Shown piece after piece: positions 1 to 64,000 of a DNA stretch of 64,000 bases. Where the stretch lies: positions 1 to 64,000 of the forward strand of contig JALHPU010000018.1 in the NCBI GenBank assembly GCA_022842325.1. The letters run 5' to 3'. The notes below the pieces were generated by a model that did not search any database, was not told the DNA's origin, and worked only from the letters and a program-made list of their open reading frames with translations. This stretch comes from Sulfuritalea sp. (GTDB lineage Bacteria > Pseudomonadota > Gammaproteobacteria > Burkholderiales > Rhodocyclaceae). How positions within the stretch are numbered: the stretch's first letter is position 1; the number at the start of each line of letters is the position of its first letter. Both the position numbers and the translations under genes were made by a program.

Positions 1-2
1 CA

Positions 3-1034
3 GCGCCGCCGCCCCCGCCAGCGCCCCCGCCAGCGCCAGCGCGTCCCGCGCTGCCGCCGGCCCTGGTAAAGGCCGCCGAGTTGTATGCCGCGGGCAAGGA
101 GATGGATGCCATGCGCCGGCTGGAGTCGGCGATCAAGAACGGCGAAGACCTCGGCGAATACGAGTTGCGTGCCTGGGGCGGCCTGTTCGATCTGCTGCAG
201 GTGCTCGGTCGCCGGCCGGCCTTCGACGCGCTGGCGCTGACCTTCGCCCGCCGCTTCGAGAAATCGCCGCCGGCCTGGAGCGCCGCGGCCGAAGACCATA
301 ATATGGCGGCCGAAACCACCGGCGGGCGGGCCCATGTCTCCCTGAGCGGGGTGCTGAATGCCGGTGTCGGCGAAGTCCTCAAACAGACCATGAAACTGGC
401 TGCGACCAGCACCCTGGTGCGCATGGACGTGGCCAAGTTGACCGATGCCGACAACAATGGCGCCACGCTGCTGATGCGCGGGATTGCCGCCCTGAAGCGG
501 GCCAAGAAGGAGTTCTTGTTCGGCAGCCCCGAGCACCTGGCGCAGATCCTGGCGGCGAAACTGGTGCCCGGCGAACGCGACCATGAATCCATGTGGCTGC
601 TGTTGCTCGAGCTCTATCAGCAGGCTTTCCGCCAGGATGCATTCGAGGAGGCCGCAGTCAACTACGCGATCACCTTCGAGGTGTCGCCGCCCTCATGGGT
701 CGCCTTGCCGGAACGGCACGACGAGGCGCCGGATGCGTCGCAGCAGACCGCCGCGGCGGAAGGCTTCAGCCTGCAAGGCCAGCTGCTGGGTGCCGGCGCG
801 GCCGACTTCGCGCCGCTCGAGGCGGTAATGGCGGGGCGCGACGAATTCGACATCGACGCGCGCAAACTGGTGCGCATCGATGGCGCCAGCGCGCGGGCCT
901 TGCTCGAACTGCTGACGCGCCTTAGTGCCGGCGGCAAGAAGCTGCGCATCGTCGGCCTGAGCACGATGGTCGCCGCATTCCTGGAAACGCTGGGCTTTGC
1001 GAGAGTCGTCGAGCTGCGTTCCCGGGTCGTCTGA
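3..1034 (+). CDS. STAS-domain protein, 5' end outside window
   Basis: The reading frame is open from base 3 with no start codon that looks real, so the gene begins upstream of the window. The first visible residues are a Pro/Ala-rich linker (about 20 residues), then a helical stretch, then two STAS-like repeats (roughly residues 105-185 and 235-340 counted from base 3), each with the alternating beta-alpha pattern of anti-sigma-antagonist folds. STAS domains bind nucleotides or partner proteins. Here they may work in a scaffold or regulator; I see no catalytic motif. It ends 27 bases before hslV and could be co-transcribed with it. The internal TTG at 81 is not a convincing start because the frame stays coding upstream. 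The specific role is unknown. Confidence 0.75.
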   Translation, partial: APPPPPAPPPAPARPALPPALVKAAELYAAGKEMDAMRRLESAIKNGEDLGEYELRAWGGLFDLLQVLGRRPAFDALALTFARRFEKSPPAWSAAAEDHNMAAETTGGRAHVSLSGVLNAGVGEVLKQTMKLAATSTLVRMDVAKLTDADNNGATLLMRGIAALKRAKKEFLFGSPEHLAQILAAKLVPGERDHESMWLLLLELYQQAFRQDAFEEAAVNYAITFEVSPPSWVALPERHDEAPDASQQTAAAEGFSLQGQLLGAGAADFAPLEAVMAGRDEFDIDARKLVRIDGASARALLELLTRLSAGGKKLRIVGLSTMVAAFLETLGFARVVELRSRVV

Positions 1035-1061
1035 TTTCGACCTTTCAAGCCAAGGATTTCC

Positions 1062-1598
1062 ATGGAGCAATATCACGGCACCACCATCCTCTCCGTGCGC
1101 CGCGGCAGCAGCGTCGCGCTGGGCGGCGACGGCCAGGTCACGCTGGGCAACATCGTGGTCAAGGCCACCGCGCGCAAGGTGCGGCGGCTTTACAACGAGC
1201 AGATCCTGGCCGGATTCGCCGGCGGCACGGCGGACGCCTTCACGCTGTTCGAGCGCTTCGAGGCCAAGCTGGAGCAGTACCAGGGCAACCTGCTGCGCGC
1301 CGCCGTGGAACTGGCCAAGGACTGGCGCACCGACCGCGCGCTGCGCCGCCTGGAAGCCATGCTCTCGGTCGCCGACAGCGAGCATTCGCTGATCATCACC
1401 GGCAACGGCGACGTGCTCGAGCCGGAGTACGGCATCGTCGCCATCGGCAGCGGCGGCGCCTACGCGCAGTCGGCGGCGCGCGCGCTGCTGGAGAACACCG
1501 CACTGACGCCGGTCGAAATCGTCAAGAAGTCGCTGGAAATCGCCGGCGACCTGTGCATCTACACCAACCAGAATCATTTGATCGAAACTCTGGGTTGA
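1062..1598 (+). CDS. hslV: HslV, ATP-dependent protease peptidase subunit
   Basis: This is the proteolytic subunit of the cytosolic HslUV (ClpQY) protease, a threonine peptidase that stacks as two hexameric rings capped by HslU. The 178 residues match the family length. The N-terminus reads [11 protein letters not shown], with the catalytic Thr at residue 7 after a short propeptide, whereas enterobacterial HslV has Thr at residue 2; betaproteobacterial homologues commonly have this extension. The [14 protein letters not shown] segment near the C-terminus is the usual family motif. A Shine-Dalgarno-like AAGGA lies about 6 bases before the ATG. hslU follows after 52 bases, the normal operon order. 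Confidence 0.97.
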
Positions 1599-1650
1599 TC
1601 GTTTCGCTCACCGCGGCACGGCAGAGCGTGCCGTGTCGAAAGGCCATTCA

Positions 1651-3012
1651 ATGTCCGCAATGACTCCCGCAGAAATCGTTTCCGAACTCGACAAGAACAT
1701 CGTCGGCCAGTCGCGCGCCAAGCGCGCCGTGGCCATCGCCCTGCGCAACCGCTGGCGGCGCATGCAGGTCGCCGATCCGTTGCGGACTGAAATCACGCCG
1801 AAGAACATCCTGATGATCGGCCCCACGGGGGTGGGCAAGACCGAGATCGCGCGGCGCCTGGCGCGGCTGGCCAACGCGCCCTTCATCAAGATCGAGGCGA
1901 CCAAGTTCACCGAAGTCGGCTACGTCGGCCGCGACGTCGACACCATCATCCGCGACCTGGCCGAGACGGCGATCAAGAACGCCCGTGAGGAAGCCATGCG
2001 CATCGTGCGCGATCGCGCCATGGATGCCGCCGAGGACCGCGTGCTCGACGTGCTGCTGCCGCCGGCACGAGGAGTCGGCGCCGGTGACACGGCGGAAGAG
2101 AGCGGAACGCGCCAGAAGTTTCGCAAGAAGCTGCGTGAAGGCGAACTCGACGAGAAGGAAATCGAGGTCGAGGTCGCCGCACCGCAGGCCAGCATGGAAA
2201 TCTTTGCGCCGCCCGGCATGGAAGACCTGACCCAGCAGCTGCAGGGCATGTTTCAGAACATCGGCGGCGGCAAGAAGCGCCAGCGCAAGATGAAAATCAG
2301 CGATGCCCTCAAGTCGCTGGCCGACGAGGAGGCCGCGCGGCTGATCAACGACGAGGAAGTCAAGACCGCGGCGCTGAAGAACGTCGAGCAGAACGGCATC
2401 GTCTTCCTCGACGAGATAGATAAGATCGCCTCGCGTTCCGAGGCGCACGGCGCCGAGGTTTCGCGCCAGGGCGTGCAGCGCGACCTGCTGCCGCTGGTGG
2501 AAGGCACCACGGTGAGCACCAAGTACGGCATGATCAAGACCGACCACATCCTGTTCATCGCCAGCGGCGCCTTCCACCTGGCCAAGCCCTCCGACCTGAT
2601 TCCCGAACTGCAGGGCCGCTTCCCGATCCGCGTCGAGCTCGATTCGCTGTCGGTCGACGACTTCCAGCGCATCCTGACCCAGACCGATGCCTGCCTGACG
2701 CGCCAGTACCAGGCCCTGCTGGCGACCGAAGGCGTGACGCTGGAGTTCGTCGCCGACGGCATCCAGCGCCTGGCCGAGATCGCCTTCCAGGTGAACGAAA
2801 AGACCGAGAACATCGGCGCGCGCCGGCTGTACACGGTCATGGAAAAGCTGCTAGAGGAAATCTCCTTCGACGCCGGTGCTCTGCACGCCGGGAATAGCGC
2901 TTCGCGCGCCGGCGAACGCGGCGGCGAGAAACTCGTGCTCGATGGCGCCTATGTCGACGCCAAGCTCGGCGAACTGGCGAAGAACGAAGACCTCTCGCGC
3001 TACGTGCTGTAG
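1651..3012 (+). CDS. hslU: HslU, ATPase/unfoldase subunit of HslUV
   Basis: This AAA+ ATPase unfolds substrates and feeds them to HslV. Visible landmarks are the Walker A motif GPTGVGKT (residues 57-64), the intermediate I-domain with the family-typical [17 protein letters not shown] stretch, Walker B FLDEID (about 251-256), and the C-terminal LSRYVL tail that docks into HslV pockets. I choose the ATG at 1651, preceded by GAAAGG, rather than an in-frame GTG at 1633. Length from 1651 is 453 residues, within the family range. Two oddities: residues about 141-148 are encoded by a copy of the dispersed 22-nt repeat, and a Gly/Ala/Arg-rich insertion near residues 411-430 precedes the last strand. 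Confidence 0.97.
2073..2094 (+). repeat. Dispersed 22-nt repeat, copy inside hslU
   Basis: This copy starts AGTCGGCGCCGG and ends ACGGCG. It lies in the variable I-domain region of hslU and encodes GVGAGDTA. Confidence 0.75.
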
Positions 3013-3191
3013 CCATGCGCCGAGCCGCCTCAAGCATGGCGCAGCCATGCAACCGGAGCCGCGTAGCGGCGAACACCCGTGCTCCACTGACGGCTTTGCA
3101 CAGCCGTCCGGCTACGTCGGCGCGGAGCAGTGCTCCGCGAAACCCCGACTCCGCCCCCCGCCTGGGCGGGGGCTGGGGGGTGGGGGCGTAA
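3013..3191 (+). repeat. Intergenic palindrome cluster shared with 12919-13099
   Basis: Non-coding spacer made of consecutive hairpins. 3090-3107 pairs ACGGCT with AGCCGT. 3121-3139 is a 9+1+9 palindrome with CGCGGAGCA arms. 3150-3180 holds complementary C-rich and G-rich tracts. The spacer at 12919-13099 carries the same string of blocks (GAGCCGCG, CGGCGAAC, the CGCGGAGCA palindrome, CTGGGGG). This resembles a REP/BIME-type mosaic. It may also terminate hslUV transcripts. Confidence 0.6.
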
Positions 3192-4067
3192 ATGTTCGAG
3201 CGCATCGCGGGAATCGTCTTCCCGATCTACGCCGTGGTCGCGGTCGGCTATGCCTACGGGCGCTGGAAGAAGCCGGACATGGCTTTCGCCAACCAGCTCA
3301 ACATGGATATTTTCGTGCCGGCGCTGGTGTTCGCCGCGCTGGCCTCGAAATCCTTCGACATCGGGCAGAACCTGCCGCTGTTGCTCGGCGCCACGGTGGT
3401 GGTGCTCGGCACCGGGCTGCTGGCCTGGCCGGTGGCGCGCCTGCTGGGCGTGGCGAACAACACCTTCGTGCCGCCGATGATGTTCAAGAATTCCGGCAAC
3501 ATGGGCCTGCCGCTGGCGGTGCTGGCCTTCGGCGAAGCGGCCTTGCCGGCGGCCGTAGTGCTGTTCTTCGCCGAGAATTTCCTGCACTACTCGCTCGGCA
3601 CCTGGATGCTCGACCACCGCGCCAAGCTGTGGAATCTGTGGCGGGTGCCGGTGATCGCCGCGGCGCTGGCCGGCCTGGCGGTCAGCGTGCTGCAGTTTCC
3701 GCTGTGGCAGCCGCTGTGGCTGGGGATCAAGATGCTCGGCGACGTGTCGATTCCGCTGCTGTTGTTCTCGCTCGGCGTGCGCCTTACCGACAGCCGCCAT
3801 GCCGACTGGAAGATCAGCATCGTCGGCGCGCTGACCACGCCGGTCGCCGGCGTGCTGGTGGCGCTGCTGATGAACCAGGTGCTGGGCCTGACCGGGCGCG
3901 ATGCCGCGATGCTGATCCTGTTCGGGGCATTGCCGCCGGCCGTGCTCAACTACATCTTCGCCGAGCGCTACCACCAGGAACCCGAGCGCGTCGCCTCAAT
4001 GGTCCTGATCGGCAACACGGCGTCGCTGCTGATCATTCCTCTGACTCTGGCCTGGATTTTGCATTGA
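3192..4067 (+). CDS. AEC-family (auxin efflux carrier-like) transporter
   Basis: A 291-residue inner-membrane protein with about ten hydrophobic segments, the AEC (PIN-like) family length. It begins MFERIAGIVFPIYAVVAVGY and shows the paired half-repeat pattern, with conserved KNSGNMGLPL in the first half and a NYIFAERYH motif near the end. Family members export or exchange small organic acids or amino acids; the substrate cannot be read from the sequence. It sits alone behind the hairpin spacer, so it is probably transcribed separately from hslUV. The start ATG is preceded by a G-rich stretch that can serve as ribosome-binding site. Confidence 0.88.
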   Translation: MFERIAGIVFPIYAVVAVGYAYGRWKKPDMAFANQLNMDIFVPALVFAALASKSFDIGQNLPLLLGATVVVLGTGLLAWPVARLLGVANNTFVPPMMFKNSGNMGLPLAVLAFGEAALPAAVVLFFAENFLHYSLGTWMLDHRAKLWNLWRVPVIAAALAGLAVSVLQFPLWQPLWLGIKMLGDVSIPLLLFSLGVRLTDSRHADWKISIVGALTTPVAGVLVALLMNQVLGLTGRDAAMLILFGALPPAVLNYIFAERYHQEPERVASMVLIGNTASLLIIPLTLAWILH

Positions 4068-4202
4068 ATTTTCATCACAGGAGCCGGCATGCTGGCGATG
4101 GACAGGTGTTTCACGAGCGAGCCGGCGCCTGAGGGAACCCCGATTGACTAGGCGGGTCGGAGCTCGGATACTTTGCAAATCAAGCCGGACTCCTGAACCG
4201 AT

Positions 4203-5210
4203 TTGTTGAGGAACAGCACCCTGGACTCCCCGTTTCAGCCGCACAGCGGCATCTCGCACCTGAATTCGACGCTCTTCGACATCAATCAAAGCGATGTCAC
4301 GGGCACGGTGAATATGGCCAGTCCGGGAGCCGTCGCGGATGCCATCTGCAGCATTTTGGGCAAGCGCTATGCGGACTTCGACGAAGTCCTCCTGCGCGAC
4401 GGTTTTCTCGATATTGAGGATATTTTCTGGGGACGCATGCCCGGGCTGCTACCCTGCGACACTCCCTACCACGATCTGCGCCACTCGATGAGCACGGCCC
4501 TGGCCATGGCGCGCATGGTCGATGGCTATGAGGCGGTACACGGCGGCGACGGGCCGGCGTTGGGTGCGGAGCTGGCCACCCTGGGCGTGCTGCTGGCGCT
4601 GTTTCACGACGTCGGCTTCATTCGCCGGCTTTCCGAGGCGGGGATCAACGGTGCCTGCCTGATCCGCGAGCACGAACAGCGCAGCGTGGACTACATGCGC
4701 GGCTATCTCGCCGCCGGCCCGCTGGCCAGGTATTCCGAGCTCGCCGAATTGATCCATACCACCAATTTCGCCAAGTGCACCTGCGAAATTCTCGACGGTC
4801 TGGCTCCGCGGCTGGTCGACCTGGGCAAGATGCTCGGAACCTCGGATCTGGTCAGCCAGATTTCCGGCCGCTATTACCTCGAGCGCTGCCGCCACTTCCT
4901 GTTCCAGGAGTTCGTCGCGGCAGGCGCCGACCGCACCACTTCGCCCAGCGGTGACGTCGTGATCCTCTACCCGACGCCGGAAGACCTGCTGCGCAAGACC
5001 CCCGGCTTTTACGAGCACCTGGTCAAGCCGCGCCTCGACGGGGACTTCAGCAAGGCGTATCGCTACATCGCCGCGCACTTCGGCGGCGGCGACCCCTATG
5101 CGAATTCGATACAACGCAACCTCGATTTCCTGCGCGGCATGATCGAGCGCAACGACTTTTCGCGCCTGACCCGCAAGCCGGTACCGCTGATGCCCCTGCC
5201 GGCGGCGTGA
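4203..5210 (+). CDS. HD-domain metal-dependent phosphohydrolase-like protein
   Basis: The protein has an HD signature: a His in the YHDLRHS context (about residue 90), the HD pair in LFHDVGF (about 138-139), and a later HEQRSVDYM helix, in the order seen in HD/PDEase metal-binding folds. Such proteins hydrolyse nucleotides or cyclic nucleotides, but the substrate is not predictable. No membrane segment or second domain is seen. The start is uncertain: the longest form uses TTG at 4203, and an in-frame ATG lies at 4314. Neither has a strong Shine-Dalgarno, and all recognisable domain sequence lies after 4314. It appears monocistronic. Confidence 0.7.
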   Translation: MLRNSTLDSPFQPHSGISHLNSTLFDINQSDVTGTVNMASPGAVADAICSILGKRYADFDEVLLRDGFLDIEDIFWGRMPGLLPCDTPYHDLRHSMSTALAMARMVDGYEAVHGGDGPALGAELATLGVLLALFHDVGFIRRLSEAGINGACLIREHEQRSVDYMRGYLAAGPLARYSELAELIHTTNFAKCTCEILDGLAPRLVDLGKMLGTSDLVSQISGRYYLERCRHFLFQEFVAAGADRTTSPSGDVVILYPTPEDLLRKTPGFYEHLVKPRLDGDFSKAYRYIAAHFGGGDPYANSIQRNLDFLRGMIERNDFSRLTRKPVPLMPLPAA

Positions 5211-5296
5211 GGCGCACGACACCCGCCGCACCGCATCCTGCCGATGATCTGCCCCATGCCGGGCGCACTGTCGAGGGAACTCGCTGCGAATCTGGT

Positions 5297-5316
5297 ATAT
5301 TAGCCACCACTAATAT
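5297..5316 (+). promoter_or_regulatory. Inverted repeat upstream of C_GCAxxG_C_C gene
   Basis: ATATTAG and CTAATAT face each other across six bases, ending 17 bases before the ATG at 5334. The A+T-rich arms in a G+C-rich background suggest an operator overlapping a -10 element. The regulator is unknown. Confidence 0.45.
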
Positions 5317-5333
5317 GTAGGCGGGAGTTTCCC

Positions 5334-5816
5334 ATGAACATCGAAGAGAAGCGAGCCCTCGGCGAGCAGGCCTGCCAGAAGGCCATCAGGTACGAACTGG
5401 ACTACGGCTGCTGCCCGCAATGCGTGCTGGCCACCGTGCAGGAAACCGTGGGCGGCATCGATGACCAGACCATCAAGGCCAGCCACGGGCTGTCGGGCGG
5501 CGGCGCCTTGCTCGGCGAAGGCGTGTGCGGTGCGCTCAGCGGCGGCCTGATGGCGCTCAGCGCGAAGTATGGCCGCGATCGCGACAAGCTCGACCGCGGC
5601 CGCTACATCAGCAATTTCATGAAGGCGAGGGACCTTACCGAGCGCTTCCGCGCCGAGTTCGGCGGCGTCACCTGCCAGGACTTGCAACGACAGTTCACCG
5701 GCCGCACCTACGACATGTGGAATGCCGAGGAATATCAGGCCTTCGACCACGCGCGCGGCCAGCAATGCGCCCGTGCCACCGGTACCGTGACGCGATGGGT
5801 GGTCGAAATGCTCTGA
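5334..5816 (+). CDS. C_GCAxxG_C_C family protein
   Basis: A 160-residue soluble protein with the cysteine pattern of the C_GCAxxG_C_C family: GCCPQC near residues 24-29, GVCGALSGG near 64-72, then single Cys residues in VTCQDL and QQCARA. The family is thought to be redox-active or metal-binding and often sits near oxidoreductases; no reaction is established for it. The ATG has a GGCGGGA ribosome-binding site and an A+T-rich inverted repeat just upstream. The DUF302 gene follows 87 bases later and may share the transcript. Family assignment is fairly secure; function is not. Confidence 0.8.
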   Translation: MNIEEKRALGEQACQKAIRYELDYGCCPQCVLATVQETVGGIDDQTIKASHGLSGGGALLGEGVCGALSGGLMALSAKYGRDRDKLDRGRYISNFMKARDLTERFRAEFGGVTCQDLQRQFTGRTYDMWNAEEYQAFDHARGQQCARATGTVTRWVVEML

Positions 5817-5903
5817 GCGCCATCCCGTCGCATTTCCATGCAGCAGCAATATCCGATACGGTGAACAGCCGCAACATCAACCCGGCATCAAAGGTAAAAA
5901 ATC

Positions 5904-6293
5904 ATGACCACCATCAATTTCAAGCGCGAGATATCCGATTCCTTCGACCACGCCATCGAGCGCATCATCAAGGCCCTGGGGGCGGAAGGTTTCGGCATCC
6001 TGACGCGCATCGACATGCACAGCAAGATCAAGGAAAAGACCGGCAAGGACATCGTGCCCACGGTGATCCTCGGCGCCTGCAACCCGAACCTTGCCTACGA
6101 GGCCTACACCGCCAACAGCGACGTGGCAAGCCTGTTGCCGTGCAATGCGGTGGTGCGCGAGATTGCGCCGGGCAAGGTTTCGCTGGAACTCGCGGCGCCG
6201 TCCGCGATGATGCAGATACTCGGCGATGCACGGCTGACCAAGCTGGCGCTCGAGGCCGATGCGCTGATCCAGAAGGCGCTGGACCAGGCCTGA
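5904..6293 (+). CDS. DUF302-domain protein
   Basis: The 129 residues form one DUF302 domain: an N-terminal strand and helix (FDHAIERIIKALGAEGFGIL), the central LGACNPNLAYEAY segment and the LLPCNAVVRE strand. DUF302 is a small alpha/beta fold often found with sulfur-metabolism or redox genes, with no proven activity. There is no signal peptide, so it is probably cytosolic. It lies downstream of the C_GCAxxG_C_C gene in the same direction, which supports a shared redox or sulfur role by inference only. A copy of the dispersed repeat lies about 40 bases after its stop. Confidence 0.85.
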   Translation: MTTINFKREISDSFDHAIERIIKALGAEGFGILTRIDMHSKIKEKTGKDIVPTVILGACNPNLAYEAYTANSDVASLLPCNAVVREIAPGKVSLELAAPSAMMQILGDARLTKLALEADALIQKALDQA

Positions 6294-6335
6294 GGGGAGT
6301 TTCACGCGGCGGCACGGCACGCCTTGGGCTGTCGC

Positions 6336-6359
6336 GGCGCCGTGTCGCCAGCGCCGACT
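6336..6359 (-). repeat. Dispersed 22-nt repeat, intergenic copy
   Basis: On the minus strand it reads AGTCGGCGCTGG... and ends ACGGCG. It lies between the DUF302 gene and the cytochrome gene. Confidence 0.75.
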
Positions 6360-6442
6360 GTTAAGGTTCCCGGCGAGTCGGAGATACGCCGGCACCGCAC
6401 CAGCGCCGGCTTGCTTCAGACCGCAGGGTGATTTGACCTTTA

Positions 6443-6456
6443 TTGATTGCAATCAA
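6443..6456 (+). promoter_or_regulatory. FNR/Anr-type box, perfect consensus
   Basis: TTGATTGCAATCAA is an exact match to the TTGAT-N4-ATCAA consensus and sits inside an 18-bp perfect palindrome (6441-6458). It is centred 79 bases before the cytochrome ATG. A TATCGA hexamer at 6477-6482 would place the box near -40, the class II activator position. It predicts induction under low oxygen or by nitrogen oxides through an FNR/Dnr-like regulator. Confidence 0.75.
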
Positions 6457-6528
6457 TAGGCGATGCTGCTTCCTGGTATCGAATGGATTAGTCGCCGAAT
6501 AACGCAATCCATCAAAGCGGGAGCTGAA

Positions 6529-6993
6529 ATGAAAAAAATCTGCCTGTTGCTGGCGTTGGCTGGCTGCGTCGCTGTTCCGGTTCATGCCGAAGGCAATATC
6601 TCGGCAAAGCAGTCCGAGGTAATGAAAAAACTCCTTGTGACCTATGCCGACAAGGCGAAGCAGGAGGTCAAGGAGGAGAAAGGACGGGGGACGGTCTCGG
6701 ACAAGGCGTTTACCGCAGACGCCGGGCGGAAGTTCTACCTCGTCCGGCGCACCTGGCAGTCCGGCGACTTCACCTGTTCCGGTTGCCATACCGAGGATCC
6801 GCGAAAGGAAGGCAGGCACATTACGACCAAGATGCCGATCAAGCCGCTGGCACCTTCGGCAAACCCGGAGCGTTTTACCGATATCCATAAGGTGGAAGCG
6901 AACTTCACGGCGCATTGCATGGATCTCCATGAAAGAGATTGCCGCGCTCACGAAAAAGGCAATCTGATCGCCTACCTGATGTCCGTCAAGTAA
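6529..6993 (+). CDS. SHP/DUF1924-type periplasmic c-type cytochrome
   Basis: The ATG at 6529 follows GGGAGCTGAA and opens a signal peptide (MKKICLLLALAGC... ending VHA). The mature part carries one haem-c site, CSGCH, at residues 83-87, and ends with the family pattern of two further cysteines (HCMDLHERDC) before a YLMSV helix. This arrangement fits the SHP (sphaeroides haem protein) group, annotated as DUF1924: monohaem cytochromes that can bind oxygen or nitric oxide and are usually encoded beside a dihaem cytochrome and a b-type membrane cytochrome. Those partners are absent here. The perfect FNR-type box upstream suggests low-oxygen expression, and a strong terminator follows. Confidence 0.82.
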   Translation: MKKICLLLALAGCVAVPVHAEGNISAKQSEVMKKLLVTYADKAKQEVKEEKGRGTVSDKAFTADAGRKFYLVRRTWQSGDFTCSGCHTEDPRKEGRHITTKMPIKPLAPSANPERFTDIHKVEANFTAHCMDLHERDCRAHEKGNLIAYLMSVK

Positions 6994-7012
6994 GCCAAGC
7001 CGACGCATCCAG

Positions 7013-7070
7013 GCATCGGCCTGAAGCGGCTCCGCACGCAGCGGAGCCGCTTCTGGCCGATGCGCATTTT
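7013..7070 (+). terminator. Rho-independent terminator after the cytochrome gene
   Basis: A long hairpin: arms 7013-7034 and 7042-7063 pair over 21 positions with a single T-T mismatch and a 7-base loop, followed by ATTTT. It isolates the cytochrome transcript from the next gene. Confidence 0.85.
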
Positions 7071-7150
7071 GGTTCGGCTTTGCGGCGGCCCGTGTCATTG
7101 GCGCCGCTTTGCCCTAAAGTTCACCGGAACCTTCATTGGGCGCCCGGCGC

Positions 7151-8317
7151 ATGAACCCGACCTTCGGCTTGTCCGTTTTCCACTCAGCATCCCGGCCTGT
7201 CGGCCGCGCTCTGGCCGCGCTGTGCGCCGTACTGCTGGCCGGCTGCGCCGGCGATGCGACCTTGCGCGAGGCCATGCCGCAGCGACCGGCGGACGTGCGG
7301 ACGCAGATCGCCGGCCTGATGCCCGCCGCCACGGCGGACCGCGCAGGCTGGGCCGTCGATATCTATGCGGCGCTGGCCGCGCTCGAAATTGCGCCCAGCG
7401 CGGCGAACATCTGCGCGGTGCTGGCGGTGACCGAACAGGAATCGAGCTACCGTGCCGACCCGGAGGTGCCCAGGCTCGGCCAGATTGCCTGGGGCGAGAT
7501 CGACCGCCGCGCCGAGCGCCTGGGCATTCCCGCGGTGGCGGTGCACCTCGCGCTCAAGCTGCCGTCGTCGAACGGCAAGAGCTACGCCGAGCGCATCGAC
7601 GCAGTGAAGACCGAGAAGGAACTGAGCCTGGTCTTCGAGGACCTGACCGACCGCGTGCCCCTCGGCAAGCGGCTGTTCGCCAGCTGGAACCCGGTGCGCA
7701 CCGGCGGACCGATGCAGGTCAGCATCGCCTTTGCCGAACGCCACGCCGCGGCGCGCAGCTATCCCTACGCGGTGACGGACTCGATCCGCCATGAGGTGTT
7801 TTCGCGGCGCGGCGGTCTGTATTTCGGCATCGCCCACCTGCTCGACTATCCGGCCGCCTACGACAAACACATCTATCGCTTCGCCGATTTCAACGCCGGC
7901 CGCTATGCCAGCCGCAACGCGGCTTTCCAGAATGCGGTGAGCATCGCCTCGGGCATTCCGCTCGATCTCGATGGCGACCTGGTGCGCCATGGCGACGAGG
8001 ACGAGGCCAGGCCGGGCAGCACCGAGCTGGCGGTGCGTTCGATCGCCAGGCGCCTCGACCTCGGCAACGCCGCGATCCGCCTGGCGCTGGAGCAGGGCGA
8101 CGGCCAGGCCTTCGAGCGCAGCACGCTTTACCAGCGCGTCTTCGAGCTGGCCGAGCGCCTGGAGCGTCAGCCGGTGCCGCGTGCGCTGCTGCCGCGCATC
8201 GCGCTGCAGGGCCCGAAGATCACACGCAAGCTGACCACGGAATGGTTCGCCAACCGGGTGGATGAGCGCTACCGCAAATGCGTGGCGCGCGCGACGGCGG
8301 TGGCTGCCGCAAGCTAG
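7151..8317 (+). CDS. DUF1615-family lipoprotein
   Basis: The ATG at 7151 opens a signal peptide with lipobox LLAGC, so the mature protein should be lipid-anchored, probably to the outer membrane. The body (about 360 residues) matches DUF1615. It includes a segment like the glutamate region of lytic transglycosylase folds (TEQESSYRADPEV, about residues 97-109) and a GPMQVS motif followed by an aromatic-rich segment, both reminiscent of lysozyme-like enzymes. Peptidoglycan cleavage is therefore possible but unproven. It is followed 8 bases later by the convergent marR gene. Confidence 0.78.
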   Translation: MNPTFGLSVFHSASRPVGRALAALCAVLLAGCAGDATLREAMPQRPADVRTQIAGLMPAATADRAGWAVDIYAALAALEIAPSAANICAVLAVTEQESSYRADPEVPRLGQIAWGEIDRRAERLGIPAVAVHLALKLPSSNGKSYAERIDAVKTEKELSLVFEDLTDRVPLGKRLFASWNPVRTGGPMQVSIAFAERHAAARSYPYAVTDSIRHEVFSRRGGLYFGIAHLLDYPAAYDKHIYRFADFNAGRYASRNAAFQNAVSIASGIPLDLDGDLVRHGDEDEARPGSTELAVRSIARRLDLGNAAIRLALEQGDGQAFERSTLYQRVFELAERLERQPVPRALLPRIALQGPKITRKLTTEWFANRVDERYRKCVARATAVAAAS

Positions 8318-8325
8318 TCGCCGGT

Positions 8326-8775
8326 TCAGGCCTTCTGCCGGCGAAAGCGGCTCAGCAGTTCCAGCAGCAGTTTCTTCTCGGCAATCGTGAAGGGCTTGCA
8401 GACTTCCTTTTCGTGCGCACTGGCGCGCCGGATCGCCTCGGCCAGCAGTTCGCGGCCGGCATCGGTCAGGTGCAGGTGATTGTGGCGGCGGTCGGTGGTC
8501 GAGGTGCGGCGCTCGACCAGGCCGCGCTTGGCCAGCTTGTCGAGCAGGGGCACCACCGAGGAGCGTTCCAGGCTGACCGTCGCGGCGAGCTTCGACTGGG
8601 TGATGCCGTCATTCTGCTGCAGCACTTCGAGTACGGAAAAGATCGCCGGCGTGACCTCGATCTCGTCGAGCCGGCTGGCGAAATGCTCGAACACCGCGAG
8701 TTGCGCGAGGCGCAAATGGAAGCCGACGTGGTTGGCGAGGCAGCCGATGGCGGGGGGCTTGCGATTGGCGGGCAT
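8326..8775 (-). CDS. MarR-family transcriptional regulator
   Basis: A 149-residue MarR protein with an N-terminal dimer helix, a winged helix (ITQSKLAATVSLERSSVVPLLDKLAKRGLVERR, then the DRRHNHLHLT wing) and a C-terminal dimerisation helix. MarR repressors of aromatic catabolism respond to ligands, including hydroxycinnamoyl-CoA or benzoyl-CoA esters in several known cases. It is divergent from the feruloyl-CoA-synthase-like ligase, and the 308-base gap holds a perfect 13-bp inverted repeat beside each promoter-like region. I infer that it represses the 9.1-14.9 kb cluster and itself, with a CoA thioester as likely ligand. Confidence 0.88.
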   Translation of the reverse strand: MPANRKPPAIGCLANHVGFHLRLAQLAVFEHFASRLDEIEVTPAIFSVLEVLQQNDGITQSKLAATVSLERSSVVPLLDKLAKRGLVERRTSTTDRRHNHLHLTDAGRELLAEAIRRASAHEKEVCKPFTIAEKKLLLELLSRFRRQKA

Positions 8776-8815
8776 GGCGATCGGACGGGTGTCCGTGGAA
8801 TGGTTTGTCGACTGA

Positions 8816-8936
8816 TTTTATATCGAACAAGCTGGCCGGGTGCATATTGGAGACAGGCCGCGCCGCAGAAAACCCAAGCCAACCAACATATTGGCAAACG
8901 GTCAGCTTCCTCAGGGATTAATAGTTCGATATAAAA
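8816..8936. promoter_or_regulatory. Divergent regulatory region with paired 13-bp sites
   Basis: TTTTATATCGAAC at 8816-8828 and its exact reverse complement at 8924-8936 lie 95 bases apart, each reading outward into its own gene as GTTCGATATAAAA. Similarity continues beyond the 13 bases (TCAGTCGAC on one side, CAGGTTGAC on the other). They are probable operators, or operator-overlapped -10 elements (TATAAA), for the MarR protein. Confidence 0.6.
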
Positions 8937-9083
8937 CAGGTTGACTTCAATTTACGTGCTCGTCACAATCCACTTTGGTCTCGACAGCCGAGCCGGTGCT
9001 CTGCTGCAAGCGCAGAACGGCGGCTTTAAACTCATTTCCAAGCAGGCGCCGCAAAGACGCCGAATCATCATAAAGGACGTCGC

Positions 9084-10934
9084 ATGAGCCCCATTGCCCG
9101 CAAGCCGGCCGAACTGTTCGTCGATCCGGTAGTGACACTCGAAGCCCGGCCGGACGGCACCCGGCTGTTTCGCTCGGCCCTGACGCTGCCTGCCTACGCG
9201 CGCTGTTCCGGCGAGTGGCTGGAGCGCTGGGCGGCTGCGACGCCGGACGCGATCCTGATCGCCGAACGCGGTGCGGACGGTGCCTGGGTCAAGGTGACGT
9301 ACGGCGAGGCTCTGGCGCGCGTCTATCGCATCGCCACCTGGCTGCTCGGGCAGAAGCTCTCGCCCGAGCGGCCGGTGCTGGTGCTCTCCGACAACGGCAT
9401 CGAACACGCCCTGCTGATGCTGGCCTGCCTGCATGTCGGTGTGCCGATCAGCCCGGTCTCGCCGGGCAACTCGCTGCTCTCGAAGGATTTCCTCAAGCTC
9501 AAGGCCAACGTCGAACTGCTGCGCCCCGGCGTGATCTTCGCCGACGGCATCGAGCGCTTCATGCCGGCGCTTAACGCGATATCCGGCCTGCATGACGCGG
9601 TGATCGTCGCCGGCAGCCGGAGTACGCCGCAACCCGGCACGCTGCCGTTTGCCGAGATCGCAGGAGTCGGCGCCGACGACACGGCGGTGAAGGCGGCCTT
9701 CGCTGCCATCACGCCCGACACCATCGCCAAGTTCCTGTTTACCTCCGGCTCGGTCGGCACGCCGAAAGCGGTCATCACGACGCAGCGCATGATGTGCTCC
9801 AACGCCGAAATGAAGTCGGTGATCTGGCCCTTCCTCAACCAGCAGAAGCCGGTGATCGTGGACTGGCTGCCGTGGAGCCACGTCTTCGGCGGCAGCCACA
9901 ACTTCAACAAGGTGGTGCGCTTCGGCGGCAGCCTCTACATCGACGACGGCAAGCCGCTGCCGGCGCTGCTGCCGAAGACGGTGAAGAACCTGACCGACGT
10001 TTCGCCCACCATTTATTTCAGCGTGCCGCTGGCCTACGGCCTGCTGGTGGCGCAGCTGCGCGACAACGCCGCACTGCGCAAGAGCTTCTTCGCCCGCCTG
10101 CAGATCATTTTCTACGCCGGCGCCGCGCTGCCGCAATCGACCTGGGACGAGCTGGAACGCCTGGCCATCATGGAACTCGGCCACCCGGTGGTCATGCTCT
10201 CGTCCTGGGGCTCGACCGAGACCGCGCCGGCGGCCACCGACTGCCATTTCCAGGCCGTGCGCTCCGGCGTGATCGGCGTGCCGATTCCCGGCACCACGCT
10301 GAAGCTGGTGCCGGTGGCCGACAAGCTCGAAGTGCGGGTCAAGGGTCCCAACGTCTTCCCCGGCTACTGGAAGCAGCCCGAGCTGACCAAGGCCGCCTTC
10401 GACGAAGAAGGCTTCTACATGATCGGCGACGCGGTGTCCTTCGTCGATCCGGCGCGCCCCGAGCAGGGCCTGCTGTTCGACGGCCGCGTCGCCGAGGATT
10501 TCAAGCTGCTCTCGGGCACCTGGGTGCATGTCGGGTCCTTGCGCGTGGCCGGCATCAGCGCGCTGTCGCCGGTGGCGCAGGACATCGTGGTCACCGGCCA
10601 CGACCGTGACGACATCGGCTTCATGGTCTTCCCCAACATCGCCGAGTGCCGCCGCGTTGCCGGCCTCGCCGACGATGCGGCGGTCGACGTCGTGGTCGGC
10701 CACCCGGCGATCAAGGAGCGCCTGCGCGAAGGCCTGGTGCGCCTCAAGCAGCAGGGCGGCGGATCGTCCACCTACCCGGCGCGGGCGCTGCTGCTGGCCG
10801 AGCCGCCCTCGTCCGAGGCCGGCGAAATGACCGACAAGGGCTACATCAACCAGCGCGCGGTGCTGACCCGCCGCGCCGACCGCGTACTCGAACTGCATTC
10901 CGACGCGCCCGATTCGAGCGTCATTTTCATTTAA
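9084..10934 (+). CDS. Feruloyl-CoA synthase-like acid:CoA ligase
   Basis: This acyl/aryl-adenylating enzyme activates a carboxylic acid with ATP and CoA. At 616 residues it has the length and N-terminal style of the feruloyl-CoA synthase group. Motifs include the A3 loop TSGSVGTPK (about 220-228), the A5 motif SSWGSTET, the A7/A8 region (MIGDAV, FKLLSGTWVHVG) and the catalytic Lys in MTDKGY (about 585). It is first in the cluster and divergent from marR. Downstream genes for a crotonase, an acyl-CoA dehydrogenase and 4-hydroxybenzoyl-CoA-type thioesterases suggest a phenylpropenoid or other aryl acid as substrate. Residues about 194-201 (VGADDTAV) coincide with a dispersed-repeat copy. Confidence 0.85.
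   Translation: MSPIARKPAELFVDPVVTLEARPDGTRLFRSALTLPAYARCSGEWLERWAAATPDAILIAERGADGAWVKVTYGEALARVYRIATWLLGQKLSPERPVLVLSDNGIEHALLMLACLHVGVPISPVSPGNSLLSKDFLKLKANVELLRPGVIFADGIERFMPALNAISGLHDAVIVAGSRSTPQPGTLPFAEIAGVGADDTAVKAAFAAITPDTIAKFLFTSGSVGTPKAVITTQRMMCSNAEMKSVIWPFLNQQKPVIVDWLPWSHVFGGSHNFNKVVRFGGSLYIDDGKPLPALLPKTVKNLTDVSPTIYFSVPLAYGLLVAQLRDNAALRKSFFARLQIIFYAGAALPQSTWDELERLAIMELGHPVVMLSSWGSTETAPAATDCHFQAVRSGVIGVPIPGTTLKLVPVADKLEVRVKGPNVFPGYWKQPELTKAAFDEEGFYMIGDAVSFVDPARPEQGLLFDGRVAEDFKLLSGTWVHVGSLRVAGISALSPVAQDIVVTGHDRDDIGFMVFPNIAECRRVAGLADDAAVDVVVGHPAIKERLREGLVRLKQQGGGSSTYPARALLLAEPPSSEAGEMTDKGYINQRAVLTRRADRVLELHSDAPDSSVIFI
9665..9686 (+). repeat. Dispersed 22-nt repeat, copy inside the CoA ligase
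   Basis: It starts AGTCGGCGCCGA and ends ACGGCG. It encodes VGADDTAV just before the ATP-binding loop region. Confidence 0.75.
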
Positions 10935-10957
10935 TGCGGTGCATGCCAAATTGTGGG

Positions 10958-10994
10958 GCAGACTTCAGTCTGCCATGGCTGGCTGAAGCCAGCC
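10958..10994 (+). repeat. Two adjacent short hairpins between ligase and crotonase
   Basis: GCAGACT-TC-AGTCTGC (10958-10973) and GGCTGGCT-GA-AGCCAGCC (10977-10994) stand back to back. The GGCTGGCT/AGCCAGCC stem recurs at 13048-13069 in another spacer of this cluster. Possible roles are attenuation within the operon or a REP-like element. Confidence 0.65.
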
Positions 10995-11049
10995 CTGCAG
11001 TGGCCTCGGCACTTGCGAAACAGACCCCGATGTTTTCAAGGAACACCCC

Positions 11050-11820
11050 GTGACCGACAAACTCGTAACCCATACGCTCGACGGCCTGGTCTATACGATC
11101 ACGCTGAGCCGTCCGGCCAAGCGCAACGCCATCAGCGACCGCCTGCTCGAAGCGCTGGAAAAGGCCTGGGAGGCGCGGCCCGAAGAGGCACGCGTGGTGA
11201 TCCTGGCCGGCGCCGGTGACCACTTCTGCGCCGGCCTCGACCTCACCGAGCACCAGCACCGCGAACCCTCCGGCGTCATGCTGCACTCGCAGGGCTGGCA
11301 CCGCGTCTTCGGCAAGATCCACCAGACCGGCATCCCGGTGGTCGCCGTGCTGCACGGCGCGGTGATCGGCGGCGGGCTGGAACTCGCCACCTCGACCCAT
11401 GTCCGCATCGCCGAGCCGAACACCATTTACCAGCTGCCGGAAGGCCGCCACGGCATCTATGTCGGCGGCGGCGCCTCGGTGCGCGTGGCGCGCATCGTCG
11501 GCCCCGGCCGCATGGCCGAGATGATGCTGACCGGCCGCATCCTGAATGCCGACGAAGGCCAGGCACTGGGCCTGTCGCACTATCTTGTCGGCAAGGGCGA
11601 AGGTCTGGCCAAGGCGCAGGAGCTGGCCAGGCGCATTGCCGAGAATGCGCCGCTGGCCAACTACGCCATGGTCACCACGATCCAGCGCATCAGCAACATG
11701 TCCTCCGACGACGGCCTCTACGTCGAGTCGCTGATGGCGGCGGTGGCCCAGACCAGCCCTGAAGTGACCGCGCGCATCGGATCCTTCCTCAACCGCAAGG
11801 CGAAGGGTCCGCAACAGTGA
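11050..11820 (+). CDS. Enoyl-CoA hydratase/isomerase (crotonase) family protein
   Basis: A crotonase-fold enzyme of 256 residues starting at a GTG preceded by AAGGA. The first oxyanion-hole loop is CAGLDL (about 59-64) and the second is IGGGLEL (about 110-116). A hydratase Glu lies near LPEGRHG (about 133). It could hydrate an arylacrylyl-CoA in a beta-oxidation-like route or act as a hydratase/lyase. It lacks the hydroxycinnamoyl-CoA hydratase-lyase loop with Met and Tyr (GMDLKEY-type), so a plain hydratase is favoured. Its stop overlaps the GTG of the SDR remnant, which suggests the deleted gene once followed in the operon. Confidence 0.85.
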
Positions 11821-12044
11821 ATTGGCAAGTTCTCGGTGCCATTGCGCCGGGCCTGTTCTACACGCCTATGATGGAGTCCCTGCCGCCCGAGGTGCAGGAA
11901 TCGCTCGGCAAGTCCGTGCCTTTCCCGCCGCGCCTGGGCCGGCCGGCCGAGTTTGCCCAGCTCGCCGCGCACATCGTCGAAAACGAAATGCTCAACGGCG
12001 AATCCATCCGCCTCGACGGAGCCGTGCGCCTAGCGCCAAAATAA
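11817..12044 (+). pseudogene. C-terminal remnant of an SDR 3-hydroxyacyl-CoA dehydrogenase
   Basis: Only the last ~65 residues of a short-chain dehydrogenase of the type-II 3-hydroxyacyl-CoA dehydrogenase (HSD10-like) group remain: [26 protein letters not shown] and [17 protein letters not shown], all standard for that family's end. The Rossmann fold with TGxxxGIG, and the Ser-Tyr-Lys catalytic core (about 180 residues), are absent. The frame starts at a GTG overlapping the crotonase stop with about ten unrelated residues, so an internal deletion joined the crotonase end to the SDR 3' part. Loss of this step would interrupt a complete beta-oxidation cycle from this operon. Confidence 0.8.
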
Positions 12045-12057
12045 TCCGGAGCCCAGC

Positions 12058-12477
12058 ATGCCCCGCAGCACCCTCTACAAGCACCGCATCGCCTTCGCCG
12101 ACTGCGACCCCGCGCAGATCGTCTTCTTCGCCAACTACTTCAAGTGGTTCGACACCAGCGGCTTCGAATTCTTCGTCGCCTGCGGCGTGCCGCCCTGGCG
12201 CGATACCGCGGCGAAAGGCGGCATCATCGGCGCGCCGCTGGTGAAGGCGACGGCGACCTTCCTGAATTCCGCCACCTACGGCGAGGACGTGGTGATCGAG
12301 AGCTGGGTCGAGGAGTGGCGCACCAAAAGCTTCGTCATGCGCCACGTCGCGCGCCGCGGCGACACCATCCTGGCCGAGGGCGAGGACATCCGCGTCTTCG
12401 CCATCATGGACCCCGAGCAGCCGACCCGCATCCGGGCCGTGCCCATCCCCCCCGAAATTCGTGCGCTGTGCGAATAG
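12058..12477 (+). CDS. 4-hydroxybenzoyl-CoA thioesterase-like hotdog protein (copy 1)
   Basis: A single-hotdog thioesterase of 139 residues resembling the Pseudomonas CBS-3 type 4-hydroxybenzoyl-CoA thioesterase. The catalytic Asp lies in ADCDPAQIVFF (Asp about 17) and the tail ends in IPPEIRALC, much as the CBS-3 enzyme ends. CGVPPW and the EEWRTKSFVMRH strand are also typical. It should hydrolyse an aryl-CoA ester and release the free acid plus CoA. A tandem paralogue follows after 21 bases. The pair sits between the SDR remnant and the acyl-CoA dehydrogenase, so the products are probably benzoate-type acids. Confidence 0.85.
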   Translation: MPRSTLYKHRIAFADCDPAQIVFFANYFKWFDTSGFEFFVACGVPPWRDTAAKGGIIGAPLVKATATFLNSATYGEDVVIESWVEEWRTKSFVMRHVARRGDTILAEGEDIRVFAIMDPEQPTRIRAVPIPPEIRALCE

Positions 12478-12498
12478 GCAGACTTTCCGGAACCCATC

Positions 12499-12918
12499 AT
12501 GCCCCGTAGCCATACCTACCGCCTGCGCGTCGAATTCGGCGATTGCGATCCGGCCCAGATCGTCTTCTATCCCAACTTCTTCAAGTGGATGGACATCGCC
12601 GCGCTGCACTTCTTCAATGCCTGCGGCATCGAAAGCTGGCGCCAGACCAAGGCCGACTGGGGCATCATCGGCGCGCCGCTGGTCGGCGCCTCGGCCAGGT
12701 TCGTCAGTTCCGCCACCTACCCCGAAGCCATCGAGGTCGATACCTCGATCGTCGAAATCAGCGGCAAGGCCTTCGTCCTCAAGCATGTCATCCGCCGCGG
12801 CGACACCGTGCTGGCGGAAGGCGAGGAGAAGCGCATCTTCGCCATCGAGGACCCGGCCGACCCCAAGCGCATCAAGGCCGTGGCGATTCCCGAATCGCTG
12901 CTGGCGCAATGGCAATGA
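12499..12918 (+). CDS. 4-hydroxybenzoyl-CoA thioesterase-like hotdog protein (copy 2)
   Basis: The same length and fold as the preceding gene, with FGDCDPAQIVFYPNFFKW carrying the conserved Asp (about 17) and FVLKHVIRRGDTVLAEGEE matching the second strand pair. The copies are clearly paralogous but differ enough (CGIESW against CGVPPW, VEISGKAF against VEEWRTKSF) for different substrates or for a hetero-oligomer. This copy lacks the Trp-Arg pair that the first shares with characterised 4-hydroxybenzoyl-CoA thioesterases, so it may accept another acyl group. A hairpin-rich spacer of 181 bases separates it from the acyl-CoA dehydrogenase gene. Confidence 0.84.
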   Translation: MPRSHTYRLRVEFGDCDPAQIVFYPNFFKWMDIAALHFFNACGIESWRQTKADWGIIGAPLVGASARFVSSATYPEAIEVDTSIVEISGKAFVLKHVIRRGDTVLAEGEEKRIFAIEDPADPKRIKAVAIPESLLAQWQ

Positions 12919-13099
12919 GCGCCCCGCACGGCTGCCCGAAGGGGCGCAAGACACAAACCCGAGCCGCGCAGCGGCGAACCGCCGTCACCCCCTCCCGTGG
13001 GGGCGAAGGCAGGGTTTCGCGGAGCACTGCTCCGCGCTGCTGCAGCCGGCTGGCTGTGCAAAGCCAGCCGTGGGCTGGGGCTGGGGGGAGGGTAGTTCC
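12919..13099 (+). repeat. Hairpin-rich spacer related to 3013-3191
   Basis: Ordered blocks match the 3.0-kb spacer: GAGCCGCG, CGGCGAACC, a 9+1+9 palindrome with CGCGGAGCA arms at 13018-13036, a GGCTGGCT/AGCCAGCC stem at 13048-13069, and a G-rich end running into the next start codon. It holds no gene. It is probably a REP/BIME-type mosaic that also supplies the ribosome-binding region. Confidence 0.6.
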
Positions 13100-14884
13100 A
13101 TGAACTACGCCGCACCGCTGGCCGACATGCGCTTCCTGCTGCAGGAAGTCGCGGGGCTGCGCGAGATCGCGCAATTGCCCGGCTGCGAGGAGGCCACGCC
13201 CGACCTGGTCGACGCCGTGCTGGAGGAAGCCGGCAAGTTCGCCGCCGGCGTGCTGGCGCCGCTCAACAGTGTCGGCGACCGCGAGAGCTGCCGCCTCGAG
13301 AACGGCAAGGTCATCACGCCGCCGGGCTGGAGCGAAGCCTATAAAGCTTTCGCCGAGGGCGGCTGGGTCGGCCTCGGGCTCTCGCCCGACTACGGCGGCC
13401 AGGGTCTGCCCAAGTGCGTGGCGACTCCCGTCTGGGAAATGTGGTTCTCGGCCAATACGGCCTTCACCATGCTGCCACAGCTCAACACCGGCGAAGCCGA
13501 GGCCATCCTGCTCGCCGCCAGCGACGAACTCAAGGCCACCTACCTGCAGAAGCTGGTGACCGGCGAGTGGGGCGGCACCATGAACCTGACCGAGCCGCAG
13601 GCCGGCTCCGACCTCGCCGCGATCCGCTGCCGCGCCGAGCCGCAGGCCGACGGCAGCTACCGCCTCAGCGGGCAGAAGATTTTCATTTCCTACGGCGACC
13701 ACGAGATCACGCCCAACATCGTGCACCTGGTGCTGGCGCGCCTGCCCGATGCGCCGCCGGGCGTGAAGGGCATTTCGATGTTCCTGGTGCCCAAATATCT
13801 GGTCAATCCTGATGGCAGCCTTGGCGCGAAGAACGACGTGCGCTGCGTCGGCCTCGAACACAAGTTGGGCATCCACGGCAGCCCGACCTGCGCCATGAGC
13901 TTCGGCGACGGAGAAGGTGCCGTCGGCTGGATCGTCGGCCAGCCCAATCGCGGTCTCGAATACATGTTCATCATGATGAACGAGGCGCGCTTCGGCGTCG
14001 GCGTGCAGGGCATCGGCATCGGCGAGCGCGCCTACCAGCAGGCGCTGACCTTCGCCCGCGAGCGCGTGCAGGGGCGCGACGCGGTGACCGGCGCCGTGGG
14101 CCAGCCGATCATCAATCATCCCGACGTCAAACGCATGCTGCTGACCATGCGCGCCCGCATCATGGCCATGCGCGCGCTGGCCTGCACGGCAGCCGGCTGG
14201 TTCGATATCGCGCGCCACTCGCCGGACCAGCCCGCGGCCGACAAGGCGAAGCGCTACGTCGACCTGCTGATGCCGGTGGTCAAGGGCTGGAGCACCGAGA
14301 CCTGCCAGCAAATCTGCTACGACGCGATCCAGGTGCATGGCGGCATGGGTTTCGTCGAGGAAACCGGCGTCGCCCAGCACTACCGCGATGCGCGCATCAT
14401 CACCATCTACGAAGGCACCACCGGCATCCAGGCCAACGACCTGGTCGGGCGCAAGGTGCTGCGCGAAAACGGCGCGACCTTGCGCGAACTGATCATCGAA
14501 ATGCGCGGCGTCGCCGCCGACCTTGCGGCGACCGAAGGCATGCAATCCATGGCGGTGCGCCTCGACGAGGACATCGCCGCGCTGAAACGTGCGCTGGACT
14601 GGATCCTGGCGAATGGCAAGGACAAGCTGGCCGCCGTGCTGGCTGGCGCGGTGCCTTTCCTGCACTTGCTGGGAACGGTCTGCGGCAGCTGGCAGCTCGC
14701 GCGCGTCGCGCTCGCCGCAACGCGGCAGGGCGACGGCAACAGCTACGGCGCCGACTACCTGCGCGGCCTGATCGAACTCGCCCGCTTCCACGCCCACGCC
14801 CTCGCGGTGCAGGCGCCGGCCCTGTCGGCGGCAATAGTCGGCGCTGGCGAGACGGCGGCCGAGAGCAGGTACGCCCTTCAGTAA
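13100..14884 (+). CDS. Acyl-CoA dehydrogenase, long C-terminal-domain type
   Basis: A flavin (FAD) acyl-CoA dehydrogenase of 594 residues, the DmdC/long type with an extra C-terminal domain beyond the usual ~380. The FAD/substrate motif MNLTEPQAGSDLA and the RFGVGVQGIGI helix are present. The catalytic base is the Glu of IYEGTTGIQ (about 438). The start ATG at 13100 follows a G-rich ribosome-binding stretch; the frame is open upstream through the hairpin spacer but that part is not protein-like. It would desaturate an aryl-propanoyl or similar acyl-CoA in the pathway begun by the ligase. The last 16 codons include a dispersed-repeat copy. Confidence 0.9.
   Translation: MNYAAPLADMRFLLQEVAGLREIAQLPGCEEATPDLVDAVLEEAGKFAAGVLAPLNSVGDRESCRLENGKVITPPGWSEAYKAFAEGGWVGLGLSPDYGGQGLPKCVATPVWEMWFSANTAFTMLPQLNTGEAEAILLAASDELKATYLQKLVTGEWGGTMNLTEPQAGSDLAAIRCRAEPQADGSYRLSGQKIFISYGDHEITPNIVHLVLARLPDAPPGVKGISMFLVPKYLVNPDGSLGAKNDVRCVGLEHKLGIHGSPTCAMSFGDGEGAVGWIVGQPNRGLEYMFIMMNEARFGVGVQGIGIGERAYQQALTFARERVQGRDAVTGAVGQPIINHPDVKRMLLTMRARIMAMRALACTAAGWFDIARHSPDQPAADKAKRYVDLLMPVVKGWSTETCQQICYDAIQVHGGMGFVEETGVAQHYRDARIITIYEGTTGIQANDLVGRKVLRENGATLRELIIEMRGVAADLAATEGMQSMAVRLDEDIAALKRALDWILANGKDKLAAVLAGAVPFLHLLGTVCGSWQLARVALAATRQGDGNSYGADYLRGLIELARFHAHALAVQAPALSAAIVGAGETAAESRYALQ
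14836..14858 (+). repeat. Dispersed 22-nt repeat at the 3' end of the acyl-CoA dehydrogenase
   Basis: It starts AGTCGGCGCTGG and ends GACGGCGG. It encodes VGAGETAA, ten codons before the stop. Confidence 0.75.
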
Positions 14885-14924
14885 GCGGGGCGTCGCGGCT
14901 TGATCCCGTAGTCCGATTGCCGAC

Positions 14925-14953
14925 TTCACCGGCATCAGTACGATGCCGGTGAA
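14925..14953. terminator. Perfect 12-bp hairpin between convergent genes
   Basis: TTCACCGGCATC and GATGCCGGTGAA pair around a 5-base loop. There is no strong T-run, but the position between the acyl-CoA dehydrogenase and the convergent lysR fits a bidirectional terminator. Confidence 0.6.
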
Positions 14954-15064
14954 TGATTGGAGTCTGGGACTCTGCCGAGCTCACACAATCGGCCATCAGC
15001 GGACGTAGTGCCCTCCAAAAACAGATGCGTTTGAACGGCGGGTAACTCATCAGATACCTGCCGT

Positions 15065-16019
15065 TCAGCCCAGTGTAAGCGAGGCCGCTCCAATCGCTAT
15101 TGCCGCGGTCACGTTGTCGCGGTCCCAATAGGGCTCGGTACCGATGCGAGCAATCAGGAAGTCGATGAAGGCGCGCACCTTCGCAGGCAAGTGCCGGGAC
15201 GGCAGATACATCGCATAGACGTGGCGCTCGACCGGGATGTACTCCGAAAGCACCGCCTGCAACTTCCCAGCCTGCAAGTCCTTGCCAATAATAAACGTCG
15301 GTAGTAGCGCCACGCCCAGACCACCCAAGACTGCCTGCGACAAGGCCTCGTCGTCATCGACATGCAGCGAACCTGAAACCGGTACGTCGATTTCTCCCTT
15401 TGGTCCATTGAACCGCCACAAGCCGTGCTCTCCGGAACGGGTGTAGTTCAGGCAGTTGTGATGCACCAGATCGGCGGGGATGAGCGGCAGGCCGATTTTT
15501 TCAAAATACGCCGGCGTACCGCACAATTTGCACCGCACGGGTGCGAGCTTTCTCGCCACCAGGGTCAGCGGCGGTTGGGCCGTGACGCGAATAGCCATGT
15601 CGTACCCCTCCTCGGCCAGATCGATCAGGCGGTCGGTGATGGTGAGCTCCATCTTCAATCTCGGGTACGCGGTGAGGAAATCGGTCAGCGTCGGGGCGGT
15701 GTGCAACGTGCCGAAGGCCACCGAGGCGCTGACACGAAGAGTGCCGCGGGGCTCGTCGTTGATGCTGCCGACGACCTGCTCGAGTTGATGCGCCTCTTCC
15801 AGGATCCGCCCCGAATGGGCTGCCACGACCTTGGCCGATCTCGATCAGACTCAAGTACCGCGTGGTGCGATTGAGCAGGCGGGCTCCCAGGGCGATTTCC
15901 AGTTTGGCGACTGCCTTGCTGACCGCTGAACGGGAAGTGCTCAGGCGACGTGCGGCTTCAGCAAAACTGCCCGCCTCGGCTACGCGGGCAAATACCGCCA
16001 ACAAATTCAGATCAAACAT
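15065..16019 (-). pseudogene. LysR-type regulator, module copy A, frameshifted
   Basis: The N-terminal winged helix (MFDLNLLAVFARVAEAGSFAEA... RTTRYLSLIEIG) and the co-inducer-binding domain (RILEEAHQLEQV to the stop) lie in two frames. Removing one base in the GGCC at 15833-15836 restores a full-length LysR protein colinear with the intact paralogue at 27364-28284, so this is a single-base insertion (real decay or a sequencing error). Both paralogues share the SASVAFGTLH, RHVYAMYLP and PPYWDR-like segments. It is divergent from the rnk-like gene across an operator-like palindrome. If truly broken, regulation of module A may fall to the paralogue at 27.4 kb. Confidence 0.85.
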
Positions 16020-16055
16020 GAAGCCGCGCCTTATCCGACTGGTCTTGCGTTCAAT

Positions 16056-16074
16056 TGTATCCCTGGAGGATACA
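16056..16074. promoter_or_regulatory. Operator-like palindrome between lysR and rnk, copy A
   Basis: TGTATCC-CTGGA-GGATACA. The T-N11-A type dyad fits a LysR-binding site, and the ATACAAT on the lysR strand could be its -10 box. A related but less symmetric sequence occupies the same place in copy B (27337-27355). Confidence 0.55.
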
Positions 16075-16132
16075 TTTTGATTCCGATCCTGGGACTAATC
16101 AAGCCACGGTCTGTTGGCTAACATGCACCATT

Positions 16133-16579
16133 ATGAAACACGTCAATGCATCTGCCGATTTCCGCCATGACTCGCCCCCACAGAGGCCAGAGGATTTGGT
16201 CGTATCCCTGAGCGATTACGTCCGCTTGCGCGAACTCGTCGAAGATCACGCCTTGGCCGAAGAGCTGGAGCGGGCAATTGTTATTCCATCGGATCGTATC
16301 CCGAAGGATGTGGTCACGATGAACTCCCGCCTGATCTACTCCGACGAAAGTACCGGAATGACGCGCGAAGTCGAGTTGGTTTACCCCGACGAGGCCGATC
16401 ACGTGACGGGCCGGGTTTCGGTATTGGCCCCTGTCGGTTGCGCGCTCCTGGGCTTGAGTGTCGGGCAGTCGATTGACTGGGATCTACAGGGCGGCAAGGT
16501 TCATCGCCTGCGAGTCGAGCGTGTGCTTTCTCAGTCGCTGCACAGCGGCACCGAGTCGGCCGCCGTCGAGACCTGTTAG
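16133..16579 (+). CDS. Rnk/GreA-C-domain regulator, module copy A
   Basis: A 148-residue protein with an N-terminal helical region (about residues 1-55) and a GreA/GreB-type C-terminal domain (VVTMNSRLIYSDESTG, VSVLAPVGCALLGLSVGQSIDW). This matches the regulator-of-nucleoside-diphosphate-kinase (Rnk) group, which binds RNA polymerase near the secondary channel and modulates transcription. The start at 16133 is chosen because the copy-B gene begins at the equivalent codon and upstream sequence is not conserved. It is the first gene of a rightward set of five small genes and lies divergent to lysR. Confidence 0.82.
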   Translation: MKHVNASADFRHDSPPQRPEDLVVSLSDYVRLRELVEDHALAEELERAIVIPSDRIPKDVVTMNSRLIYSDESTGMTREVELVYPDEADHVTGRVSVLAPVGCALLGLSVGQSIDWDLQGGKVHRLRVERVLSQSLHSGTESAAVETC

Positions 16580-16593
16580 CCAGCGGCATCAGC

Positions 16594-16872
16594 ATGCAGA
16601 CACCGTGGATCAACGTGCTGACACGTCACACCAATTGCCTGCTTACCCAACAACCGGGACAGGTTTTTCACGCCATAAGCCGGGAATTCGAGTCGACTCT
16701 GATCCGTTGTGCACTGGCCGCCACGGGTGGGAGCCGCATGGATGCCGCCCGCTTGCTGGATATCGGCCGCAACACCATCACACGCAAGATCACCGCATTC
16801 GGGCTGGACAATATGGATGACTCATCCCGCCAGACGCACAAATCGCGGTCCCGCTCAAAACGGACTAAATAA
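16594..16872 (+). CDS. Fis-type HTH protein, module copy A
   Basis: A 92-residue DNA-binding protein whose C-terminal half (STLIRCALAATGG, RMDAARLLDIGRNTITRKI) is the Fis/NtrC helix-turn-helix. The N-terminal part resembles the Fis arm. The tail is rich in Arg, Lys and Ser. It could act as a nucleoid-associated or activator-type factor. It begins 14 bases after rnk. The copy-B homologue at 26554-26808 shares roughly three quarters of residues by eye, with best conservation in the HTH. Confidence 0.8.
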   Translation: MQTPWINVLTRHTNCLLTQQPGQVFHAISREFESTLIRCALAATGGSRMDAARLLDIGRNTITRKITAFGLDNMDDSSRQTHKSRSRSKRTK

Positions 16873-16895
16873 CAAACCACGCCGAGGAGGATCAA

Positions 16896-17129
16896 ATGGC
16901 GAAATCACGAAACATCACTTCACCTGTTAAAGCGACCCCCGATTTGGCAGAAAAGAATAGCGACAGACTGCATCCGGTCACACCGGACCAACGCTATCAC
17001 TATGTCGAGGTCGCCGCTTACTACATCGCTGAAAAACGAGGCTTCGATACCGGGTCTACTGAAGAAGACTGGGCGCAGGCGGAACTGGAAATTGATCGTT
17101 TGTTGGCTGAGCGGCAGATCAATCACTGA
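16896..17129 (+). CDS. DUF2934 small protein, module copy A
   Basis: A 77-residue protein with the DUF2934 pattern in its second half: an aromatic AAYYIAEKRGF helix, then EEDWAQAELEIDRLL. The first half is polar and probably disordered. DUF2934 proteins are short and of unknown role, often near stress or mobile genes. A strong GAGGAGGAT ribosome-binding site precedes the ATG. It is intact here but frameshifted in copy B. Confidence 0.78.
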   Translation: MAKSRNITSPVKATPDLAEKNSDRLHPVTPDQRYHYVEVAAYYIAEKRGFDTGSTEEDWAQAELEIDRLLAERQINH

Positions 17130-17221
17130 ATGGGGCCTGTAGGTGCAATCCATTTCCTCGCAGCCTGACAAATTCAAACTGTCCGGTCGTCAATCCGAGC
17201 GGAAATCCCAGGAGGAACAAC

Positions 17222-17431
17222 TTGAACTCGATTTCACCCGATTCGGTATTGAAATTGTTCCGTCAAAATACCTTCCTTGACCTACGCAAGCTGGCCTTCC
17301 AGCTGGGCGTTGATACCGCCAATTCAATGCTCGCAGCGGTCATCGGCAATCTGCAGCGAACTGGAAAAATTCGCCGCATTGGGGGAAAAGGTCGTCACAC
17401 CCGGTTCGTGCTGGCGACGTTTGATGGATGA
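17222..17431 (+). CDS. Small winged-helix protein, module copy A
   Basis: A 69-residue protein predicted as a minimal winged helix: LDLRKLAFQLGVD, then VIGNLQRTGKIRRIGGKGRHTRFVLATF, where the basic GKIRRIGGKGRH turn looks like a DNA-binding wing. The TTG start is supported by GGAGGAAC 8 bases upstream; there is no nearby ATG. The copy-B homologue (25954-26199) keeps the wing almost unchanged. Function is unknown, but DNA binding is likely from the shape and charge. Confidence 0.7.
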   Translation: MNSISPDSVLKLFRQNTFLDLRKLAFQLGVDTANSMLAAVIGNLQRTGKIRRIGGKGRHTRFVLATFDG

Positions 17432-17503
17432 AGCTATGACCGGACTTTTTTAGATGCGGATCACTGACAGTTTTGGGTACCCAGAACACCAAGGAGGACA
17501 GCC

Positions 17504-17731
17504 ATGTTTCCGGAATATCGTGAGTTAATTTCTCAACTCAAGGCGAATGACCGTCACTTTGACAGCCTATTCAATAAGCACCATGAACTGAATCAGAAGA
17601 TCCAGCTCATGGAGGCCCATGTCGAGCCGGCTAGTCATGAAGATATCGAGATTTTGAAAAAGAAAAAATTGCGGATCAAGGACGAGATGTACGACTTGCT
17701 TAGAAAAGCCAGCGCAACCCAAGCGGCATGA
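17504..17731 (+). CDS. YdcH/DUF465 small helical protein, module copy A
   Basis: A 75-residue two-helix protein matching DUF465 (YdcH): YRELISQLKANDRHFDSLFNKHHELN forms helix one, and EIEILKKKKLRIKDEMY-type sequence forms helix two. These proteins form small coiled coils of unclear function. AAGGAGG lies just upstream of the ATG. It is the last gene of the duplicated module; the copy-B homologue is at 25642-25884. Confidence 0.85.
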   Translation: MFPEYRELISQLKANDRHFDSLFNKHHELNQKIQLMEAHVEPASHEDIEILKKKKLRIKDEMYDLLRKASATQAA

Positions 17732-17779
17732 AAACCTTATGTGACGTAAAACCCGTCTCCCTCATGCGGAGGCCAGCGT

Positions 17780-18043
17780 ATGGCACGTCCTAATTCAAAA
17801 ATGCTTCCCAAGGATCTTATCGCCTTCATCGAAAACGGCATCATCGAGAAGATAACCATCAGCCGGTCATCCCCCGTTGCCGCTTGGTCGGTTTCTGCCT
17901 ATGGACGGGCCTTGCCAGCCGATGCCATCGCAATGATCGAACTCAACCTCGAAGGCTGCCAGCGGCTATGGGCCGATCTCGATGCCGCCTACAGCTTCAT
18001 TCGCAAATGTGGCTTCCATGACCATGTGTTGATCGAGGGCTGA
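17780..18043 (+). CDS. Unrecognised 87-residue protein
   Basis: I do not recognise this family. The protein is soluble, has KDLIAFIENGIIEKITISR near the start and a helical second half (DAAYSFIRKCGF). It follows ydcH by 48 bases with a plausible ribosome-binding site (GGAGGCCAGCG) and normal codon bias for the island. Copy B of the module has no counterpart, so it is either cargo or a lost module member. Confidence 0.55.
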   Translation: MARPNSKMLPKDLIAFIENGIIEKITISRSSPVAAWSVSAYGRALPADAIAMIELNLEGCQRLWADLDAAYSFIRKCGFHDHVLIEG

Positions 18044-18153
18044 CTGTCCAGGACGTGGGAGGCGTCTCGTTTTTTCTGGCCTGGGCGGCCCGGCAGTGAT
18101 GCCGCGGGATTCGATGAGATATCCTCTGGATCCTCCCCGGAGAATGTGAATCG

Positions 18154-19473
18154 ATGAACGCTCTCGCGATATTGGTGTTACTGATCTTGATCTGCGGCTT
18201 TTTTGCTTTGGCAGAAATGGCCCTGGCTGCATCGAGACGGTCCCGCCTGCAGCTTCTGGTCGATACCGGCAGCCACGCTGCGGCACGGGCGTTGCACATC
18301 AAGGAAACACCCTCGCGCTTCATTGCCGCCACGCAAACCGGACTGACCACCGCGAGCCTGTTGGCGGGCATCTTCGGCGAAAATGCCCTGGCCGCGCACA
18401 TCGAGAATTTCATCGCAGCGTCACTACCGCTGCTGACGGCGGTGCGCAGCGAGATCGCGTTGACGACTACCGTCATCGTGGTCACTGCCTTTGCCATCGT
18501 TTTTGGCGAAATCGTGCCCAAGCGCATCGCCCTCGCCTATCCGGAACAGGTGGCCAGTCTGGTTGCCCCGTTCATGCAGTTGTTCATCCGCACCCTGTCG
18601 CCGGCCATCCGTTTGCTGTCATGGTCCGCCGACCTCGTGTTGAAGGTGCTGCCGATCCGTTCCGCGCCTGAAGTGACCGGTGTGGAGGATATCCTCGCCG
18701 CGGTGGATGAAGGTATCAGGTCGGGCGCCATCGCGCCGGAAGAGAGTCATCTGCTGGGCAATGTGTTTTTGCTCGAAGGTCGTCATGTAGCCGCCGTCAT
18801 GACACCACTGAAGGATGTCGCCTTCATCGACCTTGACCGCTCACACAATGAGAACCTGCATGTCCTGCGCGAAGCGCCGCATGGCCGCTATCCGATTTGC
18901 AGAAGCAGTTTGCAGAAAGTGGTCGGTTTGGCGGAAAGCCGTACACTTCTCCAGGCTGCGCTCTCCGGTGGCTTGAAGCACTTTGACGACTTGCCGCTCA
19001 CGCCACCCCTTTACGTCCCGGCCAGTCTGACTTTGTTGGAGCTATTGCGGACGTTTCGTGAGCGTAACGTTGACTTCGCCCTGGTCGTCAATGAATTCGG
19101 CCTGACCGAAGGCGTGGTCACCATCAGCGATCTGTTTCAGACCATGGCGGGCAACATGATGCCCGGCGCCGATGATCCGGAACAATCACTCGCCGTGCAA
19201 CGGGAAGATGGTTCATGGCTGCTCGATGGACTGCTCCCCATAGACCAGCTACAGAACAAACTCGAAATCCCGGGACTCGGCGAAGATGCCAATGGCCTGT
19301 ATCACACGGTCGGCGGCTTTGTGGTGGCGCACATGGGCAAAATTCCCAGGCGCGCAGAAAAATTTCGCTATGGCGAATGGCAGTTCGAGGTCGTGGATAT
19401 GGATCACAACCGGGTCGACGAGGTATTGGCCGTCAAAATGGAACCAGAGGTCCGGAATGTCTTGTCATTGTGA
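18154..19473 (+). CDS. CNNM/CorC-type membrane protein (DUF21, CBS pair, CorC_HlyC)
   Basis: A 439-residue inner-membrane protein: an N-terminal DUF21 domain with about four hydrophobic segments (residues 1-150, including the FGEIVPKRIALAYPE signature), a CBS pair (about 205-330) and a CorC_HlyC domain at the C-terminus (ADGLYHTVGGFV-like to EVVDMDHNRVDEV). This is the PaeA/YtfL/YfjD arrangement. Relatives export Mg, Co or polyamines, but the substrate here is not determined. It is the first non-module gene inside the island. A Kef-antiporter fragment follows 24 bases later, so an ion-transport pair may once have existed. Confidence 0.88.
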   Translation: MNALAILVLLILICGFFALAEMALAASRRSRLQLLVDTGSHAAARALHIKETPSRFIAATQTGLTTASLLAGIFGENALAAHIENFIAASLPLLTAVRSEIALTTTVIVVTAFAIVFGEIVPKRIALAYPEQVASLVAPFMQLFIRTLSPAIRLLSWSADLVLKVLPIRSAPEVTGVEDILAAVDEGIRSGAIAPEESHLLGNVFLLEGRHVAAVMTPLKDVAFIDLDRSHNENLHVLREAPHGRYPICRSSLQKVVGLAESRTLLQAALSGGLKHFDDLPLTPPLYVPASLTLLELLRTFRERNVDFALVVNEFGLTEGVVTISDLFQTMAGNMMPGADDPEQSLAVQREDGSWLLDGLLPIDQLQNKLEIPGLGEDANGLYHTVGGFVVAHMGKIPRRAEKFRYGEWQFEVVDMDHNRVDEVLAVKMEPEVRNVLSL

Positions 19474-19497
19474 AATGTTCTCTTAGAGATAAGTCTT

Positions 19498-19659
19498 TTG
19501 GATCATCTGGTTCAAATCAATCTCCTGCTGTCTGTAATCGTGGCGGTAATGGTCACGTTTCAGCGGCTGCTTCATATCCCCTCCAGCGTCGGTTACCTGC
19601 TAGTTGGCCTGATCCTTGGCCAGGTTCAACGGCAGCATTGCCCGAGGTGCGGAAACTGA
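19498..19659 (+). pseudogene. N-terminal fragment of a Kef-type cation:proton antiporter
   Basis: A 54-codon frame starting TTG encodes two hydrophobic stretches in the order of monovalent cation:proton antiporter-2 proteins: NLLLSVIVAVMVTF, then RLLHIPSSVGYLLVGLILGQ. The family continues for 350 residues or more, whereas here the frame stops at 19657-19659 and the next bases show no continuation in any frame that I can read. It is a truncated gene left after deletion or rearrangement. Confidence 0.6.
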
Positions 19660-19998
19660 CTATCCGGCAGGTTACGAACTTGGATCTGTCGTTCCACCGG
19701 ATAGAATCTGATCTAGTGGCGGACCGGACCCGGCCATTGAGACAAAACGGCGCCATGCTAACTGCAGGTAACTGATCTGAAGCCGGCCTTTTGAATCATC
19801 GCGAATGGACAGCAATAACAGCGGAGTACATTTGATTCGATGAGTGGGATATCACTCGACGGTCCAATGATGCCATAGGCATCGAAGAGGCGAGCAACTT
19901 CGATAGGGTCAAGGCTGATTATCGCGGTACACAATCATCAGTGTTTTGCCTGGTCCGAAGCATGGGGGGGCGGCATTGAGGACGGCACCACAAAAGCT
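19660..19998. other. Gene-free stretch between Kef fragment and SHMT
   Basis: I see no convincing reading frame, RNA or repeat here. Since the Kef fragment ends abruptly at its left edge, it is probably a rearrangement scar. Confidence 0.5.
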
Positions 19999-21324
19999 TC
20001 AGTACGGCAATGGAAACCGTTGGCAGAGACTTTCTACCTGATCCATCGCAGTTTGTACAACCAGATCGTTGGGATGCGCTGGATTTTCCGAAACCGCTTG
20101 AAGCATGCACAGGATCATCGAACCGATGGTACGGAATTCGGCAGCACCGAATCCACGACTTGTCCCGCATGGGCTCCCGACGCGGATGCCTGAAGTGACC
20201 ATCGGTGTTTCAGGGTCATTGGGAATGGCATTCTTGTTGAGCGTGATACCGACACGTTCGAGAGCTTTCTCTACAACGTTACCCGTGAGTTTGAACGGGC
20301 GGAGGTCAGCCACCAACAAGTGAGTATCCGTGCCGCCGGTGACAATCGGCAGTCCGTCTGCGGCGAGGGTTTCGGCCAGCGCTTGGGCATTTTGGACAAC
20401 CCGAGCGGCATAGGATCGGAAGGAAGGCTGCAAGGCTTCTCCGAAAGCTACTGCCTTGGCGCCGATCACATGCATGAGCGGCCCGCCTTGCAGTCCCGGG
20501 AAAATGGCCGAATTGATGGCCTTGCCAAGTTCGGGGTCGTTGCTGAGGATGAGTCCGCCACGAGGGCCACGGAGTGTCTTGTGCGTGGTCGACGTCACGA
20601 CATGGGCGTGGGGGAACGGCGACGGATGGGCGCCACCGGCGACCAGGCCTGCGAAGTGCGCCATGTCGACCATCAGTAGCGCGCCGACCGTGTCGGCAAT
20701 ACGCCGGAATTCGGCGAAATCGAGTATCCGCGAGTATGCCGAGCCGCCCACGATGATGAGCTTGGGGCGATGTTCGAGTGCGAGTCGTTCCACCTCCTTC
20801 ATGTCGACACGATGGTCGTCCGGCCGCACGCCGTAGGCGATTGCGTGAAACCATTTGCCCGAGATGTTCATTGGCGCACCATGCGTCAGATGACCGCCGG
20901 CCGCCAATCCCAAGCCAAGGATGGTGTCGCCCGGCTTCAGCAGGGCAAGATAGACCGCCTGATTGGCCTGACTGCCCGAGTGGGGCTGCACGTTGGCATA
21001 GGCACAGCCAAACAGCGCCTTGGCGCGTTCAATGGATAGAATTTCAATCGCATCGACATGCGTGCAGCCGCCGTAGTAGCGTCGGCCGGGATACCCCTCG
21101 GCATATTTGTTGGTTAGTACCGATCCCTGCATTTCGAGCACGGCACGGCTCACGAAATTCTCCGACGCAATCAACTCGATCGAGTGCCGCTGCCGCTCGT
21201 GCTCGCGCAGGACGTGACATGCCACGTCGGGATCAGCCTCGGCCAGCGGCCCTGATGCATGGACGCGGAATGCATTCGCCGCTGGTGGAGCCATGGAATG
21301 CAGGATGTCGGCTTGCTGGTTCAA
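19999..21324 (-). CDS. Serine hydroxymethyltransferase-family enzyme
   Basis: A PLP enzyme of the GlyA family: [12 protein letters not shown], the [11 protein letters not shown] loop, [12 protein letters not shown] with the PLP lysine, and a full-length C-terminal domain. The family transfers a hydroxymethyl group between serine (or alpha-methylserine and relatives) and tetrahydrofolate. I favour a TTG start at 21324, 8 bases after AGGAG; an ATG at 21393 overlaps the upstream transporter gene by 11 bases. The island position, downstream of a BenE-type transporter and next to a MocR regulator, suggests a catabolic paralogue rather than the housekeeping glyA. The natural substrate is unknown. 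Confidence 0.85.
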
Positions 21325-21382
21325 GATACTTTCTCCTGTGTGGGTAGCTAATAATGGGTCTGATGTGATTGCGTGTCCGGGC

Positions 21383-22609
21383 TTATCGTCCATCCCCTAC
21401 ACCGGAGCGACTCAAGCGCGGAAACCACCGCGACAGGCGAAAGTCGCCATGAATCAGTCCGTGCGCTACCAGGCCTGCCGCAAGTCCCCAGAACGCACCG
21501 CCCAGTCCGAACAGCGTGATATTGGCCGCCGTCGCGAGGAAGGTGATCAGCGCCGTTTCGCGTCCGCGCAAATCAACCAGTGCCGTGGCAAGGCTGCCAC
21601 CAATCGCCCCCAGCAAGGCAAGGCCGGCCAGCGTCGTGATGAAGGTCGGCGGCAGCACCACGAACAAGGTTGCCAGCGTCGTGCCGAAGACGCCAACGAG
21701 GATGTAGAACATGCCGCAGGCAAGACCGGCGATATACCGTTTCCCGGCTTCTTCGTGCGACTCCTTGCCAGTGCAGATCGCCGCCGTGATTGCCGCCACG
21801 TTGAAGGCATGCGAGCCGAATGGCGCCATCAGCAGCGAGCCGAATCCTGTCACGGTGAGGATTGGATTCGCACTGGTCTTGAATCCGTCGTTGCGCAGTA
21901 CCAGCATGCCCGGCATGTACTGGCCGGTCAGCGTAATGACAAACAGGGGAAACGCGACGCTGAGCAGTGCGGTCATCGAGAAGGCGGGGGGCGTGAATAC
22001 CGGCATGGCCAGTTCCAGGGCCACGGTTCCGAAGCTGACCTGTCCCATGCTGAGCAGGAGGGCGATGCCGGCGATCAGCACGCCGACGATCGCATAGCGT
22101 GCGGTGAACCGCCGCAGCAAGGCATAGGTGAGTATCAACGCGCCGACGAGCAAAGGGTCCATGCCTGCGCCGCCAAAGGCGCCGATACCGAAGCGCAGCA
22201 GAATGCCGGCGAGCAGCCCGGCGGCGATTCCGGGCGGAATCATCTTCACGACCCGCTCGAAATAGCCCGACGCCCCCAGCACGATGAAGCCGACGGCCGA
22301 CAGCATGTAGGCACCGATCATTTCCGCGTAGGGCGTATTCGGCAGCACGGCAATGAGGAAGGCCGCGCCCGGCGTGGACCAGGCGGTAATGATCGGCTCA
22401 CGATAGCGGAAACTCAGCCAGGCGCCGGTCAAGCCGACGCCAATCGAGACCGACCAGATCCACGAAGCCGTCTGCTCGGGACTGAGCCCCGCCACCTTCG
22501 CCCCCTGAAACACCAGGATGAACGTGCCACCGTAATTGACGATGACGGAGATGAGCGCCGCGATGATCGGGTGCGTCAGGTCCGCAGGCCGGATGGAATC
22601 GGTAGTCAT
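21383..22609 (-). CDS. BenE-family (benzoate/H+ symporter-like) transporter
   Basis: A 408-residue inner-membrane protein with about twelve hydrophobic segments, starting [22 protein letters not shown]. Conserved BenE/YdcO features include [23 protein letters not shown] and [18 protein letters not shown]. The name derives from benzoate uptake, but many members have unknown substrates. It is the first gene of a leftward operon with the SHMT gene, whose longest frame overlaps its 3' end. It is divergent from the MocR gene across a palindromic promoter. An amino acid or aromatic amino-acid-like substrate is an inference from the PLP partners. Confidence 0.88.
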
Positions 22610-22668
22610 GCGTCGTGTCCTTGAATGTGATTGAGTTGCCTGGCGCCCAGAATGCCTGCAAAATGGCC

Positions 22669-22692
22669 TCACATAAATATCCACTTATGTGA
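22669..22692. promoter_or_regulatory. Palindromic operator between benE and mocR
   Basis: TCACATAA and TTATGTGA face each other across eight bases, in an A+T-rich patch flanked by TGGCC and GGCCA. AATAT occurs beside each arm, giving a direct-repeat component like that of MocR/PdxR sites. It is a probable binding site for the divergent MocR protein. Confidence 0.55.
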
Positions 22693-22749
22693 ATATTTAA
22701 GGCCACTTTCCCCTTTGTGAGTGGCATTCAAATAAAACAGGAATCCCGC

Positions 22750-24303
22750 ATGAAAACTCGCGCCACCGCTTATCCGATCTGGAACCGCTTTCAGCGGTCG
22801 TCTGACGACCCGCTGTCTTTGCGCGAGCAACTGGTGCGGTTCTTTCGCAAAGGGGTGGCCGACGGCACCTTGCAACCCGGTATTCGGTTGCCGGCCTCGC
22901 GCGTGCTGGCGCAGGAACTCGGTTTATCGCGGATTACCGTCTCCGGCGCTTATGAGCAACTTGTCGCAGAGGGCTTTCTGGAAGCGCGGCGGGGAGCCGG
23001 AACCTATGTGGCAGCGCGGATTGCCAAGCAAAAGCCGCTTTCATCTGCGTCTTGGTCTCAGGAACGACAACGCGCGCCTGTTTCGGTACGGGCGGGTCGT
23101 CTGGTAGGGGTGGATTCAATGTCAATGGCGCGTGCGGCATGGCCACTCACGCCCGGTCTGCCGGCACTGGATGCGTTCCCCTATGCGCTTTGGGGCCGCC
23201 TCGAAGGCCGCTTCTGGCGTCGCCGGCCGACTCCCGATCTCTCTTACGGCGATCCCCAGGGCTTTCTGCCGTTGCGCGAGGCCTTGGCAGAGTATCTGGG
23301 CGCCGCGCGTGGTGTTGTCTGCAATGCGCAGCAGATCATCATCGCGCCTGGTGCGCAAGCTGCGATTGCGATCGCTACACTGACACTTACCGATATTGGC
23401 GATCGCGTCTGGGTCGAAAACCCTGGGTACGATGCCGCGTACCGTAGCCTGGTTCTTGCCGGGGTGACTGCGGTGGGTATCCGTGTCGATGCCGAAGGGC
23501 TGGATGTTGACGATGGACGGAACCGCGCTCCCGACGCACGACTCGCCATGGTGTCTCCATCGCATCAATACCCGATGGGCGTCACCATGAGCCTGGCGCG
23601 GCGTCTCGCGTTGCTGCAATGGGCCAATGATGCCAACGCATTCATCCTCGAAGACGATTACGACAGCGAATTTCGCTATGAATGCGCGCCAGCACCCGCG
23701 CTCAAGGCGCTCGATGGCGGCAACGGACGCGTGATTTACATCGGTACGCTCAGCAAGTTGCTCGCCCCCGGTCTGAGGCTGGGCTTCCTGGTCGCCCCCG
23801 ACGATTTGATCGACGCGCTATGCGCAGTCCGTAATGGTACTGACCACCGCGTTCCGATGCCGCTTCAGACCACGGCGGCCGAGTTCATCGGTAATGGTCA
23901 CCTGGGCACACACATTCGGCGCTCTAAAGTGCTCTACACCGAACGGCGCGCAGCGTTGCTGTCCGCGACCGGTTCGGAGGGCGGTAGATGGCTGGCCATG
24001 CCGACAGCGTCGACCGGGCTGCATCTGGTCACCGAGTTGCCTGATTGTTGTAACGATCAGGCACTCGCTGCGGCCGCGCGGACGCAGCAGATTGGCGTCA
24101 CGCCATTGTCGGGATATTTCATCGATACCTCCAGAACAAAAAAACAAGGGCTGCTAATGGGATTTGGGAATACCCGCCCGGAATCGATGAAGGGAGCGAT
24201 TCGGACGCTATGTCGCCTGATCGAAGCAGGGAGCAAATCGTCAAGTATCTATTCGGGTGGTGATAGATCGAACAACGAGTCACTAATCATGACAAGTTAC
24301 TGA
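22750..24303 (+). CDS. MocR/PdxR-type regulator (GntR HTH plus aminotransferase domain)
   Basis: A 517-residue fusion: an N-terminal GntR winged helix (LREQLVRFFRKGVADGTLQP, LPASRVLAQELGLSR, about 20-85) and a class I aminotransferase-like domain (about 130-480) with SPSHQYPMG, DDYDSEFRY and the PLP lysine in IGTLSKLLAPGLR. MocR proteins bind PLP as an external aldimine with an effector amino acid or amine and regulate neighbouring transport or catabolic genes. It is divergent from the BenE-SHMT operon, its most likely target. The ATG at 22750 has CAGGA upstream. Confidence 0.9.
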   Translation: MKTRATAYPIWNRFQRSSDDPLSLREQLVRFFRKGVADGTLQPGIRLPASRVLAQELGLSRITVSGAYEQLVAEGFLEARRGAGTYVAARIAKQKPLSSASWSQERQRAPVSVRAGRLVGVDSMSMARAAWPLTPGLPALDAFPYALWGRLEGRFWRRRPTPDLSYGDPQGFLPLREALAEYLGAARGVVCNAQQIIIAPGAQAAIAIATLTLTDIGDRVWVENPGYDAAYRSLVLAGVTAVGIRVDAEGLDVDDGRNRAPDARLAMVSPSHQYPMGVTMSLARRLALLQWANDANAFILEDDYDSEFRYECAPAPALKALDGGNGRVIYIGTLSKLLAPGLRLGFLVAPDDLIDALCAVRNGTDHRVPMPLQTTAAEFIGNGHLGTHIRRSKVLYTERRAALLSATGSEGGRWLAMPTASTGLHLVTELPDCCNDQALAAAARTQQIGVTPLSGYFIDTSRTKKQGLLMGFGNTRPESMKGAIRTLCRLIEAGSKSSSIYSGGDRSNNESLIMTSY

Positions 24304-24709
24304 AGAACATTGACTGTCCAGTTACCTGGCTCGGCCAGTGATTGATCTGTTCCAAATCCCGGCTCCCATCAATTGAAGGTTGTGAAGCACCCATTGGACA
24401 CGCTGCGGCACCAACGTTCTTCTGGGGTGGTTACTCCGCCAGGGCTAAGGCAGGTCATCGCCGAATGCTTGATCCTGATGGGTGGCTGGCGCAATTCGTC
24501 GCAGCCATATATTGAAGAAACGGGCGTGGTCTGAAACTGCAGATGGGAAGTTGAAAGAATAGAAATTGGCGGCTAAACCCGCCACGGGTTTGTTTGCTCG
24601 CTTGGCACAGGCCGGCTAATGGGTGACCGCCTTGATCTGGCCTCATTACAAGCGAGGCTTGGGACCGGCGTGCTGAGTTGGGACTTAAGTCACCATTCAA
24701 CAGCAAGCT
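24304..24709. other. Gene-free stretch after mocR
   Basis: About 400 bases without a convincing reading frame, RNA or repeat. mocR and the exonuclease gene converge here, yet no strong terminator hairpin is visible. Confidence 0.5.
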
Positions 24710-25303
24710 TTACTCATTGGTTATCAGGTCTGGAGTAGATAAAGGCTCAACGAGTTCGAGGTTGCCGCACAGCATGTTGCAGAACAGGCTACCCTGCTCG
24801 ATCGCATCATCCAGCGCCACGTGGGTATGAGCAACGGGATCGAACCACTCGGGCGGCATCGATTGCTTGCCGCAAGCACGATACGGTTTACGCATCATCG
24901 CCATCGCGTAAGTCTTGATGTCGATTGCCGAATAGCCGAAGGGGTTCTCGCCTGCATATTGGGTGAGATACCAATACACGAAAGAAAAATCAAAAACGGC
25001 TGGGTAGGCGACGAAGACCGGCTTTCCGGGCAGGGCCTTGAGCCATGCCAAGTAGCGTGGCATGGCAACTCGCGGATGTTCGAGATTCTGCCTGCACGCC
25101 GACCACGCGTCAGCCTGCGTTGCCCACCAGGCGGTGGTTTTCGGATCAGCGGTGAATTCCGGCAGCGTTTCCAGATTGGCGGTATAGGTTGACAATAGCC
25201 TTTTGTCGGCCGAGTACGCTGCCGATCCAATGCTCAACATCGAGTGCTTTCCTGCCACCGGACCGTCGGTCTCGACGTCAGTGCTGACGTAGATCTCATT
25301 CAT
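24710..25303 (-). CDS. DEDDh 3'-5' exonuclease-like protein
   Basis: A 197-residue exonuclease-fold protein with the DnaQ-like motifs: ExoI TDVETDG (about 8-14), Exo[12 protein letters not shown] (about 92-101) and Exo[14 protein letters not shown] (about 156-166). The acidic residues expected to bind two metals are present. Similar stand-alone proteins act on RNA or DNA ends, but the substrate is not evident. The start at 25303 is preceded by GGAGGAAAG, and the longer frame upstream is unlikely. It lies between mocR and module copy B with no obvious partner. Confidence 0.82.
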
Positions 25304-25641
25304 GGGCACTTTCCTCCGGGTTTCGATATCTATCCAACACAAGGTTCTGTGGAACCCCAACGTAATATCCATTGACAGGCGACGACGGAAATCGACCGTG
25401 TGGCACGCAAATTCGATATTCTTATAAATTAAGCTCTCGGTTGCTGGGCTGCGGAAGGTCCAAACATGGATTCATGTGTAGAGCAGAATTACCCCAGTGC
25501 GAAATTCTTGTGTGTCACCGCTTGATGACCGCACTTGTTGCGCGCGCGCCATTGATTGATCGGTGTGCGCATCTTTCATTGATCAGGGCCAACCTTGTGC
25601 AAACGCCCGACCAGACCGGAAGGTGTCGGATCACACTGTGG
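25304..25641. other. Gene-free stretch upstream of the exonuclease gene
   Basis: It holds the exonuclease promoter region and the downstream flank of module copy B. No supported gene or RNA was seen. Confidence 0.5.
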
Positions 25642-25884
25642 TTATTTTAAGTCGCGCACGATGATCAATTTGGCGTGCGCACGAGCAAGCAATTCGTACA
25701 TTTCTTCCCTGATCTGCAGTTTCCTCTTTTTCAAGATCTGAATTTCTTCATGATTGTCCGGTTCAATATGGGCCTCCATGTTCTTGACTGTTTGATCCAG
25801 TTCGTTGTGCTTGCTGAACAGGGAATCAAAGTAGCGATCACTCGCCTTGAGTTGAGAAATTAGCTCCCGATATTCCGGAACCAT
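25642..25884 (-). CDS. YdcH/DUF465 small helical protein, module copy B
   Basis: Homologue of the copy-A gene at 17504. The ATG at 25884 (preceded by AAGGAGG) gives MVPEYRELISQLKASDRYFD, colinear with copy A, and the second helix IQILKKRKLQIREEMYEL. The C-terminus is slightly longer and differs from copy A. It is the last gene of the leftward set. Function is unknown. Confidence 0.83.
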   Translation of the reverse strand: MVPEYRELISQLKASDRYFDSLFSKHNELDQTVKNMEAHIEPDNHEEIQILKKRKLQIREEMYELLARAHAKLIIVRDLK

Positions 25885-25953
25885 TCTTATACCTCCTTGG
25901 TGTCCCAATAATTCCAAACGAAAATTCTATTTCGACAGAACCCGATCACGGCC

Positions 25954-26199
25954 TCATCCTTCAAATGTTGCTAGCACAAACAAGGTGTGACGACCTTTCC
26001 CGCCAATGCGGCGGATCTTTCCATTTCGCTCCAGATTGCCGACGGCCATCGCGAGCGCTGCATTGAGGGTATCGACACCAAGCTTTACGGCCAGTTTGCG
26101 CAGATCAAGGAAAGCATTCTGGCGGAACACGTTCAATACCGACTCGTTTGAAATGGAATTAACGCTATCTCTTCTGAATTGTTCGGCTCGAATTGACAT
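25954..26199 (-). CDS. Small winged-helix protein, module copy B
   Basis: Homologue of 17222-17431 with the wing (GKIRRIGGKGRH) and LDLRKL helix kept. The TTG start of copy A is not preserved here (GTT at that codon), and an upstream ATG at 26199 (MSIRAEQFRRDSVNS) is the likeliest start. The product is 81 residues, longer at the N-terminus. The divergence is strongest in the first residues and in the helix before the wing. Confidence 0.65.
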   Translation of the reverse strand: MSIRAEQFRRDSVNSISNESVLNVFRQNAFLDLRKLAVKLGVDTLNAALAMAVGNLERNGKIRRIGGKGRHTLFVLATFEG

Positions 26200-26277
26200 G
26201 GCTGACGACACCAAAGTATGTATATGTCAAACAGTGTGAAACTGGAATCCACCAGAAGGCAAGCTTCAATGATTGGT

Positions 26278-26507
26278 TTACCCCTCGCCCAATAAGCGAT
26301 TTATTTCCAGTTCCGCTTGTGCCCAATTTTCGTCTGCAGACCCGACATCAAAGCCTCGTCGTTCGGCTATGTAGTAAGCAGCTACCTCAACATATTGATA
26401 GTGTGGTAGCGCTGCTCTGGTGCGACCGGACAAAGCATGTCGGCGATCTTTTCTGCTGCATCAGGTATGGTTTTAACGGGTGACGCGAACTTGGTTGATT
26501 TCGCCAT
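26278..26507 (-). pseudogene. DUF2934 gene, module copy B, frameshifted
   Basis: It starts with GGAGGAGAATCAA and MAKSTKFASPVK, as copy A does, but an 8-base insertion (ACTATCAA region) after the RYH codons shifts the frame to a stop a few codons later. Reading past it recovers the copy-A C-terminus (VEVAAYYIAERRGFD, NWAQAELEINRLL). It lies between the winged-helix gene and the Fis-type gene, exactly as in copy A. Confidence 0.8.
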
Positions 26508-26553
26508 TTGATTCTCCTCCGTGAGGGGTGTTATTCAGTGTGTTTTGGCAGGA

Positions 26554-26808
26554 CTACGATCTCCGTATGTGGCGGGATGAGGGATCGGCACTATCCAGCC
26601 CATAAGCATGAATCTTGCGTGCGATGGTGCTACGGCCAATGCCCAGCAAGCGGGCTGCATCGATGCGACATCCGCCCGTGGCGGCAAGGGCGCAACGAAT
26701 CAGGGTTGACTCGACATCCTGGCTCATTGCGCGAAACACATCGCCTGGTTGTTGGGTGAGCAAACAATTGGTTTTCCGTGTCAGTGCATTGATCCATGAA
26801 GTCTGCAT
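26554..26808 (-). CDS. Fis-type HTH protein, module copy B
   Basis: An 84-residue counterpart of the copy-A Fis-like protein with the same opening (MQTSWINALTRKTNCLLTQQ) and HTH (RIDAARLLGIGRSTIARKI). The basic tail is shorter. It starts two bases after the rnk-like stop, a tighter coupling than in copy A. It is probably DNA-binding; target sites are unknown. Confidence 0.8.
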   Translation of the reverse strand: MQTSWINALTRKTNCLLTQQPGDVFRAMSQDVESTLIRCALAATGGCRIDAARLLGIGRSTIARKIHAYGLDSADPSSRHIRRS

Positions 26809-26810
26809 GG

Positions 26811-27278
26811 CTATGCTGCTGGCGAGAGAGGTCCGGCTACCGCGGGGTTTGTGCCGCTGGATTGAGGCTGAAAGAGCACACGCTCGACGCGCAGGCGATG
26901 TACCTGGCCATTCGGCAAATTCCAGTCAATCGACTGTCCGGTACTCAGGCCCAGTAAAGCGCAACCGACAGGGGCCAATACAGAAACCCGGCCAGCCACG
27001 GAATCTGCTTCATTGGGGTAAACCAACTCGATTTCACGTGTCGTACCGGTGCTTTCGTCAGAGTAGACCAGGCGGGTGTTCATGGTGACCACGTTCTCCG
27101 GAATACGATCCGATGGAGCTACAATGGCCCGATCCAGCTCTTCGGCCAGGTCATGATCTCCGAGAATTTCGCGCAAGCGCACATAATCATCCAAACAGAT
27201 GACCAAGTCACTCCGTAGTCTGTCGCGGTAGGTTGTCGCTTCATTGCGCGAGTGGGTTGCTGTAGTTTCGTGTCTCAT
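26811..27278 (-). CDS. Rnk/GreA-C-domain regulator, module copy B
   Basis: A 155-residue homologue of 16133-16579. The N-terminal helices are more diverged (DLVICLDDYVRLREILGDHD) while the GreA-like domain (VSVLAPVGCALLGLSTGQSIDW) is nearly unchanged. It is the first gene of the leftward set, divergent from the intact lysR. Like other Rnk proteins it may act on RNA polymerase. Confidence 0.82.
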   Translation of the reverse strand: MRHETTATHSRNEATTYRDRLRSDLVICLDDYVRLREILGDHDLAEELDRAIVAPSDRIPENVVTMNTRLVYSDESTGTTREIELVYPNEADSVAGRVSVLAPVGCALLGLSTGQSIDWNLPNGQVHRLRVERVLFQPQSSGTNPAVAGPLSPAA

Positions 27279-27336
27279 AATGGTGCATGCTACCTAAAAA
27301 TAATGCGATTGATTAGCTACACGATTGGAATCAGAA

Positions 27337-27355
27337 TGTCTCTCCGAGGGATACA
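27337..27355. promoter_or_regulatory. Operator-like sequence between lysR and rnk, copy B
   Basis: TGTCTCT...GGGATACA, related to the perfect palindrome of copy A. GGAATCA and AATGT precede it in both copies, and GGGATACAAT can be the lysR -10 region in both. Confidence 0.5.
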
Positions 27356-27363
27356 ATAGCCAC

Positions 27364-28284
27364 ATGCTTGATTTGAATTTGTTGACCGTATTTTCGCGCG
27401 TGGTAGAGGCCGGCAGCTTTGCCGAGGCGGCGCGGCGCTTGTCAAGTTCCCGTTCGGTGGTGAGCAAAGCCGTCGCCAAACTGGAGGTGGCTCTCGGTGC
27501 GCGACTACTCAATCGCACAACCCGCCACTTGAGCCTGACCGAGATTGGCACCGCGGTTGCCGAGCATGGCCGCCGTATCGCCGAAGAAGCGGCGGATGTC
27601 GAGAATCTTGTTGCCAGCCTCACATCCGAACCTCGCGGCGTACTAAGAATAAGTGCATCCGTTGCTTTTGGGACGCTTCATGTCGCACCGGCACTCGCCG
27701 AATTTCTGCCCCAATATCCAAAAATCAAGGTGGACCTGACGATCACCGACCGGTGGGTTGATCTTGCCGAGGAGGGCTACGATCTGATGATTCAGGTTAC
27801 GGGGCAACCGCAAGAACATTTGGTTGCCCGAAAGCTGGCGCCCGTCCGTCGCCAATTGTGTGCAACCCCTGAGTATTTTCGTCAGCGGGGCATTCCGCAA
27901 ACGCCGATGGATCTGGTAGCCCACAACTGTCTCGATTACACCCGCTCAGGCGAACAGGGACGTTGGCTTTTTACCGGGCCGGCGGGTGATATTTCTGTAC
28001 CGGTGAATGGCCCGCTACATGTGGACGATGACGAAGCGCTATCGCAAGCCGTACTTGGCGGACTGGGGATGGGCTTGCTGCCAACCTTTATCGTCGGCAA
28101 GGACATTCAGAGCGGGCGCCTGCAAGCCGTCTTGTCGGAATACATCCCGGTGGAACGCCATGTTTACGCTATGTATCTGCCAACGCGACATTTGCCAAGC
28201 AAGGTCAGGGTATTCATTGATTTTTTGTTGACGCACATTGGCACCCCACCTTATTGGGATCGTTCAGAACAGACTGAGATCTAG
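27364..28284 (+). CDS. LysR-type regulator, module copy B, intact
   Basis: A 306-residue LysR protein: winged helix at residues 1-60 (FAEAARRLSSSRSVVSKAVAKLE), linker helix, and co-inducer domain (about 90-295) with VGKDIQSGRLQAVLSEY and RHVYAMYLPTRHLPSKVR. It is the intact paralogue of the frameshifted gene at 15065-16019. It resembles the AaeR/DsdC-like general LysR set, and the ligand is not predictable. It should control the divergent rnk-fis set through the palindrome at 27337 and may also act on module A. Confidence 0.88.
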   Translation: MLDLNLLTVFSRVVEAGSFAEAARRLSSSRSVVSKAVAKLEVALGARLLNRTTRHLSLTEIGTAVAEHGRRIAEEAADVENLVASLTSEPRGVLRISASVAFGTLHVAPALAEFLPQYPKIKVDLTITDRWVDLAEEGYDLMIQVTGQPQEHLVARKLAPVRRQLCATPEYFRQRGIPQTPMDLVAHNCLDYTRSGEQGRWLFTGPAGDISVPVNGPLHVDDDEALSQAVLGGLGMGLLPTFIVGKDIQSGRLQAVLSEYIPVERHVYAMYLPTRHLPSKVRVFIDFLLTHIGTPPYWDRSEQTEI

Positions 28285-28684
28285 TATCTGGCGGCCGTGC
28301 ACGGTCTGGTCTGTAGTGTGGCGGCTTTGCACTATTTCAAACCGATGCCACCTTATCCTCCAGTGATTGCAAAGGCCGAGGACCTGTCAGTCGTGCCAAG
28401 CTCATGACCGGCGGCTTATTGAAGTATGCCGGTTGCCTGGTAACGCATCTTTCCGACTCAGTCAGCGTCTTTTGGCGGTTGCAAAGGGTGGCGATTAGAA
28501 TGGCATGCGCACCATCTCAGTGCAAATGGTTTGAAGACGCCCCTTGGATTCAATAAGACAAAGTTATTGCTGAACTGCATTCAATTGGTGCATGTCAATT
28601 CACGCCGGCGCATGGATTTCGCGTATTCATAGTTGATCGCAATTCACGCGTCTATACGTTATTTACTCTTTTAAGGAATCAGAA
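28285..28684. other. Gene-free stretch upstream of gdhA, with a 10-bp direct repeat
   Basis: No gene is supported. CAATTCACGC occurs at 28596-28605 and 28640-28649, 44 bases apart on the same strand, about 80 and 36 bases before the gdhA start. It is a possible regulator-binding pair; nothing else stands out. Confidence 0.45.
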
Positions 28685-30028
28685 GTGAAGTACAAAGACC
28701 TGTCGGAATTCATGGCCCACGTAAAAGCCCGCGACCCCCATCAACCCGAGTTTCATCAAGCCGTGCAGGAAGTCATGGGTAGCCTGTGGTGCTTCATCAA
28801 AGCCAACCCGCATTACGCCGATGCCGGTATTCTGGAGCGTCTGGTGGAGTCCGAACGGATCATTCAGTTTCGCGTGTCCTGGGTGGATGATCACAACAAG
28901 ACCCAGACCAACCGGGCGTTTCGCATTCAGCACAGTTCTGCCATTGGCCCGTTCAAGGGCGGTATGCGTTTTCATCCGTCGGTCAACCTGTCGATTCTGA
29001 AGTTTCTGGCATTTGAGCAGACATTCAAGAATGCTTTGACCACTCTGCCCATGGGTGGCGGCAAGGGCGGCTCTGACTTTGACCCAAAAGGCAAGAGTCG
29101 TAACGAAGTGATGCGTTTCTGTCAGGCCTTGATGGTGGAGTTGTACCGCCACCTCGGCCCCGATACCGACGTACCTGCAGGCGACATAGGCGTTGGCGGG
29201 CGTGAAGTGGGCTTCATGGCCGGCATGATGAAAAAGCTTTCAAACAACGCCGCTTGTGTTTTCACTGGTAAAGGCCTGACCTTTGGCGGCAGTTTGGTTC
29301 GCCCGGAGGCCACCGGTTATGGGCTGGTGTATTTTGTAAGAGATATGCTGGCCCACAACAAGCTCAGTATGGAGGGTATGCGCGTGTCGGTGTCGGGCTC
29401 GGGCAATGTGTCGCAATACGCCATCGAAAAGGCCATGGAACTGGGTGCCAAAGTGGTGACCGCCTCTGACTCCGGTGGCACGGTGATTGATGAAGCCGGC
29501 TTTACTACCGAGAAGCTGGCGATTTTGATGGACATCAAAAACAGGCATTACGGTCGTGTTGAAGAATACGCCCAGCAACTGGGTCTGCGTTATGACGAAG
29601 GCAAGACGCCCTGGGGCGTGCCGGTGGACATTGCCTTGCCCTGTGCCACGCAAAACGAAGTCAATGGTGACGACGCACGTGAACTGGTTAAAAACGGTGT
29701 CAAGTGCGTGGCCGAAGGTGCCAACATGCCCTCCAATCTCGACGCGATTGAAGTTTTTCTGCATAACAAGATTCTTTACGGCCCGGGTAAGGCTGCCAAT
29801 GCCGGGGGCGTGTCGACATCAGGTCTGGAGATGACACAAAATGCCGAACGTCTTCCCTGGGGTCGCGATGAGGTCGATGCCCGTTTGCGTCTTATCATGA
29901 CCGACATCCATAGCAACTGCGTGCGCTACGGCGAGCGTGAAGGCGGCTTTGTTAACTATGTCGATGGTGCCAACATTGCCGGCTTCGTAAAAGTGGCTGA
30001 CGCTATGGCGGCACAAGGAGTGTATTGA
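28685..30028 (+). CDS. gdhA: NADP-type glutamate dehydrogenase
   Basis: The enzyme interconverts 2-oxoglutarate plus ammonium and glutamate. The 447-residue length and sequence fit the hexameric GdhA family: GGMRFHPSVN, the substrate lysine in PMGGGKGGSDFDP (about 123-135), DVPAGDIGVGGREVG, and the nucleotide-binding fold GSGNVSQYA. The GTG start at 28685 follows AAGGAATCAGAA. Codon use is less G+C-rich than in the core genes. It lies outside module copy B with no partner gene. It adds an ammonium-assimilation route to the gltBD pair at 51.7-57.8 kb. Confidence 0.95.
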   Translation: MKYKDLSEFMAHVKARDPHQPEFHQAVQEVMGSLWCFIKANPHYADAGILERLVESERIIQFRVSWVDDHNKTQTNRAFRIQHSSAIGPFKGGMRFHPSVNLSILKFLAFEQTFKNALTTLPMGGGKGGSDFDPKGKSRNEVMRFCQALMVELYRHLGPDTDVPAGDIGVGGREVGFMAGMMKKLSNNAACVFTGKGLTFGGSLVRPEATGYGLVYFVRDMLAHNKLSMEGMRVSVSGSGNVSQYAIEKAMELGAKVVTASDSGGTVIDEAGFTTEKLAILMDIKNRHYGRVEEYAQQLGLRYDEGKTPWGVPVDIALPCATQNEVNGDDARELVKNGVKCVAEGANMPSNLDAIEVFLHNKILYGPGKAANAGGVSTSGLEMTQNAERLPWGRDEVDARLRLIMTDIHSNCVRYGEREGGFVNYVDGANIAGFVKVADAMAAQGVY

Positions 30029-30231
30029 TAGCGGCTCGCCAGACCTATCTTTTGAAAACGGTCTGGCAGTTGTGCTGATCACACGAACTTTGTCGGGTGC
30101 ATTCAAATCGCAATCTTCTACAGCTCATTAGCGCGTCAGCCCCACGCAACTAACAGGCCTGATGGCATGTCTCCTAAGAAGTTCACCGATAGGAGATCGG
30201 TCATTGATCATGTGGCTGCAATGGGCACTTA

Positions 30232-30372
30232 GGGTGAGTAGCGATTTTCGATAAGCTGCCGCTCAGATTGGTCACCCAGAATTCTTTGCCGGTGATTTGA
30301 TGAACGACGGCAATACGCATTGTTGCTGCCCCTAAAGCAGCAAGCGCCCAATGGCCGTTCAGGCCGAACTTC
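30232..30372 (+). repeat. ~140-bp repeat, copy 1
   Basis: It begins GGGTGAGTAGCGATTTT and runs to about AGGCCGAACTTC. It matches copy 2 at 33320-33465, best over the last ~70 bases (GAACGACGGCAATACGCA and beyond). It is non-coding as read; the origin is unknown, possibly an IS or MITE remnant. Confidence 0.6.
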
Positions 30373-30524
30373 TGTCGGAAGGCTGGTTCGGATGAGCGGC
30401 AGGTTTAGGATCAGTAACCTGCCGCTGCCCATGAAAATATCATCAGGCCGCAATGGGCACGGTCCGGACCACGAGCTCTGCCGGCTGCGGCCATGCGATT
30501 TACATAACTGAGAACCTCAAGGAT

Positions 30525-30576
30525 TCAGAATCATTTCGAAAAGGAAGAAGCCAAAGCGGTCAGAATCATTTCGAAA
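30525..30576 (+). repeat. 17-bp direct repeat pair
   Basis: TCAGAATCATTTCGAAA at 30525-30541 and again at 30560-30576, both followed by A/G-rich bases. It could be the multiple-repeat end of a lost IS element, but no transposase is near. Confidence 0.5.
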
Positions 30577-30636
30577 GGTCAAATGTATCTGACGCTTTTG
30601 GCTAGTTGCCTTTATTGGCCGATGCGGTGAAATGTT

Positions 30637-31035
30637 TTGGACGTTATCTATTCGCGTGATGCTGTTGGTCCCAACGAACCGTCAGCGATCGAACAGGATC
30701 CGCATGGCGCGCTGATCTTTGCGTTGGCCGCGGAGCGTCTGTCCGTCTATTACGAACATCACGCCTGGCTGACGATTGCGCAGGGCGCGACACTGGCAGC
30801 CGATTGGCTGGCCCGGTCGAAATCGAAGCTGTCTTCGCCGCAGCGCAAACATCTCTCCGAATTGAGCGATCAATTGGCACGGCAGATTGCCGACTCCGTC
30901 TCGCGGGAAGCCGGGCTGAAAATTTCTTATGAAATGACCGAAGCGCTCGATCCGCGCCATGCCTCGGATATCGCTGATTCAATCCGCGAGGAATGTCGCC
31001 AACTTCTCGCCGGTACGCCGCTACCGGAACACTGA
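30637..31035 (+). CDS. Unrecognised 132-residue soluble protein
   Basis: I do not recognise a family. The protein is mostly helical and acidic (EQDPHGALIFALAAERLSVYY, LSSPQRKHLSELSDQL) with no membrane segment or signal peptide. The TTG start at 30637 is the longest choice and has no clear ribosome-binding site, so the true start may be further in. G+C content returns to the core level here, so it may mark the right edge of the island. Confidence 0.5.
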   Translation: MDVIYSRDAVGPNEPSAIEQDPHGALIFALAAERLSVYYEHHAWLTIAQGATLAADWLARSKSKLSSPQRKHLSELSDQLARQIADSVSREAGLKISYEMTEALDPRHASDIADSIREECRQLLAGTPLPEH

Positions 31036-31199
31036 AGTTCATCAAGTCTGCAGCTTCAGATCCACTGCGCCGCTCATCGCTCACTGCTCAGCGCAATTGA
31101 CGCAGTGCAGCTAATGCGCTGCGTCATGACTTGTTCACAGAAGCGGCCTATAAGGAAAACGCGTCGCGACCGCGATGGCGAACCGAGGAGAAGGGCACC

Positions 31200-31544
31200 A
31201 TGACCTGGACTACTTTGCACGACAAGGCGCAGGCATTGGGTTTCGAGCTTGTCTGCCATACCCGCGCCGGAGAGAGTGGCGGCTGCGTTGCTGAATTGAC
31301 CTCGCCGCCGCAGCAGGATCGTTCGTGGATCTGCGTCGGGCTCTACGGCGAGATGGCGGGATTGTGGGCGCAAGGCTTGACGCCGCAGGCGCGTGCGCTG
31401 CCGGCGCAGCGCATCGCGGAAATCATTGCCGCCTGCTCCCACCACATCGGCACCCTGGGCGATTACGACGACGAGTTCCATGCCTCGATGGAGCCGTTGC
31501 TGGCCGCCGCTCGCCATCCGGAACACGGGCTGGCGCCTGCCTGA
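31200..31544 (+). CDS. Unrecognised 114-residue soluble protein
   Basis: The start at 31200 is supported by GAGGAGAAGGG just upstream. The protein (MTWTTLHDKAQALGFELVCH...) has no membrane segment; it holds scattered Trp and Cys residues, and an acidic DYDDEFH segment near the end. I do not recognise a family. It converges with the N-acetyltransferase gene, and a dispersed-repeat copy lies between the two stops. Confidence 0.55.
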   Translation: MTWTTLHDKAQALGFELVCHTRAGESGGCVAELTSPPQQDRSWICVGLYGEMAGLWAQGLTPQARALPAQRIAEIIAACSHHIGTLGDYDDEFHASMEPLLAAARHPEHGLAPA

Positions 31545-31565
31545 ATCCGTTGTCGCAGGGCGGCG

Positions 31566-31587
31566 CGCCGTGTTACCAGCGCCGACT
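31566..31587 (-). repeat. Dispersed 22-nt repeat between convergent genes
   Basis: On the minus strand it starts AGTCGGCGCTGG and ends ACGGCG. It lies just after the 3' end of the N-acetyltransferase gene. Confidence 0.75.
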
Positions 31588-31591
31588 CCTG

Positions 31592-32392
31592 TCAGCGCCC
31601 GAAGCGCGTGCCGGGCGGGAAGTCGAGGGCGAAGTCCTGTCGCAGCACCTGCAGCAGTTCGTCCTCGTCGGCCAGCGTGCGGCTTTCGAGTTTGACCCCG
31701 GCGCCGCGATCTTCGACCAGTTTGTGGTTGCGCAGGATCAAGCGTTTCTGCGGGCCCGGTAGTTGCACCGTCAGCGTCTGCACGAAGCGCGAATTGGGAT
31801 GGGTCGACAGGTAGTGATTGACGACTTCGTAGTCGACGATCTGTTGCGGCTCCAGGGTGAAGGCATAGAGGTCGTGCCAGGCCTTGTCGCGGCTCGATTG
31901 CAGGACCCAGGTCGGGCCGGCTTCCTCGATCACGCGGTAGCTCCAGGCGTAGTGCCGCATCGCGGTGCCGACGACGAAGGGCACCGGCAGCAGCAGTCCC
32001 TCGCCGCCGAAGCCGACGTCAGCCAGCCAGCGCTCGCCCTCGGCCTCGACCAGCAGCAGCATGTGGGTGCGCGGCAGCAGGGCAGTGGTGCCGTAGCGCA
32101 CGCGCGCGGCGAGTTGCGTGACCTCGAAACCGATGGCGCGCAGCACCGCGGCGAACAGCAGGTTGTGCTCGAAGCAGTAGCCGCCGCGGCGGCCCTTGAC
32201 CAGCTTGGCCTGGATGGTGGGCAGATCGAGCGCGATCGGCCGGCCGAGCAGGATGTCGAGGTTCTCGAAGGGGATCCGCGTCGCATGCGCTAGGTGCAGG
32301 GCTTGCAGCGCCTGCAAGGTCGGCGCGATTTTGCCGGCGTAGCCGGTGCGCTGCAGGTAGGCCGCGAGGTCGAGTTCAGGCGTGTCGTTCAA
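31592..32392 (-). CDS. nat: Arylamine N-acetyltransferase
   Basis: A 266-residue cytosolic enzyme that transfers acetyl or another acyl group from CoA to arylamines or related nucleophiles. The catalytic triad is visible: Cys in RRGGYCFEHN (about 73), His in PRTHMLL (about 109) and Asp in LADVGFGGEG (about 124). Length and order match the bacterial NAT family. In actinobacteria NATs work in sterol catabolism, but no such neighbours are present here, so the role could be detoxification. It is transcribed leftward, divergent from the truncated iorA gene. Confidence 0.93.
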   Translation of the reverse strand: MNDTPELDLAAYLQRTGYAGKIAPTLQALQALHLAHATRIPFENLDILLGRPIALDLPTIQAKLVKGRRGGYCFEHNLLFAAVLRAIGFEVTQLAARVRYGTTALLPRTHMLLLVEAEGERWLADVGFGGEGLLLPVPFVVGTAMRHYAWSYRVIEEAGPTWVLQSSRDKAWHDLYAFTLEPQQIVDYEVVNHYLSTHPNSRFVQTLTVQLPGPQKRLILRNHKLVEDRGAGVKLESRTLADEDELLQVLRQDFALDFPPGTRFGR

Positions 32393-32567
32393 TCGTGCAT
32401 TTCCGGAAAAGGATCACCCGGCGGTCGGCGGTGAAGGCTTGTGTCCACACGGTCTGCAGGGTTATCGCATGACATTTTTTGAATAGCTGCTAGAGCCATT
32501 ATTGCATGCAGGAATCGGCCGATCCGGCGTAAGGTTGCCCGGTCGATTGGTCAAGCGAGGCAGGGCA

Positions 32568-32715
32568 ATGGAGGTTTCCTTCAGCAAGGAAGTGCGTCAG
32601 TTGCGCCTTGGCGCCGGCGAGACCTTGCATGGCGAAGGCATCCTGGCCATCACCAAGGCACTGCTGCAGTCGGGTGTGGCCTACGTCGGCGGCTACCAGG
32701 GCGCACCGGCGGGTA
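32568..32715 (+). pseudogene. 5' fragment of an indolepyruvate-oxidoreductase-alpha-like gene
   Basis: About 49 codons from the ATG at 32568 (MEVSFSKEVRQLRLGAGETL, then ILAITKALLQSGVAYVGGYQGAPAG) match the start of TPP-dependent 2-oxoacid:acceptor oxidoreductases of the IorA type, where a GYPGxP loop binds TPP. The coding sequence stops at the left end of the IS481-like element, and no 3' remainder is visible after it. The gene was destroyed by the insertion plus a flanking deletion. Confidence 0.55.
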
Positions 32716-32726
32716 CGGTCCGGCCA

Positions 32727-33301
32727 CATAGGTAGCAGAATAGTCTGGGACATAGGTAACAGTTTATCCACAATGGGTGCCGGAAAGGAGGCGCCCGATG
32801 CCCTGGAGTGAAACTAAACCTATGGACCAGAGAACGCAGTTCATTGCCGACTACCTGCGGCAAAGTTTGGACATGACCAAGTTGTGCCAGCTGTATGGCA
32901 TCAGTCGCAAGACTGGCTACAAATGGATCGGGCGCTATGTCGAGCGCGGCCCGCAAGGATTGGAGGATCGATCACGACGTCCCGATACCCATCCCAACCA
33001 GACCGCGAGCGAGATCGTGGAAGCCCTGATTGAAGGACGACAACGGCACCCGACCTGGGGTGCCAAGAAGCTACTGGCCATCGTCGAGAAGAAGCATCCC
33101 GAGTGGTCATTGCCTGGCCGCTCGACCGTATGCGAGATTCTGAGTCGGCATGGCCTGGTGGCGAAGAAACGCCGTCGCCGGATAATCGGACATTCGGGCA
33201 AGCCCATGGCCCAGATGCTGGCACCCAACGACATCTGGTGCGCCGACTTCAAAGGCCAGTTCAAGACCGGCGATGGCATTTACTGCTACCCGATGTCATA
33301 G
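32727..33301 (+). mobile_element. IS481-family insertion sequence, 3' end missing
   Basis: The left end shows two 12-base direct repeats (CATAGGTAGCAG at 32727-32738, CATAGGTAACAG at 32751-32762) of the kind found near IS481-type ends, followed by the transposase start. The transposase is cut about halfway and the right inverted repeat is absent. The 140-bp repeat begins about 20 bases after the cut. Confidence 0.7.
32798..33301 (+). pseudogene. IS481-type DDE transposase, N-terminal half only
   Basis: Starts at an ATG after AAAGGAGG. The HTH part (MTKLCQLYGISRKTGYKWI, then GPQGLEDRSRRP) and the first catalytic Asp region (NDIWCADFKGQFKTGDG) are present. The frame ends within the YCYP motif, so the other two acidic catalytic residues are missing. 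It is inactive. Confidence 0.85.
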
Positions 33302-33319
33302 GGCGACTTTCGGCACATT

Positions 33320-33465
33320 GGGTGAGTAGTGATTTTCAATAAGGGGCCGCTTGGATTTATCTCTCCAGATTCGTTCCTGGTGAAATCGATGAACGGCAGC
33401 AATACGCACTGTTGCTGCCCCTCAAACAGCAAGCGTCCAATGACCGTTCCGGCCGATATGCGGCC
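33320..33465 (+). repeat. ~140-bp repeat, copy 2
   Basis: It begins GGGTGAGTAGTGATTTT and is related to copy 1 (30232-30372) in the same orientation. It abuts the broken end of the IS481 transposase, so recombination between the repeat copies may have removed the IS right end. Confidence 0.6.
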
Positions 33466-33480
33466 CTACACAAATTCAAC

Positions 33481-33535
33481 TGCCGTCCCGCCGGCGCCGA
33501 CTCCGACGATCGAAGTCGGCGCCGGCGATATGGCG
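33481..33535. repeat. Inverted pair of the dispersed 22-nt repeat
   Basis: A minus-strand copy (33481-33502) and a plus-strand copy (33514-33535) face each other across 11 bases, giving a potential long hairpin. It lies upstream of the ankyrin lipoprotein gene. Confidence 0.7.
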
Positions 33536-33626
33536 AGCTAGATGATCGCGGCACCGGGACGACTCGGGGCAAACGCGGCCCCCGGGCTTTCCGAGGCAGA
33601 ATGTCGGTTCTGAGCAAGGAACTCCA

Positions 33627-34304
33627 ATGAATCCAGCAAGAACATCCGCTTTTAGCTACGCCTTCCCCGGGATCGTCGGGCTGTGCGCCATCGGGCTGCT
33701 CGCGGCCTGCGGCAAGCTCGATCCGGCGCAGGCGCCGTCGATCGCCGCGACGCAGACCCCAAGCCCCTGCGTGCTGCCGCGCATGGCGCCGAATGCGGAG
33801 TTCAGCCAGAGCGATGACGAACTGTTTGCCGCGGCGCTGGCCGGCGATGCCGGCGCAGCAGCGCTGGCGATCGAGAAGGGCGCGAATGTTAACGCCGCCG
33901 GCGCGCTAAAACGTACGGCCCTGTTTGCCGCCGCATTTTGCGATCGCCCGGAGATGGTGAAACTGCTGCTGGAAATGGGCGGCAAGCACGACGTCAGCGA
34001 CGTTAACGGCATGCCGGCGCTGCATGCGGCCGTTGTCGTCGGCGGCGCGGAAACGGCGAGGGTGCTGATCGCGAATGGTGCGAACGTCAATGGCAAGGAC
34101 ACCGCCGGGCGCACCGCGCTGCATCTGGCCGCGGCGACCAACCAGAAGCCGATGGTGGAATTGCTGCTGGCAGGCAAGGCCAATACCGCGATACGCGACA
34201 CGCATGGCATGACGGCAGCGGCACTGGCTGCTGAAAACGGCCATTCGACGCTGGCATCTGCCATCAAGCAATGGCAGGTGCAGCACAAGGCGCCGAAGCC
34301 TTAA
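33627..34304 (+). CDS. Ankyrin-repeat lipoprotein
   Basis: A 225-residue protein with a signal peptide ending in lipobox LLAAC (about residues 28-32) and about five ankyrin repeats from residue 70 on (DELFAAALAGD..., GALKRTALFAAAFCDR, NGMPALHAAVVVGG, AGRTALHLAAATN, HGMTAAALAAENGH). It is a membrane-anchored protein-interaction module exposed in the periplasm or at the surface. No enzymatic domain is present. A dispersed-repeat copy lies about 20 bases after the stop. Confidence 0.88.
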   Translation: MNPARTSAFSYAFPGIVGLCAIGLLAACGKLDPAQAPSIAATQTPSPCVLPRMAPNAEFSQSDDELFAAALAGDAGAAALAIEKGANVNAAGALKRTALFAAAFCDRPEMVKLLLEMGGKHDVSDVNGMPALHAAVVVGGAETARVLIANGANVNGKDTAGRTALHLAAATNQKPMVELLLAGKANTAIRDTHGMTAAALAAENGHSTLASAIKQWQVQHKAPKP

Positions 34305-34323
34305 TCAGGCGCGGCTCGACAGG

Positions 34324-34345
34324 AGTCGGCGCTGGTGGTGCGGCG
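34324..34345 (+). repeat. Dispersed 22-nt repeat after the ankyrin gene
   Basis: It starts AGTCGGCGCTGG and ends GTGCGGCG, slightly diverged from the usual ACGGCG end. Confidence 0.65.
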
Positions 34346-34385
34346 ATCAACTCGCCGCGGTCCGGCACGCAGGCACGCGCGCCGA

Positions 34386-34589
34386 TCAGTGCGGAATGTT
34401 CATGGCGGCAACGATGATGGCGACGATCAGCAGCGCAATGGGCGGGCCGATTCTCGGCTTTTTGGCTGTGACGACGCCGCGAACCTTTTCGGTATTTTCG
34501 CCCAGCCCTTTCATGCGCACATAGAGTTCTGCTGCAACTCCGACGACGATGAGGAGTGCCAGATAGAAGATGGCAGTGCGGTAGTCCAT
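34386..34589 (-). CDS. Small two-helix membrane protein
   Basis: A 67-residue protein with two hydrophobic segments (IFYLALLIVVGVAAEL and PPIALLIVAIIVAAMNI) separated by a basic loop (MKGLGENTEKVRGV). The composition is coherent for a small inner-membrane protein, but I do not recognise a family. It converges with the ankyrin gene. Confidence 0.55.
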   Translation of the reverse strand: MDYRTAIFYLALLIVVGVAAELYVRMKGLGENTEKVRGVVTAKKPRIGPPIALLIVAIIVAAMNIPH

Positions 34590-34962
34590 GTCGGGTGTCA
34601 GGCGTCACTCGGCAGTTTTTCCACTGCGTCCGGTGCGCCCGTGAGGCCCAGGGTCTGATCGAGCCAGCAGCGTAACCGGATTCGCGGAATTGGTACGTGT
34701 GCTGTCGAACATATCGATCGGCCATGCGGTCCGAAAAATGATGGTCATCCCGGCGGAATTGCTGCAAGGACGCCTATGGCATGCCGCCGAGGCTTGACTG
34801 CATGATGGAGGGCTCCGCCGCCGGCGCAAGTCGGGCCGGGCGTGGCCAGAGCTTTGGCCCTGGCATCAAGCCTGAGCTAGGCAAATTTCCCGAGCCAATT
34901 TCCCGAGCCACGAGGCGCGGACGCCGTCTCGCCGGCGCCGACTCTTGCGCCGGATGCCGGCT
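34590..34962. other. Spacer before the RND operon end
   Basis: No gene is supported. It holds a 13-bp tandem repeat (AATTTCCCGAGCC at 34884-34896 and 34897-34909) and a minus-strand dispersed-repeat copy at 34922-34943. Confidence 0.55.
34922..34943 (-). repeat. Dispersed 22-nt repeat after the RND permease gene
   Basis: On the minus strand it starts AGTCGGCGCCGG and ends GACGGCG. It lies about 20 bases downstream of the RND stop. Confidence 0.75.
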
Positions 34963-37900
34963 TCAGGCGCGGCGTTCGCGCCGGCTTTCCAGCAGCGAAT
35001 ACACCGCCGGTACCACCACCAGCGTCAGCAGCGTCGACGAGATCATGCCGCCGATCACGGCGATCGCCAGCGGCTGCTGGGTTTCGGCGCCGGCGCCGAG
35101 GCCCAGCGCGGCCGGGGCCAGCGCCAGGATCACGGTGGCCGAGGTCATCAGCACCGGGCGCATGCGGATCGGGCAGGCATTGCGCAGGGCCGCATCGACC
35201 GCCATGCCGGCCTCGCGGCGCTGGTTGGCGAGGTCGACCAGCAGGATGGAGTTTTTGGCCACCAGGCCGATCAGCAGCGTCAGGCCGATCATCGAATAGA
35301 TGTTCAGCGTGTGTCCGGTGGCCCACAGCGCGGCGATGCCGCCGACCACGGCCAGCGGCTGCGCCAGCATGACGATGGCCGGCTGCAGGAAGGAATTGAA
35401 CTGGCTGGCGAGCACCATGTAGAGCAGCACCAGCGCCAGGGCGAAGGTGAAGCCCATGTACTTCATGGTTTTGCCGAATTCCTCGGCTTGGCCGATGAAG
35501 CGCACCAGGTAGCCGGCCGGCAGCATTTCCTGTCCGGCGCGGCGCACCGCCTCGACGGCTTCGCCCAGAGGAATCGCCGGCGTCGCATAGAAGGTCGCCG
35601 CGTACTGCAGGTCGAAGCGGCCGATCACGGCGGGGCCGAGGCGCTCCTCGAAGCGGGCCACCGAATCGAGGCGCACCATCTTGCCGTCACGGCTGCGCAG
35701 GAAAATCTTCGACAGGTCGGCCGGCTGGGTGAATTCGCCGGGCCTGGCCTTGACGCGGATGTCGTAGCGCTGGCCGTCGCCGGGCTCGTCGTTGAACTTG
35801 GCGATGTCGACGCCGCCGGTCAGCATGTTCACCGCCAGGGCGACGTCGGTGGAGGACAGGTTGGCCGCGGCGATGCGCAGGCGGTCGGGGATGAACACCA
35901 GTTGCGGCAGATCGAGCTGGACGTCGGTGTCGATGCGGCCGATGCCGGGCACCGTGGCCAGCTTCTGCTGGAATTCGCGCGAGAGGCGGCCGACCTCGTC
36001 GATGTTGTCGCCGGCCAGCACGAACTGCAGGGGCTCGCCGCGCTGGCCGCCGACCACGGCGAAGGGGGCGGCGAAGGCACGCGCGCCGGGAATCGCAGCG
36101 AGGTCGCGGCGCACCGCGGCGATCACTTCATGCTGGCTGCGCGTGCGCTCATCGCGCGGCGCCATGCGCACCACCACCGTGCCCTGGTTCACCTGTCCCG
36201 CCGTGCCCAGCCCGATCAGGGCGAACTCGGTGCGAATCTCGGGATAGCGGTTGAGCACCTCTTCGACTTCGCGCAGCTTGCTGTCGGTGTAATCGATGCT
36301 GGACCCCAGCGGCGTGCGCAGCGAAATGCGGAAACGGCCTTCGTCCTCGTCCGGGGTGAAGGTCTTGCCGACGTTCATGAAGAAGAACACCGAGGAGCCG
36401 ACCACCGCGACGGTCAGTGCCACGACGTGCCAGCGGTGGCGCAGGGCGCGGTCGAGCAGGCGGATGTAGAGACGGTCGAGGCCGCCCAGCACGCGGTCGA
36501 ACAGGTGGTAGATGCGGCCGTGCTGCTTTTCCACCTTGAGGTAGCGTGAGCAGAGCATTGGCGTCAGGGTCAGCGAAACGAACAGCGAGACCAGCACGCC
36601 GAAGGTGACCACCACGGCGAAGGAGCGGAAGAACTGGCCGATGATGCCCGACAGGAAAATCACCGGGGCGAAGATCGAGACCAGCGACAGCGTTGCCGCG
36701 ATCACGGCGAACACCACTTCCTTGCTGCCATTGACGGCGGCGGCCACCGGTTCGGGATCGATCTCCTCGCGGTGGCGGAAGATGTTCTCCAATACCACGA
36801 TGGCATCGTCGACGACGACGCCGATCAGGAGCAGCAGGGCCAGCATGGTCAGCGAATTCAGCGTGTAGCCGAAGAAGTAGATCACCGCGATGGCGCCCAT
36901 CAGCGAGACCGGGATCGCCAGCGCGACGATCAGCGTCGAGCGTATCGAACGCAGGAAGAACCAGACTACCAGCGAGGCCAGCAGCGTGCCTTCGATCAGG
37001 TGTTGCTTCAGCGAGTTGACGATTTCGAGGATGAACACGGCGTCGTTGGAGACGATGCTGATCTTCATGCCCGGCGGCAGCTGCGGCTCGATTTCGTTTG
37101 CCAGCTTCTCCTTGATGCGCTCGACGATGGCGACGGTATTGGCATTGGTGACCTTGACCACACCCATGCCGATCGTGGTCTCGCCGTTGAAGCGCGCCAA
37201 CTGGCGGTTGTCGGTGAGGCCGTCCTCGAGTTCGGCGATGTCGGCGAGCCGGATCGGCGCGGCGTTCGGCGGCGCACCGCGGTAGGCGACCACCATGCCG
37301 CCCAGCGCATCCAGGGTGTGGAATTCGAGGTCGAGCTTGACCAGGTGCTCGGTGGTTTCGCCGACGACGAAGCCGCCGGCCAGTTGCACGTGTTCGCGGG
37401 CAAAGGCATCGCTGATGTCCTGCGCCGAAACGCCCAGCGCGGCCATGCGGTCGGGCAGCAGATTGACGCGGATGGTGCGGTCGCGCCTGCCGCCGAGGCG
37501 TACTTCGCCGACGCCGTTGATGGTTTCCAGTTTCTTCTTGATGACGTTGAGCGCGTACTGGTTCAGCTGCTGCTGGGTGCGGTCGCCCTGCACCGCCATC
37601 CAGAAGATCGGCGAGGCATTGGTCTCGACCTTGGCCACGATCGGCGGGTCGACGTCCCTCGGCAGGCGGCGCTGGGCCTGGTTGACCTTGGACTGCACCT
37701 CGGTGAAGGCGACGTCGACATTCTTTTCCAGGCCGAAGGTGATGTTCACCACCGAGACGCCGGGCGAGGACGTGGACTGGATGTGCTCGATGCCGGGCAC
37801 GCTGTTGACCGCGCTTTCGATCAGGTTGGTGACGCTGGAATCGACGATGTCCGGGTTGGCGCCCTTCAGCGTGGTGGTGATCGAGACCACCGGAAACTCG

Positions 37901-38019
37901 ATGTAGGGCAGCCGGTCCATGCCGATGCGGGTGAAGGCGATCACCCCGAACAGCACCAGCACCGCATTCGCCATCCACGCCAGGACGTGGCGCTTGACCG
38001 AAAGCTCGGGCAGGGTCAT
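34963..38019 (-). CDS. RND-family efflux permease
   Basis: A 1018-residue HAE-type RND inner-membrane pump with twelve predicted membrane segments and two large periplasmic loops. The N-terminal helix and first loop (RIGMDRLPYIEFPVVSITT), the DDAIVVLENI motif in the fourth segment region and the repeat in the second half (GLVAKNSILLVDLAN) are typical. It uses the proton gradient to export hydrophobic or amphiphilic compounds. It overlaps the adaptor gene by 4 bases. No outer-membrane channel gene is in the operon, so a TolC-like protein must come from elsewhere. Confidence 0.95.
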   Translation of the reverse strand: MTLPELSVKRHVLAWMANAVLVLFGVIAFTRIGMDRLPYIEFPVVSITTTLKGANPDIVDSSVTNLIESAVNSVPGIEHIQSTSSPGVSVVNITFGLEKNVDVAFTEVQSKVNQAQRRLPRDVDPPIVAKVETNASPIFWMAVQGDRTQQQLNQYALNVIKKKLETINGVGEVRLGGRRDRTIRVNLLPDRMAALGVSAQDISDAFAREHVQLAGGFVVGETTEHLVKLDLEFHTLDALGGMVVAYRGAPPNAAPIRLADIAELEDGLTDNRQLARFNGETTIGMGVVKVTNANTVAIVERIKEKLANEIEPQLPPGMKISIVSNDAVFILEIVNSLKQHLIEGTLLASLVVWFFLRSIRSTLIVALAIPVSLMGAIAVIYFFGYTLNSLTMLALLLLIGVVVDDAIVVLENIFRHREEIDPEPVAAAVNGSKEVVFAVIAATLSLVSIFAPVIFLSGIIGQFFRSFAVVVTFGVLVSLFVSLTLTPMLCSRYLKVEKQHGRIYHLFDRVLGGLDRLYIRLLDRALRHRWHVVALTVAVVGSSVFFFMNVGKTFTPDEDEGRFRISLRTPLGSSIDYTDSKLREVEEVLNRYPEIRTEFALIGLGTAGQVNQGTVVVRMAPRDERTRSQHEVIAAVRRDLAAIPGARAFAAPFAVVGGQRGEPLQFVLAGDNIDEVGRLSREFQQKLATVPGIGRIDTDVQLDLPQLVFIPDRLRIAAANLSSTDVALAVNMLTGGVDIAKFNDEPGDGQRYDIRVKARPGEFTQPADLSKIFLRSRDGKMVRLDSVARFEERLGPAVIGRFDLQYAATFYATPAIPLGEAVEAVRRAGQEMLPAGYLVRFIGQAEEFGKTMKYMGFTFALALVLLYMVLASQFNSFLQPAIVMLAQPLAVVGGIAALWATGHTLNIYSMIGLTLLIGLVAKNSILLVDLANQRREAGMAVDAALRNACPIRMRPVLMTSATVILALAPAALGLGAGAETQQPLAIAVIGGMISSTLLTLVVVPAVYSLLESRRERRA

Positions 38020-39221
38020 TTGACTTCGGGTTTGGCGGCGTCTTTGGCGCCTGCTACGCCTGCGGTCGCCGTGCCGCCAGCGCCGGCGCGCTGCGTCCCT
38101 GCGGGAACTGTCGACCCGGCGGCAGGCTTGGCGCCGCCCGCCTTTGCCGGCTCCTTGATGGCGACCGCCGCGCCGTTGGTCAGAAAGCCGGCGCCGTCGA
38201 GGGCGATGGTTTCACCGCCGGCCAGGCCTTCGAGGATCTCGATGCGGCCGCCGCGCTTGGCGCCGACCTTGACCGGTTTCTGCTGCGCCTTCTTCTGTCC
38301 GTCCGCCTCGGCGATGACATACACCACCTTGCCGGCCGGGCGCAGCACGATGCTTTGCTCCGGCACGGTCAGTGCCTCGGCCCTGGCCGAGAGTATCACC
38401 GCGGCATTGACCGTGCCGCCGCCGCGCAGGCTGCCGTCGTTGTCCACGTCGACCAGCACGTCGAGCGTGCGGCTACCTTCGACGATGCCGGGACGGATGT
38501 CCTTGATGCGGCTGGCGAAGACCTTGCCCGGCGCCAGCGGCGAGACCAGCCTGACTTCCTGTCCGACTTTCAGGCGCGGGCCGAAGCTTTCGGCGAAGGG
38601 CAAATGGGCGCGCAGCTTGTGCGGCGCGACCAGGTTGAACAGCGGATCGCCGACCTTGACGTAGTCGCCGGGCGAGACGATTTGTACTTCGACGATGCCG
38701 GCGATCGGCGCCAGCACGCGGGTCTTGCCGACCGAACGGCGGCTGTTGTCGGCGCGCGCGCGCGCGGCGTCGTACTGGGCGGCCAGCGCGGCGCGCTGGG
38801 CGGCGACGTCCTCGCCGGCGTTCTTCGACAGGAAGCCCTTGTCCATCAGCGACTGCTGGCGTTCGGCGAGTTTCTCCTGCTGTTTCGCGAGCGCTTCGAT
38901 GCGCCGCGCATCGGCTTCGTCGGCCCTGTTCTGCAGCGTGACGTCGCCGGCATCGATCACCGCCAGCAGGTCGCCGGCCTTGACCGCGGTGCCGCTGCGC
39001 GCCAGCACCTGGGTGACCCGTCCGGCGACTTCGGCGCCGACTTTTGGGTCGGCCAGCACTTCGAGGCTGCCGAGGGTTTCCATGACCACCTCGAAATCGC
39101 CCTTGGTGGCCTGGGTCACGGTGATCACGGAGGGCGGCGGCACCGCCTTCTTCTGCTCGGCGTTCTGGCCGCAGGCGCCGAGCAGGGTGAGCGCCAGGCA
39201 GGCGAGGAGGGCATTGCGCAT
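38016..39221 (-). CDS. RND periplasmic adaptor (membrane fusion lipoprotein)
   Basis: A 401-residue lipoprotein (lipobox LLGAC, about residues 14-18) with barrel-sandwich/lipoyl halves (LAVIDAGDV and LAPIAGIVEVQIVSPGDYVKVGDPLF), a central coiled-coil stretch (about 85-160) and a C-terminal beta-barrel region. It links the RND pump to an outer-membrane channel. The C-terminal ~45 residues are Ala/Gly/Lys-rich and low-complexity. The start codon shares a base with the lysA stop, so the pump genes appear to be in the lysA operon. Confidence 0.92.
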   Translation of the reverse strand: MRNALLACLALTLLGACGQNAEQKKAVPPPSVITVTQATKGDFEVVMETLGSLEVLADPKVGAEVAGRVTQVLARSGTAVKAGDLLAVIDAGDVTLQNRADEADARRIEALAKQQEKLAERQQSLMDKGFLSKNAGEDVAAQRAALAAQYDAARARADNSRRSVGKTRVLAPIAGIVEVQIVSPGDYVKVGDPLFNLVAPHKLRAHLPFAESFGPRLKVGQEVRLVSPLAPGKVFASRIKDIRPGIVEGSRTLDVLVDVDNDGSLRGGGTVNAAVILSARAEALTVPEQSIVLRPAGKVVYVIAEADGQKKAQQKPVKVGAKRGGRIEILEGLAGGETIALDGAGFLTNGAAVAIKEPAKAGGAKPAAGSTVPAGTQRAGAGGTATAGVAGAKDAAKPEVK

Positions 39222-40501
39222 CAGGGCAGGACCGATTCCAGGGCGAAGAGTTCCGCGACGTCCTCGCGGCGCCGGATCAGATGCATGGCCTCGCCATCGA
39301 CCATGACCTCGGCGGCGCGCGGCCGGCTGTTGTAGTTGGATGCCATCGCCATGCCGTAGGCGCCGGCCGAGAGAATGGCCAGCAGGTCGCCTTCGCGCAG
39401 GGCCAGCAGGCGGTCGTGGCCGAGAAAATCACCCGATTCGCAGACCGGACCGACGATTTCGTAGGGCAGGGCTTCCGCCCGCGCCGCGCCTGTCACCGTA
39501 GTGTCGGCGCCGACTCTTGCAATATCGTGCCAGGCGTCATACAGCGCGGGCCGCATCAGGTCGTTCATCGCCGCGTCGACTACCGCGAAGTGCTTTTCCT
39601 CGCCCGGCTTCAGCACCTCGACACGGGTCAGCAGCAGGCCGGCATTGCCGACCAGCGAGCGGCCCGGCTCGAAGATCAGCTTTTCGCGGCGTCCGGCGAG
39701 CTTCGCCAGCATCGGCGAAAGATAGTCGGCTGCCGCCGGTGCCGGTTCCTCGGCTCGGTACTGGATGCCGAGGCCGCCGCCAAGATCGATGTGTTCGAGC
39801 GCTATGCCCGCCGTAGCGAGGCGGTCGACCAGCGCCAGGACCTTGTCGGCGGCTTCGGCCGCCGGTGCCGGATCGAGCAGTTGCGAGCCGATATGGCAGT
39901 CGATGCCTTTCACCGCGATATGCGGCAGGCCTGCTGCGCGGCGATACAGGTCGAAGGCTTCGCCGAAGGCGACGCCGAACTTGGCGGTCTTGAGCCCGGT
40001 CGAAATGTAGGGATGGGTTTTTGCATCGACGTCCGGATTCACCCGCAGTGAAACTGGCGCACGACGGCCGACGCTGCCGGCAAGGGCGCTGAGCTGGTCG
40101 AGTTCGCTGGACGATTCGACATTGAAGCAGTGGATGCCGGCCTCGAGCGCCGCGCGCATTTCGGCGCGCGACTTGCCGACGCCGGAAAACACGATTTTTT
40201 CCGGACTGCCGCCGGCCGCCAGCACGCGCGCCAGTTCGCCGCCGGAGACGATGTCGAAGCCGGCGCCGAGCCGGGCGAACAGGTTGAGGATGGCGAGGTT
40301 GGAATTGGCCTTGACCGCATAGCAGACCAGCGAGCGCTCGGCCAGGCCGTGGGCTTGTAGCGCATCGCGATAGGCGCTATAGGCGGCGGTGAGCGCGGCG
40401 CGGGAATAGACATAGCACGGCGTGCCGAAGCGCGCGGCAAGGTCGCTCAGCGGGACGGCATCGACCTGCAGGCCGTTCCTGCCCATCACGGTCAGACTCA
40501 T
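39221..40501 (-). CDS. lysA: Diaminopimelate decarboxylase
   Basis: A fold-III PLP enzyme converting meso-diaminopimelate to lysine plus carbon dioxide, the last step of lysine synthesis. The PLP lysine lies in YAVKANSN (about 62-69), the phosphate-binding glycines in HIDLGGGLGI, and the second-subunit Cys in GPVCESGDFLG. Length 426 residues. An insertion (RVGADTTVTGAARAEALP, about 325-342) just before GPVCES is encoded by a dispersed-repeat copy and is not usual in the family. The start overlaps the lptM stop as ATGA. Confidence 0.96.
   Translation of the reverse strand: MSLTVMGRNGLQVDAVPLSDLAARFGTPCYVYSRAALTAAYSAYRDALQAHGLAERSLVCYAVKANSNLAILNLFARLGAGFDIVSGGELARVLAAGGSPEKIVFSGVGKSRAEMRAALEAGIHCFNVESSSELDQLSALAGSVGRRAPVSLRVNPDVDAKTHPYISTGLKTAKFGVAFGEAFDLYRRAAGLPHIAVKGIDCHIGSQLLDPAPAAEAADKVLALVDRLATAGIALEHIDLGGGLGIQYRAEEPAPAAADYLSPMLAKLAGRREKLIFEPGRSLVGNAGLLLTRVEVLKPGEEKHFAVVDAAMNDLMRPALYDAWHDIARVGADTTVTGAARAEALPYEIVGPVCESGDFLGHDRLLALREGDLLAILSAGAYGMAMASNYNSRPRAAEVMVDGEAMHLIRRREDVAELFALESVLP
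39494..39515 (-). repeat. Dispersed 22-nt repeat, copy inside lysA
   Basis: On the coding strand it starts AGTCGGCGCCGA and ends ACGGTG. It encodes VGADTTV in an extra loop before the conserved GPVCES. Confidence 0.75.
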
Positions 40502-40662
40502 TGCCTTGACTCGACGGCTTTGTTGTTATGATCGGTTGCAGGCGATGCGGTGCCAGTGGTCGCCGGGACCGGCGGCGGCAGCGTAAGCGGGGTCTTGGTG
40601 CCGCAGGCGGAAAGGGCCGCAAGGGCGAGCAGGGCGGCGACGAATGGAGGAGTCAGGCGCAT
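40498..40662 (-). CDS. lptM: LptM-type small lipoprotein
   Basis: A 54-residue lipoprotein (formerly YifL-like): a signal peptide with lipobox ALSAC, then the characteristic GTKTPLTLPP motif and a short polar tail. LptM binds the LptD-LptE translocon and helps it mature in the outer membrane. The position immediately before lysA, with ATGA overlap, and divergence from cyaY is the usual gene order in beta- and gammaproteobacteria. Confidence 0.9.
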   Translation of the reverse strand: MRLTPPFVAALLALAALSACGTKTPLTLPPPVPATTGTASPATDHNNKAVESRQ

Positions 40663-40705
40663 GGCAAATTGGTGTGTCTCGACAGGCGAAGGATGGTAAC
40701 ACGCG

Positions 40706-41032
40706 ATGGATGAACGGGAATTCATGGCCGCGGCCGATGCCGAGCTGGCGCGCATCGAGGCGGCGCTGGAGGTGGCATCGATGAGCGGTGTCGCCGATTT
40801 CGATTTTGAAACCAAGCCCGGCGGCATCATCGAGATCGAGTGCGAAAACGGCACCAGGATCATCGTCAATCGCCACGCCGCGGCGCGCGAAATCTGGCTG
40901 GCGGCGAAATCCGGCGGCTATCATTTCCGGCCCGAAGGCGGCAAGTGGGTCGGTACCCGCGACGGCGAGGAGCTGCTGGCGGCTCTGGCGCGCACGCTGT
41001 CGGAGCAGTCCGGCGTCAGGATTGCGCTCTAG
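40706..41032 (+). CDS. cyaY: Frataxin-like iron-sulfur assembly protein CyaY
   Basis: A 108-residue frataxin fold: an N-terminal acidic helix (EREFMAAADAELARIEAALE), strands with DFDFETKPGGIIEIEC and GTRIIVNRHAA, and the conserved EIWLAAKSGGYHF segment. It binds iron and modulates cysteine desulfurase during Fe-S cluster assembly. It diverges from lptM-lysA and converges with mrcA, overlapping its stop by four bases. Confidence 0.95.
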   Translation: MDEREFMAAADAELARIEAALEVASMSGVADFDFETKPGGIIEIECENGTRIIVNRHAAAREIWLAAKSGGYHFRPEGGKWVGTRDGEELLAALARTLSEQSGVRIAL

Positions 41033-43437
41033 TTCTTCTTGTCTGCGGGCGCCGGCGCGGCGGACTTTTCGGCTGCCGGTTTCTCCACGAGGATTTTCGG
41101 CTTCGCGTCCCTGACCGGCGCGGGAGCCTGGGTCGGCTCCGGCTTTGCGTCCGGTTTCGCTGCGTCATCGTCTGCCGGCGGCGGAGGCAGATATTCCTTG
41201 TAGATGAATTCCTTGCTGGTTTTGCCGGCGGGATCGTTGGCGACGATGGATACCATCCCGGCCGGAGCTTCCTGCCAGCTTTCCGGCACACCCTTCAGCG
41301 CGTGTTCCATGAAGCCGATCCACATCGGCAGCGCCGCCGAGCCGCCGGTCTCGCCATTGCCGAGACGTTTCGGCTGGTCGAAGCCGATCCAGGCGATGCC
41401 CACCACAGTCGGCTGATAGCCGCAGAACCAGGCGTCGATGTAGTCGTTGGTGGTGCCGGTCTTGCCGGCCAGGTCGCCGCGCTTGAGCACGGCGGCGGCG
41501 CGGGTGGCGGTGCCGCGGCGGACCACGTCGTGCATCATGCTGTCCATCAGCCATGCGTTGCGCGGGTCGATTGCGCGCAGCGATTCGTCGCCGGCCAGCG
41601 CGGGCTGAATCGCGGCCAGCACGGCGCCCTTGTCATCGACGATCTGGCGCACGATGTAAGGCTCGATCCGGTAGCCGCCATTGGCGAATATCGAATAGGC
41701 CGCCAGTTGCTGCCACGGCGTGACCGAGCCGGCACCCAGGGCCAGGGTCAGGTAAGGCGGGTGCTTGTCGGCGTCGAAACCGAAGCGCGTCACGTAGTCC
41801 TGCGCGTAACGGGGACCGATGGAACGCAGCAGGCGGATCGACACCATGTTCTTGGATTTCGCCAGCGCCGTGCGCAGGGTCATCGGGCCGTCGTATTTGC
41901 CGTCGTAGTTCTTCGGCTCCCACGCCTGGGAGCCGGTTTCCTCGGCCGAGATGGAAACGGGTTCGTCTTCGATCACCGAGGCCGGGGTGTAACCCTTTTC
42001 CAGTCCGGCGGAGTAGATGAAGGGCTTGAAGCTCGAGCCGGGCTGGCGCCAGGCCTGGGTGACGTGGTTGAACTTGTTGCGATTGAAATCGAAACCGCCG
42101 ACCAGCGCCCGAATCGCGCCATCGACCGGGCTGGCGGCGACGAACGCGGCTTCGACTTCCGGCAACTGGACGATTTGCCAGCCCTTGCCGGCTTTTTGCA
42201 CGCGGATTACGGCGCCGCGCCGCAGCCGCTTGTTCGGGGTCGCCTTTTCATCCAGCATGCGGGCGGCGAACTTGAGGCCGTCGTCGCCGATCCTGAGTAC
42301 CTCGCCGCCGCGCAGATAGGCGCGCACCAGCTTGGGGCCGGCTTCCAGGACGATCGCCGGCAGCAGGTCGTCGCTGTCGTCATAGTCGGCCAGCAGCTCT
42401 TCGAGTTCCTCTTCCGGTTCCGCCGTGGGGCCGTTCAATTCGACGTAGGCTTCGGCGCCGCGATAGCCGTGACGGCGGTCGTAATCCATGACGCCGCGCC
42501 GCAGCGCGAGATAGGCGGCCTGCTGTTCGTTGCGGTTGATGGTGGTGATGACGCGCAGTCCGCGGCTGTAAACATCGTCGGGAAAGCGCTCGACCGCAAT
42601 CTGGCGCGCCATCTCGGCGACGTGCTCGGCGCGCACGCCGAAGTCGTTCAGGTCGCGCTTCACGTTCAGGGCTTCGCTTTGTGCGGACTTGAATTGCTCG
42701 TCGGTGATGAAATCGAGTTCGTGCATGCGGCGCAATACATAGCGCTGGCGCAGCTGGGCACGCTTCGGATTGGCGACGGGATTGTAGGCGGACGGCGCCT
42801 TGGGCAGGCCGGCCAGCATGGCGGCCTCGGCGATGCTGAGGTCCTTCAGCGGCTTGCCGAAATATATCTGCGCCGCGGCGGAGAAGCCGTAGGCTCGCTG
42901 TCCGAGATAAATCTGGTTGAGGTAGATTTCGAATATCTGGTCTTTGCCGAGGTTGTTCTCTATCTTGAAAGCCAGTAGCATTTCGTAGAGTTTCCGCGTC
43001 AGGGTTTTTTCGCTGGAAAGGAAAAAATTGCGGGCAACCTGCATGGTGATGGTCGACGCGCCTTGGCGCTTGCCACCACCGACAAAATTGGAATACGCTG
43101 CGCGCAGTACGCCCAGCGTGTCGATGCCGGGATGTTGGTAGAAGCGTTCGTCTTCCGCCGCGAGGATCGCCTGCTTCATGACGGCAGGAACGTCCTTGAT
43201 GTTGGCAAAATTGCGTCGCTCTTCGCCGAATTCGCCGATCAGATGACCGTCACTGGAGTAGATGCGCAGGGGAATCTTCGGCCGGTAGTCGGTCAGCACT
43301 TCTACCGAGGGCAGCTGCGGAAATGCAAGGATCATCACCATTCCCGCCAGCGCAATGGCACTCAGCACAATGCCGCCGATCAGGAGCAGGAAATACAGCG
43401 CCCAGCGGGCGGGGGTGTTCAAGGAGGCGATGGGCAC
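41029..43437 (-). CDS. mrcA: Penicillin-binding protein 1A, bifunctional
   Basis: An 802-residue class A PBP anchored by one N-terminal membrane helix (about 12-38). The glycosyltransferase domain carries AAEDERFYQHPGID and the RQGASTITMQVARN motif. The transpeptidase domain has SSFKP with the active Ser, and KTGTTND. An OB-like insertion lies between. It polymerises and crosslinks peptidoglycan. The last ~45 residues are Pro/Ala/Lys-rich. It diverges from pilM, the standard arrangement, since PBP1A and type IV pilus assembly genes are neighbours in many proteobacteria. Confidence 0.97.
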   Translation of the reverse strand: MPIASLNTPARWALYFLLLIGGIVLSAIALAGMVMILAFPQLPSVEVLTDYRPKIPLRIYSSDGHLIGEFGEERRNFANIKDVPAVMKQAILAAEDERFYQHPGIDTLGVLRAAYSNFVGGGKRQGASTITMQVARNFFLSSEKTLTRKLYEMLLAFKIENNLGKDQIFEIYLNQIYLGQRAYGFSAAAQIYFGKPLKDLSIAEAAMLAGLPKAPSAYNPVANPKRAQLRQRYVLRRMHELDFITDEQFKSAQSEALNVKRDLNDFGVRAEHVAEMARQIAVERFPDDVYSRGLRVITTINRNEQQAAYLALRRGVMDYDRRHGYRGAEAYVELNGPTAEPEEELEELLADYDDSDDLLPAIVLEAGPKLVRAYLRGGEVLRIGDDGLKFAARMLDEKATPNKRLRRGAVIRVQKAGKGWQIVQLPEVEAAFVAASPVDGAIRALVGGFDFNRNKFNHVTQAWRQPGSSFKPFIYSAGLEKGYTPASVIEDEPVSISAEETGSQAWEPKNYDGKYDGPMTLRTALAKSKNMVSIRLLRSIGPRYAQDYVTRFGFDADKHPPYLTLALGAGSVTPWQQLAAYSIFANGGYRIEPYIVRQIVDDKGAVLAAIQPALAGDESLRAIDPRNAWLMDSMMHDVVRRGTATRAAAVLKRGDLAGKTGTTNDYIDAWFCGYQPTVVGIAWIGFDQPKRLGNGETGGSAALPMWIGFMEHALKGVPESWQEAPAGMVSIVANDPAGKTSKEFIYKEYLPPPPADDDAAKPDAKPEPTQAPAPVRDAKPKILVEKPAAEKSAAPAPADKKN

Positions 43438-43606
43438 GGAAGGAAGGTGTGGGAGGCGGCGCGGTGGATTATATCTGTGGCGCTGAAGACACGCTAAGGC
43501 CAGCCGCGGCTAATAATTTTGCTTTACAGTCGATATAGTTGCTGCTAGCATCTGAAGTAAATTATCTGTATAGCTCGTAACGCAATATTTTTAAAGGAAA
43601 AATCCT

Positions 43607-44698
43607 TTGCAGATCGATGTCTCGGCGCTCAAGTCGATCTTTAACCCAAAGCTGCGTCCCCTGATCGGCGTGGATATCAGTTCGACCGCTGTCAAGATGG
43701 TCGAACTGGTGGATACCGGCAAAGGTCAGCCGCGGGTCGAACGCTACGCGATCGAGCCTTTGCCGAAGGATGCCGTCGTCGATGGCAACCTCGCGTCTTT
43801 GGATGCGGTGGCGGAAACCCTGGTGCGCTGCTGGAAGCGGCTCGGCACCACGACCCGTTATGTCGCCATGGCGTTGCCGACCGCGGCGGTCATTACCAAG
43901 AAGATCAACCTGCCGGCGAATCTGCGTGAGCAGGAGATGGAAGTTCAGGTCGAGTCGGAAGCCAATCAGTACATTCCGTTTGCACTGGAGGAGGTCAACC
44001 TGGATTTCCAGGTGATCGGTCCGGTACCGTCGAATCCCGACGATGTCGAAGTCCTGTTGGCGGCTTCGCGCAAGGAAAAGGTCGAGGATCGGGTTGCGGC
44101 AGCGGAAGTGGCCGAACTGAAACCGGTAGTCATGGACGTTGAGGCCTACGCGACCCAGGCGGCGTACGAACTGGTGACCAAACAATTGCCGAAAGAGGGT
44201 GTGGGCCAGATCGTGGCGCTGGTGGACGTCGGCGCTTCGGCCATGAAGGTCACCATCATGAAGGATGATCAGCAACTCTATGCACGCGAACAGGCGTTCG
44301 GCGGTTCCCAGCTTACCGACGAAATCATGCGCGCCTACGGCATGGGTCCTGAAGAAGCAGAGAATCTCAAGCGCTCGGGCACTCCTCCCGACAACTATGA
44401 AGCAGAAATTCTCCATCCCTTCATCGAAAACATGGCGCAGGAAGTTGCCCGCGCCTTGCAGTTCTTCTTCACTTCCACACCCTACGGCGAAGTCCATCAC
44501 ATCATTCTTGCGGGCGGATCGGTGCTGATCCCGGGGGTTGCCGAAATCGTCGGTCAGCGCACCAGCGTCAACACCATACTGGCCGATCCTTTTGCCGGAA
44601 TGGCCATTTCGCCGCGCATACGCGCCAAGCAATTGGCCTCCGATGCGCCATCGCTGATGGTGGCCTGTGGCCTGGCTTTGAGGAGGTTCGATCAATGA
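43607..44698 (+). CDS. pilM: PilM, type IV pilus inner-membrane platform protein
   Basis: A 363-residue actin-like (FtsA-fold) cytoplasmic protein that binds the PilN N-terminus. The phosphate-1-type loop IGVDISSTAVKMVEL (about 20-34), ALVDVGASAMKVT and AGGSVLIPG mark the nucleotide-binding core. The TTG start follows AAAGGAAAAA and there is no better ATG. It is the first gene of the pilMNOPQ operon and overlaps pilN as ATGA. Confidence 0.96.
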   Translation: MQIDVSALKSIFNPKLRPLIGVDISSTAVKMVELVDTGKGQPRVERYAIEPLPKDAVVDGNLASLDAVAETLVRCWKRLGTTTRYVAMALPTAAVITKKINLPANLREQEMEVQVESEANQYIPFALEEVNLDFQVIGPVPSNPDDVEVLLAASRKEKVEDRVAAAEVAELKPVVMDVEAYATQAAYELVTKQLPKEGVGQIVALVDVGASAMKVTIMKDDQQLYAREQAFGGSQLTDEIMRAYGMGPEEAENLKRSGTPPDNYEAEILHPFIENMAQEVARALQFFFTSTPYGEVHHIILAGGSVLIPGVAEIVGQRTSVNTILADPFAGMAISPRIRAKQLASDAPSLMVACGLALRRFDQ

Positions 44699-45258
44699 TC
44701 CGGATCAATCTCCTTCCTCACCGCGAAGAGAAACGCAGGGCACGGCGGCAGCAGTTCTATGTCCTGCTCGGGCTGGTTACCGTTCTGGCCGGCGTGATCT
44801 GGTTCCTTGGTTTCTCGGTGATCAATCGGCAAATTGCGGGGCAGATCGAGAAGAACGATTTTCTCAAACGCGAAATCGCGAGCCTGGACAAGGAAATCAG
44901 CGAAATCAACAAGATTCAGGAGCAAACCAATGCCTTGCTGGCACGCAAGCGGGTCATCGAGGCACTCCAGGCCAACCGAACCGAAACCGTGCACCTGTTC
45001 AACGAACTGGCCAAGCAGGTCCCGGAAGGCATTTATTTGCGGAACTTGACGCAAACCGGGCAAAAAATCGCAATCACCGGCTACGCGCAAGCCAATGCGC
45101 GGATCACCACGCTGATGAACAACCTGGATGCGTCTCCTCTGCTTGAACAGTCCACTCTGGTTGAAACAAAGTCGGAAACGGTCGGCGGGCGCCGTCTCAA
45201 CGCCTTCAGCATTACAACCATGATCACGCGTCAGACTGCCGCCACAGGGAAGAAATGA
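44695..45258 (+). CDS. pilN: PilN, type IV pilus assembly protein
   Basis: A bitopic inner-membrane protein of 187 residues: a cytoplasmic N-terminus with INLLPHREEKR, which binds PilM; one membrane helix (about 22-42); a coiled coil (about 45-85); and a periplasmic ferredoxin-like domain. It pairs with PilO in the alignment complex. ATGA overlaps join it to pilM and pilO. Confidence 0.96.
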   Translation: MIRINLLPHREEKRRARRQQFYVLLGLVTVLAGVIWFLGFSVINRQIAGQIEKNDFLKREIASLDKEISEINKIQEQTNALLARKRVIEALQANRTETVHLFNELAKQVPEGIYLRNLTQTGQKIAITGYAQANARITTLMNNLDASPLLEQSTLVETKSETVGGRRLNAFSITTMITRQTAATGKK

Positions 45259-46016
45259 TGAAGCTGCCCTCGTTGTCTTCATTGTTCAAGCGCAAGACGG
45301 CTGCCGAGAAACTGGCAGAAAAGCAGGCTGCCAAGCCTGAGCCGGTTGCGCCGAAAAAGCCGATATTCGATTTCCAGCAAGTGGTCTCGGATTTCAAGAC
45401 TCTGGACCCGAAGGATCCAGGCTTATGGCCACTCGTCCCCCGCATCGTGATCCTGTTCAGCCTGTTTGTCGGTTTGCTGGCAGCCGCCTGGGGATTTGGT
45501 GCTCTTGGCTGGAGCGTGCAACTCGAAGAGCTGCAGGCCAAGCAGGAGGAGGAGGCCAAGCACAAGGAAGACTGGCTGAAAAAGAAGAAACAGGCGGTGA
45601 ATCTGGACGAATATCGGCGCCAGCTGGCAGAGATCGATCGCTCCTTCGGGGCCTTGCTCAAGCAACTGCCGAACAAAGCCGAAATGGGCGACATGCTGGT
45701 CGATATCAACAAGGCAGCCCAGGCCAGGGGCCTGCTGGTAGAGCTCTTCAAGCCGGGCGGCGAGGCAGCCAGGGAGTTTTATGCCGAAGTGCCGATTACC
45801 CTGAATCTCACCGGCAGCTATCACGACATCGGGGCGTTTACCGGGGATCTGGCCAAGCTGCCGCGCATCGTTACGCTGAACGACATCAGCCTGACGGCAA
45901 ACCCGAACGCGACGCTGGCCTTGAGAACCACGGCAAAGACCTTCCGCTATCTCGACGAGGAGGAGCTTGCCAATAAGAGGAAGGCCCAGCAAGCCGCCAG
46001 GAAGGGCCAGAAATGA
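45255..46016 (+). CDS. pilO: PilO, type IV pilus assembly protein
   Basis: A 253-residue inner-membrane protein. The N-terminal ~50 residues are Lys/Ala-rich and cytoplasmic, followed by one membrane helix (about 57-80), a charged coiled coil (EELQAKQEEEAKHKEDWLKK) and a periplasmic domain (LLVELFKPGGE, ITLNLTGSYHDIGAFTGDLA). It dimerises with PilN. Two ATG codons lie in tandem at the start; the first overlaps the pilN stop. Confidence 0.95.
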   Translation: MMKLPSLSSLFKRKTAAEKLAEKQAAKPEPVAPKKPIFDFQQVVSDFKTLDPKDPGLWPLVPRIVILFSLFVGLLAAAWGFGALGWSVQLEELQAKQEEEAKHKEDWLKKKKQAVNLDEYRRQLAEIDRSFGALLKQLPNKAEMGDMLVDINKAAQARGLLVELFKPGGEAAREFYAEVPITLNLTGSYHDIGAFTGDLAKLPRIVTLNDISLTANPNATLALRTTAKTFRYLDEEELANKRKAQQAARKGQK

Positions 46017-46534
46017 AGCTATTCGGCGTTCTATTCCTGATGCCGTTGCTGCTGCTGGGCTGCGCAGCGGAAGAGCATCAGGATTTGCGGGAGTGGATGC
46101 GCGACGAAGCCAAGGGCATGAAGGGTCAGGTGGCGCCGCTGCCTGAGATCACCGCCTTTCCGGTGGTGGCCTACGAAACGTCAGCGCTTACAGCGCCCTT
46201 TGCACCGGGCAAGATCGTGACCATGGAGTCGATTGCCGACAAGACCGCGCCGGATCGCAGCCGTCCGCAGCAGCCCCTGGAAATTTTTCCGATCGAAGAT
46301 CTCAAGGTGGTGGGAGTGATCGTGGCGGGTGCCGTGCCCTACGCCCTGATCCAGACACCGGCGCCGAACAAGCCGAAGCATGTGCGGGTAGGCGAATACA
46401 TGGGCCGCAGTTTTGGCAAGGTTACGGCCATCACCAAAGACGGCGTTACGGTGCTTGAAACCGTCAGGGATGCGAACGGCGCATGGGTGCCGCAGGAAAG
46501 GCAGCTAATGGTGCCGAAAGAAGGAGGAAGTTGA
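46013..46534 (+). CDS. pilP: PilP, type IV pilus lipoprotein
   Basis: A 173-residue inner-membrane lipoprotein (lipobox LLLGC, about 13-17) with a disordered linker and a C-terminal beta domain (LKVVGVIVAGAVPYALIQTP, VRVGEYMGRSFGKVTAI) that contacts the secretin PilQ. It links the PilNO platform to the outer membrane. It overlaps pilO by ATGA and shares one base with the pilQ start. Confidence 0.95.
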   Translation: MKLFGVLFLMPLLLLGCAAEEHQDLREWMRDEAKGMKGQVAPLPEITAFPVVAYETSALTAPFAPGKIVTMESIADKTAPDRSRPQQPLEIFPIEDLKVVGVIVAGAVPYALIQTPAPNKPKHVRVGEYMGRSFGKVTAITKDGVTVLETVRDANGAWVPQERQLMVPKEGGS

Positions 46535-48762
46535 TGAACAAATTTCACACTGCCGCATGCGCCATCATGGGCCTCTGGCTGAGCCTGTCCGGTGCATCGA
46601 TCGCGGCCGACAACTCGATAAAGCAGGTGCAGTTCAGCCGCACCGGCGATCAGATATTGCTCAAGGTCCAGATGGCGGCGCCGCTGAAGGCGATGCCGGG
46701 AAACTGGAGCGTAGTGGAGCCGCCGCGAGTGGTGATCGACTTTCCGGCGACGGACAATCAATCCGGTCAATCCACGCTGCAGGTTGGTGCGGGAGATCTG
46801 AAGAGCCTGAACCTGGTCCAGACCGACACGCTGACCCGCCTGGTGTTGAACCTCTTCCGGCCGACCAAGTTTTCGACCGAGATCGACGGCGACGTGCTGT
46901 TCATCAAACTCCAGGGGCAGGGCGTACAGGCCAGCCAGGAACCCGCGCCCAGCATTTACCAGCCGACGTCACCGCAGGGCACCGCCAGCAGGGTGATCCA
47001 GCCGGCAGACATGGCGGCGATTCGTGACATCGGATTTCGCCGCGGCGAGGACGGTCAGGCGACCATTACCGTCGAACTGACCGATGGCACGGTACCGATC
47101 GACGTCCGTCGCGTGGGAACCGGCCTTGCCATCGAACTGCGCGACGTCGAACTGCCAGAACGTCTGCAGAACCGCCGCGATGTGAATGATTTTGCCACGC
47201 CGGTAACGACGATCACTTCGCGCGCCATGGGTAATCTGACCCGCATTGACGTCGCGGCTCGCGGCCGCTGGTTCCATCAGGCCCATTCGGCCAACAACCT
47301 GCTGACCATCGAAATCAAACCGATACCTGCGGATGACGCCAACAAGCTGGTGCAGACCGGGCAACAGGGGCAGAAGGTCTCGATCAATTTCTTCAACGCC
47401 GATGCGACCATGGTCTTGCGCACGCTCGCCGACATCTCGGGCAAGAACGTGCTGATCGATCCGTCGCTGAATGGCCGATTGGTGACTGCAAATCTCGACA
47501 ATATTCCCTATGATCAGGCGCTCGAGATCATCATGGCGCAGGTTAACGCCGGGATGCGGGTGCGCAATGACATCGTCTTGTTCGGTGACCGGGCCGTGCT
47601 GCAAAAGCGCGACCAGGATACCGCCGACGAGTTGACCCGGGCAAGCGATGTTGCCCCGCTGGTGGCGGAAACCTTCAAGCTGAACTATGTCAAGGCGGCG
47701 GAGATCGTGGCTTTGGTGAATAGCAGTTTTGGCCAGGCGGCAGCTCCGGGTGCTGCCGCTCCTGCTCCTGGAGGCGCTGCGCCGGGGCGGGGCGCAGCGG
47801 CGCCCGGCGGAGCAGCGGCTGCCGGCGGAGCCAAGGGCATGCTTAGCTCCCGCGGCAGTATTTCCATTCACGACGCCACCAACCAGGTTTTCGTCCGCGA
47901 TACTGCTGCGGTGGTGGAGTCGATTCGCGAGGTGATCCGTAGCGTCGACAACCCGCCCAAGCAGGTATTGATTGAAGCCCGCGTCGTCGAAGCATCCACC
48001 GGCTTCACCCATTCGCTGGGTGTGAGACTGAATGCATTCAGTTATCAGCAGGGGGGCTACCAGATACCCGGAACCAATACGACGCGTGGCGTGTTTACCG
48101 TCGGCCCACCCAATACCGGCAATAATCTGGACGTCTTCGGCGGGGGGGTTGTACCCGCGCTTACGACGAGTACCCAGGTTTTCCGGCCCAGCTATACCCT
48201 GGCCGGAGCCGCAAACTTTGGCTTGATGCTGTTCAACAATGCCGCCACAAAACTGATCCAGCTTGAGTTGCAGGCGGCCGAGCAGGATTCAAAGAACAAG
48301 ACCATTTCCTCGCCCCGCGTCGTTACGCTGAACCGCAAGGCGGCAACCATCAACTACACCCGGCAGGTAACGATTCTTACCGGTGTCAATGCAACGACAG
48401 GTTTGCCGATCTACCAGACGTTTTCGGCGCCTATCACCCTGGGGGTGACGCCTTCCGTCAATCCGGACAACCGTATCAGCCTTGAGCTGAGTATCGCCAA
48501 GAGCAACATTACCAATGCGACGACGGGGAGCATGGATTCAAACACCATCACGACCAGTGTGATTGTCGAAAATGGCGGCACCGTGGTTGTTGGCGGCCTC
48601 GCTCAGGAGTCCGAAATCCAGACCCAGGACCGTGTTCCCTTCCTCGGTGATCTGCCCTATGTGGGCTTCCTGTTCAAGACCACATCGAAGAGCCTGACGC
48701 GCGCAGAGCTGCTGTTTTTCGTAACGCCGCGCATCGTTAGCGAGGCGCTCACCCAGCGTTAA
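46534..48762 (+). CDS. pilQ: PilQ, type IV pilus secretin
   Basis: A 742-residue outer-membrane secretin through which the pilus passes. A signal peptide (ending ASIAA) is followed by two AMIN domains (about 30-135 and 165-265) that bind peptidoglycan, a STN-like domain, a secretin N domain with an Ala/Gly/Pro low-complexity insert (47736-47840, about residues 402-436), and the secretin beta-barrel domain (VLIEARVVEASTGFTHSLGV to VPFLGDLPYVGFLFK). The ATG at 46534 is chosen because it abuts pilP. It ends at a terminator-like hairpin. Confidence 0.96.
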   Translation: MNKFHTAACAIMGLWLSLSGASIAADNSIKQVQFSRTGDQILLKVQMAAPLKAMPGNWSVVEPPRVVIDFPATDNQSGQSTLQVGAGDLKSLNLVQTDTLTRLVLNLFRPTKFSTEIDGDVLFIKLQGQGVQASQEPAPSIYQPTSPQGTASRVIQPADMAAIRDIGFRRGEDGQATITVELTDGTVPIDVRRVGTGLAIELRDVELPERLQNRRDVNDFATPVTTITSRAMGNLTRIDVAARGRWFHQAHSANNLLTIEIKPIPADDANKLVQTGQQGQKVSINFFNADATMVLRTLADISGKNVLIDPSLNGRLVTANLDNIPYDQALEIIMAQVNAGMRVRNDIVLFGDRAVLQKRDQDTADELTRASDVAPLVAETFKLNYVKAAEIVALVNSSFGQAAAPGAAAPAPGGAAPGRGAAAPGGAAAAGGAKGMLSSRGSISIHDATNQVFVRDTAAVVESIREVIRSVDNPPKQVLIEARVVEASTGFTHSLGVRLNAFSYQQGGYQIPGTNTTRGVFTVGPPNTGNNLDVFGGGVVPALTTSTQVFRPSYTLAGAANFGLMLFNNAATKLIQLELQAAEQDSKNKTISSPRVVTLNRKAATINYTRQVTILTGVNATTGLPIYQTFSAPITLGVTPSVNPDNRISLELSIAKSNITNATTGSMDSNTITTSVIVENGGTVVVGGLAQESEIQTQDRVPFLGDLPYVGFLFKTTSKSLTRAELLFFVTPRIVSEALTQR

Positions 48763-48781
48763 GCGGCATCCACTCTTGCCA

Positions 48782-48807
48782 AAGGGCCGGGGCTTGCCCC
48801 GGCCCTT
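48782..48807 (+). terminator. Hairpin after pilQ
   Basis: AAGGGCCGGGGC and GCCCCGGCCCTT form a 12-bp stem with a 2-base loop, with no T-run. It ends or attenuates the pil operon before aroK. Confidence 0.6.
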
Positions 48808-48876
48808 GCCATTGAAGCCTTGGGGGGGCTCGCCCGCGTCGGGCTTCCCCTGCAAATGCGCTGCTACAATCCGAAC

Positions 48877-49404
48877 GTGAATGCGAGAAACAATATTTTC
48901 CTGGTGGGCATGCCGGGTTCGGGCAAGACTACCGTCGGTCGCCAGCTGGCAAGGCGACTGCAGCGGACGTTTGTCGACGCCGACCACGAAATCGAGGCGC
49001 GTACCGGAGTCAGGATTCCGCTGATTTTCGACATCGAAGGCGAACAGGGGTTTCGCGACCGCGAGGCCCGCGTGATAGCCGAACTGGCCAGCCAAAATGA
49101 TTTGGTCATCGCCACCGGCGGCGGCGTGGTATTGCGCCCGGAGAACCGCGCGGCCTTGAAGCAGGGCGGTACGGTCATCTACTTGAACGCCGCCCCGGGC
49201 CTGCTCTACGAGCGGACACGGCTGGATCCGAATCGGCCGCTGCTGCAGGTCGATGACCCACTGCAGAAGCTGGAGGACCTGTTCGCGCAGCGCGATCCCC
49301 TTTATCGCGAAGTAGCCGATGTCGTCATCAACAGCCTGGGCGGCAGCATCGGCCATCTGGTCAAGCAGGTGGAAAGGCAGTTACAGAAGCAATGCGCCGC
49401 CTGA
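48877..49404 (+). CDS. aroK: Shikimate kinase
   Basis: A P-loop kinase that phosphorylates shikimate at the 3-hydroxyl in aromatic amino acid synthesis. Motifs are Walker [12 protein letters not shown], the [11 protein letters not shown] shikimate-binding helix, the GGGVVLR loop and the lid RPLLQVDDP. The GTG at 48877 gives a standard 175-residue protein; an ATG at 48856 is an alternative. TACAAT at 48865-48870 places a possible transcription start at or next to the GTG, so the mRNA may be leaderless. It overlaps aroB by 13 bases. Confidence 0.93.
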
Positions 49405-50486
49405 ACGTGGACCTCGCCGACCGCAGCTACCCGATCCTGATCGGCGGTGGCCTGCTGGCCCGCGCTGACCTGATCCTGCCCCATCTGCGCACGCAGCACG
49501 TGGCGTTGGTGAGCAACACGATCGTCGCCCCCCTGTATCTGGACCAGCTGGCGCGCAGCCTCGTGAAAGTCGGCGTCGGCGTTACGCCGATTGTCCTGCC
49601 GGACGGCGAGTCGCACAAGAACTGGGATTCCCTCAACCTGATCTACGACGCGCTGCTTGCCGCGCGTTGCGATCGCGGAACCACGATCGTCGCCCTGGGT
49701 GGCGGTGTGGTCGGCGATCTTGCGGGCTTTGCCGCGGCGACCTATCAGCGTGGCGTGTCCTTCATACAGATACCGACCACGTTGCTGTCACAAGTTGATT
49801 CCTCGGTCGGCGGCAAAACCGGCATCAATCATCCGCGCGGCAAGAACATGGTCGGCGCCTTCTGGCAGCCGAAATTGGTGCTGGCCGATACCGATACGCT
49901 GCGAACCCTGCCGGACCGCGAACTGTCGGCCGGCATGGCGGAAGTCATCAAGTACGGCCTGATCCGCGACCTGCCGTTTCTCGAATGGCTGGAAGCCAAT
50001 ATGGACGGCCTCATGGCGCGCGATGGCGCATTGTTGGCGCATGCCATAGAGCGATCCTGCGCCAACAAGGCCGAGGTCGTGGCAGCCGACGAGTTCGAAA
50101 CGGCAAAGGACGGCGGCCGGGCACTGCTGAACCTGGGCCATACCTTCGGTCATGCCATCGAAACCGGCATGGGCTACGGCGAATGGCTGCATGGGGAAGG
50201 CGTTGCCGCCGGCACCATGATGGCGATCGAACTCTCGCATCGGCTGGGCTGGTTGTCCGTCGCCGACGTGGACCGCATCCGCGCGCTGTTCGTGCGTGCC
50301 AGACTGCCTGTGACGGGCCCCGCGCTGGGTGCAGCGCGCTATCTCGAACTGATGTCCCACGACAAGAAAGTCATCGCCGGCAGCCTGCGCCTGATCCTGC
50401 TCAAGGCGCCGGGTCAGGCGGTGACGGTTGCCGACGTGGCGCAGAAGGAAATAGTCGCGGCCATCGAATCCTGCTGCCGTGGGTGA
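49392..50486 (+). CDS. aroB: 3-dehydroquinate synthase
   Basis: The enzyme converts DAHP to 3-dehydroquinate using NAD and a metal. The 364-residue protein has the [19 protein letters not shown] nucleotide-binding motif, [16 protein letters not shown], and the zinc ligands within EVIKYGL and the H-x-x-x-H set of [10 protein letters not shown]. It overlaps both aroK and dgt, typical of this operon. Confidence 0.97.
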
Positions 50487-51603
50487 TCTGGCCCCGTATG
50501 CAGTAGCCGACAGCGTCAGCCGCGGGCGTGCCGTGATCGAGCCGCGGCCCAGGGTGCGCAGCGAGTTTCAGCGCGATCGCGACCGCATCGTGCATTCCAC
50601 GGCTTTCCGCCGCCTTGAATACAAGACGCAGGTTTTCGTCAACCATGAGGGCGACCTGTTCCGCACCCGCCTCACGCACAGCATCGAGGTAGCACAGATA
50701 GCGCGTTCGATCGCGCGCGCCCTGCAACTCAACGATGACCTGGTCGAAGCGATAGCGCTGGCTCACGATCTCGGCCACACCCCGTTCGGCCACGCCGGCC
50801 AGGATGCCCTGAACGAGTGCATGCAGGCTCACGGCGGTTTCGAGCACAACCTGCAAAGCCTGCGCATCGTCGATCGCCTCGAAGAGCGTTACGGCGCCTT
50901 TGACGGCCTCAACCTGATGTTCGAGACGCGCGAGGGTATCCTCAAGCATTGCGCGCCGGCGAAAGCCCGCGAACTGGGTGAACTGGGGCAGCGCTTCGTC
51001 GATGGCCGCCGACCGTCGCTGGAGGCCCAAATCTGCAATCTGGCCGACGAGATCGCCTATAACAATCACGACGTCGATGACGGCCTGCGTTCAGGACTCC
51101 TCACTCTGCAACAACTTGAAGGAGTCAGCCTGTTCGCGCGTCATGCCGCCGAAGCAGATGCCGAGTTTCCGGACATTTCGGGTCGCCGGCGGGTGCACGA
51201 AACCATACGGCGCATGATCGGCGCGCTGGTGACGGACCTGCTGGCCGAGTCGACGCGGCGCATCGCCGCCGCCGCGCCGCGCTCCCTGGCGGAAGTGCAC
51301 GCGGCGCCGCCGCTGATCGCCTTCACGGCGTCGATGCAGGCGGAAAATCGGGCGCTCAAGGGCTTTCTGCACGAACATCTCTACCGTCACTTCCAAGTGT
51401 TGCGCATGACGGTCAAGGCGCGCCGCATCATTCATGACCTGTTTGGCGCTTTTGTCGCCGATCCGCGCCTGTTGCCGCCCCAATATCAGCAAATGGCCAT
51501 GACCGAGGGCATCGTGCGCGTTACCGCGGACTACATTGCCGGCATGACCGACCGCTATTCGGTGAAGGAACATCGCCGGCTGTTCTCCGTCGGAGAACCG
51601 TGA
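50479..51603 (+). CDS. dgt: dGTP triphosphohydrolase-like protein
   Basis: An HD-domain nucleotide hydrolase of 374 residues. The metal-binding motif runs [11 protein letters not shown], then [12 protein letters not shown], and a later Asp in [16 protein letters not shown]. It degrades dGTP or other dNTPs to nucleoside and triphosphate. The GTG start overlaps the aroB stop by eight bases. It is the shorter Dgt-like type rather than the enterobacterial ~505-residue form. Confidence 0.93.
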
Positions 51604-51628
51604 AGCCCCGATGTTGCGTCGCAGCGTA

Positions 51629-51657
51629 TTGAATTTGACCGCTTTTGGCGGTATATT
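51629..51657 (+). promoter_or_regulatory. Sigma-70-type promoter for gltBD
   Basis: TTGAAT, 17 bases, then TATATT. It lies just after the dgt stop and would start transcription near 51664, giving an ~85-base leader before gltB. Confidence 0.6.
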
Positions 51658-51693
51658 TACGCGTCGTCCGCCCTAAAGAGCGGGCCATCCAAG

Positions 51694-51723
51694 GCCGGGG
51701 AGAGGCACCACCCCGGCTTTTTT
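51694..51723 (+). terminator. Terminator hairpin in the gltB leader, possible attenuator
   Basis: GCCGGGG and CCCCGGC pair around a 10-base loop and are followed by six T's, only 25 bases before the gltB ATG. GGCC at 51683-51686 could pair with the GGCC in the left arm and prevent the hairpin. Confidence 0.7.
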
Positions 51724-51748
51724 GCCGGCTGCATTTCCGAGGAAAGAC

Positions 51749-56379
<4,631 letters not shown>

Positions 56380-56380
<1 letters not shown>

Positions 56381-57843
56381 TGGGCAAGCCCACCGGATTT
56401 CTGGAGTTTCAACGCATCTCGGAAACTTACGAGAAGGCGGAAACGCGTGTCCATCACTATCGCGAGTTCATCCCGCACCTTAGCGACGAGCAGGCGAAAA
56501 TTCAGGGCGCGCGCTGCATGGACTGCGGCATCCCGTTTTGCAACAACGGCTGTCCGGTCAATAACCTGATTCCGGACTGGAACGACCTGGTTTACAAGGG
56601 CCGCTGGCGCGAGGCGATCGAGACCCTGCACTCGACCAACAACTTTCCGGAATTCACCAGCCGCATCTGTCCCGCGCCCTGCGAGGCGGCCTGCACGCTG
56701 AACATTCCGCAGACGCCGGTCGGCATCAAGTCGATCGAACGCGCCATCATCGACAAGGCCGGCGAGAACGGCTGGGTAGTGCCGCAGCCCGCGGCGACGA
56801 AAACCGGCAAGAAGATCGCCGTCGTCGGTTCCGGCCCGGCCGGCCTGGCCGCGGCACAGCAGCTGGCGCGCGCCGGCCACGCCGTCACGGTGTTCGAGAA
56901 GAACGACCGTATCGGCGGCCTGCTGCGCTATGGCATTCCCGACTTCAAGCTGGACAAGCGCCTGATCGACTGGCGCATGGCGCAGATGAAGGTGGAAGGC
57001 GTCAAATTCGTCACCGGCACCATGGTCACCGCCGCAGCCCTGCCCAAGGGCGTAGTCAATGATGCGAAAAAGACCGTCAGCCCCGAGCAGTTGCAGAAGG
57101 AATTCGACGCCGTGGTGCTTGCCGGCGGCGCCGAGAATCCGCGCGATCTGCCGGTTCCCGGGCGCGAACTGGAGGGTGTGCATTTCGCGCTGGAGTTCCT
57201 GATTCCGCAGAACAAGGAAGTTGCCGGCGGCAGCAGGAATCCGATCAACGTCCACGGCAAGCATGTTGTCGTCATCGGCGGCGGCGATACCGGCTCGGAC
57301 TGCGTCGGTACCTCGAACCGCCACGGCGCCGCCAGCATCACCCAGATCGAATTGTTGCCGCGTCCGCCCGAGCAGGAGAATGGCCCGCTGACCTGGCCCT
57401 ACTGGCCGCTGCGCATGCGCACCTCATCGTCGCACGACGAAGGCTGCGACCGCGACTGGGCCATCGGCACCAAGGCATTCGTCGGAGAGAATGGTCGCCT
57501 CAAGGCCATCAAGGCCGTGCGCCTGGCATGGGAAGGCAACAAGATGAGCGAAGTGCCGGGTTCCGAATTCGATATTCCGGCTGACTTTGCCTTTCTCGCC
57601 ATGGGCTTCATCAATCCGGTGGGCGGCATACTCGACGCCTTCGGCGTCGCCAAGGATGGTCGCGGCAATGCCAGTGCGGCGACCGAAGGTCAGCAGGCCT
57701 ACGCCACCAGTGTGCCGGGCGTGTTCGCCGCCGGCGACATGCGGCGCGGCCAGTCGCTGGTGGTCTGGGCGATTCGCGAAGGCCGTCAGTGCGCACGCAC
57801 GGTCGACCAGTTCCTGATGGGTTCCACGACTTTGCCGCGTTGA
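56380..57843 (+). CDS. gltD: Glutamate synthase, small (beta) subunit
   Basis: A 487-residue NADPH:GltB electron-transfer subunit. The N-terminal Cys sets CMDCGIPFC and [11 protein letters not shown] hold two [4Fe-4S] clusters, followed by the FAD-binding motif [12 protein letters not shown] (about 148-159) and the NADPH-binding motif IGGGDTGSD (about 302-310), and a C-terminal FAD loop with [16 protein letters not shown]. It overlaps gltB by one base (TAATG), so the subunits are probably translated in coupled fashion. Confidence 0.96.
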
Positions 57844-57850
57844 GCACGCC

Positions 57851-59209
57851 TTGAACGTCGTCATTCTCGCCGCCGGGCAGGGCAAGCGGATGCGCTCCGA
57901 CCTGCCCAAGGTATTGCATTCGCTGGCGGGTAAGGCCTTGCTTGGACACGTCATCGACACGGCGCGCGAGCTTGGCGCCGAGCGAATCTGCGTGGTATAT
58001 GGTCATGGCGGCGAGCAGGTGCGCGAAGCGCTGGATGCGCCCGACCTGAGCTGGGCCAAACAGGAACCCCAGCTCGGCACCGGCCATGCGGTGCTGCAGG
58101 CCATGCCGGCCACCGTTGCCTGCCCGCGAAGCGGCATTCCAGGCACGCAGAGCGAGTCAGCGCCGACCGAATCTTCAACCCTCGTGCTGTACGGCGATGT
58201 GCCCCTTACCCGCCTCGCCACACTGAAACGCCTGATCGAAGCGGCAGGCGACGGCGCCCTGGCGCTGCTTACCGCGCATCTCGATGATCCGCATGGCTAT
58301 GGCCGCATCGTTCGCGTCGCGGGCAAGGTCACGCGCATCGTCGAGGAAAAGGATGCCGACGATGCCGAACGTGCAGTCAATGAAATCAACACCGGCATAC
58401 TCGTCGCCCCCACCGCCGCGCTGGCACGCTGGCTGCCGACCCTGGGCAATCGCAACGCCCAGGGCGAGTACTACCTGACCGACATCGTCGCGCTGGCGGT
58501 TGCCGAAGGCATGCCGGTAGTCACGGCCCATCCGGATGCTGCCTGGGAAACCGAAGGCGTCAACAGCAAGCTGCAACTCGCGGCGCTGGAGCGCGTGCAC
58601 CAGCGCAATGTGGCGAACGCCCTGATGGAGGCCGGCGTCACGCTGGCCGATCCGGAACGCATCGATGTGCGCGGTGAGCTGGTTTGCGGGCGTGACGTCA
58701 GCATCGATGTCAATTGCGTGTTCGAAGGCCGCGTGGTGCTCGGCGACGGGGTGCGCATCAAGGCGAATTGCGTGCTCGAGGATGCCGTGGTCGGCGCCGG
58801 CAGCGTGGTCGGCCCCTTCGCGCGCCTGCGTCCCGGCACCGAACTCGGCCGCGACGTGCATGTCGGCAATTTCGTCGAAGTGAAGAATTCGAGCATCGCC
58901 GACCACTCCAAGGCCAATCACCTGGCCTATCTCGGCGATGCCACGATAGGCAGCCGCGTCAATGTCGGCGCCGGCGCCATCACTTGCAATTACGACGGCG
59001 CCAACAAATTCCGCACCGTGATCGAGGACGATGTCTTCATCGGCTCCGATACGCAACTGGTGGCGCCGGTCACCGTCGGTCGCGGCGCCACGCTGGGCGC
59101 CGGCACCACGCTGACGCGCGATGCGCCGCCGGACCAGTTGACGGTTTCGCGCGCCAAACAGGTCTCGGTTCCCGGTTGGAAACGACCTGTCAAAAAGAAA
59201 AAGGACTGA
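57851..59209 (+). CDS. glmU: GlmU, GlcN-1-P acetyltransferase / GlcNAc-1-P uridylyltransferase
   Basis: A bifunctional 452-residue enzyme making UDP-GlcNAc: an N-terminal pyrophosphorylase domain ([23 protein letters not shown]) and a C-terminal left-handed beta helix with hexapeptide repeats and the [11 protein letters not shown] active-site segment. The start is TTG (NVVILAAG in frame). Residues about 86-108 ([20 protein letters not shown]) form an extra Ser/Pro-rich loop just before LVLYGDVP; part of the DNA there resembles the dispersed repeat. Confidence 0.95.
58156..58172 (+). repeat. Degenerate dispersed-repeat copy inside glmU
   Basis: AGTCAGCGCCGACCG matches the start of the repeat, but the ACGGCG end is absent. 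It lies within the extra loop of glmU. Confidence 0.35.
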
Positions 59210-59212
59210 GCC

Positions 59213-61042
59213 ATGTGCGGCATCGTCGCAGCCGTTGCCGCGCGCAACATCGTTCCGGTACTGATCGAAGGCCTGACCCGGCTGGAATATCGCGGCTACG
59301 ATTCGGCCGGCCTGGCGCTGCTCAATCCGACCCTGACGCGCCTGCGCAGCGTCGGCCGCGTTGCCGAACTGGCGGCGCAGGCGGCAGGCCAGGTCGCTCA
59401 CCACGGCATCGCCCATACGCGCTGGGCCACGCATGGCGTGCCTTCCGAGCGCAACGCGCATCCGCACGTGTCCGCCGGGCTGGCGGTGGTGCATAACGGC
59501 ATCATCGAAAACTACGCCGAGCTCAAGCAGGAACTGCTGGCCGTCGGCTATGTATTCACTTCGGATACCGATACCGAAGTCATCGCCCACCTGATCCAGC
59601 ACTCCCTGAAGTCGTCACCCGACCTGTTCGCGGCCGTGCGCCTGGCGACCGCGCGCCTGGTCGGCGCCTATGCGATCGCCGTGCTGCAGGAGCGGGACGA
59701 CCGCATCGTCGTCGCCCGCCACGGCGCGCCGCTGCTGCTGGGGCTGGGCGAGGATGGCAACTATGCCGCGTCGGACGCATCGGCGTTGCTGCAGGTGACG
59801 CGGCGCATGATCTATCTCGAGGACGGCGACGTCGCCGAGCTCAAGCGCGATGCGGTGCGAATAGTCGGCGCCGGCGGTACGGCGCTGGACGTTCCCGCCG
59901 ACCGTCCGGTGCATGAAAGTATGCTCTCGGCCGACGACGTCGAACTGGGCGACTACACGCACTACATGCAGAAGGAAATCTTCGAGCAGCCCCAGGCGCT
60001 GGCGGCCACGCTGGAGATGATCGGCGGTGCGCAGACCCTGAGTCCCAACCTGTTCGGCGTCGCCGCACCGGAGATGCTGGGCGGCGTGCGCTCGGTGCTG
60101 ATCCTGGCCTGCGGTACCAGCTATCACTCCGGCCTCGTCGCGCGCTACTGGATCGAGCAACTGGCGGGCATCCCCTGCAGCGTGGAGATCGCCAGCGAAT
60201 ACCGCTATCGCGTCTCGGTGCCGAATCCCGAACAACTCGTGGTGGCGATTTCCCAGTCCGGCGAGACCGCCGACACGCTGGCCTCGGTCAAGCATGCCCG
60301 GGCGCTGGGCATGGGCCGTACGCTGGCGATCTGCAACGTCGCCGAATCCGCCATCGTGCGCGAATGCGCGCTGCGCTTCCTGACCCGCGCCGGGCCCGAG
60401 ATTGGCGTCGCCTCGACCAAGGCCTTCACCACCCAGCTGGCAGCCCTGTTCCTGCTCGCGGTGACGCTGGCCAAGCAGGCCGGGCGGCTGAGCTCCGAGC
60501 AGGAAGCCGGGCACCTGAAGGCCTTGCGCCATTTGCCGGTGGCGGTACAGAAGGTGCTGGCCCTGGAGCCCGAGATCAAGGCCTGGGCGACGCGCTTCGC
60601 CGACAAGCAGCACGCCTTGTTCCTCGGTCGCGGCCACCACTATCCGATCGCGCTGGAAGGCGCGCTGAAGCTCAAGGAAATCTCCTACATCCACGCCGAG
60701 GGCTATCCCGCCGGCGAGCTCAAGCACGGCCCGCTGGCGCTGGTGGACAGGGACATGCCGGTGATCAGCATCGCGCCCAACGACGCGCTGCTGGAAAAGC
60801 TCAAGTCCAACCTCAAGGAGGTCGCCGCGCGCGGCGGCGAACTCTACGTCTTCGCCGACGCCGATTCGGCGGTGGATGCGGACGATGGCGTGCACGTATT
60901 GCGCCTGCCCGAGCATTACGGCCTGCTGTCGCCGGTGCTGCACGTGGTGCCGCTGCAGTTGCTCTCCTACCACGTGGCGCTGGTCAAGTGCACGGACGTG
61001 GACAAACCGCGCAATCTGGCGAAGAGCGTAACGGTGGAGTGA
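59213..61042 (+). CDS. glmS: GlmS, glutamine:fructose-6-phosphate aminotransferase
   Basis: A 609-residue enzyme making glucosamine-6-phosphate. The N-terminal glutaminase starts MCGIVAA with the nucleophile Cys2 and contains [16 protein letters not shown]; two SIS domains follow (CGTSYHSGL and [16 protein letters not shown]). It begins 3 bases after glmU. Residues about 217-224 (IVGAGGTA) match a dispersed-repeat copy in the linker region before the SIS part. The 3' end is partly duplicated downstream (61136-61180). No glmS ribozyme-like leader is seen. Confidence 0.96.
59863..59884 (+). repeat. Dispersed 22-nt repeat, copy inside glmS
   Basis: It starts AGTCGGCGCCGG and ends GTACGGCG. It encodes VGAGGTA in the linker before the SIS domains. 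Confidence 0.75.
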
Positions 61043-61135
61043 TGCGTGCGCCCTGTGCGTCCCGCGGTTTGCAGTGCAGGCTGACCGGCGCAGCCGGTTA
61101 AGCGAGCCCGTCTCATCGGCGAGCGGCCGCAGCTA

Positions 61136-61180
61136 CAAACCGCACAATCTGGCGAAGAGCGTAACCGTGGAGTGATGCGT
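61136..61180 (+). repeat. Duplicated glmS 3' end
   Basis: Forty-five bases including the last codons and stop of glmS (61003-61047) recur at 61136-61180 with two differences, 133 bases downstream. The sequence between is short and holds no gene. This is the type of scar left by integration or excision at a conserved gene end. Confidence 0.75.
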
Positions 61181-61247
61181 TGCCCGGTTCGGCCTATTAC
61201 TTTCGCTGGATTTACATGATCGGCACAGGTGCGTATCATTTTTCCGC

Positions 61248-61487
61248 ATGACAAATCCAGATGAACCGGCGCCGACGTCCTGCATGATTTCGACTTGTCC
61301 ATCCTGTGCGGCGCAGCCTGCCAGCGCTCTGGAACTGAATGCCGATTCGTGGGTGGTTTCCTGCAACGATTGCGGACTTGTCGGCCCGATAGCCGAAGAT
61401 CAGGCGCAGGCCATTGCCAGTTGGAACCTGCGACTGGCAACGGCGACAAGCTCCGGCGTGATGCGGAAAACCATGCCGGGCATATAA
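61248..61487 (+). CDS. Lar-like zinc-ribbon protein
   Basis: A 79-residue protein with a treble-clef or ribbon pattern: TCPSCAAQP (about 16-24) and VSCNDCGLVGP (about 37-47), and the Lar-type ending EDQAQAIASWN. Relatives include the restriction-alleviation protein Lar and many phage or plasmid zinc ribbons. DNA or protein binding is likely, with no enzyme activity suggested. It sits just after the duplicated glmS end, which together suggest past mobile DNA at this spot. A good terminator follows. Confidence 0.72.
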   Translation: MTNPDEPAPTSCMISTCPSCAAQPASALELNADSWVVSCNDCGLVGPIAEDQAQAIASWNLRLATATSSGVMRKTMPGI

Positions 61488-61529
61488 GCTTCCCGCTTCC
61501 TCCTCCTCCTGCTGATGAAAACAGCATTG

Positions 61530-61556
61530 ATGCCGGCCTCGCGCCGGCATTTTTTT
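61530..61556 (+). terminator. Rho-independent terminator after the Lar-like gene
   Basis: ATGCCGGC and GCCGGCAT pair around a 5-base loop and run into seven T's. Confidence 0.85.
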
Positions 61557-61730
61557 GTCTTCCGGAAGCGTCGGCATTGGCCTGCCTCGCCGGAAATCTT
61601 GTCGACGCACTTGTTGTGGCGGTGATGTATCCAGTATACTGAAATCGACAGGCAGCACGGACGCTGGCGTACGCCCCACGATCAGCGCCCTGAGGAAATA
61701 AAAAAGCGGGGCGACATTGGAGGATGAGGC

Positions 61731-63122
61731 ATGACCGGGAAACCATCCGGCGTACCTGTGATTGCCGATCTCGGCACGATCATCGAATGGCTCGACCAGC
61801 GCGGACGCCTGGTGCGCGTGCGTTCCGAAGTCGATCCCGTACATCAGCTGGCCGGCGTCGCGGCAAAGTTCGAGGGCGGGCCGCGCGCCGTGTTGTTCGA
61901 GAAGGTGAGGGGCTCGCCCTTCCCGGTGTTCACCGGCCTGTACTGGTCGCGCGCGCTGCTCGGCGAGCTTTTCGGCAAGCCCGAGGCGAGCCTGCCGCAA
62001 CATGTCGCCGAGTGCATCCGCGACTGGCAGCAGCAGCCGGTGGCACCGGTGGTGGTCAGGACCGGCCCGGTGAAGGAGGTCACCGAGGAACAGGTCGACC
62101 TCGCCGTGCTGCCGGTGCCGACTCATGCCGAACTCGATGCCGGACCGTACTTCGACGCTGGCGTAGTGATCACCAAGGATCCCGAGACCGGCATCCGCAA
62201 TGCCTCGATCCAGCGCTTCCAGGTGGTCGGCAAGGACCGGCTGGCGATCAACATCGATGCCGGGCGGCACCTGGAACTCTGCCTTGCCAAGGCGACGGCG
62301 CGCACGCAGACACTGCCGTTCACGCTAAACATCGGCGTCGGTCCCGGCCTGCACTTCGCCGCGGCGGCGCCGGCCGAGGCGGCCCCCTTCGGTACCGACG
62401 AACTCGGCATTGCCAGCCGCTTCCACGGACGGCCGCTGGAGTTGGTCGCCAGTTCGCTCACCGACGTCGAGATGGTGGCCGACGCGATGTTCGCCCTCGA
62501 ATGCGAGATCATGCCCGGCGAGGTCCATGCGGAAGGGCCCTTCGCCGAGGTCACCGGTTACTACGCCACGGTGGCGCCGCGGCCGCTGGTGCGCGTGCGG
62601 CGCATCCACCGCCGCAGTCGGCCGGTGTTCCAGACCATCATCTCGGGCGGCGAGGTGTTCAACTCGGTGGGCCTGCTCGGCGAAGCCAACGTGCTGGCCA
62701 TGCTGCAGAAGCAGGTGCCGGGCGTCAGGGACGTTTACTTCTCGCACGGCGGCTGCGGTTTCTACCATGCCGTGGTGCAGATCGCGCAGAAGCGCGCGGG
62801 CTGGGCCAAGCAGGCGCTGATGGCGACTTTCGCCGCCTTCCCGCCGCTGAAGATGGTCACCGTGGTCGATGACGACGTCGACATCCGCAACCCCGGCGAC
62901 GTCGAATGGGCCATGGCCACCCGGCTCGATCCGAAGCACGGCATCCTGGTCGTCGACAATGTCTTCGGCCACGGCCTCAATCCGACCTTTCCCGACTACC
63001 TCGGCAGCAAGGTCGGCTTCGACGCGACACGGCCCTTTCCGCACACGCCGAATTTCACCCGGGCCAGAGTCAAGCCGGCCAGCCTCGACGGGGTCGATAT
63101 CGACGTGCCCGAAATCAGGTAA
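61731..63122 (+). CDS. UbiD-family prenylated-FMN decarboxylase
   Basis: A 463-residue protein of the UbiD family of (de)carboxylases using prenylated FMN. The conserved E-P-F-E pattern (EGPFAEVTGYY, about 265-275), the RIHRRSRPVFQTII stretch and the C-terminal DYLGSKVGFDAT are present. Family reactions act on aromatic, acrylic or heteroaromatic acids. It is unlikely to be the ubiquinone UbiD, since it sits next to a TRAP uptake gene and is shorter than that group. With the hydroxycinnamate-type cluster at 9-15 kb it may process an aromatic acid. A separate UbiX is needed and not in the window. Confidence 0.85.
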   Translation: MTGKPSGVPVIADLGTIIEWLDQRGRLVRVRSEVDPVHQLAGVAAKFEGGPRAVLFEKVRGSPFPVFTGLYWSRALLGELFGKPEASLPQHVAECIRDWQQQPVAPVVVRTGPVKEVTEEQVDLAVLPVPTHAELDAGPYFDAGVVITKDPETGIRNASIQRFQVVGKDRLAINIDAGRHLELCLAKATARTQTLPFTLNIGVGPGLHFAAAAPAEAAPFGTDELGIASRFHGRPLELVASSLTDVEMVADAMFALECEIMPGEVHAEGPFAEVTGYYATVAPRPLVRVRRIHRRSRPVFQTIISGGEVFNSVGLLGEANVLAMLQKQVPGVRDVYFSHGGCGFYHAVVQIAQKRAGWAKQALMATFAAFPPLKMVTVVDDDVDIRNPGDVEWAMATRLDPKHGILVVDNVFGHGLNPTFPDYLGSKVGFDATRPFPHTPNFTRARVKPASLDGVDIDVPEIR

Positions 63123-63183
63123 AACAGCAGCATGACAACCGCCGCGCGGCCGGCCGCACGCGCAAACAGATGGAGGAGACAAC

Positions 63184-64000
63184 ATGAACCGTCGCAAATC
63201 GCTTTCCGCGCTTACCGCCACACTCACCGCCGCGCTGGCCGCCGGTTTGTTCGGCCTGCCGCAGGCCGCATCCGCCGCCGAGGTCACGCTGACCTACGCC
63301 TTCTTCGCCCCGGCCAAGACCTTCCCGGCGCGGCAGATGACGCACTGGGCGGAACAGCTCGCCAAGCGCACCAACGGCAAGGTCGACGTCAAGACCTTTC
63401 CCGGCGGCACGCTGCTCGGCGCCAAGGAGATGTATGACGGCGTCACCAAGGGCGTGGCCGACATCGGCCTCGGGTCACCGTCCTACGACCCGGGCCGCTT
63501 CCCGCTGACCTCGGGTGTGGCGCTGCCGGTCGGCTTCACCAATGCCACCCAGGCCAGCCGCACGCTGTGGGCGCTGACCAAGGAATTCAAGCCCAAGGAA
63601 TACGAGGGCTTCAAGGTGATCGCGATGTTCACCACCGAGCCCGGCTTCATCCAGACCAAGACCGCGGTGCGCAACGCCGCCGACCTGGCCGGCATGAAGC
63701 TGCGCGCCGCCGGCACCGGCGTGCCGGTGCTGAAAGCTCTGGGCGCGGCGCCGATCGGCATGCCGATGCCGGAAGTGCCGCAGTCGGTGCAGACCGGCGT
63801 CATCAATGGCACCATGACCTCGCGCGAAGTGCTGCAGGACTTCAAGCTGGCCGAGTCGCTGAAGTTCGTCACCGACTACCCGACCGTGGTAGTGGCTTTC
63901 GCCGCGGTGATGGACCAGAAGAAGTGGGACAAGCTGCCGGCCGATGTGAAGAAGGTGATCGAGGAACTCGCCGAGGAAATGCCGGGCTGGACCGGCAACT
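63184..64000 (+). CDS. TRAP transporter solute-binding protein, 3' end outside window
   Basis: The start is at 63184 behind GGAGGAGAC-type bases. A signal peptide (about 1-31, ending SAA) is followed by the DctP-like periplasmic fold: YAFFAPAKTFPARQMTHWAEQL, FPGGTLLGAKEMYDGVTKGVADIGLGS and TKTAVRNAADLAGMKLRA, in the usual order. The frame runs to base 64000 (about 272 codons) and continues outside. It would deliver an organic acid to DctQM-type membrane partners. The ligand may be the UbiD substrate by position, 61 bases downstream. Confidence 0.9.
   Translation, partial: MNRRKSLSALTATLTAALAAGLFGLPQAASAAEVTLTYAFFAPAKTFPARQMTHWAEQLAKRTNGKVDVKTFPGGTLLGAKEMYDGVTKGVADIGLGSPSYDPGRFPLTSGVALPVGFTNATQASRTLWALTKEFKPKEYEGFKVIAMFTTEPGFIQTKTAVRNAADLAGMKLRAAGTGVPVLKALGAAPIGMPMPEVPQSVQTGVINGTMTSREVLQDFKLAESLKFVTDYPTVVVAFAAVMDQKKWDKLPADVKKVIEELAEEMPGWTGN

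Follow-up and report, generated by a model that had tools for sequence, protein, structure and literature searches.

The 64,000-nucleotide stretch of Sulfuritalea sp. DNA analysed here (the window) contains two inverted, long-diverged copies of a LysR–Rnk gene module. We think it probable that each module is a copy of a mobile, mosaic operon that is switched by LysR and serves under cation or pH stress, and that the pair met on a mobile segment.

The inverted pair is real. It covers ~2.7 kb per side with gene order kept: eight collinear inverted-repeat arms of 57–359 nt, each 72–80% complementary, link positions 15834–17701 with 25687–27549, and a ninth arm of 49 nt lies in the promoter. Modules 1 and 2 share the order LysR / Rnk, Fis-like protein, DUF2934 protein, winged-helix protein and YdcH, and their proteins carry the Pfam domains LysR, GreA_GreB, HTH_8, DUF2934 and DUF465. 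The original prediction of an inverted six-gene pair held for the inversion, order and domains but not for the orientation of LysR, which diverges from the remaining five genes of its module. Protein identity between modules was 73% for LysR, 69% for Rnk, 76% for the Fis-like protein, 62% for DUF2934, 74% for the winged helix and 68% for YdcH; an estimate of three quarters by eye for the Fis-like and winged-helix proteins was accurate.

Module 1 begins with its regulator LysR1 (15065–16019, minus strand), which is frame-broken near 15826–15834 and whose two reading frames match LysR of the named MAG locus L011 (90 and 94%). All other genes of module 1 lie on the plus strand. Rnk1 (16133–16579; PF01272) has the GreA/GreB C-terminal domain and exceeds the cut-off of the NCBIfam Rnk equivalog NF004396 (126.3 bits; cut-off 109). 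The Fis-like HTH_8 protein (16594–16872; PF02954, 1.1e-10) stayed below the NCBIfam Fis equivalogs (18.3 bits versus 99 for NF001659, 24.5 versus 122 for NF002517), which were outscored by the NtrC C-terminus. After the DUF2934 protein (16896–17129; PF11154) comes the small winged-helix protein (17222–17431), which has no match in Pfam, NCBIfam or PHROG and weak matches in the PDB by sequence profile (best E 0.019); its structure model is confidently winged-helix-like (pLDDT 85.8). YdcH/DUF465 (17504–17731; PF04325) is followed by orf87 (17780–18043), a conserved small protein without a family match and with a poor structure model (pLDDT 56.8). When module 1 was compared with its counterpart in the congener G225, dN/dS was 0.15–0.41 in six of seven module genes and 0.91 in orf87, where the N-termini of the pair are unlike.

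The gene set continues past YdcH and orf87 into a predicted CorC/PaeA-like CNNM exporter (18154–19473; CNNM, CBS and CorC_HlyC domains) and, directly 3' of it, an N-terminal remnant of KefB (19498–19620; 78% to KefB of L080, residues 1–40). CorC and the Kef fragment had been read as cargo between the modules; both are the tail of module 1, whereas module 2 ends at 25687. The idea that the modules bound a cargo is not supported, on the same ground and because other genomes carry a single module. Across copies, the order of the putative operon is rnk, fis-like, duf2934, winged helix, ydcH, orf87, CorC and then usually a cation/proton antiporter; the antiporter or its 5' remnant directly followed CorC in six of eight CorC-bearing copies. 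CorC is the best conserved part (92–98%). Its best NCBIfam match was PaeA with 337 bits, below the cut-off of 500, and we therefore call it only a PaeA-like CNNM protein. The four small genes are absent from the copies in G231 and G029 and hence dispensable; the block is also missing from module 2 of G225, and all three copies retain LysR–Rnk. A physiological role in ion balance is putative, as is any global regulation.

In module 2, the genes for YdcH (25642–25884), the winged-helix protein (25954–26163), the DUF2934 protein (26269–26507, frame-broken near 26391–26448), the Fis-like protein (26554–26808) and Rnk2 (26811–27278; PF01272) are on the minus strand, and LysR2 (27364–28284, plus strand; PF00126, PF03466) has an intact reading frame. 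Module 2 breaks off at a 146-bp piece with imperfect terminal repeats (25542–25687), which supplies the final residues of YdcH and also occurs in G225 and G310. On the outer side follow an NADP glutamate dehydrogenase (28685–30028, plus; NF006929 above cut-off), found near the same kind of LysR in G256 and G062 too, and a dispersed ~157-bp repeat (30221–30377) at the outer end. The enclosed genes are SHMT, a separate gene group (19999–21393, minus; PF00464), a BenE transporter (21383–22684, minus; PF03594), a MocR-type GntR/aminotransferase regulator (22717–24303, plus) and a 3'-5' exonuclease-like protein (24710–25372, minus; Pfam below cut-off, PADLOC PDLC00753 with 7e-33). A defence system was considered and rejected: PADLOC, run on eight proteins, recognised the exonuclease and gave a marginal hit for the Fis-like HTH.

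A candidate LysR-type site lies in each promoter region. In module 1 it is palindromic (16054–16076), with arms TGTATCC-N5-GGATACA that give a T-N13-A symmetry; the candidate in module 2 (27335–27357) has two mismatches to the palindrome, which break the arm symmetry. In all 14 aligned LysR–Rnk copies (13 modules and L150), the first base of the site precedes the start codon of rnk by 79 bp, whereas its distance to LysR varies. Allowing up to three mismatches, the pattern occurred at nine places in five genomes, eight of them module promoters, while a reversed control pattern occurred at one place in the same genomes. The window contained three matches (0.03 expected), two of which are the module 1 site read on both strands. 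The LysR of the modules therefore looks like a local switch, which does not support the global regulation originally suggested. Its HTH is nearly identical among copies, and LysR domains, a divergent target, a conserved palindrome and a fixed distance are found together, as in LysR-type regulator/target pairs. The pairing of LysR with Rnk extends beyond the module: Rnk was inside the locus in 20 of 24 LysR loci (L147–L170, including the G023 module as L154 and the G116 module as L155) and divergent in 17. A promoter/terminator scan read the module 1 palindrome also as a terminator-like hairpin and reported no sigma-70-like site for rnk, with two elsewhere (2.2 expected). Another terminator-like hairpin separates orf87 from CorC, so that CorC may be a separate unit; four such sites were found and 4.5 expected from shuffles.

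The original prediction called for a search of the gene order in other genomes. The order recurs: the full gene set was present in six of 297 sampled genomes of the family, this one included, from four genera, and in the further locus L011. A third copy of the module is on contig C15 of the same genome. The copy in G256 is a mosaic, with identity jumping from 77 to 95% near 26490.

The copies are patchily distributed and lie in islands in at least three places, as had been surmised. In the window, the modules are in a low-GC insertion (14884–31097, between ACAD and 31097) whose site is empty in the congeners G256 and G312 and holds another insert in G299; this hotspot, the empty site and the GC departure count in favour of a mobile segment, and with the sporadic presence they mark a genomic island. 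In G225, the same inverted pair with its cargo lies between F-type conjugation genes, with tra genes on both sides, and the segment is 94–98% identical to ours, compared with 81–90% for orthologous core DNA. Recombinases and a transposase are beside the C15 copy. A search for tra genes near other copies gave no matches in 21 loci (the window and parts of C15 included), so G225 alone shows how the segment may be transferred. No integrase was recognised among the scanned proteins of the 16.2-kb insertion, no clear target duplication was seen by eye in the junction sequences at the island ends, and no structured RNA or tRNA was found in the window. Other vehicles were tried and rejected. As for carriage on plasmids, tblastn searches of plasmid sequences with Rnk returned 242 records, all below 60% identity, and those with the winged helix returned none. 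For a phage origin, PHROGs matched, among six module proteins, Rnk (phrog_31535) and, weakly, the Fis-like protein; phrog_31535 is itself a PHROG without functional annotation.

Could the pair have arisen by inverted duplication in situ within this lineage? The shared order in inverted orientation would fit, yet we regard this as extremely improbable. In LysR trees the two copies fall into separate, well-supported clades, both of which include relatives from other genera. This bears out the earlier view that the duplication is not recent and refutes an origin in situ unless one assumes gene conversion with sequences from outside. Moreover, dS between modules 1 and 2 was 0.57–1.01 (four genes), against 0.09–0.38 to the G225 orthologues (seven genes). 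A chimeric pair or third copy, produced by assembly or binning, is a concern because the source genome, a MAG, has a contamination of 5.15%, and G302 fragments, at 99.7%, run on into other sequence. This is nevertheless very unlikely, given that a second MAG, G225, has the same pair and cargo at 94–98% and that the C15 flank, 89.7% identical to G256, is inside the 83–93% range of this genome's core versus G256. We give an equally slight chance to the modules being inverted ends of a transposable unit carrying SHMT, BenE, MocR and the exonuclease, which would account for their orientation and for the same 157-bp repeat, inverted, at both outer ends in G225. Against it, no transposase was found among the island proteins scanned, the modules are unlike in extent and content and occur singly elsewhere, and cargo genes without module matches were found in two G117 loci. 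For a composite transposon likewise, there were no transposase-encoding repeats, and the scanned module proteins are regulators or have no assigned function.

The most serious competitor, though still unlikely, is an accessory global-regulation cassette in which the small proteins would alter the transcription of the host broadly and the ion genes would be incidental neighbours. The gene set is mobile, its small genes encode probable DNA- or polymerase-directed factors or proteins without assigned function, and PMC4598747 describes Rnk of E. coli as an RNA polymerase binder in competition with Gre/DksA. The near confinement of the LysR site pattern to modules, the conservation of CorC with its recurrent antiporters, and the loss of the four-gene block where LysR–Rnk was kept argue against it. 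A purely regulatory cassette does not fit a gene set that continues into CNNM exporter and antiporter genes.

We therefore prefer the LysR-switched stress operon, which may work as follows. The ancestral operon would have run from rnk through the small genes and orf87 to the CNNM exporter and a cation/proton antiporter. LysR would bind the palindrome, whose centre precedes the start codon of rnk by ~68 bp, and upon cation, pH or polyamine imbalance activate a promoter between the site and that codon. The antiporter and CNNM genes would bring ion balance back, while Rnk, the Fis-like and winged-helix proteins and the two DUF proteins would tune transcription. Because the copies hardly differ in their sites and in the DNA-binding domains of LysR, module 1 with its frame-broken LysR1 could be under the control of LysR2, whose reading frame is intact. 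The long-separated copies would have been tied, one to SHMT–BenE–MocR–exonuclease and the other to glutamate dehydrogenase, before joining on a segment that moves between Sulfuritalea-like species and in one of them became cargo among conjugation genes. A bolder version, which we put forward as doubtful, is a conjugation-borne operon in which a single-target LysR switch couples the CNNM/antiporter genes to Rnk, acting as a competitor that binds polymerase, the Fis-like protein and a new winged-helix factor. Ion export would thereby be tied to a reprogrammed RNA polymerase, a host would gain a ready-made transcription state for cation stress from the mobile element, and copies in one cell would influence each other by way of a common operator and decay complementarily. 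If true, Rnk would be seen in a native setting where it has its own inducer and is linked to a physiological task, DUF2934 and a winged-helix family that matches no library could be put to the test there, and a regulator bank would spread as a unit with its parts reshuffled by recombination.

Among the literature matches listed, no title or abstract opening described the module. With genomic islands and conjugative-element cargo it shares low GC, an empty site, patchy spread and the conjugation genes around the G225 copy; the window insertion differs in having no recognised integrase. With LysR-type regulators of divergent operons it shares the HTH_1 and LysR_substrate domains, the orientation and a palindrome at fixed spacing. 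The textbook LysR box is a symmetric T-N11-A, the arms of the module site read by symmetry as T-N13-A, and the best NCBIfam match of the module LysR, YafC, is far below cut-off (208 of 470 bits), followed by PRK14997, TtdR and AaeR. The CNNM proteins PaeA and CorC of Salmonella, placed in excess-cation stress in PMC12421838, have the same CNNM, CBS and CorC_HlyC architecture; the module CorC, below the PaeA cut-off, is accompanied by regulators and antiporters. Rnk1 belongs to the family of E. coli Rnk (regulator of nucleoside diphosphate kinase; PDB 3bmb), as the NCBIfam score and profile matches to 3bmb and 2pn0 indicate. A 2015 review terms the function of Rnk unknown (PMC4598747). In the modules, Rnk1 is accompanied by a divergent LysR, more small proteins and an exporter.

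Modules 1 and 2 of the window (15.1-17.7 kb rightward and 28.3-25.6 kb leftward) form an inverted pair, as the original prediction had claimed: their homology is collinear from LysR through YdcH and stops at the equivalent point on each side (17701 and 25687), with protein identities of 62-76%. LysR is oriented divergently from the remaining module genes. Frame breaks occur in LysR1 and in DUF2934 copy 2. LysR1 of another sampled genome, G225, is also frame-broken, but at different positions, which could reflect decay or sequencing error.

The source genome spans 4.89 Mb in 121 contigs, with a completeness of 99.94 and a contamination of 5.15. It carries a third module copy, without DUF2934, on contig C15; beside this copy lie three tyrosine recombinases and a DDE transposase (L009 1412-6133). 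A search of genome contigs with Rnk1 yielded 41 loci, five of them module-type (L010-L014); at the remaining 36 the sole match among 14 query proteins was a Rnk. Locus L013 has LysR-Rnk-Fis-DUF2934, with no winged-helix match up to the contig end. Of 297 genomes sampled from the family, 11 carry the winged helix and 10 carry orf87, the small protein after YdcH. The full gene order was present in six of the 297, from four genera (the source genome, G225, G256, G129, G023 and G116), and the arrangement in the other five winged-helix genomes is diverged or different. Among 399 genomes sampled from the order, the winged helix occurred in one, the source genome itself.

The GC content of 14.88-31.10 kb is 0.53-0.61, compared with 0.67 and 0.64 in the adjoining stretches and 0.60-0.66 in the remaining window. 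The empty site was found in G256 and G312, where sequence starting at ~31097 lies within 131 and 61 bp, respectively, of ACAD, the gene at the left edge of the insertion (14884-31097). In G299, 10.9 kb carrying type I restriction genes occupies the same site, which may therefore be an insertion hotspot; Pfam identified HsdM and HsdR in this insert (L103 10910-17617). G225 carries the segment at another location, flanked on one side by TraI_2, TraU, TrbC and TraN genes and on the opposite side by genes for TraH, TraC, TraK, TraE and a TraD/TrwB-like protein. Its segment DNA is 94-98% identical to that of the window, compared with 81-90% for orthologous core stretches (short paralogous matches at ~70% excluded). 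In G302, a MAG with 6% contamination, segment pieces match at 99.7% and the core at 77-83%, but the contigs that carry these pieces are just 4.0 and 6.8 kb long. No tra match was found near the remaining module copies in the stretches tested. A dispersed repeat of ~157 bp (30221-30377 and 33312-33456) lies at several rearrangement points, and 30200-31100 has 16 matches in the source genome, many of them partial. The exonuclease-like protein at 24710-25372 matches PADLOC model PDLC00753 (Effector, exonuclease; 7e-33).

Downstream of YdcH follow orf87, a CNNM protein (CorC; best NCBIfam match PaeA, score below cut-off) and, directly after it in six of the eight CorC-bearing copies, an antiporter gene or what is left of its 5′ end. 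The window and G225 both have a KefB remnant at this position, whereas G129 and G256 have Mrp, C15 a fragment of Mrp and G231 a Kef-type antiporter. The exceptions are L011, with no antiporter directly after CorC, and G116, whose CorC is truncated near a transposase. The Kef fragment of the original prediction thus exists, but it belongs to the module rather than to an enclosed cargo. CorC is the best conserved module piece (92-98% identity). G023 lacks CorC; ~1 kb past its orf87 lies KefB, accompanied by genes for a universal stress protein and a Na/Ca exchanger. Three orf87 relatives in G008 (44-49%; L084 8840-9082, L085 3472-3717, L086 10333-10650) lie directly upstream of recombinase-like ORFs of 618-648 aa, with DUF3701 and Phage_integrase in both ORFs scanned; orf87 may thus be a member of a wider recombinase-linked family.

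In the LysR tree, from which LysR of G225 module 1 was omitted, module 1 LysR clusters with G023, G116, L011 and L013 (100/99), and module 2 LysR with G225 module 2, G256, G029, C15, G129 and G231 (99/99). The Rnk tree has weaker support and long branches. G256 is mosaic: LysR-Rnk-Fis is 97-99% identical to window module 2 and YdcH-orf87-CorC 95-98% to C15, with an identity jump near 26490. G225 module 2 lacks the Fis-to-YdcH block, exactly from 26800 to 25687.

The DNA-binding domains of the two LysR clades are nearly identical. The predicted LysR site is a palindrome, ATTGTATCC-N5-GGATACATT. In all 14 aligned LysR-Rnk copies (13 modules and L150; lengths counted from the aligned sequences), 82 bp run from its first base through the rnk ATG, so that the site starts 79 bp upstream of the start codon, with its centre ~68 bp upstream; the distance to LysR varies. 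In a fifteenth row, L147, the last part does not align and the rnk start is not fixed. Allowing ≤3 mismatches on either strand, the pattern occurs at three places in the source genome (the three modules), at one each in G129, G023 and G256, and at three in G225 (two modules and one other); the reversed control pattern occurs once, in G225. TA(A/G)CAT ends 8 bp upstream of the rnk start codon in 13 of the 14 copies (TAATAT in L011). Judged from sequence, this arrangement would fit a LysR-type activator site with transcript start at or near the rnk start codon. A consensus promoter scan reported no promoter at this position and also called the palindrome a terminator-like hairpin; arm complementarity is not kept in the module 2 palindrome.

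The LysR-Rnk pair is more widespread than the module. Within ~1.5 kb either side, 20 of 24 LysR loci (L147-L170, including the G023 and G116 modules themselves as L154 and L155) contain Rnk, divergent in 17; none was found within this distance in L149, L151, L160 and L161. Tandem Rnk matches lie beside the same kind of LysR in L159, L162, L163, L166, L169 and L170. In G062 (L172 6653-8426), a glutamate dehydrogenase and a YdcH gene lie near the pair; a glutamate dehydrogenase also adjoins LysR2 in the window.

For six of seven module genes dN/dS is 0.15-0.41, which indicates that the module is maintained by selection; the value for orf87 (0.91) comes from a pair with unlike N-termini. Taken together, the features common to the copies suggest that the operon is mobile, switched by LysR and directed at cation or pH stress, and that co-expressed small transcription factors would serve as adjusters. 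Among known proteins, Rnk is described in PMC4598747 as an RNA-polymerase binder whose function is called unknown, and PMC12421838 deals with PaeA and CorC in excess-cation stress.
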